A DNA stretch of 64,000 nucleotides, taken from NCBI RefSeq assembly GCF_032854445.1, contig NC_088302.1:23631788-23695787 (forward strand), given 5' to 3'. The stretch comes from Liolophura sinensis. Its lineage: Eukaryota > Mollusca > Polyplacophora > Chitonida > Chitonidae. Positions 1-64,000 of the stretch are shown piece by piece; the stretch's first letter is position 1; each line of letters begins with the position of its first letter. Under the pieces are notes generated by a model, which saw only the letters and a program-made list of their open reading frames with translations, did no database searches and was not told the origin of the DNA. The translations under genes and the position numbers were made by a program.

Positions 1-33
1 TACGACGTTAAACCCCAAACACTCACTCACTCT
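1..33 (+). mobile_element. SINE tail cut by the window edge
   Basis: CGACGTTAAACCCCAAACAC followed by TCACTCACTC, the end of a second-type SINE whose body lies left of the window. Confidence 0.5.
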
Positions 34-385
34 ACACTTTCTTCCCTTGACTCATGCATTACCTGTGACGAAGCTACAGGTGCGTAATATTCAGACAATC
101 GTCAACATGGACAATGAATTGCCTCCAGGCATGATAACAAAAACGCGCGAGGTAAAATAACAAAAATATGAATGCTAAGGTGAGACATTGTTCGACAGTG
201 TACTCATGATAACAAACAGAAAATAAACTGAGAAATCAAACAACTCTATGTTAAGTTTTCACTCGAATATATATTAAGAGACAAGATCCTATATGAACTT
301 AACGCAGTTAAATCCTGGACATCTCAACTCTGCAAATGTGTTTATTTTTTCTCATACGCATGCACATATTACACGAGCACGAGCA

Positions 386-645
386 TAAATTTATTTATTT
401 ATTTGATTGGTGTATTACACTCAAAAATATTTCATTTATACGACGACTGTCAGTATTATTGTAAGAGGAAACCAGACAAGAGTCCAAGGGAAAGCCATGA
501 CCATCCGCAAGTTCCTGGAAGATCTTACCTCGTGAGGAAGCCCGCATAGGCTGGATTTGAACTCAGAGCTACCTCATTCACTGGTGAGAAGCTGATGAGT
601 CATTGTGCTACGTTAGCACGCTATTAAACCGCTCGGTTATGAAAT
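386..645 (-). mobile_element. Family 1 SINE, near full length, diverged
   Basis: Starts with the tail (TTTATTTATTTGATTGGTGT), runs through the body (ACGACGACTGTCAGTATTAT) and reaches a degraded head near 640. Confidence 0.8.
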
Positions 646-1273
646 AAACATGTTGATAGGTGAAATCTTACGACATTTATTTAAATTTTTGGCGGTTTTA
701 AAACATATATGCATTACTCACATGTTTACTGATGATTCTATCCTTTCGAACGAGTGTCAAATAAATTTCCATTAACTCACCAGAAATATCTATGCATATA
801 TACCTGTACTGATGGGGTTTCTTTAATAGAGAGCAAAAATGAACATGAACGCTAATTTTATCAACAGAATAGCATATATTTAAAAGATCTACACTATTTT
901 GATTTCACTTATAAAACATATCAAATGCGTTTAGAGTATTCTATTCGCTCAACCTTCAGCATGTGAAAGAGTAGGTTAGAAAACATTCTACACACGCACT
1001 TGTGTGATGTGATTATGGGAATAACTTGTTTTATAGGAGAATTTTAAAGATTAGCAGAAGGTATTACTCGATCACATTGATGACATTGAGTCTACACACT
1101 CACATATATATTCTTCAATAGGTATCCTATAAGCGAACATTCGAAACGGCTCACGAAAGATAATAGCTCGCATATATAAGAGCAGGGCTTCCTCCGGGTA
1201 TTTTCAGTTTCCTTCTTCATAAACCAGATGACCGTTATAGAAGTAAAAAAAAAATTAGGTACAAGATAAAATT

Positions 1274-1310
1274 TACATTTATTTATCAATTTGATTGGTG
1301 TTTAACATCG
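1274..1310 (-). mobile_element. Family 1 SINE tail fragment
   Basis: Only the tail and first body bases remain (CAATTTGATTGGTGTTTAAC). Confidence 0.5.
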
Positions 1311-2768
1311 TATAAAATAATGTCTGGTTGAAAGTAAACCACAGAACTTTGGCGAAGTACTGATAAACTTTCCCAAGTGTTACAACGTATATAAAACGCC
1401 AATGAAACAAATAAATAAACATAGTTTACATACATGTACTCACCTGGATTCTGTTATATTGCTCTGTTGTCTTTTCACACCTGCGTGTACATGTAAACAC
1501 CTGGTTTGCTGAACAAGTCACACTGACCTGGCTACTGTAACAATTACTCCTTCCACGAGGAAGTTTCGTATTAGCCAGGGCAGTGTAATTCGCTCTCCAA
1601 ACCTGTCCCTCTTCATTTTCCCCCTCATGTGCATGGAGTTTAGCTTGAGGGCAATGCACAAACTATTGGGTTTTTTTTTATTCCTTTGACATGCAACAAC
1701 GCATACTAAAGTATCATGTGTAAAAAGTATCGGTGAATAAAAACGAGATATGTACAGGGGATGTATTCAGGCCTTCCGGGCGCAAAATAACCCAATCAGA
1801 AACCACGGTTGATACAGGTTTATTTTAGTATAGACATATGTTTTTTTTTTTCTTTTTTTTTCTTTTCTTTTTTTTCAGTCGGACTAACCTTAGCATTTAT
1901 CTTTGTTTACAGATCCGCTACAGTTTAGTTGGCTACTCACATTTCCCACACATTTATTTTTATGCGTCACTGGTGTTATATTTTTTTTTCACTCTTTCTA
2001 TACATGGTGGCCACCAATTAACCTTAAGTCCTACGCATATATTACGCACAAAATGACGCGCATGAAACCGGTTTCATAGGATACTTATATGGTAAGTGGT
2101 TTCACGGTGACGACTTTGCGCATTAGAAATCTTTATTTTAATGAAAGAGATTTTAGAGATTTGTTTTATACATCCGCGGGCGGTTGGAGTGTGCTAATAA
2201 TCGTGTTACACTCGTACCTTGTCAGCCGGAAATGAAAGTAGCTTTTCCTGACATTAACTTGCTAGAAGTTACAAAGGCGGATCTTTTGCCGGATAACGGA
2301 TGATTCCTGATGAAATTGTCAGTGATCTCCAGTCAGTAAAAATGACAAATTTACAAAATGTTGGTGAATTGGCTGAAAGAATATACAGTAAAAACTGATA
2401 GGCATACCCACGTTGATATAAAAACGGCTATTTGACGGCTCTCGTAGACATGCTCACATGTTTTCTATAAAACACCAATGTTTTGGTGAAAACTTTGGAA
2501 ATGATTTACTGAAAACGTCAATGCTATTAAAGTTGCCTGCCAGAATATGTATTGACAAAAATATATGCGTGTATAGTCCCCAACATATACATTTAACGCG
2601 TCTATGGATAAGGACGTTTGCGTTCAAATAAAAACAGCAAGGCGATTGCACATTAATGCGTGTTTTTATAAATACATCGTATTTGCAGTGTAAAAGAGCA
2701 GCCTGCCAAGAACCGGACTGAAGTAGACAGTTAATCTTGGACTTCTGTTTGATGGGACATTTTATTTA

Positions 2769-2968
2769 NNNNNNNNNNNNNNNNNNNNNNNNNNNNNNNN
2801 NNNNNNNNNNNNNNNNNNNNNNNNNNNNNNNNNNNNNNNNNNNNNNNNNNNNNNNNNNNNNNNNNNNNNNNNNNNNNNNNNNNNNNNNNNNNNNNNNNNN
2901 NNNNNNNNNNNNNNNNNNNNNNNNNNNNNNNNNNNNNNNNNNNNNNNNNNNNNNNNNNNNNNNNNNNN
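2769..2968. other. Assembly gap (200 N)
   Basis: A run of exactly 200 N, a usual placeholder for a scaffold gap of unknown size. It lies just upstream of gene C and could hide its first exon. Confidence 0.99.
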
Positions 2969-3511
2969 GGCTAGTTGCTCGGTACGTGATTTACTCATGG
3001 AATTTCAGTTCCCTACACCCTTACTTAGTGTCATGACTAGTTGTGTTTATATACAGTATTAACTACCCACCAATCAATCAGTCAATCAGTTTTTTATGAA
3101 CATTATATTATGAACGACACAAGTAAAATATTGTACTAAAAATACCTCCGAGTGAAAGCTACAGGTTGATCCGGAAGAACTGTATACTTTTAGAAACTTT
3201 CGTGTCATTTATGTCTTCATTATATTTCCTAAATGTTGAAACAAAATTTGCTACACAGCAGATTATCATTCATTTACGATTACATCTCGAGGTACTTCTG
3301 GTCCTTTATATCCCTTACGAACATGATCTTATGTGGGCATATAATAAGCATATCCAAGCCTTATGCAACTTTTGTGTTTATGCTAGTCTGGAGAGCTTTA
3401 ATGTCCCCAAATTTCCCGGACAACTATCCTAAGTAAGTCAAAGCTCACATAAAGGCGAACAACTGTGATGACAAAACTGTAACTGGCTGTAGTTGAAATG
3501 TGTCGATTCAT

Positions 3512-3683
3512 TAATTTACTTATTTGATTGGTGTTTTACGCCTTGCTCAAAAATATTTTACTTATACGACGGCGGCCAGCATTATGGTAGGAGGAAACCG
3601 GGCAGAGTCCGGGGGAAACCCACGACCATCCGCGGATTGCTGTCAGACCTTCCCTCCTTTGGCCGGAGAGGAAGCCACCATGA
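3512..3683 (-). mobile_element. Family 1 SINE, head lost
   Basis: Tail and body are well preserved (ACGACGGCGGCCAGCATTAT, GGAAACCGGGCAGAGTC); the copy stops at the start of the head. It lies in the first intron of gene C. Confidence 0.85.
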
Positions 3684-4169
3684 TATGTCAACTGACACAG
3701 AATGCCTATATGTATGACATTTCAAGGTCATGTTTGGCTTTCTATCTGAAGTAAACACAGATGAGTTGTCGTCCAGATAGTTAAGCTACCGGGCAGTCAG
3801 CCAATCAATCAGTCAAACTGTCAGTTAGCTAATTACTCCGCTAGTCATTCGGTCAGCCTGCCCGGAAGCCATTCCACCCGTCAGTTAATCAACCTCTCAA
3901 ATCGGTCAGTCACTGTGAAAGAGAGTCGTCGAATCAACCATAGAGTCAGTCAGCCACCATCATAATTAATTTAGTCGGTTAATTAATTGGTCATATAGTC
4001 GTTGATTTGCCATTTCAGCAACGCGGATTGTTTGTGGCGGATTATACAACTCTTGTGGTGTTGTTAAACTTCAGGTCGAAACTTTCCAGCTTGACGGCAA
4101 CACTGGAGACTGCAATTTCGACTATCTTGAGTTTTTGGACGGTAAACAATTTTAATCTTTTTCTTTACC

Positions 4170-5140
4170 TATGTCCGTTTTTTCTTTTTTACACCTTTTT
4201 CCTTCATTCTTTCTCCTGTTCTCTGCCCGGTTTTCTCTACTGCCTGCCCTGTCATATAAACCGCTTTCAGTTTTTTCTCCCTCTTTCCAGATTTTATTAC
4301 CCCTGCCCACTTTTCCTCTCTCTTTACCTGACTTTCAGCCTCTATCCTCCATCTGTGTCCTGTTTTCCCCACTCTAAGTACGGTTTTCCTCTCTCCCTGC
4401 CTGATTTTCAGCCTCTATCTTCCATCCGTGTCCGTGGTTTCTTCACTCCCTGCTCAGTTTTCCTCTCTCTTACCTGACATTCAGCCTCTATCCTCCATCT
4501 GTGTCCGGTTTTCCCCACTCTTAATGCGGTTTTCCTCTCTATCTGCCTGATTTTCAGCCTTTGTCTTCCATGTGTGTCCGGTTTTCCCCACTATACGTGC
4601 GGTTGTCCTCTCTCCCTGCCTGATTTTCAGCCTCTGTCTTCCATCTGTGTCCGGTTTTCTCCACCCTAAGTGCGGTTTTCTTCAAGCCCTGTCCGGTTTT
4701 ATCCTTCCCTACCCTACCCCTCTACTTCTTTGAGGGTTTCCTCCATCCCTATACCTGGTTTTCTCCACCCGCTATTCTAACCCTTCTGTTCGGGTTTTTA
4801 CACCCACTGTTCATATTTCTCCACCCTCAGTCCGGTTTTCTCCACTCTTTGTCCGGTTTTCTCCACGCTTTGTCCGTTTTTTTCCACCCCCTTTTCACGT
4901 TTCTCCACCCTCTATTCAGGTTCTCCAACATTTCTGTAGGTTTTTCCACTGTGCCAACTTTTGCCCACCCCAATTTGGCTCTCTCCATCACCCTCTACTC
5001 ACAGCCAGTTTTTCTAAAAACCCATGCATGGCATTTTCCACTCACACTCTGTTTTCTCAACCCGCTGCCTGGGTTTTTCTCTGGCCTTTTACAGGTTTTC
5101 TTCACCCCCTGCCCGTTTCCCTCTACACTCTGTCCGATTT
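4170..5140 (+). repeat. Polypyrimidine minisatellite, about 74-bp then shorter units
   Basis: Almost only C and T on the plus strand. At about 4330-4690 a unit near 74 bp recurs (TTTTCAGCCTCTATC, CATCTGTGTCCGGTTTTC). From about 4690 to 5140, shorter units built on CGGTTTTCTCCACCC dominate. It fills the intron between gene C CUB exons 2 and 3. Confidence 0.8.
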
Positions 5141-5877
5141 CATTCACCGGTGAAATTGGCCGTCGTCCTCTCGGATGTGTATCATATTCTTTAGTAAAAA
5201 ATATAACCAAGTTTATTCATATTAAAACTGTTAGTAGATCGAAACTTTGTTAATTATTATTGTGACATTTCTGCTGTAAGCCTATTATATATAAATACTT
5301 TGATATTATTTAAAATAAGCGTATATTATTATTTTATAATAACATACCCTTTATATCATGCTTTTATATCATATTCTTATAAGCGCAAGTATATATTCAA
5401 GAAAAATATTTTCCTTGCTTTTGTCGCTTTTTTGTCGGTATCTAGCAAGAAAAAATTAAAAGATTTTCATTGCTTTCGTCAGAAGCTTGGTGGAAACAAT
5501 ATAAATATTTTCATTGCATTCGTCACAGGTTTTAGAGCATCTGACAAGAAGATAAGTCGATGGTGTGCTGATAGTATTGTCAGTGCCAAGTCTGGCATTA
5601 CTCTTGTATTCCATTCGGATCGTCACTATACGGAAGAAGGATTTAAACTGAGATACATTTCTGCACACGGGGTAAAAGAAGTTTAAGGTAAGAACTGTTA
5701 TAGTAAACGATTGCATGCTTTTGCAAAGGCAAGGAGACAAAGTATATATTTATTGCTTAGTCCATTTATCGCCTCTTTCTCAGCCATATATTTTCGTAAG
5801 ATCACGCTACAGTGTCCCCTTGTAGCAATCCAGTTTAAAGTAAAACAAAATTTAAATGTTAAGTATGGTTCATCACA

Positions 5878-5907
5878 TAGACAACTGAATTTATTTTCAG
5901 TTGTCTA
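5878..5907. repeat. Perfect 12-bp inverted repeat
   Basis: TAGACAACTGAA, a 6-base loop, then TTCAGTTGTCTA. No terminator or gene context supports a role. Confidence 0.8.
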
Positions 5908-6127
5908 TAAACTTTCATTTATTTATTTTTTTTTTAGGATTTTTTGTAAGTGTGTTGATAGGCATTCAAATATTGGAAAACTATGGTCGGCTTTATGAGT
6001 CATACTGATGGTATCTAGGAACATCACCTTTTTCCTGATGTTCACCAGAAGGAAGGAATTTTTGGAAACATTATTTCAATTACCTTTCTCTCATGGGTAA
6101 ATAGGAGTTATTCCAACATTCAGTGTC

Positions 6128-6255
6128 ATGAATATATCACTTATACGAGCCCGGGGGGACATCCACAGGTTGCCGGAGGCCTTCCCACATACGGCCGGAG
6201 AGGAAGCCATCATGAGCTGGATTTGAACTCACATCGGCCACGGGAGGCCCCCGTC
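6128..6255 (-). mobile_element. Family 1 SINE with internal deletion
   Basis: Keeps ATATATCACTTATACGA, then jumps to the CATCCACAGGTTG part and ends in a shortened head. Confidence 0.7.
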
Positions 6256-9200
6256 AAGCGTAAAGAGAGCCTGGAATGATCCTTGGTCGATCAGAAATAC
6301 ACCTGCAATCAATAAAGGCATCTATCAACACACCTATTTATTCGCGCTATACCGACCTCTCCTCGTTCAATCGTTTGCATTTAATACATGATACCCATGG
6401 TAATTGTAATATGTAATATGATATGAACTGTAAAACACATCAAAAATGTGAAATAATAAGACTTGTAAAATCGCCTTATTCAGTGCCATAAAGAATGATG
6501 TGACTGCTACGAATTCAACAGCTCTCTTGTGGTTGAAAACAGAGTATACTTTGATTCACAGAACGATCGTCACGTGTGTGTTTGAAAGATGTTAAGAAAC
6601 TTCTCAGACTTTATTCCAGTATTCAGACGGTTTCACTTCTTAGGGGATAACTTTTTACAAATCCCGTTGGGTTTGCCTATTCCACATATTCGGGTGTAAG
6701 TGATTTACATTTTCGTGTATGATGGAAACATTTTACATACTCATCATAGTTTTTTTATATATATATATGTAAATTCAGGCAATTTTATAAATACAAGCAT
6801 GAGTTACTTTACGTTTTCTCTCGATTTTAAGTTACATTTTCGGATTGTATGTCACTTATGTTTGTTCTCTAGGCCTACATACGTGATTCAATCTCGTGAC
6901 TCGTTGTGACAATCTCTGTTGTCATCTCTACTATAACAACGGCTTAGGACTATACAAGTAAGGTGCTTATATCCAGACACTCACTCGATTTCTCTATATC
7001 GAAATGACGTGTTGTGTTACCAGTATATATACCGTTAAATATAAGCTCGTCTATGTCTATGTCTATGTCAACTCGTCAAGAAGCTGCTTGTGCACTGGGG
7101 ACCTAAAGGACTGTGGTCAAGTACAATATATAAATGTAGACTATATAAAATACCTTTTTTGTAATGAAGCTAAAAAAATACATGCACAAATAGATGTATA
7201 GAGGTTGTAGGTCAATGCACAAGTAAAGGTAAGGCTGTGAAGAGCTCTCAAAATGGTGACGGTTGAGTGGGCATTATAAACATCATATACATGCACAACG
7301 GTAGATTGCGCGGGCTACACAAAGAGCTCTAAATCGCCGGTAAAAACAACACACATCGTTTTCTGCAGTAACTCTACAGGCTTTGAATGTGTATTGTATG
7401 TCCAAGTTTTTATAAGTACACATGTACTCAAAACTGTGACGTACTACATAAAAGAACAAAGAGTACACCAAAATGACTTTGGTCAGCTTTAGAAAATGCC
7501 TGAAGGAGTTTTACATATATTTAAAATATTTAATAGACTGAACACATACTTCTGCATTTGCAATGCTTCTGAAAAACTTTATGTGGTGACAATTACACAA
7601 GAAAAAAAGTTTGTATTGTATTATACAGAACATTGTTAATGTAAGAAAGTATCAATCCATACATATATTAATTATTATCTTCATTTATTTAGCAACCCTT
7701 AATTCTTTATCATATTTTTGTTCTTCAGCTTAAAAGAAATTTTATTTTCTGGACAAATTTCATATCGTATGGATAGTGAAAAAAGGTAAAACCCGCCGGA
7801 TAAACCACCAGCCAACCAATGGCCAGTCACTGACGAACTTTTGCTCATGTGACGTACATATAAGCCCTTTCTGACACTGTCAAAATTAAAAATCTCGTCA
7901 CAGTGCTTAGACTTTTATACTGAAAGTTTAAATAATGACACCTTGTCTTATTAGAGTAATATTAGTGAGGTGGTCAAAAGTTTATTTTATAAGGCCCAAA
8001 ATTAAGCTCTAAAATCCAATTTCGCAGCTTGACTTAAGTCAGAAATGGCTTCGTGGAATGGATCCTCGGCTCTTAAATCAAGAGACGTAATACTGCACAA
8101 ACGACCTAAAGATGGGTTATTATCAAGGTCCCACGAACGATGAGCACCATGGAAATTGTACAGTCCTGGTCCATGGCCTGGGTTGAAGACTATTATGTAC
8201 AAAAGGGTTGTCCTTTATTGTTCAGTGGGAAGGCGGAATATTTGTTAATACCGTGAAGTGGCGCTAGTGTGAAGCAGGGCATCGAGCCATCGTTACATCA
8301 AAAAACGGATTGTACAGTAACGTCTCCACCGTCACAATGTATGTTTCTAGTGTAACGTCGTGCTGTCTTTAAGGTAACGTCACAAGATGGGCTAGGAAAG
8401 GAACATTTGACGTCAATAAAATGACGTCACGGTCCTGCTGCCGGGCGTTGGACGTGTACCATACCTAATATGGGACCCAAACCATTGGTCAAATGAGGTC
8501 ATGTACGTCACGCGGTTTGTGTTAGGCTTACATATGGCATTCCTCAGTCACCGTGCGTAGTGGGTATAGGAATCACAGACAGACAGATATTAAACTTAGT
8601 GCAAAAAGATTATAATAAAACGGAGACTAAAAATTAGTTTCAAATTAAAAAATAAATATTTATTTTCATGAAATTAAGTGCATATATTTCCATTTGCAAC
8701 AGTATTTGACAATTTCAGCATTGTGTTTGAAGCTGATGACAACTTTTTTCCTTTGACTTCACATGCCCTTTGAATCTTTGGGGTAAATGGGAGACGTAAG
8801 TCAAGGGCATATAATTCTGTTCTGTGGAGAAATGGATACACATCTTAAAAATATCACAAACTGAATATAAAGTGTAGCGCTTGTATTAAAAGAAAAACAA
8901 CCTTGTTAAATTCCTGTCATATATGTTCGCGAACAATCTACATAAAGGTGTCCACGAAGTCAAATGACAAACAAAAATGAATATATGTACAATATAAAAA
9001 TGTACTAATGCAGGTATTGTTAATCAGTTCCTCGTTTAGTCAGTTAATTACAAAGATTTAAATTATAAGTTTCATATCAAATTTTCTGTGGATATTCGGT
9101 AACGATGACAAATGAAAAAACAGACAAATGGAAATTAATCATTTCTCAAAGTCCATGTAACAAAATGTCAAACTAAACTTGGTCAATTGTTTCAAGTTTG

Positions 9201-10864
9201 GTGCCGTATGTCATGAAGTCCATAAATACTGGAGACTGGGACGTTATGATACAGTGACAAATATGAAAGGTTGATCAAGTGATAGGATCTATGTATGACC
9301 CTAAACTTAACACACACTCGGTGGAATTCGGTACATTTATGTTTTCTACATTGTCCCAATACTGACGAATGGAAAAGCGTATGGGTGGGTGTATACTGCA
9401 GAAGTTGATCGCTTCTTTTGACCCAGTAATTAAGCTTTGACCCAAATTTGGCTACAAAAGATCGATACTGTAGTTTACTTGATATACTGTATTTCTTCAA
9501 CCTTTTTGCATGATTGCAAGGTGCTTATTCAAGCATATTCTGAAGACATTATTCTTTGTAGACTGATAAAATTATACTTTTTGTGACACCCTGAAATTGG
9601 CCAAACCAACCAACGTAGATTTTTCTCAATAATGACATTAAAAATGTTCATAAATTGCACTAAAAAAGGCTCTTTAAAATGTAAAGAGGTTGAGGAATTA
9701 GAGTAATTACACATGGGTAATACGAACGATAAACATGCCAAAAAAACAACGAAAAGATGAACGACAAACACACGATAGACCCAATAGACAAGCGATGCAC
9801 GACTCACACACAAACACGAAATGTAAGGTGCAGTAAAATATGAAAGAGGGACATTAAAAAATCAATATGACATGGAGAAAAATAGCACAGGGCGAAATCT
9901 CAAATTCAAAATACCATTGCTCTTTATATGTTCATGAGGATTATGTATGAAAAATGAAACAAATAGAACTCCAAATCGTTAAGAACACTGTTATTATTCT
10001 CCAGAAACGGCTACAGAATCAAGTGGATACAAGAGTTACATTGATGTACATAGACATATACACTTTTCATAAAAAGACAATATTGTTGTTTTTATACGTA
10101 TGCTTGAGCGCAGGTTCCCATATGTTATATATGTTTCGTCAAACAGAGAGGTAGTTCATAAACTCTGAGTAACAGCGGAGATAATGTGTATTTACACAGC
10201 TTAAAACTGGCTGATTTCCATGGGAAATGTTCAGCGATCACGTCCTTCCCATGATGGTTTCTGCACCGTCACGTTTCTAGGCGTGTCTGGGATCTACCTC
10301 TCTGTTCAATCTATGCTCCTTGTCTACACCTTCTTGAGCCAATGTTCCAAATGGTATGTATGTAGGGTGACGGTATCAACCATGCTTTTTGCTAATTCCA
10401 TAAGTGTTCGGGAAAAATGATAGTATTATAATACATAAAACAATAGGAAAACCCTGTTTATATCACAAAGTGCTTGACGAATATCATAAGGTATGAGGCT
10501 CCTTCATGCAGGGGCCAGTTACTGCGTTATCATAAAATTTATACATGTATCACTCTATTTATACATTTTAAAGCACCATCATTTTCTCGTGAAAAAATAA
10601 TGTAAATATTTGTCGGAGAAGAGTACCTATTACTACAGACCAGACTGGAATATGTTCAGGTTAGTTGCAGCAATGTTTATCAAAAGCAAGCAATCCTCTT
10701 AAAGAATAACGTAAAAATGTCGACTTTCTCCTTGCACAGAACAATGTCGTTGGCATACGGCCTTCTTGGTAAAATGGTATCGTAAACCAAATCAAAATGG
10801 GATTTTTTACTGCTGAGAATTCTGAGGGCTCGTTGTTGTTCATTCATTTATGCGCTGGATCTAT

Positions 10865-11131
10865 TTAGTGTTCGGTGAAAGTTATCAGGTATGGATTGCG
10901 CATAATCTGTATATTCGTCCATATATTTGGCGGAAAACTCATTTGAAAGGGAAATTCCACAGAATGAGCTGTCACATTTATACGAAACCCCTTCCTCATA
11001 GACCGTTGAACACTATTGCCTCCTAATGCAGAGGTTTTTCTGTACACAAAGATGTTGACATCGTCAAAAAGATTTCCGTTTGCGTCAAGTAATGCAACGC
11101 CAATAGCACAAGAATTAAGTGTAATTGATCC
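10865..11131 (-). pseudogene. Coding-like fragment of unknown family
   Basis: An 89-codon open stretch reads like an extracellular beta-rich segment (for example VALLDANGNLFDDVNIFVYR and FRINVTAHSVEFPFQMSF). It is closed by TGA upstream and TAA downstream and has no obvious splice partners. The sequence on to 10661 shows protein-like stretches in changing frames. It could be a broken exon of an unrelated gene or mobile element. I do not recognise the family. Confidence 0.3.
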
Positions 11132-11360
11132 TCAACAAGGTATGCTCATATCTTTCACTGATGTTATCCGCCAGTATTGTACGAATTCTGCACATGAAGA
11201 ACAGATCGGAAAGATCTGATCCCTACAGAGACTCTTTTCAGGATAATATCGTTTAGGGAATAACATTTTCTTTTGGAGCTTCCGTTTGGAACTTTACTAG
11301 GGGAAATTCATAGTAAAAAATGCAAATGTGACCTTGATTTCAAAAGAGATCACAATACAA

Positions 11361-14300
11361 TTATACTACATCGGTGTCGCCATGAGCAGGGGTTCCCGTA
11401 TCTGATGATGAGTTAGTGGTAGTAGCAACATTGCTTGAACTTTCGACATTACCATTATTGGATCTTTGAACATTGTCATTGTTAGAGCTTTGAATATTGT
11501 CTTGGTTGAAACTTCGAACGCTGGCGTTGTTGGAACTTTCAACAATGTCGTTGTTGGAAAGGTGAGCATTGCCGTTGGCGGCACTTTGAACATAGCCCTG
11601 AATATCAGCAGATGTCTCCTCGTACGGTGGAGGGGGCGACAACTCTAACCCCCTGTCCAAGTCAAAAGCTGGATTGTCATGAACAACTTGCGGTGATGTC
11701 TCCGGAATCGGAGTCACCGGAGTTAATTCTATAGCAGAATATGGTGGGGGTGACCCGTCCAAATCTCTCCTACATTCCTCGTACGAGGGCGGGTACACGG
11801 GCAAAACGAATATATCCCTGGCAGTAGACGACCTCCTGGTTTGATGGGAAGCAGTTCTTCTCTGCCGTCGTATGAATATAGAACTGGCCCGTTGGCGTGG
11901 CCTCTCCATACATTTACACCAGCGGATTTTGTTGAGAACGACGCGAATGGCTAACATGGAACCGCAGAGGATAGCCAGAACCAGCACCAGGTAACCTATC
12001 ATACCCATCGTTGTTATCCCGCGGCTCGACCGTGCGTCTTCCCGAAAATTTTCTGCAAAACGGACAAACAGATTTCTTAGAAACAGTCACAACTTTTCCA
12101 TACCTCATCACAGTCTTTTATCCAGCGCGCAGAGCTGCTCGATTTCAATGCAGTTGTAAAGAACACTGTTTGTTTCAAAAAAAATGTCTCCCCCAATCGA
12201 GCTTCTTCGTTAATCCTTCAGCAGCACGTCATTGTTTTTGTGCAAGCATGCCTTGGGATTTTATGCTCTGTTCCTTCAAACATACATGTACTCCGGCCAT
12301 TTTTAAAAGCTTCTTTCTCTAAATCATGGTTAACGGAAACAGTTATAACGTCAGAAAGGGGAGGGTGGATCCAGCTGAATCCTATTTGAAATTTTATGAA
12401 ACGTTTTGCTCAGAAAAAGGGGAAACATTTTCTTTAAACTAAATAAGCACCATATATACGGCTGGTGTAAACAAACATTCTGCTTCCGGAAGCATTGCTT
12501 TAGCTGAACATGTCCCCTACCGATTTGGAATAATAGCTGTGCAACAGAACCAAATGGGGAATAATTTTGTTAGTCTATAACTCGTCTCGGTGAAGCCACA
12601 TAACATATTTTGAATTCATTTCGTAAACTGATTCCTTATGGACTCAGCGGGGTGCATACGAGAGGTAAATTTATAGATTTCTCCAATACCAGTAGGTCAT
12701 TAAAACAGAGTCCTTTGTTTTATTATAGCGAAAGAATCTTACCTGCAGGTCCGGACACATACGATATCTCAAAACCGGAAGTACCATAGGATCTGTCGCT
12801 GTGAAACACAACGGTAATGGTGCTCCCTGAGCTGACGAAAGAGGGCTTCGAGTCACCACACCACTGGCCCAGCTTCTTGTGGAATGTCCCTAATCCTGAA
12901 ACCAGATGGTACGATTATATAATTAATCGCAGTATACTGATAATGTGGAAGCAACAACCATGAATCCAGGTTGAACGTTTATAAAAATAATCACAGTATA
13001 TATACTGATACCGTGAATGCCCTCATCCTGAAACCAGATGGCACATTTATGGAAATAGTCTCAATACGCTGATACCGGGGAGGCCCTAATTCTCTAACCA
13101 TAGGGTAGGTATCCGGGAGGCTCCTATACTGAAGCCAGATGACACGTTTATGAAAATAGCCACGGTATGCCTAAATACATGGGAGACCATAATCCTGATA
13201 CCAGATGGCATACATTTACAAAAATAGCCACAACATGATGATAGCGGGAATAACGTTGATACAGGGGAGACTCTAATCCTGACACCAGATGGTACATTTA
13301 TAAATTAGTCACATTATGTTGATACAGGGGAGACTCTAATCCTGACACCAGATGGTACATTTATAAATTAGTCACATAGTGTTGATACAGGGGAGACCCT
13401 AATCCTGACACCAGATGGTACATTTATAAATTAGTCACATAGTGTTGATACAGGGGAGACCCTAATCCTGACACCAGATGGTACATTTATAAATTAGTCA
13501 CATAATGTTGATACAGGGGAGACCCTAATCCTGACACCAGATGGTACATTTATAAATTAGTCACATAATGTTGATACAGGGGAGACCCTAATCCTGACAC
13601 CAGATGGTACATTTATAAATTAGTCACATTATGTTGATACAGGGGAGACCCTAATCCTGACACCAGATGGTACATTTATAAATTAGTCACATAGTGTTGA
13701 TACAGGGGAGACCCTAATCCTGACACCAGATGGTACATTTATAAATTAGTCACATAATGTTGATACAGGGGAGACTCTAATCCTGACACCAGATGGTACA
13801 TTTATTGATTAGTCACATAGTGTTGATACAGGGAGACCCTAATCCTGACACCAGATGGTACATTTATAAATTAGTCACATAATGTTGATACAGGGGAGAC
13901 TCTAATCCTGACACCAGATGGTACATTTATAAATTAGTCACATTATGTTGATACAGGGGAGACCCTAATCCTGACACCAGATGGTACATTTATAAATTAG
14001 TCACATAGTGTTGATACAGGGGAGACCCTAATCCTGACACCAGATGGTACATTTATAAATTAGTCACATAATGTTGATACAGGGGAGACTCTAATCCTGA
14101 CACCAGATGGTACATTTATTGATTAGTCACATAGTGTTGATACAGGGAGACCCTAATCCTGACACCAGATGGTACATTTATAAATTAGTCACATAATGTT
14201 GATACAGGGGAGACTCTAATCCTGACACCAGATGGTACATTTATTGATTAGTCACATAGTGTTGATACAGGGGAGACTCTAATGCTGACACCAGATGGTA

Positions 14301-17300
14301 CATTTATTGATTAGTCACATAGTGTTGATACAGGGGAGACCCTAACCCTGACACCAGATGATACGTTTATAGAATTGTTAGGGTACTCATATTGGTGAAA
14401 TCAGACTGTTCTGGACTGTTCTCACATATTGTTGTTGTATGTTTTTTTTCCCTTAAAACGTCACCGCCATTGTTTAAGACCAAATCGCAGAATTTTTCAT
14501 TTGTTGTTATGTTTCTTGCTATTGGCTGTTGTTAAATGTAAACTTCTTGATGCCCGTATACAGTTGAAAAAGATTTTAAAAAACGATGTAAAAACAGATA
14601 TTATGAAACTTATTTACTGTTTGCTGAGAATTTGATCCTGCTGAGTAAAAAAGACTAATAACACACATTCACGTGAATCCGGTAGAGGACTTGTGTCATG
14701 TAGAGAAGCTCGAACAAGAGAAGACAGATATGACAGATTCGCAAATCTTCATGAATTTTTCTTCACTGCAAAGAATAGATCGGATGTTATCCGAAGGTGA
14801 AGTAGAGGTGTGACTGAACAATTTGCGTCTTACAGAAGACGCTCAGGTCGACTCACAAGGCGTAATGGTAATAGCACTCGTCCAAGCGAAGCGATGCCTA
14901 AAGGCAGTATATTTCGGCATAGATTTTGTTCGCAAATAAAAAACACACCATGTACATTTTCATGGTCCAGGAAACACCTTATTCGGAAAAAAAGAAAAAA
15001 TAACAACTACCACCAGCGCACCCCAGCTAAAATTAACGCATTGTAATAATTGCATTATAAATTACTACAATATTAAGTCATAAAATAGTGTCACATAGCA
15101 TGATATATTCTTCCTATATAACATACTTACCATCATAAACCGCCACATAATCAAAAGCACAACCGTATGCCCCAAACTGTTTCTCCAGTTTGGAATTCTC
15201 CACCTCCACTTTGATGACATCATCGGTTGATGCCGCTGAGATTCGCCACACACACATCGCATTACTGCAAAAGGATTGATTGATTCAATTATAGAAAAGT
15301 ACCAGTATGTCCATATGATTTGTTTTTAACGCTGTGCCCATGAATTGTTTCACCTTTAGGGGGGGGGGGGGGGGGTCGGCAACAGTCAGTTTTATGCATA
15401 GAAAGGCATACAAATATATTAATATTCTTGGTCGTCTCATTTCCTTCAAATAACAATTATTTATTACACATTATCTTGACCACAACTAAGACTGTTGAAC
15501 TTGTCAGGCATGGGATGGTTCGCAGAGTACAGAACATGCGACTACACGTTTGTTGACATATTCGTGAATGTAAAGGGTGTACGTGCCGGGTCATTTTGCA
15601 GGTCTGTACGGTTCACTGATTAAATTAAAAAGTGTTATAAGAGTTCAGTGTATATAAGCGTTTTTTTGACTCGTTTAGCATATCTCACCTCTGAACACAT
15701 GAGGTTAATTGTTGACGTTTTTTGAAATTAGATAATTATGTTTTCTGCCATGTGTACGATGTCATTTAAAGGAGAAGAAAATTTAAATATCAAAGAAATA
15801 CCATTGAAAAGAGTACGCATTTCGTCGCAGGTGCATGCCATAAAAAATTCTAATATCTACCTCAAGTTGATAAATTCTAAAATAAGTCGGCGCCAAAATC
15901 TGACGTCATCTCGTCACTAAATGTATTTTCTTCCACTTGTCTGAATGTGGAAGAAGATAGATTTAATAAATGTATCTTTGTCTAACGGGAGTATCTTTTT
16001 TGTGGTGAATGACTTGCACTGAAACTGAGTTAGTTTACTCTGAGGCCTATGGATGATCTTGTCTAATTCAGTGCCTAATCAGAATCCAATAGATCTACAC
16101 CGAAATATTTGTGAGATTATAAAGCACATCAAAAGCACAATCACATACAGGTGGATGATCGGAAAGATTATTTCCGATACAATGATCAAAAGCTTAACCA
16201 CATACATATGGGTGTTCGGAAAGCCCATTTTCGGCACAATGATCAAAAACACGGTCACATACAGATGGATGGTCGGAAAGACCATTTCAGATACAATTAT
16301 CAAAAGCACAATCACATACAAACTCTGTGGTACAAAGATCCATTTAAGGCCATTTAAAACCTAAAAGGTCATTAGTATATAATAATATCAGAAGGATCTT
16401 GTGGTTATTTCACTCACGAAATTGTATACGTGAAAATAAAAACTCCAAACTACTATCAAGGCTCACTGCAACTAATCGTGCGTCGATTGCAACCGTGTAT
16501 GTGTAAGTGTGAAATCGGTGATGCTTACACGGTCTTCGCCCTGGGATTGGTTGAAATTCCATTTTTCAACTTTCAAGGGCAAAAATTATTTTATTGGTTC
16601 TTCTTCCACACCATACTCAAGATGGCGATCAGTTTTATGGGTATAGGAAACCGGTAGGTCCGTGGGCTTTCCGAGGGCATTCGGAATGGTTAGATGCAGA
16701 CAAGTATAGACAACTGCTGAGTGTATGCAATTACCTCCAGAGAGTTTCGTTGTTAACTCATGGACTAAAACTGACTTACTTCGGGTATTTGTCCGGGTAA
16801 TTCGGTGAGGTAAAAGTTTTCTTCTTATTCGTCACAGCCGTCAGATCTACAGGACTGGTACATGGGTCTGAAAAAACAAAAGACAATGTCGTGAAATTAC
16901 ATTGTCGTATAATGACTGCAAAATAAGAAGAATAGTCCCCCAGACACTTATAAATATACATACACAGTTACGTATTTATTTCGTTTATTTACTCACCGGT
17001 ATCAATTTTATTTAATTGGTGTTGAAGGTCGTGATCAAGAAGATCCATTTTTACGGCGTGGATCAGGTTTATGGGTGGAGGAAACGGGGGCCGGCGTGGA
17101 TCAGGTTTATGGGTGGAGGAAACGGGGGCCGGCGTGGATCAGGTTTATGGGTGGAGGAAACGGGGGCCGGCGTGGATCAGGTTTATGGGTGGAGGAAACG
17201 GGGGCCGGCGTGGATCAGGTTTATGGGTGGAGGAAAAGGGAGCGCCCCGAGCGCACCCACCTTTGTTCAGGACCAACCGCCTAACTTAATGCTGCGGCCG

Positions 17301-20300
17301 AAATGGCGACAACCGGACTCGAGCACGTGATTTCCTAAGTCAAGGGCCTCTATAGTCGTAACGAGCCAGCGTTGTATAACTATCAGCGATAACGAAGCCA
17401 CCCCCACATCCCCGCGCAAGATGAAAATAATTTATGAAGTAATTTATGCAATACACAGTCTATGAAGAAGCCCATTTGTTTATATTAATTATACGCGTGA
17501 CACGAAAAAGGCTTCCAAGTGGATGAGTCGACAAGTATCTCAAAATACAAAATAATAATATAATTTATTTATTTATTTGATTGGTGTTTTACGCCGTACT
17601 CAAGAATATTTCACTTATACGATGGCGGTCAGCATTATGGTGGGTGGAAACCGGGCAGAGCCCGGAGGAATCCCACGACCATCCGCAGGTTGCTGCAAGA
17701 CCTTTAATAATAATATAATATACAAATAGTGAGTGACCCATAACTGTAAAACACACAAGCAGTGAAAGGTCCATAAATACAAAATACATAATCAGTTATT
17801 AGTTCATAAAGACAAAATACACAATGAGTGAGCTGCTTTTAAAATATGAAATACACAATTGGCAGAACACACAATTCATGATCATCCAGTAATATACTTA
17901 TTTGAACGGAGCATTTGAACGTAGATGAAAAAAGGACGACAGTTGATGTTACCCTTGTTTCGTGTGACCATTATAATATCGGGTTAATTTCCCACTTGAT
18001 CATAACTGCAGTATAGAAGCTTTTAATTAATTCCTGCTGAAGTATGGAACTAGTTGTCGATCTCATTTTTGAGCGGTATTACTATTACCATCCCAGGTCA
18101 GTACGACTCTACAGCTTTTGTGTGTATCGGTACATCATACATACACCAGCAGAGTGGCTGTGCTGGGTGAGTACAGGTAAATCTTGTTTGTGCGACAGTA
18201 GTTCAGGCCTGAAAAAAACCCACAGCAAAGTGGTCCACATGCCTGGGTTATGTTCGCAGGAAATAGACTGTAAAAAATAAAACCTGACCTTTAAACTTAT
18301 TATCGAAAGACACATAAAATGTGAGGACTGTGTTAAAAAGGCGAAGAAGAGGCGACATGTAGAAGAGGCGACATGTACGTAGGCCTGCTGGCTTCCTCTC
18401 TGGCTGTACGTGGGTTTCTTTTGGTTTCCTCCCACCATAATGCTGGCCATCGTCGTATAAGTGAAATATTCTTGAGCATGGCATAAAACATGAATCAAAT
18501 AAATAAATAAATATACGTAGGCCTATTGTTCACACACTGGGATACATATATATACTTATCGTCTGCAGCCAAATTTTTTGGGCTTTCCAAAAAGTAATAT
18601 GTTGTTACGAAAACCGAAAAGAAAATCCAGACTGCCTGCAACCAATATAATATTACCTAATGGTCACTTGTTCATACGTGTGTTCTGCTGTCAACGGATG
18701 TCCTTCATTCCATCAGCTTTCAACACTAACAACTGAAGTCACCTCTTAACAGTGTCAACCTCCGTGACCTCAATACTGTCAACCTCAGTCACCTCTTAAT
18801 ATTGTCAACCAAGTCACCTCTATACTGTCAAACTCAGTCATCTCTTAATAACGTCAATCTCAGTCACCACATAATAATGTCAACTTCCGTCACCTCTGTA
18901 CTGTCAACCTGAGTCATTTCTTAATAATGCCAACCTCAGTCACCTCCATACTGTCAACCTCAGTCACTTCTTAATAATGTCAGCCTCAGTCCTCTCTTAA
19001 TGTCAGCCTCAGTCCTCTCTTAATATTGTCAACCTCCGTCACCTCTATACCGTCAACCTCAGTCATCTCTTATTAATGTCAACCCGCCCTGATCTCTTAA
19101 TAATGTCAACGTCCGTCACCTCTATACCGTCAACCTCAGTCATCTCTTAATAACGTCAACCTCAGTCACCACATAATAACGTGAACCTCAGTCATCTCTT
19201 AATAATGTCAACCTCAGTCACCTCTATACTGTCAACCTCAGTCACCTCTTAATAATGTCAATCTCTGTCCCCTCTTAATAATGTAAATCTCCGTCACCTC
19301 TTAATAATGTCAATCTCCGTCACCTTTATACTGTCAACCTCAGCCATCTCTTAATACTGTCAATCTCTGTTACCTCTTAATAATGTCAATCTCCGTCACC
19401 TCTATAGTGGCAAACTCAGCCATCTCTTAATAATGTCAACCTCCCTCACCTCTTAATAATGTCACTCTCCATCACTTCTATACTGTTAACCTTAGTCATC
19501 TCTTAATAATGTCAACCTCAGTCATCTCTTAATAATGTCAACCTCCCTCACCTCTTAATAATGTCAACCTCCCTCACCTCTTAATAATGTCATCCTCCGT
19601 CACTTTTTAATAATGTCAACCTCCATCACTTCTTAATAATGTCAACCTCCGTCACTTCTATACTGTCAACCTCCCTCACCTCTTAATGATGTCACCCTCT
19701 TAATAATGTCAACCTCATTCACCTCTATACTGTCAACCTCAGTCATCTCTTAATAATGTCAACCTCAGTGATCTCTTAATAATGTCAACCTCCGTCACCT
19801 CTATACTGTCAACCTCAGTCATCTCATGTTAGCCCCAGTCAAGTCTTAATAACGTCAACATCAGTTACCTCTATACTGTCAACCTCAGTCATCTCATGTT
19901 AGCCTAAGTCACGTCTTAATAACGTCAACATCAGTTACCTCTTTTAATGTGAAACTGTCACCCTTTAGTACTGTCTACCTCGGACACCTCATTGTCAACA
20001 TTGGTTACCTTTACACTGTTAACTGCGGTGACCTCTATAATCTCTGGTCGCCTCATTTATTGTCAAATTTATTAGCCTCCTTGTATTGTCAACTTCCGGC
20101 ATCTCTTCATACTATCAACTCCAGCACCTATTTTTACTGTCAACTACAGCCACCTCTCTATAGTCGCAATCACCTGTTTATTATGTGAAACTCTATCCTC
20201 TATTTACACTGTCCTTGACCACCTCTTCCGTTTTCAACCTCGGTCATCTCTTTACACTGTCTTTTTCTGTGACCTCTATATATTGTCAACCTCTGGCACT

Positions 20301-21805
20301 TCGTCAACTGCACGGATTTCTTCATACTTTTAATTTCTATATACTGTCAGCCTCGGACGTCGATTTATACTGTAAAACCTTGGCCACCTCTTTAAACTGT
20401 CAACGCCTTTTTACTTGCCATCTTCTTACGCTTTAAATCTCGTTGGCCTCACAGGCCGTGAATCTCAGCCCCCGTAATACACCTTGTTACCTTATATACG
20501 GTAAATACGCACTTGACTCCAAAAAGATTTTCCGGTCACGAACAGGTTACTTGGAAGATGGTAAACATCCGCTGCGACATGTAAGAGTGTGATAAATATG
20601 AAAACAAATACCATCACGGGGTATTTGTCCTGACACAGTTTATACTCGTCACAAGGTAACTGGAGCACAGGATATTTACCTCTCTTCTGACACACAATAA
20701 ACTTTGATGGTTGGTGTATAACTGTCTCCTTTGTTATCGGTTGTATATTGATACAAGTGCTAACACTCGCGAGAATCGTCCCAGAGTGAAACTTTTATAT
20801 TTCTATGCCTACGTGATATAAGACTATGGCCGAAATAAAACTACGTTCCAGTCAGAAGTTAATGTTTATCTACGTCTGTTTCCAATGTTTTACTTACATT
20901 AAACAAACTGAGCTATGTTTATACCTGTCTATAAATTAATATACTCTAATTCTTCTAAAAGTTTGGACAGATATTAGTAGTGTTGAAAGTAGAATATTAC
21001 ATTTCTTTACCACTTTTTTAGAAATGTAAAGGCACGAGTATGTTGTCCATCAGACGGTCTAACCATATGAGAACAAAGAAACTCAATATTGCTGTTAGAA
21101 TTACATATATATTGGCTAAAATGAGCAAGTCAGGGGTCCCAAATAGGGAGAAATGGGGTACCCGGATATTCAAGAGGTAAACATATATGACACTGACAAG
21201 ATAAGGACGGCCAGTCCACGATCAGTAAGACTCCACTTTTGTTTTGACGTTATATACGAGTGTTCTTTCGTGTTTTCTTGTACCAAAAGTGTACCAATCC
21301 AACAAATACAATTACGATATATATGCTCCTTTAGTAACAATAAGAGATCTATCGCTTGTGTGGTCGATTGGTCATTCGTTGAAGACTAGTATGGTCGGTA
21401 ATTTAGCGTGGACAGCGTGGTTTCCTCCACACATGAAACTTGTCGCACTTGCATAAGTGAAAACTTCTTGACTTTGTGACTTTGACGTTAAACACTCAAT
21501 CAATAAATAAATCAACCCATACAAAACTATAAAAGAACAACTTTGGGCATTTTTTTGTCTTTCTTCGTCACATTTTCTGCGTGTGTCACTCAAAATTATA
21601 TCGGGAATTATATTTTGCGATGAGACAATTCACACACCGAAACGCTTCACTGAATCAGGTTACAAAACACTATTTATATATTAAAACTGAAGATGGACTT
21701 CCAAACTTAACATTACAAACAATTTAACGTCATGGTGTTTTTACCTGAAATACACAGGCCAATCATGTGAAATAAGCATGGGAGGTGAATCCAGTGTCGC
21801 TTCAT
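11361..21805 (-). CDS. Gene A: single-CUB type I membrane protein with PPxY cytoplasmic tail
   Basis: Predicted cell-surface protein of 375 residues; the extracellular CUB domain probably binds protein or glycan ligands, but the partner is unknown. Coding exons: 21745-21805, 16780-16867, 15131-15264, 12743-12895, 11361-12052. Phases 1-2-1-1 match at every junction and the sum is 1128 nt. Residues 1-20 form a signal peptide (MKRHWIHLPCLFHMIGLCIS). Residues about 23-142 are a CUB domain with four cysteines and the signatures TSPNYPDKYPN, CVWRI, DYVAVYDG, WCGDS and TVVFHSD. Residues about 163-185 are a transmembrane helix (IGYLVLVLAILCGSMLAI). The tail has a basic juxtamembrane stretch, PPSY (233-236), PPPY (247-250 and 286-289), an NPAF motif near 272, and an Asn/Ser-rich repeat near 310-355. 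PPxY motifs bind WW domains such as those of Nedd4-type ubiquitin ligases (family knowledge). No named family was recognised beyond CUB. Confidence 0.87.
11460..11575 (-). repeat. 30-bp coding repeat in gene A tail
   Basis: Imperfect 30-bp units encode the Asn/Ser-rich decapeptide pattern SNNDNVQRSN near residues 310-355 of gene A. Confidence 0.7.
12890..14375. repeat. 63-bp minisatellite containing copies of a splice acceptor
   Basis: About 18 near-identical 63-bp units at 13253-14375 and several diverged ones at 12890-13253. The unit includes CCTAATCCTGACACCAGATG, whose complement CATCTGGTGTCAGGATTAGG matches the acceptor and first bases of gene A exon 4. Some units carry a TTGATT variant and a one-base deletion 315 bp (five units) apart, indicating block duplication. 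Confidence 0.92.
15359..15376 (+). repeat. G18 homopolymer
   Basis: Eighteen consecutive G in intron 2 of gene A. The length is prone to sequencing error. Confidence 0.9.
16124..16340. repeat. 57-bp tandem repeat, nearly 4 copies
   Basis: GATCAAAAGC/ACACGGTCACATACAG-type units recur at 57-bp spacing (ATCAAAA at 16185, 16242 and 16299). In intron 2 of gene A; frames stay open because 57 is a multiple of 3. Confidence 0.85.
17052..17240. repeat. 38-bp tandem repeat grown from a SINE body
   Basis: Five near-identical 38-bp copies of GTGGATCAGGTTTATGGGTG plus GAGGAAACGGGGGCCGGC. The GGTGGAGGAAAC core is the family 1 SINE body motif, and SINE tail sequence lies just left (TTTAATTGGTGTTG). Confidence 0.88.
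17566..17706 (-). mobile_element. Family 1 SINE, head lost
   Basis: Tail and body match the reference copy closely (TTGATTGGTGTTTTACGCCG); it ends at the GCAGGTTGCTGCAAGACC stretch. In intron 1 of gene A. Confidence 0.85.
18381..18513 (+). mobile_element. Family 1 SINE, head lost
   Basis: Body from GCTGGCTTCCTCTC through TCGTCGTATAAGTGAAATAT to an AAATAAATAAAT tail. In intron 1 of gene A. Confidence 0.8.
18721..20450. repeat. 24/26-bp minisatellite, about 1.7 kb
   Basis: Two unit types alternate: GTCAACCTCAGTCATCTCTT plus AATAAT (26 bp) and GTCAACCTCCGTCACCTCTA plus TACT (24 bp). It degenerates after about 19950. In the large first intron of gene A. Confidence 0.92.
21395..21515 (+). mobile_element. 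SINE remnant with GACGTTAAACACTCAA tail
   Basis: GTGGTTTCCTCCACACATGA, then ATAAGTGAAAACTTCTTGAC, then TGACGTTAAACACTCAATCA and an AATAAATAAATC tail. The tail resembles the second SINE type seen at the window start. Between gene A exons. Confidence 0.5.
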
Positions 21806-21840
21806 TTTCGCTGTCCCTTTCACAGTGTCACGTGTAAGAC
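21806..21840 (-). other. 5' untranslated part of gene A exon with its own acceptor
   Basis: Just upstream of the gene A ATG at 21805, a pyrimidine-rich acceptor (CTTTGTTTCTAG, ending at 21841) suggests that the signal-peptide exon begins at 21840. A non-coding first exon would then lie further right. No promoter could be placed. Confidence 0.45.
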
Positions 21841-22377
21841 CTAGAAACAAAGGGGAGTTGTAACAAATGAACATCGTGGGCAATCATGATGGACTGGTAC
21901 ATTGTTCCTTTGATTGACTGTAAGACCCATTCTCCACAATTTGTTTCTTTCCTCGAACATCTGCTTGATTCATTGATATACAAATTGAAACATGAATACA
22001 TATTCAAATTAATCAAGAACTATTATGAAACATTTATCCGTACCACCATTACACATCGATCGTGGCTTCTGGTTTCTTCCATCCATAAATCAGAAAATTG
22101 CTTGAAAATTATTAACACATTTTGTTAGTGATAATTATTCATACGTAATGAGCCAATATTAAATCGGTGCCTGAAATATTTCGCGAAGATCTCAGTGCCT
22201 ACTCTTTAGAAACAAGCGTATAGGTCTGTGTAAGTCTTTTGTTGGCATGGCAAATCAACTCATAAATTTGTTGAAAAAGCCTTCCTGTACACAAAAAACA
22301 AACAAAACATGAAGCAGATTGTCACTGCTAAAGAGAGGGCAATGGCGATCCCTAAATGTTGTATATAGGGTTCTCCA

Positions 22378-22530
22378 TTGTCTTACTTAACACCACCTTC
22401 GCTCCGATATTTGATGTCACTGCACTGTAGGGACAGATCGTTGGAGCGAAGGTGGCGTCAAGTATAGGACTAAGTACAAAAACGGTACACTGTACACGGA
22501 GCTATACAAAAAGGTGCACCGTTTTTTCTT
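22378..22530. repeat. Inverted repeats (hairpin-forming)
   Basis: CCACCTTCGCTCC at 22393-22405 is the exact complement of 22443-22455, and weaker pairing extends outward about 12 bases. A second pair follows: AAAAACGGT near 22478 with ACCGTTTTTT near 22518. Upstream of gene A. Confidence 0.7.
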
Positions 22531-23359
22531 ACCTGTTGATTTTCTTGTCGCTTTATCCTGCGTTGTATAAGACCTGTTTAATGGTGCACAAGCTATAGGT
22601 ACATGTATATACAAATGTTCGGTGCTCGTGGATAAGGTGAACACTAATCACTCGCGCAAGGTTCCCTGCTCGGTAGTTCCAACTCAGTCTATGGCATCAA
22701 GGTATATATAGTATGTGTCAAGCACGTCCCTCTGACAGCCTATATAGGTCAAAGCATGCATGAAATCCAACAGACACAATATTTAAAATGATATATGGCC
22801 ATAGCGCACATATGTGTTCGTTGGTCTGTTCAAACATTTCAGTCTGTGTCGAAGCCGATTCAATGCGATACCGAGTAAATCTACCGATATTTCCACGTGG
22901 CAGTCTATCGCTTTGGAATTGCTAAGTAATTCACTTGAGCTTCTGGGGAATTTGTAACTACACAAATTCACAGGTAATTTTCCGGGTAGTACTGAAGGCA
23001 CAGGTAAAATCCGTTGTCAGTATGTAAACTGATACCCCGTGTTGTGTGGCCAACCAGCGCCAGTCAAGCAAAACAGGCCCTACAGCCCTTTGAACAGGGA
23101 CGAGGTAGGTTATAGAACAACAGGGCATTGCCCCACCCAGGGCTTGTACAGACGTGTTAGAATGAAGCAGCAGTCTGTCTTTTAAGTTTATTCACGCTCT
23201 CCGTTCGTGAACTTGTACGGCGTGACATGCCACCCTTCTTTATGAAACACAAGTGGAAAGGTGTCATTTCATTATACGTATTTGCACACAGAAGAGTTAA
23301 ACGGCCAATTTACGTAAGCCTTTACCGATGGGGACTTTTGTATTTCAGTATTACAAGAC

Positions 23360-23555
23360 CTATCGTCAGTGCGTTCAAGTCCAGCCCATGCTCACTTCCT
23401 GTCCAATCTTATGTGGCTAGGTTTTCCAGCAACTTGCGGATGGTCGTGGGTTTCCCTAGTCTGCTATCTTTCCACCACCATGCTTGCCGTCGTCGTATAA
23501 ATGAAGTATCCTTGAGTAGGGTGCTAAATACCCATTAAATAAATAAACAGATAAA
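23360..23555 (+). mobile_element. Family 1 SINE, part of head lost
   Basis: B-box-like GCGTTCAAGTCCAGCC, the body GCGGATGGTCGTGGGTTTCC and TCGTCGTATAAATGAAGTAT, then an AATAAATAAACA tail. Confidence 0.8.
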
Positions 23556-24755
23556 ATAAATTAAACAACCCACTTGATTTCACCACAGTGGTCACGGCCT
23601 TGACCAAGTATATTATGTCCGCTGTTTATACGAAAGGAAACGTCAGTGACTATCTGTCCTATTTGAATTACATTTGAATGGATATTCTGGCCGTGGGACT
23701 TATATTAGGCACGTGTCAGTAGCAATCTATTTTTTTCTGTACAACGAAAGTGCTTGGGGAGGATTGCCTTTTACATTATCCTGTTTGGGACACATTTGGT
23801 TGTATATGCTGGCTGTTTCTTAGATTTAGTCGTGTCTTTTCTATTGACTTCTGAATATAGTGTTGCCTTCCACGAGTTGGCACCTCACCCCAGAGCACGC
23901 ATATCTCCAGGAATTCATTACACAGTGTTTAACGACCGTGGTCACAGCTTGTTTATATCACGTCAGACTGATTGATTTCTCACAAGCTGTTCGATCTCCA
24001 CGTGTGTGTGTGATTAAGGCCTGTTATGAGCTGACACAATGCTCTCATCCTTATGCCACAAGGTCCAAGCTGCCGCGATAAAACCAAGATAAACAATTAG
24101 GCCTGTAATGACTTCGTGCTTGCGGCTGGCAGAACAGCTTGTGTCCGTGTGGAGCCATGCTCATATGCATGTATAGGTTTCAAAATTGCTGCTTTACGTC
24201 AAATGTAGGTCAATATGAATACAATAACTGTAGCTCACGCGTGTGTTTTAACAGCTGGACTCCTGCAATTTTTGCTGCTTTATAACTGTGGCGGCGCGTG
24301 CTGAATTATTCAGCAGCGTAACCATAATGTATTAAATATACACGTAATATCGGTATTTTGCAGCACTGCCATAATAAGTTAGGTATATAGATTACACGTA
24401 ATATCAGTATTTGGGGGAAATTCCCTGGCTCATTTTCGCTTTTAAAATTGAAAAATTAACTCCAGTAATGTTAAATCCAACAGTTGTATAGGAGACACTT
24501 ACAACGCTAGATTATCAATTTTTAAAATTTTAGAAATTTAACATTCTATGAAATGTGGAAGAATATGTTGAAATCTAAAGCTATCTAATGTCAAATTAAC
24601 ATATGTTGATTTCCATACCTTCATGATGTTTTTCACTTGCAAACATTCACTACCCGTCGCAACATATTATCATCTTTACAACCATATTTAACAGAACTCA
24701 ACATATTGTATGAGTTCAACAATGTTACAAAATGCTGACATTTGAACATTTAAGG

Positions 24756-25100
24756 GTTTATTTATTTACATGTATTTATTGATTTGATTGAAGTTTACGC
24801 CGTTCTTAAGTATGTTTCACTTATACGACGGCGGTAAGCATTGTGGTGAGAGGAAACTGTGCAGAACCCGTGGGAAACCCAGATTCATGCAGGTTGCTTG
24901 CTACCCAATCCCAAGAATGTATACACGCACGCACGCACGCACGCACGCGCGCGCGAACACACACACACATACACGCATACATACATACATACATACATAC
25001 ATACATACGACCAGAGGGAAAGCCAGCAAGAGCTGACAGTCGCATTGGTGACCGACTTCAGCGATAACACCCTTACCACTAGGCCACCGAGCCACCCTTC
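24756..25100 (-). mobile_element. Family 1 SINE split by a microsatellite
   Basis: Tail and body at 24756-24900, then (ACGC)n, (AC)n and (ATAC)n at about 24923-25010, then the rest of the body and a degraded head (AGAGGGAAAGCCAGCAAGAG...) to about 25100. Confidence 0.75.
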
Positions 25101-25130
25101 CCACCGTATCTCGCACGAAGTTATATACGT

Positions 25131-25222
25131 TTTATTTATTTATTTATTTGATTGGTGTTTTACGCCGTACTCAAGAATATTTCGCTTATACGACGGCGGC
25201 CAGCATTATGGTGGGTGGATAA
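25131..25222 (-). mobile_element. Family 1 SINE, tail half only
   Basis: TTTATTTATTTATTTATTTG followed by a near-consensus body up to CAGCATTATGGTGGGTGG. Confidence 0.85.
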
Positions 25223-26798
25223 CCAATAAGGTCGCATGTCGAATACAGTTAAAACTAATTCGGTTGTGGTTATGAAGTCAGTTATGAGGCGTTGCCAAGC
25301 ACCCTGCGAAAGACTGTGGGTTCCTACTCTCACTTACCTGCCATTAGCTGTTTTATATGTTAAGCCTTGTTGAAGACGACGCAAAACCCCCTATCAAATC
25401 AGTCAACATTTGCAAATAAAAGAATGTGTATTTCTGCACCAATACAGGTGCGTGATCTACCTCCCAACTCCACCCTTATAATGCACTGTACTGTAACACA
25501 CCTAGCGCAATTACCAAACCAAGAATAGAAATGTAGAATTGGCTTTCTGCAGTAAAGCATTTATTCCAGAATGCATAATCACGTTACTCTGTAAACACAC
25601 TATCTCCCAGATCATTACAGCTTAAAAAGAGGCTTTAATAGACACCAAACAATTTCCTTTAAATCAACGATACATCATTGAAAGCTTACTTTTGTCCAAG
25701 TTACCAACACTAGAGAAAATTAAATCCACTTTAAAATTCGATTGATTTAAATGAATGTTGAATGACGATCCTCTTAACAACCATTTAACGATAACCCAAA
25801 TGTTAATGTGGGGCAAGCAATGTAACTGCTGAACACTGTTTTTTGTCCTGTCATATGCATATTGAACAGAGACAGCACCTTCTGGATGGAAAATCTGCGT
25901 CTGACCACACAACAGATGTAGCGGCCACACTTTTACTAGCAATGTAGATGTTACTCCAATTATTAATATTTCCCGTTTATGCTGTTATATATCAAATAGT
26001 CTAAAAGTTAAGAGTCTAAACGTCTAAGGCCATGTCGACTTCATTCGTTTAAAATAACCATTAAAATATCTGTATATATTGTTTGAGTTATCTAGTTGAA
26101 CTGTACTATGCATTAGCCCCACCCCAAGCTGTATAATTTCTGTGCACTTCTGTTATTTTTTCTTCAGCCTTCTGCACTGCACCCCAAAACTGTATTGCAC
26201 ATATCGATGACGATTAGCACTATGATTTACGCCCACAGCTAACCTTGATCAAAAAAGGTTAAACAAAAAATACTAGAATGTTGATGGAATGTTGAGGTAT
26301 AAACAATACATGACCTTCACTTTTATGGGTGAAGGGAACTGGAAATTCCACGGTATACAATTGTGTACGGCTTACATTCATTTGCTGCAACCATATGAAA
26401 TGGACAAGGCACTCGTAGTTTTCCTCGATTTCTTCTATATTCAGAAAGATGGTCGCCTCAACATAAGTGAAATACCATTAGATAAAGACCATCACCACTG
26501 AAATAAACAAGTATAGATAAACTATACTATAAATTGTGACCCAGTTACTTGCTGGTGTTCTGCAATTAATGTCCAATTTTCATTCCATTTGACTGATGTA
26601 GAATGGACTGTTAATAAATGATGCGAATAAAGTTTCGAGATAGAGAGCGTACTCGATATGCAATGTAAAAACAAGAGTCAACGAGGGTTCCATGAAACGA
26701 ATGTCCACTTTCTCTGTTAAGTAATACATTTACATACAGGATATATTCTCCACCATACTAGTTTTACAATCGGAACAGTGTCAGTTGGATTTTTTTTT

Positions 26799-26935
26799 CC
26801 TTTATTTATTTGTTTGGTGTTTTACGCCGTACTCATGAATATATCACTTGTAGGACGGCGGCCAGCATTATGGTGGGAGGAAACAGCTGGATTTGAACCC
26901 GCGCCCTTAGTGACCGATGCAAGGCTAGGGTAATG
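26799..26935 (-). mobile_element. Family 1 SINE with internal deletion
   Basis: Tail and body to GGTGGGAGGAAAC, then directly AGCTGGATTTGAACCCGCGC from the head; the middle is missing. Confidence 0.75.
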
Positions 26936-28080
26936 CCTAACAAAACGATATCAGAGAGGAAATGCATTTTATGGATGTTTTGCAATTCTTTTATTTCCCA
27001 CCAAAACACGGGTAATTACGAACTTACACAGTTCACATTACTGGCATAATTATGCGAAAGGCCTATTATTTAAGTTACATCCCATATTAAAATAAACCAA
27101 CAAAAGCCATATTCTATAAAGCCGTGTTCAAAATTTGAACATTTGTGTCCATAGAGAGTACGTCAGAATGCAACACCGATAGTTCAAATATTTACTAATG
27201 ATGCATAAATCAGATTTATTTTTAGAACCAACACGGGTAATATGGCCAAGAGGGGTCACAAATCATAACGAATTAGTTCTTCAAAGTACACTATGTTACA
27301 ACTCCTTGGCGCCTTATTCAATAACAACTTATTTATTATTAACTTACACAGTCACCATCCTTCCCAACAGATGGCTATACATTATAGTTTCTTCCGACTA
27401 TTTCCAATATATTATCGGTTATAATTATATAAGTCATGACCATTTCCAATGAAGTACTTCCCGTTTTCCAAAAAAGGCGACTGTCATATTGGTAAACGGG
27501 ACAACGTCACATAAAAAGCCCCACTACAATAAATTTCACAGAACCTTGTGTCCAACACGAAAACCGATAACGCGAGATAGCGCGAGGTTTTGTTAGAAAA
27601 TTTCTCTCTCTCTAACGTTCGCTTTACATCCCTGTCGCCACAAGCAAACTTTGTGCAGAAATCTTGATCAACACCGAGGTCACATGGGTCACGGTGACGA
27701 GACAGGAAGTGATGTCAGAAAACACAAAAACTCAACTTTTGTGTCTGCTATTACTTCATACTCGTCCTATTTAGATAAAGTATCTACAACATGATCCCAA
27801 CCAATACATGAAGCAATTTTATAGCTGAATGCTGATTAAATAGCTCCGCGCGAGGGCACCAATAGTGAGGCTAAGCCTAAGCAAGCCGACGTAGGTCGCG
27901 AAGGCTCCAAAGTCAAGCGTGTCTAGAGGTGGCAGTGATGTAAAGCGAGCGTAAAGAGCGGCAAATGTCCTGTAAGGAGCGTGCAAAATGACAACCTTAC
28001 AACCCACACAACTAACGCCTCCACCCTCACCACCACCATCACCACCACCCTCAACCCCCACCCTCCGCATCATCAATCGT

Positions 28081-28254
28081 CTAGGAGCTCAGTTCACGTC
28101 CTCAAAGATCACCGGTGTCTCGGGATTTCCCATATCATCTAGGAGCTCAGTTCACGTCCTCAAAGATCACCGGTGTCTCGGGATTTCCCATATCATCTAG
28201 GAGCTCAGTTCACGTCCTCAAAGATCACCGGTGTCTCGGGATTTCCCATATCAT
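28081..28254. repeat. 58-bp perfect triplication at the end of gene B
   Basis: Three identical 58-bp copies at 28081, 28139 and 28197. The rightmost holds the last codons and stop of gene B; the other two lie in its 3' untranslated region. Confidence 0.95.
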
Positions 28255-31200
28255 CTAGGAGTCGGTTCTTGGAATTCACCGAAGCGATCGTGATGGTGGA
28301 GGAGCGGAGTGCCTCTCTGTGGGAGGGAGGGGGCGTGGCGGGCGACTCCATCCCGGCATTCAGGCGGCTTAACCGGCTCTCCACGAAGCGAACCGAGCCT
28401 TTGGGGGTCCGTGGAGGGGTCGTGCTCACGGCTGGAGAAAAGTTCTCCGGCGTGAAGGAGTGGGCCATCATGACTCTAGAATTACGGCCACTGGGCGGCC
28501 CAAACCGAGACTGAGGCCGACTATCCGTGAAGGGTTTCTCCGAGGGCACCACATCAGGCTTTCCCATGTTTCCTTGGGATTTTCCCATGTCCTCCTTGGG
28601 GTTTTCTACGTCCCCTTTGGTTTTTTTCTGGTCCGCTCTGGCGTTTTCGACGCCCGCTGAATTTTTTCCTTTGGGCTTTGAATTTCTTTTTTGGACGGAA
28701 ACCTTGGTGGTCTTTGGTCTGTTTTTGCAATAAACGAACAGCATATACCCCCCAAGTATCAGTAAAATTAACCCTGCAAGGCCCCCGATTACACCCCCGG
28801 CTATAGCCCCGCCTGATGGGCCAGTGTCAATGACGACCACAGGAGCTGCAGTGGTAGGTAGCTCGGCTGAAAAGGAAGAAGCAAAATTAAACCCCAGACA
28901 TCAATATGGTCTTACACACTCCAAAAATAGTCTCTTAATTTTCACAGAAAGTTTGTTATCTGAAAGATGCTAGAATGTATTCCGTTATTATAACAGAGTA
29001 TAATATGGCATCTTCAACATAACATCCGGTAGGTCTAATACGATCTTTACTTTGATTTAATACAATATTTGTGCTATATTTAACAGAATAATCCACTGCA
29101 ATAACAGAATGACGCAATTTTTTTTAGCATCAAACGAATAACAGATTTTCTGTTAAAATTGAACAAAATGTTTTTTGAGAGTAGGTATATAGTAGGATTT
29201 CTACAGTTTTTACGTTAATCGATATTACTGTTACAAATCTTCATTAATAAATGTATACAGTTCATCTTATGAAGGATAGGGGGTGATTACGCAGGAATAT
29301 CGAAATATATAGCGTAATTAGCAAGCTACTGGACATTATAAAAACCTTCTTCGTGGTAGATGCAACGGTCTCCATCGTAAAACAATAAACACTGGTTCTT
29401 TCTTTTTTAAATACCGCAATTGTATACCATGTCGTTACTCTCTGCATTGAACAATCAAATATTTTCCATAATTGCCAGTAAATGGCTCTAAGTCATCATA
29501 AATTGAATAAGGGGCCTCCGTGGCTCAGTCGGTTAGCGCGCTAGGACCCAGGAGTCTCTCACCATTGTGGTCGCTGTGAGTTCAAGTCCAGCTCATGCTG
29601 GCTTCCTCTACGGTCGTACGTGGGAAGGCCTGCAGCAACCTGCGGATGGTCGTGGGTTTCCCCCCAGGCTCTGCCCGGTTTCCACCCACCATAATGCTGG
29701 CCGCCGTCGTATAAGCGAAATATTCTTGAGTACGGCGTAAAACACCCATCAAATAAATTAATAATAAATACTTAAGTTGAATAAGCCATCTATCACTTCT
29801 TGTTGCATTACATTTTCCTTAGGAATAGTGATCGTTCATAAATTACATTTTAGACAAAAAAAATACTGTCCCATTCTTCAAAAAGAATGTACTAATTCAA
29901 ATAACCATCAAGTCGTAAATATGACATGCCAAGAAAGGCCATGGAGGGAAGAGAAAATTTTTTTTTCAAGGCTGAAGAGAAAAATATAATAATTAACATA
30001 GGGGTCAGCATAATGCACAAATCTAACTTAGTACCTGCCGCCATGTTTGTATTTTTGTTCCCATTTTCCACTAATACACAGGTAATTCCCACTACCACTA
30101 CTGTCTCCCACTACCTTACATCTCCTGCGGGTTGGGACAGTTGCAGGGATAGCACTATTCGTTGTGTTGTTGTTTTTTTTGTTTGTATGAATGTGTATAG
30201 CTTCTCTTTTTAAACTACATGTACATGGTGCTTTATCTTGTTTTGTATATATTCATGTATTTTTTTATTGGACTTTGAAGTATATGTGTCCTATATATTT
30301 GTTTTCTCTGCGAAGGCCTCGGGGAAGAACGGTTTCATTGGCCAAACTGACGAAACTACCTTCAATAAATAAAGATATTATTGTTATAAAGCTCATAGCC
30401 ATTGCTTTTTTCTTAAGAACAATTCACTTATAGGATGTCAGTTTCTTTTATGGGTGGAGGAAAAAGTGTCGAGAGCGAATTGTCGTTCCTTTTAGAAAGC
30501 GCCTGATAAACTAGCAAGTAACTGACACAGAAACTTTCATCCTAAAGAGCCAGTACGGTGCATATGTCAAAATTTCGATGAGAGCAAGTGAGTTCGTATG
30601 CAATGAAAACAATTAAAGAGTTTTTCGCATGTGGGCTGTCATTGGACTCCACCAAGGCGTCAAGAAACAGCAAACACCCAGTAGAGCCTTGGCTAATATT
30701 TTTGTCGAAAATGTTTCTCTCTTCAAAGAAGTATTTCCCCTTACATTCTACCGTTACGGATATATGCCACTTTTTACATAATTTCATAAACTTTTTATTG
30801 TGGTTACTTAATATTCTTGAGTTTTGGATTTGATTTATTTGATTGCCGTTTTACGCCATATGTATGTATATATGTATGTCTGTTTGTATGTATGTATCGT
30901 ACTTGTTTTACATCGCATACTCAAAAATACTTCACTTACACGACGGCAGTTAGCGTTATAGTGGAAGTTTTGAAAGTTTGTGCAAGTATACCAAACTGAG
31001 TTTCAAAACGAATCGAGGCACTCCGACTTCCTTAATCCATAAATCTGGTTGCCAACAAATAAATGAAAAATTCTTGAGCGTTGCTTTAAATCTGTAAATC
31101 AACGCTTTAAATAATAGTCAAATTAAAGCTTTAAATGAATAAACAAAGAATATAAATCTGTTGCGTTACACGAATTCCACACCAGACTTTGGCATACCTA

Positions 31201-33751
31201 AGGTTCCTTGGGTGAATTCCAGCTCCAGCCCCTCGTCGTCCGATATTATTGAGTCCGTCTGGAAGTAGAAGAAAGCAAACTGCCCTGTTGTGGTGACGGA
31301 CGGGGTGGAATCTCCACACCATTTCACTAGACTGGTGTAGGAGGGATCGTGCCCTGTTTGTGGAATTAGAAGAAATTAATATAAAAAAATTATATGATTA
31401 AAAACCAGTGTTTTTATTTTCTTTTTTTTTTAAGTCAGCTTGGGGGAATCAAATTTCTTCAACAGTTGCGTTGATTGCAATTTTTGTTAAAAGACTTTTA
31501 TTGTTAAAAACGCACCTAGAAGGTTTGCAGGTAATATTATCAACCTATCAGAACAATAGCCTGTCAGACTTAAGTGATATAAAAGTGAAAGGAAACATAA
31601 CATAAAACTGCAGTCCAATCAGAATTACTTAATATTTTCTTAGATTTTTGCTCACTGAATATTATCAAAATAATAGAATTAAATCATTTAACTGTATTTT
31701 AATCAGTCAAACAATCAGCAAAAACAAATAAATATTATTCCCATTTGTATTTCCGCAGAAGCTCAATTACTTTTCGCTTTTCTTGCAATTTAACAAGGGT
31801 TGCATAGCAGTATTTTTTTTAAAAATAGGACATGCATAAATCACTGTCATATTTTACACTGGCTTACTTACTGGTGATTCTTCTGTAAGGTGTTGGGTTA
31901 CTAAGGACAGGATGAAGTTGGACTTGTATTCGAACAGGGGGGCATTGCATTTACCAGACTACAGTCCAACGGAATGTAGTGCTTACCATCCGAGGCGAAC
32001 TTACCATCATAAATCTCCACGAAGTCCCGAGTGCACGTGGACGAATCATCTACTTTGTCAAGGCTAGAGTTAAGTACCCGGATCTTGATAGGAATGGTAA
32101 CGTTCTCCGCCGTAATTCGAACTCCGCACTTAAAATTTCTGGAACACAAGAGTATTAATGTGTAAAAACCAAAGTTGTACGTACTCACAAAAAGTAATGT
32201 GCATGTAACTATCGATGTTAACAAGTTAACTTTTAGAGATGTAAACCCGAAAGAAAAAATGAAAAAATTATGTAATCGTTATGCTAATATGACAAATCTT
32301 CATTAGAAAACATGGCCTTTTATTCCGAATTGGAGTAATTTGGTACGTATTGGAGCTGGAAAGAACAGTACTGGTATTTTATGTCACGTGCTTCTCGATC
32401 GAACAAGGCGGCAGCAGTGAAAGTGACCTTCGCTGCCAGACGTAATATAGATCCACTTACACTGGATAAACCATTGGGGTAACTTGGTGTCCTGAGGTAT
32501 GTGGTGGAAGCCTGATAGGCAGTCAGGTCTGTCACAATGCCGTCATAGCATGTCTCTGGAAACGAAATCAACAGATGTTTGGTATGGTCAGAAGACCACA
32601 AATATAGAAACGTGTACCTCTCTGTTACCACAGCTAAAATGCATTAGACAGAGGTTTCCATAAGTGTTAACGCTGTAACTCAGCATCTAAAGATTGATGG
32701 GTAATAAGCATGGGTATCGACGTTGTTCAAACTCTAAGAAAGTAGCCATAAAGCTATGAACATAGGTTGACCTTCAAAATCCGGACTTTCCTATGCTAGT
32801 ACTGTGATGGTTAGCCTATCTAGGAGCCTCAGAGGGTCATCACTCTAAGTTCTTATCCCTCTGACATCTTATAACCTTTCTCCAATAATGCAATACTTCC
32901 ACATTCAATAAAATAGTTAACCTTCCAAAAAATCACGAAAATTTTTGGGAACCTTTGCCATTCAGTATCATTACCCGACAACGACCCAACTGTAGGTTCT
33001 AGACCAGTGAAGTGTAATGAATTGCAACTAACATCAATGCATTTTTTTACGTAGGGAAGGTCTACGTTGTATAGACAATCATGAGTTCAGATTTTACCGG
33101 TAATACATGTGACTATTTGACACACTGTTGTCACTGCTCGAGTTTTATCCTCTATGCTGCCATTTCACAATGCCATTTAGCTGACCTTGATAAGGGTTCT
33201 ACACCTTGTTACGGATCAGTGGATGCCCGAGGAAGTGATTCATTAGGCAACTAACAAATGTAAACGGTCGGGTCCCAAAAGGGCCACCAAAACACTAAGT
33301 AGATATCCTGTTCGAACGTTCGAGTTTATGCACTTCTCACCCACCATATTGGGTTACTTTGCTTAGAACTGAACACTTACAAGGTTGTTTCGTCAATATC
33401 TCGACGGTGTCTAATTACGTTAGGCCGATAAAAAGAATAGCATTTCTTCACTATATAGAACGCCATCCTAAAGACACCAAACATCTAGCGTCCTACTTCG
33501 TCATAGCATGCTGACATTAGGGTGACCAAAGATTGGCTGAAGACTGACACCCGTTTTGTTTAACGTCAAACCAGGGGAATAAAAATCTTCAGCATGACCG
33601 GACTCGGGATCGAACCCGGGTTAACCGCATATACAAGAGGGACACTCTAATATCTAGGCAAGCCAACTGTGGCGTTTAACTTACCGGCAGCAAGTGTCTT
33701 CGGCACACCATACATTAGAACCAAACTCAGGAAGCAGCTAATCCACGACAT
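28205..33751 (-). CDS. Gene B: single-CUB type I membrane protein, paralogue of gene A
   Basis: Exons: 33685-33751 (signal peptide MSWISCFLSLVLMYGVPKTL), 32461-32555, 32005-32138, 31198-31353, 28205-28866. The CUB domain has four cysteines and the signatures RTPSYPNGLS, FKCGVRI, DFVEIYDG and WCGDS. The last exon gives a short Pro/Thr stalk, a glycine-rich transmembrane helix (GGVIGGLAGLILLILGGYML) with GxxxG-type spacing, then a Lys/Pro/Ser-rich tail of about 175 residues ending FEDVN. There is no PPxY. Total is about 370 residues. The third exon is 134 nt, as in gene A, and phases match A except at exon 2. There the strong GTAAGT donor leaves phase 0 while exon 3 needs phase 2. One surplus T at 32461, or a weaker donor at 32371, would explain this. 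Ligand and function are unknown. Confidence 0.78.
29513..29768 (+). mobile_element. Full-length tRNA-derived SINE (family 1, reference copy)
   Basis: The most complete copy in the window. The head (29513-29600) is tRNA-like: GTGGCTCAGTCGGTTAGCGC resembles an A box and GAGTTCAAGTCC a B box for RNA polymerase III. A conserved body follows (TGCGGATGGTCGTGGGTTTC, GGCCGCCGTCGTATAAG, GAATATTCTTGAGTACGGC in near-consensus form), then an AAATAAAT-type tail. The layout matches the Meta-type SINEs known from molluscs. It lies between gene B exons 4 and 5. Confidence 0.9.
30418..30470 (-). mobile_element. Family 1 SINE body fragment
   Basis: ATTCACTTATAGGATGTCAG and TTTATGGGTGGAGGAAA match the middle of the element. 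Confidence 0.5.
30825..30970 (-). mobile_element. Family 1 SINE fragment expanded by (TATG)n
   Basis: TTTGATTTATTTGATTGCCG, a TATG-rich expansion, then CTCAAAAATACTTCACTTAC and ACGACGGCAGTTAGCGTTAT. In the last intron of gene B. Confidence 0.65.
33470..33668 (-). mobile_element. tRNA-derived SINE of a second type
   Basis: Read on the minus strand, the head has TGGCTTGCCTAGA (A-box-like) and GGGTTCGATCCC (a good B box), followed by an unrelated body with GACGTTAAAC. The left boundary is uncertain. It ends only about 15 bases from the gene B signal-peptide exon. It does not fold as an intact tRNA by eye. Confidence 0.55.
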
Positions 33752-33912
33752 GGTCCCTGTGTTGTTAGACTTTGGCGTTATGAAAACTCTGTCAAAACAC
33801 ATAAGGAGATTTAAAATTGCCCGGTGGTAGTTGATTTTCCATGCCACATTGAGCAAAATGCATATAAGTTGGTCGGTAAGGCCAACCTGTGCAGGTCACA
33901 ATTGGTTTAATA

Positions 33913-34120
33913 ATCTATTTATTTATCTATTTATTTAATATTTAACTCCATACTTGAGAAATTTTTCTTAAATGGTGTCGGCTAGTTTTATGAGTGGAGG
34001 AAACCAGAGTACCTGGGTTAAACCACCGACCTTTGACAAGTTACTGACAGTGTGACATACTGATATGAATACCGTAGAGGTGGATATTAAGTCACGCGGT
34101 CAGTGCTCAGTGAGCTATCG
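33913..34120 (-). mobile_element. Diverged SINE, variant body
   Basis: Tail TTTATTTATCTATTTATTTA, then AGTGGAGGAAACCAGAGTAC, GTTAAACCACCGACCTTTGA and CAAGTTACTGAC. The same variant recurs near 58690, so it is a subfamily with its own body. It lies just right of the gene B start. Confidence 0.6.
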
Positions 34121-34372
34121 TAGATAAAATATCTGTACAACTGTACATGATAAATTGTTCCCTATATCCAACTCACTCACGAAATAATAAACAGTAAATA
34201 ATGCTGCCAATATGCTGGACACTCTGTGCACACAAAAATGAGCTTTCATACAACAGTGCATAAGAAATTAACGCTTTACTTATATGACGGCGCCCAGCTT
34301 TGGTTCAGTATTGTGGCTTCCACGCTTGTCTCCTATTCTGACGGTCTGTCTGTTCTATGACATTCGGACCTT

Positions 34373-34530
34373 TTTAGTACGTGGGAAAGTTTTCCAGCCA
34401 CCTGGCGGATGGTCGTGGGTTTCCCCCGGGCTTTGCCCGGTTTCCTCCCACTATCATGCTGGCCGCCGTCGTATAAGTGAAATATTCTTGAGTACGGCGT
34501 AAAACACAAATCAAATCAAATCAAATAAAA
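34373..34530 (+). mobile_element. Family 1 SINE, head lost
   Basis: GTACGTGGGAAAGTTTTCCA through GGCCGCCGTCGTATAAGTGA to a CAAATCAAATCAAAT tail. A short inverted body fragment sits just left, at 34278-34315. Confidence 0.85.
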
Positions 34531-37500
34531 AACGGACCTTTTAAAAGTGTACAGACTTCCGTTTAAAAGTTTCCCATAACAATTTTTATTTCAGTTATTA
34601 GTCTCAATCTGCATTTTATCGTAGATTTTTAGAAAAGATATATTGCCTTATCATATGTTCAAATTTAAAAATCCAACACATTTCATATAGTTCATGGTCA
34701 AAAAAAACTTTAACTCAAACACTGTTGTGTCTTAGCAAAGCACTAATGATGTATTCCAAATTCTAATTTCTAGGTTAGAAAAACTGCAAAATGAAATTCC
34801 AAATTTTGATTTTAGCTAAACTTTTGTAGAGTCGGCATCATCAAATCTTCAACTCCTATAAATCTCGTGTCATTTCACATGGGTTTACTCCCTTTTCGTT
34901 TCTAGTCGCGTGAATAGAATGAAACAAATTTCTATGGCCTGTGACTCTATGTATTAGCCTAGAACAACACAGGCTACTTACCTTCAAACGAAGAAACACT
35001 ATGCTATTTTAAAGTGCCATACATCCACTTAATCGTACATGGTTCAGTCACATTGTACATTTAGCCCCGAAATAATTGCTATGATGCGCACTGCAGGGAA
35101 TCTTGGTATCCAGTACAGTAAAGTCTACGTCCGTGCTAGTCCGTAACCAAGAGCTGGAGGTGAAAGAACAATGCTTTCGGTCGTCAAGTCAGCAGTGTTT
35201 AGTTTTTGGATAGACCCTACTCTCTCTCACGTTTAAATACCCCCATAAGCCGTATCACAATGAGCGGTACAGTGTACGTCAGGAGTGGTCAAAAGTGGTC
35301 AGAAAACGTATATCCAGATTAACGGATTAAGGTGATTAAAGCCTTGTTTGGTCCTGGTCATTGAAAGGCTTAAGTTAAATTTCTTTCGGGGTATTACACC
35401 TACGTCCATGTCTCCTGTTTTTGTGGGTTTTGTCCCAAAGAAGTTGGGTTAATCAACTAGTACCGTGACCTTGTTATCGTGGGGGCTTAGTGATTCGTCA
35501 GAAGTGGTAAACATAACACACTAATCCGACAACCTATTACTCACCCCATCTCGGCATGACGTCACACCGGGTTAATTACGTCATGCAAAGAAGTCACGTT
35601 GCCGTTGTGACCGTCGGTATCAACACAAGTAAACGTGGAGATGACTTGTTTGCATTGATCGTTTAATAACATCTTTTGTTTCTTGTTTATTAAGAGATTT
35701 TTAGCAAAAAATCGATTAGCACAAATCCAGTCCAATTCTCATGCTAAAATAATTACTCAACCCGAATTCAGACACAGTGTCACAAGTTATTTAATGTCAT
35801 GTGAAGTCTTTTGAGGCGTGGATGACATCGCTGACCTATCTGTCCGTTGTGCCTCAGTTTGGATGAATATAGCCCTTCGCCGATGTTAGCTTTACTTTGG
35901 CGAGGTGAAACCAGCGACCTTTGGCCCGTTCCTCACGAACATTCCCACGTGTGTGTGGCATTGACATAGAAATGTATACTGGTATAACACCGTTACACTG
36001 GTGGAAGATGGTACGCAAGGGGCAACAAATGTAATATTGCACAAATGGAACACATAAGCATGGTTGCCCGTTAAAGGTATACAGAATTGACGCTGATTGG
36101 CCGAAGGAGACTTTGTGCAATCGGCATGTAAGTATTTTATTGTATTTCACTGTAACTGTCGTCACTTAAATACCCTTTTTAAGTGCAAAGTTGTGTAACG
36201 CCTCCAGGGAAGAAATCTGGCTATTACACATGCTTTGAGCAGGACTATCCCCGGGATGCAACCAATATCGCACGCGTTGCAAAGTAAGCAATTATGAATT
36301 TAATGTTATTATTAATCAATCGTAGAGACTGACCGTCACCTCATTTGAGACTTACAATATGTTTGATTTTATTTGTTTCAAAAATTATTTTGGCCATATA
36401 ACCATTGTTTCTTCCCGTAAAAGACAGGACATAACGTAAAAGATGTAAAAGACATATATATATATATATAATTTCTTTAAGCCCTACTCAAGAATATTTC
36501 ACTTATACCACGGCGGCCAGCATTATGGTGGGAGGAAACCAGGCAGAAGAAACCCACGACCATCCGCAGGTTGCTGCCAGACCTTCCCACGTAGGGCCGG
36601 AGAGGAAGCCAGCATGAGCTGGACTCACAGCGACCGCATTGGCGAGAGGCTCTTGGGTCATTACGCTGCGCTAGCGCGCTAACCCAGCCCCCGCCATGGC
36701 TGTTTCCGTCTGTTTGTATCCTTATTTTGAAATAACTATGGTTATATAACAAAATCTGTTGCGTTGTTAGTATGAATGACCAGGCTGGGAATGAGCTCAG
36801 GTCTTTCGGATACAATGCAGAAGCTCAAATCATTCTACCACCGTAAAATAGATATACAATACACAGAAAAACAAGAAACAAAACTGACTGCAAAAAAAGA
36901 ATACCTTTTTATTCTACATCTGTACAGGTGAATTCATTTCATTTTTTTTTATTCTTTAAGAGACGCTCACACAACCGTATGAACGGAATCTCCACGTTAT
37001 ATATGTACAGTATAATATCATTGAATCCGTCAGGATGTGAGAGGTGCGAAGGATTATTCACCTATCAAACTTAAAGCTAGGCTTCACTGGTGGCACTAAA
37101 GTACACATTTATAATAAAGAGAGGCCATTTTTAAATGATTAAATCTGCCACACCAAGACATACCTCTCTGTTCTTCTATAATGCATGATAAAATAAAGGT
37201 AAGTTTTCACATACTATGCTGCTAATTTCTAAGAACCGGTGCCTTTTTTTTTTTTACAACAGAGGCAATGAACCAAATGTTATGTCTAGTTTTTAAAACC
37301 ATTACTTAAAAAAAAAATTAATTATTATGTATTTGAGGCTTGTAAGAACTCCGGCAAATCATTATTATGTTGTACGGGGATGTGTCAAAGGTTAGACAAG
37401 GTCACAAATCTACACGTAAAGACGGAAACACCGGGAAGCAAAAAAACAGACGCATACAGGTTTAAATAAACGCCTAATAAATACATAATTCCTTCACTTG

Positions 37501-40275
37501 TTAACATATTTTCAGCGTCAGCGTCAGAGTCGTCCTCGTGCAAATACCAAACGGAGCATATGTCGTGAGCCTTGTTAATGTGACGATGGAAATGAGTTGG
37601 CGAAAGCAGTTCCCAAGAATCTGCGAGTTATCTTACAGTGACTACGCATGCGCCTAATTGATCAAATATATCAGACCTATCAGACGAATATACAGAACCT
37701 GTCAATGACCTGTGCTTTTTTAGTAACCTTTGGCTACGGTGAACACTTATCAAAATAAGTGAACACACATCATAATATTACCAACATTAACCTGACAAAT
37801 TCAAATGCCAACATGCTCTGTGGGATAGGTATCGAATAAATACAGACGATGTGCTTCTTGCATGCACTATATAGTTCAAGTGCAAAAAATATATATATAC
37901 ATACATGTACCTGTACTTGAAAACAATTTTTTTAGCTGACCTGATATGACCTAGGTTACCATGGCAACTGGCTGAACCATTATTGTATACGGGTATGGTG
38001 CAGAAAGAGTCTACTACAGGTAACGGTCGATGCACAGAAATCACCGTGATCGTGGCAGTCTAAAATGAGTTAATGGCATAACTGTAGCGGGGGGGTCGCA
38101 TTTAATTACATACTTTCAAATGTACATCTATAAAAAAATAAATACAAAATGGAATAGCTGGTGTGAGAGTCATGCATTATTTCGATAATATAAATATTGT
38201 CCAGGATCATTATGTCTATCTTGGTGGGTATGGAGGCCAACGACTGTAGTCTGCAACAAACGTTTGTACTTTTGGGTTAGAGTTCACGATGCCGTTTCTG
38301 ACTGTAATAATTGTTGGTAATGAAGAGTGAAATTTAGACACATGTGTTTTAAGGTAAGATTGATGAGGTGGTCCAAAATTAACTTGCAAAACCAAAAAAT
38401 AAGCTGTAAATTTTGCCAAAAGTGAAAAAATGGCTTTATGGAAAAAAAAAAAGAGTTAAGCATGCCAAATTGTTAAATGGTTATTATGACAAATTTCTGT
38501 AAAGATGCAAAAAACATATTCTGAAACTATATGAAAACATTTTCAGCCTTATAATACCTGAAAACCTTCAGTTCTTGGGACAAACGTACTTTTAGAAACC
38601 TTAAGGCCCATGGCTGAACATCTATTACATGTATGAAGTTTAAAAAAAAGTCTCAATTCTGGGAGATACTTATTACCTGGGATCTTGGGATGAAAGTCTA
38701 GTGACAGGTACAGACATTGTCTGCTTTTGAACAGAAACATACCTGAATACGTGTAGAAAAAAAACATTGAAACTTTTATCAAATGTGCTGAGAAAAATAT
38801 GATTGTCAATGGTTGAAAATATACTTCCAGGTAGGCATTTTCAGCTCTTGTAACAAAAACATGTTACCCAAAATGAAACCTTCAGGTCAATGGCTGATAA
38901 AATGTTGTAAGTGGTACAGAAACTTTACCTCTGGGGAAAATATACTACAAAGAACTAAGATTTTCAGCTGAATAACACAAAATGTACATGTACTATCCAA
39001 GGCTAATACATTTCAGCCGAATGGCTGAAAAACTTACTTTCATGTATACATACAAACAATGGGCTTAATGACAGAAAAAATATCAGATTTCTTCATTAGC
39101 AACCAAACAGACAGAACAAAAATAAAAAAATAATAAAATTCATAGCACTATAATTAACTAATAACAAACCACATAAGTAAAGCCAATCATGAAAGTGTTG
39201 TACATTTGAAAAAAAAAAAAAACTTATTGCTAAGGGTGACAGGGAAGAAAACTTTGCATCAAATCCTTGCATTCAGCAAATTCATGTGTGGTTACATGAA
39301 AGGAAATATGTTTGACATAACAAAAAATGGCTTTTATTATTTTTTTTTTTTTACAAACAGGTTTCATATTTGGGAGCACTCTTCGCAGCACAAGTTTTAT
39401 TGGATATCATTTTAATTAATCTTTTAACATATTTATTAATATATCTGAGAGGAAGTCTACATAGTAGACTCAATGCACAAGACAATTTTCTAAATGATTT
39501 TGTTTTGATAAAGGAGAATATCAAAATATTAGAAATTAAAGTCAACTTCCACAATGGGAAATATTTTGTGTATAGGAACATGGTTTTAAATATTTAACAC
39601 CAGTAATACAATGGGTTTCTCACTTTATAATTCCCTATTATCCCGCTCATGAGAAATTATATAATTTGTTCCTGTTCAAGGGGTTATGTGTTTCACACAC
39701 TATTTCCCAATGGGCAGACAAGTTATAAAATACAGTTACTTTGCATAGGAGGTATCAAACTTTTGCTTCATTAATACCCTGTTCGTGCAGTCTAAAGTCT
39801 AAAACAGCTCAAACTTGAAGTGGTACAATTCAAATTCTGCTTGCACTAGTGTTCATCCCCTCAAGATGACCAGCATAAGATTTTACTTGTTAAATAGTAA
39901 ATTATATCAATGGCCAACGGTCTCAAGCCAAATAACAGGCATAAATAACATGATAAATAACAGGTAGGGGTACTGTATAACACCTTTTAAGCAAGTTTTC
40001 ATCAACTTATCTTGCTGTACCAAGGTGAACTTAAAGGTGATTTTATGCTGTATGTGATACAGGTTACCCGTCTCCTACTTTTGTGTTCAAATGTGCAATC
40101 TGTGCTACACATAGAAGAGGCAAAAGTGGCACAAGGCCATTCTATTCACATGGCGACAATCACTGTGACAAAAAAAAAAATAGAACAGCTCTTCATCTAA
40201 CATCAGGAATAAAAAACCAAGGTCAAAAACGTGCGCTATGAAGCTGAATAATACTCTCTTCATATGGAAAAAATC
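34531..40275. other. Intergenic stretch right of gene B
   Basis: One near full-length SINE at 36469 and scattered A/T runs. No exon was recognised. Regulatory sequence of gene B would lie at the left end, but nothing specific is visible. Confidence 0.6.
36469..36695 (-). mobile_element. Family 1 SINE, near full length
   Basis: The body is near consensus and the head is well kept (AGCGACCGCATTGGCGAGAG, CTGCGCTAGCGCGCTAAC). Intergenic, between gene B and ubinuclein. Confidence 0.9.
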
Positions 40276-40822
40276 TGAGGGTGCAACTGACAAAACAGAC
40301 ACTGAATGTGTGGCAATCTGAGTGGAGCAATTTGAGAGTGCAACTGGCAAAACTGATACTGAATGTGCAGCAATCTGAGTGAAGCAATTTGAGAGTGCTA
40401 CTGGCAAAACTGACATTGAATGTGTAGCAATCTGAGTGGAGCAATTTGAGAGTGCTACTGGCAAAACTGACACTGAATGTGTAGCAATCTGAGTGGAGCA
40501 ATTTGAGAGTGCAAGTGGCAAAAATGATACCGAATGTGCAGCAATTTGAGGGAAGCAAATTTGAGGGTGCAACTGGCAAAACTGATACCGATTGTGCAGC
40601 AACTGAGTGAAGCAATTTGAGGGTAAATCTGGCAAAACTGATACGGACTGTGCAGCAAATGAGGGAAGCAATTTGAGGGTGCAAATGGCAAAACTGATAC
40701 TGAGTTTGTAGCAATTTGAGAGTGCAACTGGCAAAAGTGAGATAAAATGTGCAGCAATGTGAGTGGAGCAATTTGAGGGTGCAACTGGCAAAACTGATAG
40801 TGAATGTGTAGCAATTTGAGGG
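40276..40822. repeat. 57-bp minisatellite, about 9.6 copies
   Basis: Unit GAATGTGTAGCAATCTGAGT, GGAGCAATTTGAGAGTGC, ACTGGCAAAACTGATACT. The spacing of GAATGTG is 57 bp over the first five copies. Because 57 is divisible by 3, all minus-strand frames look open for up to 270 codons; I treat these as non-coding. Confidence 0.92.
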
Positions 40823-42423
40823 GGTTCAGAAAGTGTGGACAAACAGCCATGTTTGGCTTTAACACAAAGAATGCTACTGTGTACCTGTTTCCCTGTAACT
40901 ACAGCACTGGTATTCAAAAGGAGTTATTAATCACATGTGATCACATAACAATCTGATGTGACAGAATGCTTAATCAATGATATCACACAGTTATATCAAT
41001 CATCCAGAGTTTAAAATTACAGTAAACACCAGTCCAGTCCAGTAAAGGTACATGTAACTGTATCTACTGAAGCACAATCCAAAGGTTTTAGATTATTAAT
41101 CAGTGTTCGAAAGTTGGTCTATTTTCATACTAAATTTGACAAACTAAATAATGGCTGAAGAGCATTGTTTAACTCAATGCAGAGAACAACACACAAAAAT
41201 AAAATAAAAAACATATCAATTCCCTCCCTCCCCTACCGTATGTAATGTGCTGCTTTGGAAAACTGAACAGTTCGAAAGACGAAAATGTTCATCAACAATG
41301 ATTTCAGGGCTTGTGAGTGCATATGAACAAGCTGGCTACTGCGGAACTCAAACTGATTATTGTACATAAGCTAGCTATATTCTTCATGTACATGCATACT
41401 GTCAGACAAAAGCAATCTTTTCATCACTCATCGCCAGTAGTTCATTAATACTTGTAAATCCAGATTGCTTCGAGCCCAGATGACACGTAAAAAAAACCCA
41501 ACAGAAAACAAAAATCAGAAGGCCCAAGTCATCTACCAACACAGCATAATGAATACAAAAACAAGTGGCCTTCCAAATAGGCCAAACCTGAACATGTCAC
41601 TGATTATGTCAAGCGTTGTATGATGCATGCGACTTGCTTGAGGCATGGCTGATGAACTAAATCTTCTACCTTTTCACAAGTACATAAAGTGTTTATTTCC
41701 TCTAATTTTGAGAGTATCATTCTGTCTACATAAACAAAACAATACTTCCTTTGAAACTGTGAAGTTGCCAGTAAAGTCATAGCTGTTTCATCTGTACATT
41801 CAATCTTGTTCAGGGATCAAGTGCATTTTAATTTGGTATTTCTTACGCGGAAGGAATAAGGATTTAGGGAAGATAGATTCTCATTGGTCTGACTGGATGT
41901 CTTTAGCACAATCACAACAGGTTTTCTGGTGATCCTGAATACCCACAGATGAACGACCTAATCAGATAATTGCTTAGAGTCAACTCCAGCGTTCTCTGTA
42001 CATACTGAGGTATATGCTGATACGTATACAGCGTTCCAGTCACGCACCAGTTACTCAAACATTATCGTTGATAAAATCTACTCTATCATCAGAAAACCAA
42101 AAATCCTACCAGGGCTTTTAAGCTGCTGTAAGTTCTTATCTCTCCAGTGAAAGCTTTTAGTCAAAAAGCCCTGGTCAAATCAACAAAGAAAGGCTGACCT
42201 CCTGATTGTTTAGGGTTAAATATACATGTAGGACAACCGTGAACAAGTCCTGTATCATACAGATGAGAGGTGGTAAACAAAGATACAACAATAACAAGTA
42301 ATAAATATCTCCATCAAGGCTCACAGTGTTTGTACTCTCTATTTGTATCTAGGCACACAGGCTTCCTGTGCTCAACAAACCGATGATTCCAGACAGCCCG
42401 CAGCAGCAATCGCAATGAAACGT
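40823..42423. other. Probable 3' untranslated or downstream region of ubinuclein
   Basis: No coding signal and no SINE. If the 29-nt terminal exon is right, transcription continues into this stretch, with one AATAAA candidate near 41692. Confidence 0.4.
41692..41697 (-). terminator. Possible poly(A) signal AATAAA for ubinuclein
   Basis: A canonical AATAAA hexamer on the minus strand lies about 730 nt past the proposed stop codon. Such hexamers are common in AT-rich DNA, so this is only a candidate. Confidence 0.25.
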
Positions 42424-42452
42424 TCAATAGCCATGAGGAGACCTATTGGAAT
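42424..42452 (-). CDS. UBN1: Candidate terminal coding exon of ubinuclein
   Basis: After the exon at 46672-46815, which ends in phase 1 at a GTAAGT donor, the best continuation found is the acceptor TTGCAG at 42453. It adds NSNRSPHGY and then TGA. Phase fits, and the Ser/Pro composition matches the preceding [10 protein letters not shown]. The intron is 4.2 kb. A hidden exon in between cannot be excluded, and the exon is short enough that a chance match is possible. Confidence 0.5.
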
Positions 42453-42725
42453 CTGCAACAAAAGAGCACATTCTTTAATTCCATCTGCTCACAGTGCTTT
42501 ACATTGAACTATGTTATAAAGTTCAATACACAAAACTTTCAATTACAAAACAATTCTGTAATGTCTAAAAATAAAGCACAGCGAACACTGAATTTCCTGT
42601 GTTTTAACCACATTAACCAGCATAAAGTGATCTTTATTTAAATGCGAACAGAGCACTCTGAGAACAGAATCTTATATTTATTGAAGCAGCACAACTAATT
42701 TACTGATAAATATATATATACATAC

Positions 42726-42780
<55 letters not shown>

Positions 42781-45700
42781 TTATGCCTGTAAAGGTTCTA
42801 GACACCTCAATGCTCAAGCCTCAAAATGTTGCATGTTTATATTACATATAAGCACATACATTTATAGAAAAATTCTTAAATTTTATTTAAATGGTTTACA
42901 ATAAATTTGTAGCTTCTGGGTCACTGTGCAATTTATTCCTAATTACATGTAATCACACCCAAGCATTTTTCAAACCACAACATATTTTTCATAAATATCT
43001 TTCTCTTGGTAAAAAAATATGAATGCATAACATATACTACCAATCAAAATGCAGAACAAATATTATTACCATATATTAGTTCAATCAAACCAATAGACAT
43101 CGGCATCAGTGATCAATTTGCATTCAAAGACATATGTGCATGGTTAAAAGACACACCAACAACTGTATTTTAGGTTTACATAGCTTAACTACGTCAAAAG
43201 GTTGAGGAAAAATGCAGGCAAGTACTAATATCTACAGGGGGAAACATACATCATAGCACAAAATTTATACTCTAGATTTTGGCAAAAAGTTCATTTCAAA
43301 CTTGTCAAGCCATTATGAAATTTCTATGTTCGTATCTTGATGGCCCTGAGAATAACGGGCAGGCCTTAAAATAAGTGGCGAACACTCGTCTGTTACGCAT
43401 CGGTCACTGACATGCTAAATGTCAAGGACGATTCCCAGTTCTTCATAAAAATAAATAAATACATTTAAAAAATCTGTTAAAAGAAAGCACCATGAACTTC
43501 GCGCATTCTTGTATCACTGGCACTTATTGAAACGACCTCCAAAGACAGAAGAGTTTCTTGTGTTACCAGGGCAATATTCACATTTTACTTGTCGAGATGG
43601 CGAAATTCAGCGTGACATAGACTGCTTAATGACCGGAATACGTCACTAACAGATAATACCAATGATGTCAGCACATGACGAAACGGTCACAATGAAAACA
43701 TTTAAATCATGGAATTTCCACGGTGACGTTATTTACGATTTGAAAGAGAAGAATCAATTAACAACTCTTTGGTGCAGAATATGCTCAGAAGACATCGCTG
43801 ACATCTGTGGAGAAGCGAGAAAGAATCTCGGGACAGTCCCTCCCTACAAGCACTGATAAATTATCTGGATGATGTGAATTATATTCACAAAAGTAAAATA
43901 TTGAAACAGATCGAGGCAGGGTCACTACTAGTCCATCCAGATGGGCTCAGTGTGCTAATATAAAATTCTAACATTAATCATATTTTGTGATACAGTCCTC
44001 GCACAAATCTGCAAACTTTAACTCGATAGGAGACCCATTTCAGCGAAGTTCACGCTGGCGGCATGAAAGGTCCCTGCAGTAAAAATACAACTTCTTTTTT
44101 AAGCCTTTTTGGATTGGATTAAGAAGGTTGAAGTTGCAGACATCAATCAAAATATAATAGTTCTCGCTATGGATTGGATTAAGAAGGTTGAAGTTGCAGA
44201 CATCAATCAAAATATAATAGTTCTACTATTATAAAATATAATAGTACTACCAAATCTTTTGTAGTTTGAGCTGTCAGTGTGACTACCACAACAAGTTCAT
44301 TAGTTTCATAGGTGAGGATAGTAAATTAAATTTTATGCATTGTCAATGAGAGTTGAAGTAAAAAAAAATCAAGTCATGTATGTTAACAAAAGAAACATTA
44401 CACAAAGGGAGAGTTGTTTCAAAATTTTTTTGGGATTTCACATCCGGACAGGGAGCACAGGTTTGAATGTAAACAACAGTGGTGAATTATAATACAGAAT
44501 ACAAAATAGGATGTACAGGTTTTTGAATGTGATCCGCTACTGGCAATGAACTTTTGTTTTCCTGTTTGGCTGCATGGACAACAACGCGTGGTAACCTACA
44601 TGTATTTTTGTACATGGGTTTACCAACTACCAGAATGTGGTAACCTGTACATGGGTTACCATAGCCGAACCTTATTTGAAAGCCCGACAAGCCTTCCACA
44701 TCACATGCACCACAATATCATCAATGTCACTATCAATTTGCACGCTGTCAGTGATCATGTAGAGTAAAGTTCATAGGTCAGATGTAAGTATAAGTACTTT
44801 AAAGGCTGAAAGTAGTGAGATTTAAAGCATGCAGGTAACACCAAGTGTACATCACACACATGCTGAAGGGGAACAAACAGTGCTACACGCCGACAACAAC
44901 AACAACAACAGCTATGTGACAATCAAAATCAAAGTTGACCACAAGATCATGTGCGAGAGATCTGATGGGAAACAAGGTACCTTGAAATCTGTAATGGGTC
45001 ATATCGCTGAAGGTAAAAGGGTGCTGTAAGGGACTGCCATGCAAAGGTGGATATATACCTGAAAGTGCACCAGCCAAAACATGTGTTTCTTCTCTACAGG
45101 AAATTCATGTAACACTGCACCAAATTTACTACAACTATTGGCAGGAACTTCTTTCAAATTTACAATTGGTGACAAATTGGACACTTCTGGTTATCTGCCA
45201 CACATATAAGTGGCATAAACTGAGATAAATCTTTTAAGCAGCAATATAACCATTCCCAAAGGTGACCTAGTTCTCTCTTTTAGCATGTGTGTCAACAGCT
45301 CTTTTTTTCCTGCTGTTTTTACATTGGACTAAAATCTGAACAGGAGTTCCTTCTGTTATTCTGTGTACTGCTGAAGACCCTACTTGCTGAAGACGTCAAT
45401 TTCTCGCACCATCCTGCTTATCACATGTCCGTGAAAGTTTTGATTCACAGATTTCGTATTTTGATCGAAACAAGTGCGTATCTAAAATCGTATTCATACT
45501 TTAAACATCATCTTTGGTGTATGAAACTGTAACAGATATCTTACTGCAACACAGCAGAAAGAAAACTACAACAAGTAATCCCTCATACCAATCACAGCAT
45601 AAGCAGTTGTTAGTATGGAAGCGCTTTTCATGTTAAACCATATGCATACATGTACATCATCATGATCAATTTTTGAACATAAACGTAATTCCCCACTGAC

Positions 45701-48700
45701 TTGATCTTATTGAAACATGTGTTTGTGTAGTCACATAGATCATACAGACAAATATTTGAAAAGCTGCAGAAAAAAGGCAGTGCACAGTTTCACATCAAGC
45801 TTTTCATGTTTACAAACACTGCTGTCAAAGCCCACTGCTTACCCCACCCTGTTCCACCCCCAAAAGCTGCCTTATTAGTTAGTCAGATACATTTCTCAGC
45901 ATGAAAAGTTCATCAAAGGCTGGCTTTGCTGAAAATGTTTTCCACTCATTCAAAAATTTTTTCAAGTTAGAAATCTGAATATTCCTACAAGCACAGAGAT
46001 CTTCACATCCTACCATCTTCCGCAGGAAAGCAGCGATCTTCGGTGCTTGAACTAAATGTGATGGTGTCATCACTTAATAATGCAGGTTCTGGAAACGTGT
46101 GCACCTCAATTTCATACACAACAAAAATGAAAGTACATATATTTCAGAGAAAAGTAATTACTCTGCTGATGAGATAGTAAATAAATAAGATACTTATTCC
46201 TCAAGGCCATTAATTTTCATGTGTTCTGTATTTACACATTTATAAACTGGCACGCTCCTGTATTTCGTACAGCCCACAATCAAGGCTTACGAAGAACAAA
46301 AATGTGTTGCAACTTTTGCTGGCTATGACTCTGAAGAGTATTTAGAGCACCTACACTAGTAAGCCATTGCACATATATGGAGATGTATCTGATTCGACCT
46401 TTCATGGTTTCTGGTTAAATTTTAAAATGTGCCAAGTAGCACAAATTTTTAACCACAGAGCCATTCTGAATTTCAAAAATGTGCAAAAGAGATATTTCCA
46501 GAGCCTGCTTTCATGAGTGATAAGACAAAAAATGGTGAGTCATGAGACAAAAAAATGGTAAATCATTCAGCAAAACCTATATCCTTTTCTGCCCCTTTCA
46601 CGATTCTGCCGTAACAGTATACATTCATTCCTATTCATATCTGGTAATAAAACAGTGATTGGACCACTTACTGTGCGGGGAGGCTGCTGTGTGGGGGCTG
46701 TTTGGACTATGCAGACTGTGCCCAGCAAACAGACTACCCAGGGGGCTCCCACGGGGACTGAGGGTGTTCCGGGGGCTCAACTGGGCCTGGCTGTAGGGAA
46801 CTGTGCTGGACACCACTGAAAATACATAAGCATGGTATTAAGCATTTCAGTTTGGTGGGTTGGGTACTTGGGGGTGTATGTGTGTGTGTGTGTGTGTGGG
46901 AGGGGGGGGGGGTATTTCTTTTGGCCAACCTGTCAGATTGAAATAGGGTAATATACATTCTTGAATTAGTGAATCACACCACAGATAGTCATCCAAAAAT
47001 TCAATTTTATAAGTGATTTAAATTCTCAATAAATCTGAACACATATAACACGTTTTGGCATATCAGAGGAATATGATCTCATCTGGACAGGTTATTAACT
47101 TCACATGTGTACCCACTTGAGCAAAACATTCCATTCTTCAAAATCTCATGAAAAATGTTTTCAGATTGCAGGGGTGGTTCAGGCCTGGTGGTGGGGATGG
47201 TAACATTCTGAATACGCAACTCCAATAGGATTAATTGGGTCAATTAATCTTTCTTTTTCAACATTTTAAGGATTAAAGATTACAGAATAAAGGTAGCAAA
47301 CTTGTGAAAGACACTTCCTGTTGATCACCCTGTTAAAATTAATCCTTGTTGAGTGTACTCACCAGCCCTGCCATTATCCGGTGACCTGCTCTGATGATGT
47401 AGACTGGAGGTGGGGGAGGGGGTCTTCTTCCCACCAGGCAGGACTGAGACAGGGTAGTTCGGGGAAGAGCGACTACTCCCCTGGATCTGTGCATGGGCCA
47501 GAGGGGGTGAGAATGCAGAGGTAAGAGCCGCGTTCGTCAGGGCACTGCTGGAGTGTGCTGTCGGCGGCGTTGTGGAGGAGTTGGCGAATGACAGCAGACT
47601 CCAGGCAGCTGAGTGACTTGCCAACATGGATGCCTGACTCTGTGCTGCCGTGAGAGTGTGAGCCATGGCAGCAGATTTTGCGGGTCTTTTTATCTGAGAG
47701 CTGGAGGTAGCAGCAGCAGTTGCAGCATGGCTGGTGTGGGTATCTGAGATCAGCTTTTTCTTGAGGGACAGAAGAGATGTTTTGTGCATTGTCTGGTTAG
47801 GGTGAGAGCTGGAATGACTGGTGCGAGGAGGGGCTTTGTTAACAGATCTGTCCTGAGAGCTACTGGCCATCGATGTTGCTGCACCAGGGGAGTAACGACT
47901 GGCTGGAGGAGCACTGGCCTTACGAGGCACGCTGCCCTGAGAATGGCTGCCCTCACTGACAACACCAGTGTTTGAAATGGCTGCAGCCAGTAAGGACTGG
48001 TGCTTGGCTCCCTGTGCAGAGTTCGGAGGTTGTGGGGGCTTACTCTGGCCCACTCCGTGTGATTTGTGCAGCATACTGAGGTAGTTCTGCTGTATCTGCT
48101 GATGTATTTGCTGACTCAGCAGATGTGGGTGAGGAGACGGCTTCCCTTCCTTGCTCAGGTAAGCTGCCTTGTCGGCTCCACCAACAGGGGACACTTGAGG
48201 AGATTTGGACTGCTGTGACTTGCTGGGAATAGGGTCCTTGGATCGCACAACGGTGTCTGGCTGGCGCGGCTTTTGTTTTTGCTGTTGTTGTTGTTGCTGC
48301 TGCTGCTCGAGCTGTTGGTGCAGGAGCGTGAACGGTGATGGTTTACGTTCGCTGGAATGTGCCTTTTCCTGCTGTGGAGACACCCTCTGGTTCGGAGACA
48401 CCTGCTTGGGTGGCACTGAGTGTGCGGAAGAACTCACAGCCCCGGGAGTTATCTCCCCTGCCTTTCCTTTTGTCCACATCTGTGACTGTTCAGTTTTAGT
48501 ACTACTGCTAGGGCTGGGAGTTTGAGGGCTTGTGGCTACTTTAGAATCCTGTAACACACTAACTGCTGGTTTTAACATGCTGTTCTTGTCCTGCTCTGAT
48601 AAGGCTGAAATTGCATATTTTTTAAACTGAGCCAGAAAGCTGGAGTTGGAGGACTCTGTGGAGGTTGGTTTGTTGGAGGTACTGGCCTTGGGACCCGGCT

Positions 48701-51700
48701 GATTGGTGTCATGAGGACGAGACACCTGAGGTAATTGTCTCATGGATTTCAGGATCTCCATGGCTATGTTATGCGTGTCTGTCTCCTCAGGCTTTGTCCA
48801 CGCGCTGGGGGGTGATGTAAGATCCACCACAGAGGGTTTGCGGACCGGCTTCACAGCCAAATCCACAGCCAACCTTGAAGAGGACACAGTACTGTCCACC
48901 GCAACCTTGGGCTGTGAGGACCCAATGCTCACCCCAGCATAGTCTAACAGTGTCGGAATGTCCAAGGATGCGCTGCCTTTGTTTGTGGAGGACACCTGGC
49001 ATTTGGGCGGATCAGACATTAATGCCCCGACATGTCCTGGTTTTAACTCGCGCTGTATTTTGTCGTCGGTGGAACTCACCAACGCTATCGGCCCTGCATG
49101 ACCCGTCTCTAGCTTACTGGCTACTTCTGTGGGCCTCTGAAGGGCTCCATCCTGGGAGTTCCCAGCACTCCTTGTCCCTGAATCAGCTGCCTTGGTTATA
49201 ATCACAGATTTCTTTGGCCGAGCTCTACAGTGAGATAACAGACATTACATAATTAATGGCATTTAATTTCTCAAGAATATCAAAAAATGGTATTCATATT
49301 CATTCATTCATTATCCATGAACATTAAGACTGCAAAGGTAAAATTCAATGATTCTTTTTTCACCAAATGAATCTTGATCTATCCCCCTATAACAGGATGA
49401 AAGCACACTCAATTCATATATAAAGACTGTTTGAGGTACATTTCTCTGAACTTGCAGACATCAGCATGCCATCAAGAGACAAAACAGCACTGCTGTAAGG
49501 GGAAACCAACCTTATTTCAAGTGAGCCAACAACACAAAAAATCCAAAAATGACACAATACTAAAATCTACCTTATTATTTTGTCCCTATCTTTTTTTTTC
49601 TATGAATTTCCTGCTTTTCCAAAGCTTTCTGATCATGAAACTACATCCTCAACAGGAAAAATGAAGGGACAGTTCATGTTGTCCAAACATTTGATGATCT
49701 TTCAATCATAAAACAATAAGGCCTAAAGTTCCTGCAAAATCCAGACTATTTTGTATAATTTCTTTATCTGATTGGTGTTTTATGCCGTACTCAAGAATAT
49801 TTCACTTATGTGATTGCAGCCAGCAGTATGGTTTGGAAACCAACAACCATTCGTAGGTTGCTGCCAGACCTTCCCACATACAGTTGGAGAGGAGCAAATA
49901 TGAGTTGGACTTGAACTCACAGCGATCGCATTGCTGGGATGCTACTGGCCGTGCTACCCTCCTTGGCCACAGAGGCCCTAATTTCGTATGATGGCTACAA
50001 TGACTAAAAAAGAAGAGGACAGAGAAAGACAAATCAAATTTAGCACAAAATGGGAAAGTGTTACTGACGGGTTTGTCCATGGATCGTGTGCTGTTCGACT
50101 TTCCTTGTACAGCATTCTGAAAACAGACAGAAAACCATGACAGAAAAAACTTTCTATAACACGCTTACAAACAACAATCTGCTTATGAAAACCCATATAA
50201 ATAAAATAAATTATAAGTAGAAAAACAGGGATATATTTCAATGATTCCTCACACCATTGTGGAGTGAGTGAGTGAGTACTCTGGGTTTAACATTGTACTG
50301 ACAATGAAGGAATCCTTAGAGTGCATGTACTGTGCCTCCTTGTTGCAGGATGGGTTTCCACAGCTCTTTTACCTTGTTGCAGGACGGATTTCCACAACTC
50401 TAATCTAGTTCTGCTTCACTGAGACGCCTTACCGCAGGTAAGTAAGCCGCCCCGCCCAAGCCATTATACTGATACGGGTCAACCAGTCGTTGCACTATCC
50501 CCTTCATGCTGAGCTTTTAAAGTCTTAGGCGTGACTTGACCCAGGATTGACCCTGGATCTACGGCTCCCAAAGTGGACGCTCTACCAACTGTGCTATCGG
50601 GGCCGGTACACTTACACACACAGCATTGTGGAGAGAGTTGTGCCTTTGGGTAAACCCTCGAAAAAGTATAATTCTTAAAAAATGTGCATTTGATGTATAA
50701 TAAGGTCTATTTTGATTTATTATTTACTTTTTTGACTGGTGTTTTGTGCCATACTCAAGAATATTTCACTTATACATATATTATACCAGAAAGATACAAC
50801 ATTCAAGTTTTGCATAAATTTTGAACTAATATATTTGTACAAAATACAGATTCCAAACCAGACTCGAGTCAACTGTACCTTGTCTGCATCCATCCTTTTG
50901 GCCATATGGGTTTTATTTCAGCATCCAGGAAAGATTTCAGATACTCCTCCGCCGACTGTGTCCTGAGCTTAGAGAGGTCATATGTCTTCATCTTAATACT
51001 AACGATTTCACATAAGAGAACCCTGAAATGATTCAGAAAGCAATCACTGAAACACCAAATAATTCGGTGAGAAAACACTGATACACAAAATGATGCAGTG
51101 AGAAAACAATGATACACCAAATGATTTGGTGAGAAAACACTGATACACAAAGTGATTCGGTGAGAAAACACTGATACACTAAATGATTTGTTGAGAAAAC
51201 ACTGATACACCAAATGATTGGTGAGAAAACACTGGTGCACCAAATAATTTGGTGAGAAAACACTGATACACCAAATGATTTGGTGAGAAAACACTGGTGC
51301 ACCAAATGATTTGGTGAGAAAACACTGATACACCAAATGATTCGGTGAGAAAACACTGATACACTAAATGATTTGTTGAGAAAACACTGATACACCAAAT
51401 GATTGGTGAGAAAACACTGGTGCACCAAATAATTTGGTGAGAAAACACTGATACACCAAATGATTTGGTGAGAAAACACTGGTGCACCAAATGATTTGGT
51501 GAGAAAACACTGATACACCAAATGATTTGGTGAGAAAACACTGATACACCAAATGATTTGGTGGGAAAACACTGATACACTAAATGATGCAGTGAGAAAA
51601 CAATGATACACCAAATGATGCAGTGAAAAAACACTGATACACAAAATGATGCAGTGAGAAAACAATGATAGACCAAATGATTTGGTGGGAAAACACTGAT

Positions 51701-54700
51701 ACACCAAATGATTTGGTGGGAAAACACTGATACACTAAATGATGCAGTCAGAAAACAATGATACACAAAATGATGCAGTGAGAAAACAATGACAGACCAA
51801 ATGATTCGGCGAGAAAACAATGATACACCAAATAATTCGGTGGGAAAACACTGATACACCAAATGATTTGGTGGGAAAATACTGATGAACTAAACGATTC
51901 AGTGAGATAACGATCCAAAATGACGTACGGCAAAGTCAGGGAACTTAGGACATTTGGGTATTTTCAGACAGATTTGGGTATGTACAGCCAAAGTTCCCAT
52001 CAAGAACAATAAAGGCCATGTCAAACATGTACACTAGGCTTTAAGTGTTCCAAGAGAGCCAGTAAAAGTTTTCAGGAAATGTTATCCTGAAAAGGGTTTA
52101 AATATATTATTGTACAAAAGAAAAATCAGTTAATAGTAATTTTTTTACACATAAAGTCGTTTATATTTAAAAAAAACAAAAAAAGTGTTCAAATGTAGAG
52201 AGGCTATGTCCAAATTCCCTAGAGTGCAATTCTTGAGTACAGCAATCAAATAAATAAATCACAGGGCAGTTTACCTTGTCTCTGCACTCCACTCAAACTT
52301 TCTCCTCGGTGACATGTGTCTCTTCTTCTCCCCCTCAGATGCACTTTTCTCGTCATCACTCTCCGTCGAGGCGTCCTCACGGGTCAGCTCTTTACCCTCC
52401 AACAGCCTGAGTGACAAACAAATATCATATTTACACTCTGGGGTGGGATGACATATGACAGCAAGGGAGGTAACCCTCCATGATACAGACAATATCCCTA
52501 GCCCAGCATTGGTACCAAATTATAATCCACTCTGGATTATTCCAGTCAGACATACAAACATACGGGTTGATCCTTAGAGTTTGTAACAGAATGTTTGGCC
52601 AAAAATGGGTAACAGAGACATTGTTTCAGCTGTTACAAAATGTAAACAGAACATGCTATGGTGATCAAGTCAAAAGAAAGATGTTTTCTCCAATTGGTCC
52701 ATCCATGTGTTTAGACATAACTTTTAACCCTTCACAAGAACGGATTTGATTTAATAAACACTTCAGGGAGTCCTACAGGAGGATCCCATGCACTACAGGG
52801 GTATTACCACTTCTTCATTACAATGCCTCATTAGAAAGAAAGAATTTTCAATTTTTCTTCATTAAAACTTTTGAAGTGTGTACAGATGTGTACAACAACA
52901 ACTCTGTGATAACTCAGAAGGACAGAGGTGTGTCTAATGGAGCGTGTTATAATGAATTAAAGGTGTACTTTGTTATATTCTAGACTTATGCCTTGAATTT
53001 TTTTGAGTTATGAAGTTGGACAAAACAAGGATTCCTACCTGACTTGTGCAGCGAGGCGACACTCCTGAGCATGGCGCTCCAACTGAGCTGGCATGATGGA
53101 GTTTATTGCTGAAATCAACACCACGCCACACTATGATAAACCAACACCATAAAATAAGACACTTAGCCTCATTCATCAGATTATGTGTAACTGAATACTG
53201 TACATGCTTGTGGCATCCACATGCACTCTGTGCTCTGACCATCAGGTCTGTTTCTTGTGTGCTGGTGCATGTTGCTATCGTAACAGAACACGTAAATATA
53301 CAACTGGATCAGGTACAAATGTTCTAGCTTTAATTAATTCATTTATTTGATTGGTGTTTTAAGTCGTCCTCAAGAATATTTCACTTTTACAATGACAGCC
53401 AAAATTAGGGAGGTGAGAGGAAACCGGACAGAGCCCAAAGGAAACCCACAACCACATGTAGGTTGCTTGCAGGCCTTCCAATGCATGATCATTGAGGATG
53501 CCAGAATTTATTTATGTGATTAGTGTTTTCACACCATACTCAAGAATATTTCACTTATACTAAGGGAGACGGCATTATGGTGGGAGGAAACCGGGCCGAG
53601 CCCAGGGGAAAACACATGGCCATCTGCAAGTTGCTGCCAGCCCTTCCCAAGTAAGGCCGGAGAGGAAGGCAGCAATGGGTTGGATTTGAACCTGGATGCT
53701 AGAATTAGTTAGACTCACAGCGACCTCATTGATGACAGGTGTCATTGTGCTAGCATATTAGCCACTCAGCCAACGAGGCACCCTATTTCATTCACATTCA
53801 CCTTTCAATACAATGAACTTGTCAGGCAGGCAACATGTGCTTAAGTCTAGATAGGATTCTGTCCACCTCGCACAAAAGATTAAACACTAGCGTATTACGT
53901 AATATTTTACACAGAATGTAATGTGTACAAACACTCATGTTTTCATGTACATATTGAATTTTAGGTGTACAAAATTGCACCAACCAATGCGGCACATATA
54001 TTTCCAACCCTTCTTTAAAATGACTTCAAATAGAAACACCGACACAAAATAAAGTTTTAATTAACCGTCTATACTAAAACTGAGATGTCCAAATTTCCAA
54101 AAATGAGAGTAAGGTGCCCTAGAGGGAAACAAAAGACATATTTGGTGTTTTAGTTTGGGTCACTGAAAGGAAAATTCTGCATGTTCTAGTCTATGGTATT
54201 GTATTTCAAGATAATGAGACAGAATTAGCACTTCTTTAAAATGTTTAGCTGGTGTATAATTTTCGTTGAGTTCTGTATATTTACTGAGGCTTATTTTGAC
54301 AGGTTGCTTTCTATGATGTAAAGGATGAATATTCAGCTCACTGAATCATGACTGAGTTGAAGTAACTCGACAGTGTTCAAGGCTGACAAAAACTTTCCAG
54401 AGCCCTGTACTGATCATGTGGCTCACTCGGCCCATTCGGCTCACTGACAGCTGATTGAGTTCAAGGCTGACAAAAAACTTTCCAGTCCTGTACTGATCAT
54501 GTGGCTCACTCGGCCCATTCGGCTCACTGACAGCTGATTGAGTTCAAGGCTGACAAAAAACTTTCCAGTCCTGTACTGATCATGTGGCTCACTCAGCCCA
54601 TTCGGCTCACTGACAGCTGATTGAGTTCAAGGCTGACAAAAAACTTTCCAGAGCCCAGTACTGATCATGTGGCTCACTCGGCCCATTCGGCTCACTGACA

Positions 54701-57700
54701 GCCGATTGAGTTCAAGGCTGACAAAAAACTTTCCAGAGTCCTGTACTGATCATAAGATGATGAGTCCAGCTGTAATTCTGAGAATTAAGGGGTATTTGTT
54801 CAAGAATTTCTGAACGTAAGTGATTTTCTCTTCCTTTACATCTGCTTTCCTCGGTCGTATTACCGCTAGCCGCCATTTTGTCAGGAAAAGTGCACTCAAT
54901 GACAAAGGTTGACACGATAAGATGGAATAAACAGGTCACCCTTTGGAAACCCTTGATGTGGTGCATTTAAGCCATATTAATTTGCAAGTTGGGGGTTTCC
55001 TGCAGTCTTCCCTTCAATGATAACACTAAGGGTGCTTATGATTATACAGAAACGCCGGTGTCGCCAGCCTAGCATAGCCAATTGTGTGACCTTATTTCTC
55101 ACTGTTGTTACGTGATTGGTCACCACAAGCTGGCGACACCAGTATTTCGGCACAATAGTAAACACCGTAGAATAGTGGATCAGATACTAAAAATCGACCT
55201 GTATTAAAATAAAAAAAAAACAAACAGCATAGCCAACACTCACCATCTCGAAGTCGCTGAATTGGCTCCTTGAGTTTATCATCATTCTCGTTCAGGCGGA
55301 GTTTCTTGGCCCTCTTGAGGAGCGTCTCTTTGCTGCAGGGGAGATAAGCTGCCAGGTGTATGTAGATGATCTGCCTCGTTCCACAGCTGACTTTCTGGGA
55401 CTCCTGTTCAACACTGAATAAAAGAAAATCAACAGGTGAGATGCCAGGTGAGATTGTCTTCCAAAGATGGTCATAATTCTACTGGCGTTTGTCTGTCAAC
55501 TTATGCACAGATTGAAATAAAATATGACCTTGGGCTGAGGAGCAATCTATTACATTTTGCTGGTGTTAAGGATTGGGATCCAGATTTCTCACTATTAAAG
55601 CCTGGTTTTCACTGAACCGATGGCCTCCGCCAGCTGTATGACAACACGACCACCTGCTTTAACTGCTGGTCAACAGCGGTGAATCAATGTCACCAGAAGA
55701 CTTGAATTGCCGGTCCAGCCACACTCTACTGCTAGCCACTAGCTTTAACTGCCAAGATAATCGGCCGGGTGCATGAGATCTGGGCTTAACAGATAGCCCA
55801 GAAAATGCAGGGTTTTGTCCCTGTGTCCTTGAAGAATTGAGGGGATTTTCTGTCGTTGAAGGAATGTGAATTGGGTCAGAAAAGCTGGATTTGTTCAAAA
55901 GATAATCTTAAAGGACAACCTAGCACATTGGAATCATTAGAATTACCATACATAGCATAAGTACTTGTCTGATATTTAATAAAAGGCTAACTATGAGTAA
56001 GTTGAGCTATTCTTGGTAAATACAGAAAATTTGATTTACTTCAATGGATATGGATTTTTTTAGTCAAAAATCTTCGGTATAGCATCTATAAACTACTTGG
56101 GCAATGATCTGCCAATCAATACACAAGCACACACAAACTGTACGGAGAATTTTTCAGGTCTCTACTACAAGTCAGTCCCTCTATAAAAGGCAAATCACAA
56201 TATTTCACCAGGTGTCAAACTAAAAACTGCAAAACTTACAGCAACAGCATTCTGTTGACGTCGTGGGTAAAAAATCTGCATTTCCCCTCCCTGGAATCTT
56301 TGGCAGCCTGAAAAATAATCAATGAAATATCACTTAACTGATAGTTGAGACCAGCCAGAATGAAGTTAGGAAAGGCTACATAGGCCAGTTTAGATTCTAC
56401 AAGTTCTACTGACTACATATCACGTTTTCTTCTCAGCGAAAATCACCCTGTATACTTCAATAACGTACTGCAATTCGACAAAGCAGAATATTTTTATGTT
56501 CTAAATATAATTATTTTATTTTATAAAATGTAAGAAGATTTCCAGCTTTTAGGGTGCAAAAATGTGAAGGAAACAAGTTTGACAGGCAGGTGTGTAGTAC
56601 CTTTTTGAGTTTGGTGATGGTCTCCTCCAAACGAGCTGATAACCCTGCTGGCAGTTTAGGCACGGTCTCTGGGTTCTCTGGGGAGGATCGCTCATCTGAT
56701 TGGCTGTCTTCCAGGACACGGCTTACGACTGACTCGATGGCAGAGTCTATGTTTGTCCCATTGTGGAGGTCACCTGAAGCATTGGTAATCCCTGATGATC
56801 CCTCAGTACCATTAACAGATGACGATGTGGATGCTGCATGTTGTTTGAGGAGTTCAGACACAGTTGGTGATCTTTTCTTCCTGGAGGTACGAAGGATTCA
56901 TTTCATGACAATTTATAAGCTTTTTTTTGGGTATTTTCAACATTTTTATTTTCATACACAATACAGGGTTAAAGGCTTGATTCCAATGTCAATTATAAAA
57001 TTTCTTAACACAAGAATAAAATCTTCATCTAGTTACGTGCATATTCAAAAAACAGCAGTGTCCTTCAAAATAAGTCTTGCACTCAGGTAAATCACTGAAT
57101 GATTTATTCGTTTTTTCATTGGTGTTTTACGCCGAAATCAAAAATATTTAGTGATGGAAGAAAACCTGAGAAAAACATGACAGTCCACAGGCCGTTTGCA
57201 GACATTCCCAAGAATGATCGGAAAGAAAGTCAGCAAGAGCTGGACTTGAACTCACTACAACCATATTGGTGAGAGTTTCCTGACTCATTACAGTGTCCTA
57301 GCACACTAACAACTGAGCCACGACGGTCACACTCTCACTGAAGAGGTGAACCATCTTAAGTGGTAGCATGTCAAATACTTGACTTGACATGCTGACATAC
57401 TTGTACAGATGCTTGTGGCTGCAAAGAATTTAAAACTTATATTCCATAAAAGATGCATGAAATATGACTGTCTTAATTGTTTACCTCTTCCACTTATCAA
57501 TAGGTTTTTTTGGTCGTTTAAACATCTTTTCTCCCTCAGCACTGAGCCGCTTTCGTTTTTTCCCTGCAAATCCATCCTGGAATTTTTTCTTTGGCTGAAA
57601 AAAGATTTCAAATTTTATATCTTATCCTGAAGAGCTTTAATAGATAACTGAGGACTTTGTTTCTTTCTCAATGTCATTCACTTTGGAAGACAGCCTGCAA

Positions 57701-60700
57701 GACAGGTTTGGCTCTCAAAATAACTGTCAACATTACGTTTTTTTATGTGTTTGTGTGTGTCTATCACAGATTAAGTTTTGAACAGTCTGTATCAACGGAA
57801 CGTTTGTGTGAACGGGGTGAAACAACCTATTAAGCAAAAGAATAATTGCAGTCTCATGTATAAGGAGTTAATTTGACTTTGTCTTTTATACGTGGATCTA
57901 CAAATTTACTGCTATCAAAATCACCTTTGGGCCACGTTTTTTCTTCAAGACTACTTCTCCATCTGATTCAGATTCTGATGTTATTCTCTGAGAAACAAAA
58001 GTCAAATTGATGAACATAAAAATATGACAAACAAAATAACTTATTACAAAGCCATGTGAAAGCATAATAATATCTCTTATCTTACTGATTTCTCAACATT
58101 TTCGGGCATGCATGTACATAAAACAACAGCTCTTTGCACACAAAAAACAAATAAAACAATATAACTTAAAACAGCTGTGAAGAAAGCGAGACTTAACATT
58201 TCCTACTTGTATGATTTTTTATTTACACGATGACAGACAGCTTATCATCTGAGGAAGAAACCACAGTGGCAGGAGTAAACCATCACCCTTAGGCAAAGGT
58301 ATACTGACTTTCCACAAATGACACACATCATATTTGTGGAAAGCAAGTTGTCTCCTGGAAAGTTCATGCAAGACTACACAAGACAACGCTGTTAACCACA
58401 TACTGCCACGGAGGTCCAGAGAATAATGGAAGGAGGACAGTCTTGAATATATTCCACCCACATCTGCATGACGGGTAAGTATAAGTACTCCGTTAATAAA
58501 TTTAGAAGTTTTGTCATACCTGTGCTTTTCTCTTTTTCTTAGCCGAGCCATTGACAGTTGTGAAGGCATCTTCAGAATCGTCAGAGACTTCCCTGAAGTC
58601 CAGCACCCCAGAGTTGATATAAAACCCGCCCAGTTTTGTCGTCAAGCAGGCAGGTACGATTTCATCATACTGAGTTATAAAAAAATAGTGATCTGTTTGT
58701 CTAATTGCTGTTTTACAAAATACTCAAAAGTTTTTCATTTTATCAATGATAGAGGAAACCAGAGTGACCTGGGTAAACCATCGACATTTAACAAGTTACT
58801 GTCGAATTTTCTCACGTGTGACATAGAGATATGCACACCATACTGATGCAAGACAAACAGTCATGAACAAAGCTACGACTGCCTAGTCACCTGGTCACCA
58901 AGGCCTCTGCAAACAGTGACAGTAGAGAGATCTATGACTGTTTATTGCCGCCAAGGCATCATCAACAGTACAGGCATTTTTAAATTCCCTGTCCAAGTTC
59001 GAAACTGACCCTGCATCTTTTAGCCTTGTGCTTAGTAGTCACAGACTTTACCCAAAGAGCTACATCCTTTGCCCCCTAAAATGTACAACACTACCTGTAA
59101 TTTATTTACATGCCATGAAAATCTTTTTTTTTTTTCTTGAACATCTTTCACCAGATTCTCGTTGAAACAAGATGGATAATGTAACAAGAAGCATGCAATA
59201 ACAGTATTCCCCGACAAACTGAAACACACAAATAGTGCATTTTGTTTTCTTAAAGTATTAGAGCATTGTTACCTGATGTGGACAGGTTATTTCATAATTT
59301 ATATTACATTCATATGTGCACCTTCATGCACAATGTAGTTTGCTCGTCAAAATCAAAAGAATTTTGTTTTCAAACTGTATCCAAAGTTATACTCTACTAG
59401 TCGAATTTGTAGACTTTAGGGTCATAGTGGTTACAGGTGTATGTTAACTTTTTCTCATTATCTATTTTTTTTTTTAAAAACCATCTTGGGACATAAATCA
59501 GAAAAATGTTCATATTCACTATCCGGGGGAGGGAGGGGAGGGGAGGAATGGGGTGGGGGTCATTTGCACAAAGGGATCGTAAGTCTAAGTTGCTTGTAAA
59601 TTGATGTCAGTTGACCAAACTCATAGCCACAACTGACAATTGGCACCCTCTTGCACAAAGGGATTGTGAGCTATGACAATGGTGACTTGCAACGAAAATT
59701 ACAATCAGGTCAACTCTGTTGTAAATATTTACAATTACCTCAAAATTAAGACACAAATACTGGCCTTGGATAGACTGTCAGCAATTTTCTGCTCGGTTTG
59801 CAAAGACGTACAAAACAATTGTCTCCAAAGCATTTTACACGAATTTTCTACATGATGTTGTGGTAAGCTGCTGAATCATCATGATGTAGAACTGTTTTAA
59901 ACATGATGGCAAGAATAAGTAATTGACCAGTACATTATCCATTTATTAAGACCACCATTATCTGGGAGAAAAATCTGGCACCCAATTGCGATTGTCACCC
60001 TTGAAACTTATTTATACTGTCAACTGAAAACTCAACTGTCCGATTAAGAATCAACTGTAGCTACGGTCTTTTTGTGCGTGCAGACTCAGTAGAACTGACA
60101 GAGGTGCCAACTTACAGCTTCAGAGTTGTCGATGAAGTTATCCGTCTCATCGTATCCCTCCCCCAAATCCACCAGGTCCTGGATTCTCTCGTGTTTCCTC
60201 TTCCCCTTGCCTGGTTTTGGACCCTAGCAACACACAAAAAGATAACACAGAACCGGTAAAGAACACATAGTATATAAAGAGCTCAGAAAATAGTTCTTCC
60301 AAACCAAACAACTTTTTAACTTTGAATGAAAACACCTGCTAGCCTAACATTTTATCAGGCCATCAATCAAAAAATTCTTTTTTTTTTAAAAAAAAAGCAG
60401 GCGTTTCAAAAAATTACCATTAACAAGAGAATAAAAATGCCTTTCAAAATGCCATTAAAAAGGGCCCTTTTCAGAGGGTCAGTCGGGTTGTGCCCAATGA
60501 ACATTTTCAATGGTAGTGTTGCATTCTAAATGCACATGTATAACCATTGCATTTTATATCCATTATGTCCACTTATGTTTATTATACTATATACCAAAAG
60601 GTTCAACCTTGAGCAAGAGTTTGTCTAGTGTTAGCAAATACAAGTACCAAGGTCTGGATCCATTGAAACTTTATGAAATGACAAAATCTTGGTGAACTTT

Positions 60701-63492
60701 AAAACTGTACACAAGAGGAGTTAGTACTATATTTAGCATAAACCTGTGACCTTTTTACATATGCATGACACATCAATGAATTCACCCTATTATAAACTTG
60801 TTTATTTACAAACCAAAAGAATCAGTAAAGTACATGTGGTATCTAGACTAAATCAGAAGTGCAAGGTTACATAATCACCATTTCTGACTCTCATATAACC
60901 TGTTCGGTAAGATAAGTTGTGTGTTTGCTGACACAGGCAAAAACACAAGTAATGTTCAACATGATCGATGAGGTGTGATTTTCACTTCAATGTAGGTCAA
61001 ATTACACAGGATATGTATAAATAGCTACAAGGGTAACAAATATCACAGAAGCTCTACTTTTTTCATCACAATGTATTAAATAAGTAACAACACAATTGAT
61101 ACAATTGTTGTAAATGCAACAGCTGACAACAAACAATTGACATGTAACTAATTATATATACCTAATACAGAGCACTATACAAGAAATGATACACTGTAAC
61201 ACTGGTAACAAAACATTGAAGTGCGTGTACATAGGTTCTCTAAAATAAGACAAAGATAAGAGAGATGCATGTAATGTTTTTCAGATGACTGTAAAATGAC
61301 TGAAACTTTCAAATTTGTCCCAAAAAGTGCACTTTTAGAGGCAAACAAATGTCCAAAAATATTGATTTTTTTTTTTTTTTTTTAAGTGTTGTTTTACACC
61401 CTACTCAAGAATATTTCACTTATAGGATGGCGATCAGCATTATGGTGGGCGGAACTGAGCAGAACCCGGGGGAAACCCACGACCATCTGCAGGCTGCTGA
61501 CAGACCTTCCCACGTACGGCCGGAGAGGGAAGCCAGCATAGCCTGGTCTTGAACTCACAGTGACCGCATTGGTGAGAGGCTTCTGGGTCACTACGCTGCG
61601 CTAGCGCGCTAACCGACTGAGCCACGGAGGCCCCCCAAAAATATTGCTTTTGGTGCTGACACATACATTTCTCCAATGGGATATTAATCTACCCTCCGAG
61701 CTAAAAATGTTTCTAAGATCAGTAAACATTACGAAACTCTAAGAATCAAGAAAAATATGCAACTTTACAGTAATAGGTGAAATTTTACGACATTCACCAC
61801 AATTCTAAACTGTTGGGTGTGATGTGCAACATGATACAGACAGACAGATCTTGATCTTCTGAAAGGTTTTATTACTGGCAGATTTAATCCAGACCGCTTG
61901 AGTTTAATGTACTTTTTCAGTGAAATTTATGCATACAATTATTATGAAAATGACATCAAAACTAACTTGCTAGTGTCAATAAAGATGCAAGCATCATCAA
62001 ACTGTGCAGATTATTTCTCTACACCTCATAATTTTCTCAGAATGTTTTGAAACACTGGTCACGGTGATGGTTAAAAAGACGTCCCTAAGTTTAGCAGTTT
62101 TCAAGTCACAAATTTTGTTTGATTTCGACTGATTCGTCAACCTTTTAGTGCAACGTAAAAGTTTTTTATGAAGCTTTACAAACTTTTTTACAGGAAAAGG
62201 TTAAGTGTTGGCATCTTGAGTACAATTTTGTGGTTTCTGGATGTGCATACAAACAAGGCAAACTTTAGGTGAAAAATACAAGTAATCTTTGAATGATTCG
62301 AATCTGAATTACATGTAGAGTGGAAAATTGCAGGAAAAGGTAAAGTCTTGTGTGAACACTATGCTAAATAGAAACCTCTGATTCTATGGGGGGGGGGGCA
62401 AGTTTCTTCAACTTTAGCCACATGTGTGACAGATGTGGAGGGCTTCTTTGATGGTCAGCAGAGACCTTTATCAACTTCATAGCAGGCACATGGTTTGACT
62501 TAGAGTAACAGAGTAGACAAAGAATCCCATATGTCTGACCTACAGTCATCATGTATTACCTAGCCTCAAGTTTAGTGGCTTTCAAATGAATTTAGAAAAG
62601 GCAGTGAGAGGTATGTACATGTACAAAGCTCAATTCAAAAATCTTCTTTCTATTTCTATAAAATCAACCTGTCTTATTGTAATTTATGGTAACCAAACAC
62701 AGAAAATAATGATACCATGTATCCAAAAGCTTACAAGCAAATCAACAAAAATGAATTTTGGGCTTCTGAAGTTGAAAAGGCTAAACAGTGTCATGTCAAC
62801 AAAAATGACTTATGGGCTTTTGAAGTTGTAAAGCCTAAACAGTGTCATGGCAACAAAAATGAATTTTGGGCTTCCGAAGTTGAAAAGACTAGTGTCATGT
62901 CAACAAAAATGACTTTTGGGCTTCTCAAGTTGAAAAGGCTAGTGTCATGTCAACAAAAATGACTTTTGGGCTTCTCACGTTGAAAAGGCTAGTGTCATGT
63001 CAACAAAAATGACTTTTGGGCTTCTCACGTTGAAAAGGCTAAATAGTGTCACCCATTTACTTACATATTTTGCTTCAAATTTTTTGGCAATTTCTGCCAG
63101 TTTATCATCCTCCTTGAAGTCTCCGAATGGATCCGGCTCTGTTTCTGGAAGATTTTCACCATCCTTTGGTTCACCCTGTCAAGAAACACAAAACACAAAT
63201 AAGTATGCCAAAAATAAACATGTAAATAACAGCACATGGTACAAAAGGTCCCAGAAAATTAATGAACTAAATATGTGAAAATCAGTTTCTCACCTGCACC
63301 ACCTGCACCAACAAGTTCAATTAAAATACAGACACTGATATCATGTCTAGTTATGGTTCTTAAAGAGAAGTGCTTTTTTTAATATGAAATTAAAATAATT
63401 AATGACCATTGAAAACAAAAAAAAACAATAAGCTCAAATTTGTAATAGCTGCAACATACCACAAATAAAGCCCCAGGTCCCTTGACAGGCAT
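42424..63492 (-). CDS. UBN1: Ubinuclein, HIRA-complex histone H3.3 chaperone subunit (16 coding exons)
   Basis: Nuclear protein that works with HIRA, CABIN1 and ASF1 to deposit histone H3.3 independently of replication (family knowledge). Exons by coordinate, transcribed right to left: 63460-63492, 63065-63175, 60116-60223, 58520-58669, 57925-57987, 57485-57594, 56601-56880, 56240-56307, 55244-55413, 53039-53108, 52275-52406, 50879-51022, 50069-50116, 47363-49224, 46672-46815, 42424-42452. All junctions have AG/GT and matching phase; the sum is 3522 nt, giving 1173 residues. Residues about 28-105 are the Hpc2-related domain, with motifs [20 protein letters not shown] and GGFYINSG. Residues about 265-490 are the ubinuclein middle domain ([47 protein letters not shown]). 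Residues about 496-1173 are a Ser/Pro/Gln-rich tail. Human UBN1 has a similar length. Whether it is orthologous to UBN1, UBN2 or both is not resolved. The first exon and the 29-nt last exon are the least certain. Confidence 0.95.
42710..42779. repeat. (TA)n/(CATA)n microsatellite
   Basis: TATATATACATACATACATA followed by a long TA run, in the proposed last ubinuclein intron. Confidence 0.95.
43662..43856 (+). CDS. Small ORF with a WCxxC motif, opposite to ubinuclein
   Basis: A 64-codon open frame encodes a protein with [14 protein letters not shown] and [10 protein letters not shown], then VPPYKH and a stop. The spacing of aromatic residues and the single CxxC resemble the start of a zinc-finger module as found in transposon-derived proteins, but there is no second Cys/His pair. 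It sits on the plus strand in the proposed last ubinuclein intron. It may be a relic of a DNA transposon or one exon of an unseen gene. Confidence 0.28.
   Translation: MMSAHDETVTMKTFKSWNFHGDVIYDLKEKNQLTTLWCRICSEDIADICGEARKNLGTVPPYKH
44110..44224. repeat. 60-bp direct duplication
   Basis: Positions 44110-44164 and 44170-44224 are identical over 55 bases (TGGATTGGATTAAGAAGG...), so the duplication is recent. In the proposed last ubinuclein intron. Confidence 0.95.
46869..46913. repeat. (GT)n plus G-run microsatellite
   Basis: GTATGTGTGTGTGTGTGTGT, then GGGAGGGGGGGGGG, just upstream of a ubinuclein exon in transcription order. Confidence 0.9.
47363..49224 (-). CDS. UBN1: Ubinuclein large exon: Ser/Pro/Gln-rich C-terminal region
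   Basis: This single exon of 1862 nt encodes about 620 residues, more than half the protein. It starts with [12 protein letters not shown], the stretch that directly follows the middle domain. It is rich in Ser, Pro, Gln, Ala and Thr, has a nine-residue glutamine run near 48281-48309, and shows no folded domain I recognise. GC content is clearly above that of the flanking introns. Vertebrate ubinucleins also have a long, poorly conserved disordered tail here. The upstream junction uses donor GTCAGT at 50068 and acceptor CTGTAG, restoring phase 2. Confidence 0.9.
49757..49980 (-). mobile_element. Family 1 SINE, near full length, diverged
   Basis: TTTATCTGATTGGTGTTTTA to head remnant CCTCCTTGGCCACAGAGGCC. 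In a ubinuclein intron. Confidence 0.8.
50265..50605 (-). mobile_element. tRNA-derived SINE with GAGTGAGTGAGT tail
   Basis: Right end, minus strand: GGCCCCGATAGCACAGTTGG, TAGAGCGTCCACTTTGGGAG and GGGTCAATCCTGGG form a tRNA-like head with A and B boxes. The body includes GGCGTGACTTGACCCAGG in complement. The left end has AGTGAGTGAGT and GGTTTAACATTGTAC. Clearly distinct from family 1. In a ubinuclein intron. Confidence 0.75.
50715..50775 (-). mobile_element. Family 1 SINE tail fragment
   Basis: TTGACTGGTGTTTTGTGCCA and CTCAAGAATATTTCACTTAT remain. Confidence 0.65.
51030..51925. repeat. 31-bp minisatellite with a hairpin in each unit
   Basis: About 28 copies of GAGAAAACACTGATACACC plus AAATGATTTGGT. 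Most units carry the inverted repeat CACCAAAT-G-ATTTGGTG; a subset has ATGATGCAGTG instead. Three units make 93 bases, so long minus-strand frames appear open. The array stops within about 10 bases of a ubinuclein exon. Confidence 0.93.
52222..52262 (+). mobile_element. Family 1 SINE tail fragment
   Basis: ATTCTTGAGTACAGCAATCA and an AATAAATAAATC tail, just downstream of a ubinuclein exon donor. Confidence 0.5.
53336..53500 (-). mobile_element. Family 1 SINE, head lost
   Basis: TTCATTTATTTGATTGGTGT, body to GTAGGTTGCTTGCAGGCC. It lies directly left of a second copy. Confidence 0.75.
53506..53785 (-). mobile_element. Family 1 SINE, near full length
   Basis: TTTATTTATGTGATTAGTGT, a well-kept body and a head ending in CACTCAGCCAACGAGGCACC. 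Tandem to the previous copy, in the same orientation. Confidence 0.85.
54376..54750. repeat. 84-bp tandem repeat, about 4.5 copies
   Basis: TTCAAGGCTGACAAAAA recurs at 54376, 54460, 54543, 54626 and 54711; the unit also holds GATCATGTGGCTCACTCGG. In a ubinuclein intron. Confidence 0.9.
57098..57330 (-). mobile_element. Family 1 SINE, diverged, near full length
   Basis: CATTGGTGTTTTACGCCGAA to head remnant ACTGAGCCACGACGGTCAC. In a ubinuclein intron. Confidence 0.75.
58690..58915 (-). mobile_element. Diverged SINE, variant body
   Basis: TAATTGCTGTTTTACAAAAT, AGGAAACCAGAGTGACCTGG and AACAAGTTACTG match the variant copy at 33913. The head is degraded (CACCAAGGCCTC). Confidence 0.6.
59525..59559 (+). 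repeat. G-rich block with G-quadruplex potential
   Basis: Six runs of three or more G separated by 1-5 bases (GGGGGAGGGAGGGGAGGGG and onward). It lies in the ubinuclein intron between the two HRD-core exons, on the non-template side of the plus strand. Confidence 0.75.
61369..61635 (-). mobile_element. Family 1 SINE, full length
   Basis: Body and head are near consensus; the head reads CGCTAACCGACTGAGCCACG and then GAGGCCCC at its end. A T-run forms the tail side. In a ubinuclein intron. Confidence 0.9.
62736..63050. repeat. 50/54-bp minisatellite next to the first HRD exon
   Basis: CAACAAAAATGA recurs at 62743, 62797, 62851, 62901, 62951 and 63001, first at 54-bp and then 50-bp spacing. 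The right end is about 15 bases from the ubinuclein exon at 63065. Confidence 0.9.
63460..63492 (-). CDS. UBN1: Candidate first coding exon of ubinuclein (uncertain start)
   Basis: An ATG at 63492 opens 11 codons ([11 protein letters not shown]) that end in a GTATGT donor in phase 0, joining the next exon at 63175. An in-frame TAG lies four codons upstream, but that same AG could be a splice acceptor, so this may be an internal exon. Known ubinucleins carry a conserved Phe/Pro-rich segment ahead of the HRD, and it is absent here. The true N terminus may therefore lie beyond the right edge of the window. Confidence 0.5.
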
Positions 63493-63635
63493 TGTTGCAA
63501 ACTAATTCTGTGTGAAAATCCCTGTTTTTCTTGGCGTGAGATTCTGGCTGATCTCACACAAGAAGTGAATGAATTTTAAGTTGATCAGCATCAGATATTC
63601 TTGGACAATAATAAATCAGAATATATTTGTTAGAT

Positions 63636-63828
63636 ATATTTACACCATTCTCAAGGACATTTCACTTATACAACAATGGACAGAACTATAGAGGGAGAAA
63701 CCCATGCAGAACACGGGAAATACAAGGCTATCTGCAGGCTGATGCCAGACCTTGCCACCAAGACCAGAGAGATAGCCAGCATGAGCTCGACTTGAACTCA
63801 AAGCCAGTGCAATGGTGAGATTCACACA
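63636..63828 (-). mobile_element. Family 1 SINE, diverged
   Basis: TTACACCATTCTCAAGGACA, TTTCACTTATACAACAATGG and GAGCTCGACTTGAACTCAAA remain. It lies just upstream of the candidate first ubinuclein exon. Confidence 0.65.
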
Positions 63829-64000
63829 ACTATTTGCAATAGTTAATTTGGAACATTCACTGTTTGTTTTACATACATAAACATGTAAACTGTACAGTAA
63901 ACTGTCTACAAATGTGCAATTTACGATATCTGTTGTCGGTCTTTATCTTATCTTGGTGTCTCTTGTTGGAGACATATCCTTTATCAAAACAAGTGGGTAG

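Follow-up and report, generated by a model that had tools for sequence, protein, structure and literature searches.

Intron 3 of a CUB-domain gene in Liolophura sinensis carries, upstream of its 3′ splice site, a minisatellite in which every unit resembles that same splice site. The locus raises two questions: whether the array was copied from the intron–exon boundary beside it, and how the spliceosome would deal with a row of decoy acceptors placed ahead of the true one. We analysed both questions in a window of 64,000 nucleotides, a term that denotes the whole stretch of DNA under study.

Host gene and its intron 3

The host gene lies on the minus strand, and its exon numbers were taken over from a first-pass annotation of this DNA. 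The CUB domain is spread over exons 2–4 (Pfam PF00431, E 7.3e-24 for the joined exons), with its first part in exon 3 (15131–15264, minus strand; donor GTAAGT) and its second half in exon 4 (12743–12895, minus strand; followed by donor GTAAGA). Exon 5 (11361–12052, minus strand; boundaries from our own reading) contributes a hydrophobic, transmembrane-like segment and a proline-rich tail with what we take to be PPxY-like motifs. The top matches of the CUB domain in solved structures were cubilin, procollagen C-endopeptidase enhancer 1, and neuropilins, and the gene is predicted to encode a receptor-like animal membrane protein. Intron 3, the host of the array, spans 12896–15130 (minus strand; about 2.2 kb), from the GTAAGT donor after 15131 to the AG of the true 3′ splice site at 12896–12897. 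At this site CATCTGGTTTCAG is followed by the exonic GATTAGGG, the last intron base being 12896, and the intron is in phase 1.

Two CUB paralogues are neighbours in the same window, one on the plus strand at about 3.4–5.7 kb and the other on the minus strand at about 31.2–32.5 kb. Both contain an intron at the identical place and in phase 1, with boundary codons GAC G/GT and GAT G/GG, compared with GAT G/GA in the array gene (the slash marks the intron), and the array is absent from the homologous introns of both. The start of exon 4 aligned without gaps to the plus-strand paralogue. Its residues also aligned without gaps to three of the six distinct CUB domains compared from the structure matches, while the loop at this point is one residue longer or two to four residues shorter in the other three, so that the protein alignment lends weak support to an old boundary.

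Array layout and copy number

The homogeneous array occupies 13250–14376 on the minus strand and consists of 18 units, 16 of them 63 bp long and two 62 bp, each with an acceptor-like core. Tandem Repeats Finder returned the interval 13250–14376 with a period of 63, 17.9 copies, and 95% matches, together with a second, degenerate array at 12882–13057. The minus strand holds precisely 18 occurrences of CATCTGGTGTCAG, every one inside the array; the plus strand has none, even with up to two mismatches allowed. Between the array and exon 4 (12897–13249, minus strand) lie five diverged copies, of which three retain an AG (ending at 13195, 13129, and 13028), one is partial, and one has lost its AG. 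Aligned with the true boundary, the copy without AG, near 12960, reached a score of 52, where shuffles reached at most 31. The partial copy, near 13095, scored 32 against the array unit (shuffle maximum 23) and 24 against the true boundary, below the shuffle maximum of 26, and is thus supported only by its match to the array unit. Units, diverged copies, and the true site bring the total to 24.

Read in sense order, the units fall into nine types arranged as ABCDCEFCDCEFGGEEHI. The five-unit block CDCEF occurs as two exact copies in succession, identical neighbours (GG and EE) are also present, and the two outermost units at either end are of types found nowhere else in the array (A and B, H and I). 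Over positions −49 to +17, 17 of the 18 array sites were 92–100% identical to the reference array unit, and the 5′-most site, the upstream part of which is flank, was 75% identical; the four diverged copies measured ranged from 62 to 78%. Taken together, unit order and identities resemble the usual turnover of a minisatellite whose edges are old.

Relation of the unit to the true acceptor

Alignment of the array unit with the intron 3/exon 4 boundary gave a score of 61, compared with a maximum of 27 among 2,000 shuffles. Between −17 and +8, 10 of the 18 units depart from the true site at a single position, six at two positions, and two at three. A T to G change at −5 is common to all 18 units and is the sole difference in 10 of them. 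The exon bases +1 to +8 (GATTAGGG) are identical in 10 units, with one change in seven and two changes in one, and exon homology is firm for these eight bases only. Past +8, the copy near 12960 was borderline (shuffle p 0.05) and may keep more of the exon, and homology was not significant in the other four tests, on three diverged copies and the array unit. The first-pass annotation had derived the array from this boundary and had described it as extending from the true acceptor into intron 3 with the diverged copies nearest exon 4; both statements are borne out by the alignment score and by the positions of the AGs that the diverged copies retain.

Splicing potential of the decoy acceptors

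Upstream of the AG, the decoys are well equipped. A CTAAT motif stands at −30 in 17 of the 18; in the 5′-most decoy the motif is CTAAC, at −34 and within the flank. The stretch ahead of the decoy AG is free of other AGs for 36–55 bases in all 18, with CTAAY upstream. The true site has TTAAT, and the CTAAY of the decoys is arguably better. Outside the array, 41 of 6,910 AGs combined CTRAY, an AG-free stretch of 30 bases, and a core scoring 0.7 bits or more, which corresponds to 0.33 per kb of strand.

The cores were scored with an acceptor matrix built from eight acceptors of the three neighbouring CUB genes, a small and rough sample. In this eight-acceptor matrix the G at −5 drops the core from 5.1 bits at the true site to 0.7 bits in the array units, and the copy at 13028, with 5.7 bits, is the only copy to reach the level of the true site. 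The matrix places the true site fifth among the 92 AGs in intron 3, and in a leave-one-out analysis two of its eight acceptors scored −1.2 and −3.6, lower than the decoys. The decoys had been described in the first-pass annotation as near-perfect. Each unit is indeed a near-copy of the acceptor; with the change at −5, however, the decoys are probably weaker than the true site, a weakness that rests on the rough eight-site matrix. Among the 16 interior units, six columns vary within −45 to +11 and none within −23 to −1. As variable columns are few and blocks have been duplicated, we do not take this invariant segment as a sign of selection on the decoy core.

All 18 decoy reading frames reach a stop, after 14 codons in 15 decoys, 10 codons in two, and 43 codons in one. 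The earlier expectation that decoy use would end the reading frame therefore holds throughout, whereas its more specific form, a frame ending at the TAA within the unit, applies to 15 of the 18: the two 62-bp units end in TGA, and the 43-codon run starts from the unit beside the diverged copies. Since the splice junction of exon 5 is downstream of all decoy stops, decoy use would be destructive. Any leaky use would place a premature stop ahead of the junction between exons 4 and 5 and would probably lead to decay of the transcript or to a truncated protein.

The units also contain motifs of a type linked to the choice of splice site. In 11 of the 18 copies, positions +4 to +8 of the decoy read TAGGG (11 instances in the array), and UAGAG was counted seven times. 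The sequence UAGGGA/U is reported as a high-affinity site of hnRNP A1, with UAGGG as its core, and hnRNP A1 as acting in 3′ splice-site choice (PMC9634572). The hnRNP A1-type UAGGG motif may help to suppress decoys, although UAGGGA is present at the true site as well, so that the motif alone cannot discriminate the decoys from it. No GTRAG donor was found within the array, which would leave exon definition at the decoys without support. Poison cassette exons inside the array are likewise unlikely, given this absence of GTRAG; of the seven further donor consensus positions, three of 108 GTs match five and 15 match four. Two 126-nt stretches of two units each (13456–13770, minus strand) folded with z scores of −2.3 and −3.0, equalled by three and two of 200 shuffles, respectively, and the true site folds less well relative to its shuffles (z −1.1). 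In this part of the array, adjacent units are able to pair into a long hairpin; the effect is modest.

Comparison with known systems

Among earlier work, Canestro 2002 is said to be a study on Adh. Lancelet mirage minisatellites have been reported for Adh3, the globins BflGb6 and BflGb9, troponin C, and PGBD5 (PMC3087553, PMC3902484); the mirage minisatellite reading is given for Adh and troponin C and suggested for PGBD5 (PMC3902484). As these sources describe them, the lancelet mirages and the Liolophura array are alike in that an intron–exon boundary has been tandemly duplicated, the centre is homogenised, the edges are aberrant, and splice signals are present in many units. Three hallmarks of mirages recur here: the unit is homologous to a boundary of its host gene (61 versus 27 in shuffles and 33 elsewhere in the window), it contains both intronic and exonic sequence (+1 to +8), and its centre has evolved in concert with the edge units excluded (CDCEF twice; A, B, H, and I single). 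The Liolophura array differs in size, with 18 units and five old copies compared with six and three units reported for two BflGb6 haplotypes, and in unit length, which is 63 bp as against 150–160 bp in BflGb6, with 10–72 bp quoted for Adh3. A further difference from the lancelet mirages is that firm exon homology here covers only eight bases.

Other minisatellites resemble the array in part. Internal tandem repeats at exon–intron boundaries have been described in human duplicated genes and share with the Liolophura case a minisatellite expansion across a boundary (PMC2812944). Half of those repeats, however, are reported in coding exons, and the ones at boundaries can create new introns, whereas the Liolophura array is located in an old intron. 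The minisatellite of IFI6 (6-16, G1P3) also has units that function as splice sites (Turri et al. 1995, as cited in PMC4526556), but these are donor sites that are really used and yield three mRNA species. In the human ABCA7 intron 18 VNTR, an intronic array that likewise carries a splice-site signal inside its unit, the unit opens with a splice-donor signal, exon skipping correlates with array length, and retention of a single unit in one isoform is independent of length (PMC5954066). According to the same account, ABCA7 differs from the present array in that the signal is on the donor side, the unit is 25 bp, and effects on splicing and disease risk have been measured.

Functional readings of the array

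On the basis of the homology between unit and boundary, the presence of the intron in paralogues that lack the array, the order of the units, and a core of 0.7 as against 5.1 bits, we consider the array likely to be an intronic minisatellite of the mirage type, mainly passive and with weakened decoys. The decoys would then rarely if ever be used, the amplified core being weakened, and the array would be excised from the transcript together with intron 3. Judged from the sequence, silent decoys fit better than a tuning of the inclusion of the second half of the CUB domain, the role first suggested for the array, which is possible but unsupported.

A broader form of tuning, to which we assign a low probability, is that a length-dependent fraction of transcripts splices into or stalls at a decoy and ends in premature stops with decay, or in a truncated protein, so that array length sets the output of the gene. 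The CTAAY motif, AG-free stretch, and AG in all 18 units, the stop after each decoy, and the two genuine neighbouring acceptors that score lower than the decoys would agree with it, and the length-correlated exon skipping reported for ABCA7 would be a precedent. The change at −5 shared by all amplified units and the lack of GTRAG donors in the array argue against it, as do the lancelet mirages with AG/GT signals, which are reported not to disturb regular splicing (PMC3087553). Slightly less probable still, and offered as a conjecture, is a selective history in which splicing fidelity limited expansion: copies with a strong core (T at −5, as at 13028) stayed single, and only the copy weakened by G at −5 could multiply harmlessly. 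Under this conjecture the array would preserve traces of selection against decoy acceptors, with its length acting as a mild negative regulator of the gene.

Origin of the array

The boundary is probably older than the array and served as its template, judging mainly from the intron position shared with two paralogues. Whether the copies spread outward from the exon received a mixed answer: the local scores of the copies near 12960 and at 13028 favour such a spread and percent identity does not, identity to the true boundary being flat across copies (64–75%) with no gradient.

The reverse order, in which a dispersed mobile or satellite repeat inserted into the intron and supplied the acceptor, would suit a window that is rich in minisatellites and has dispersed repeats. 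We found no second copy of the unit in the 64-kb window, however, the best score among 8,294 75-base sub-windows outside 12800–14450 on both strands being 33 as against 61, and the intron position is conserved in two paralogues; an origin from a dispersed repeat is therefore improbable. Ratchet points require AG followed immediately by GT(A/G)AG, and a stepwise removal of intron 3 through ratchet sites in the array, which the repetition of acceptor-like sites within one intron might suggest, can practically be dismissed, as AG is directly followed by GT in none of the 18 units and the array lacks GTRAG.

For an array copied from its own boundary, we propose the following sequence of events. 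Within an old, conserved intron, a segment of about 65 bp (judged from copy spacing), reaching from the end of intron 3 across the acceptor into exon 4 by eight bases or more, would have been tandemly duplicated. Only the copy adjacent to the exon would keep the rest of exon 4 and so remain a working acceptor. The upstream copies would have decayed, after which a copy with G at −5 was presumably amplified, by slippage or unequal exchange with homogenisation, including the exact doubling of the five-unit block.

Other features of the window

The intron of the plus-strand paralogue that is homologous to intron 3 (4142–5528, plus strand) contains pyrimidine-rich minisatellites, with arrays at 4311–4949, and five 73-bp units with TTTTCAG or similar. 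A parallel mirage in this paralogue was considered and rejected: the units show no resemblance to the acceptor of that intron, and the four best matches to the unit outside the array lie elsewhere in the intron and not at its acceptor. In exon 3 of the same paralogue (4019–4141, plus strand), the reading frame shifts inside a conserved stretch, which would indicate a pseudogene or an assembly error.

Further tandem repeats include a 58-bp array of 3.3 copies at 28076–28268, overlapping the 3′ end of a long minus-strand frame (28205–28900) and sequence beyond it; a 60-bp unit present 1.9 times with 100% matches at 44110–44224, which would give 20 codons if translated; and a 31-bp array of 28 copies at 51045–51911, overlapping three long minus-strand open frames. 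DNA resembling AGCATTATGGTGGGAGGAAACC, or with similar translations, was seen in both orientations at about 3540–3690, 17600–17720, 18380–18520, 29600–29820, and 61380–61450, and these stretches may represent a short interspersed element. At 2769–2968 there are exactly 200 consecutive N, probably an assembly gap. The window contained no Rfam matches at gathering thresholds and no tRNA genes.

Significance

Arrays of this boundary-derived kind are already known, and what is new and notable here is the copy number and the uniformity. In the literature found, mirages in the splice-repeat sense are reported from lancelets (PMC3087553, PMC3902484). In a lancelet host the array would be close to expected; in any other host, it would add a further animal group to those in which boundary-derived minisatellites are known. 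With 18 uniform decoys upstream of one true site, the locus lends itself as a clean natural experiment on how the spliceosome passes over acceptors almost identical to the true one; the decoys have good branch-point-like motifs and share one difference from the true site, at −5.
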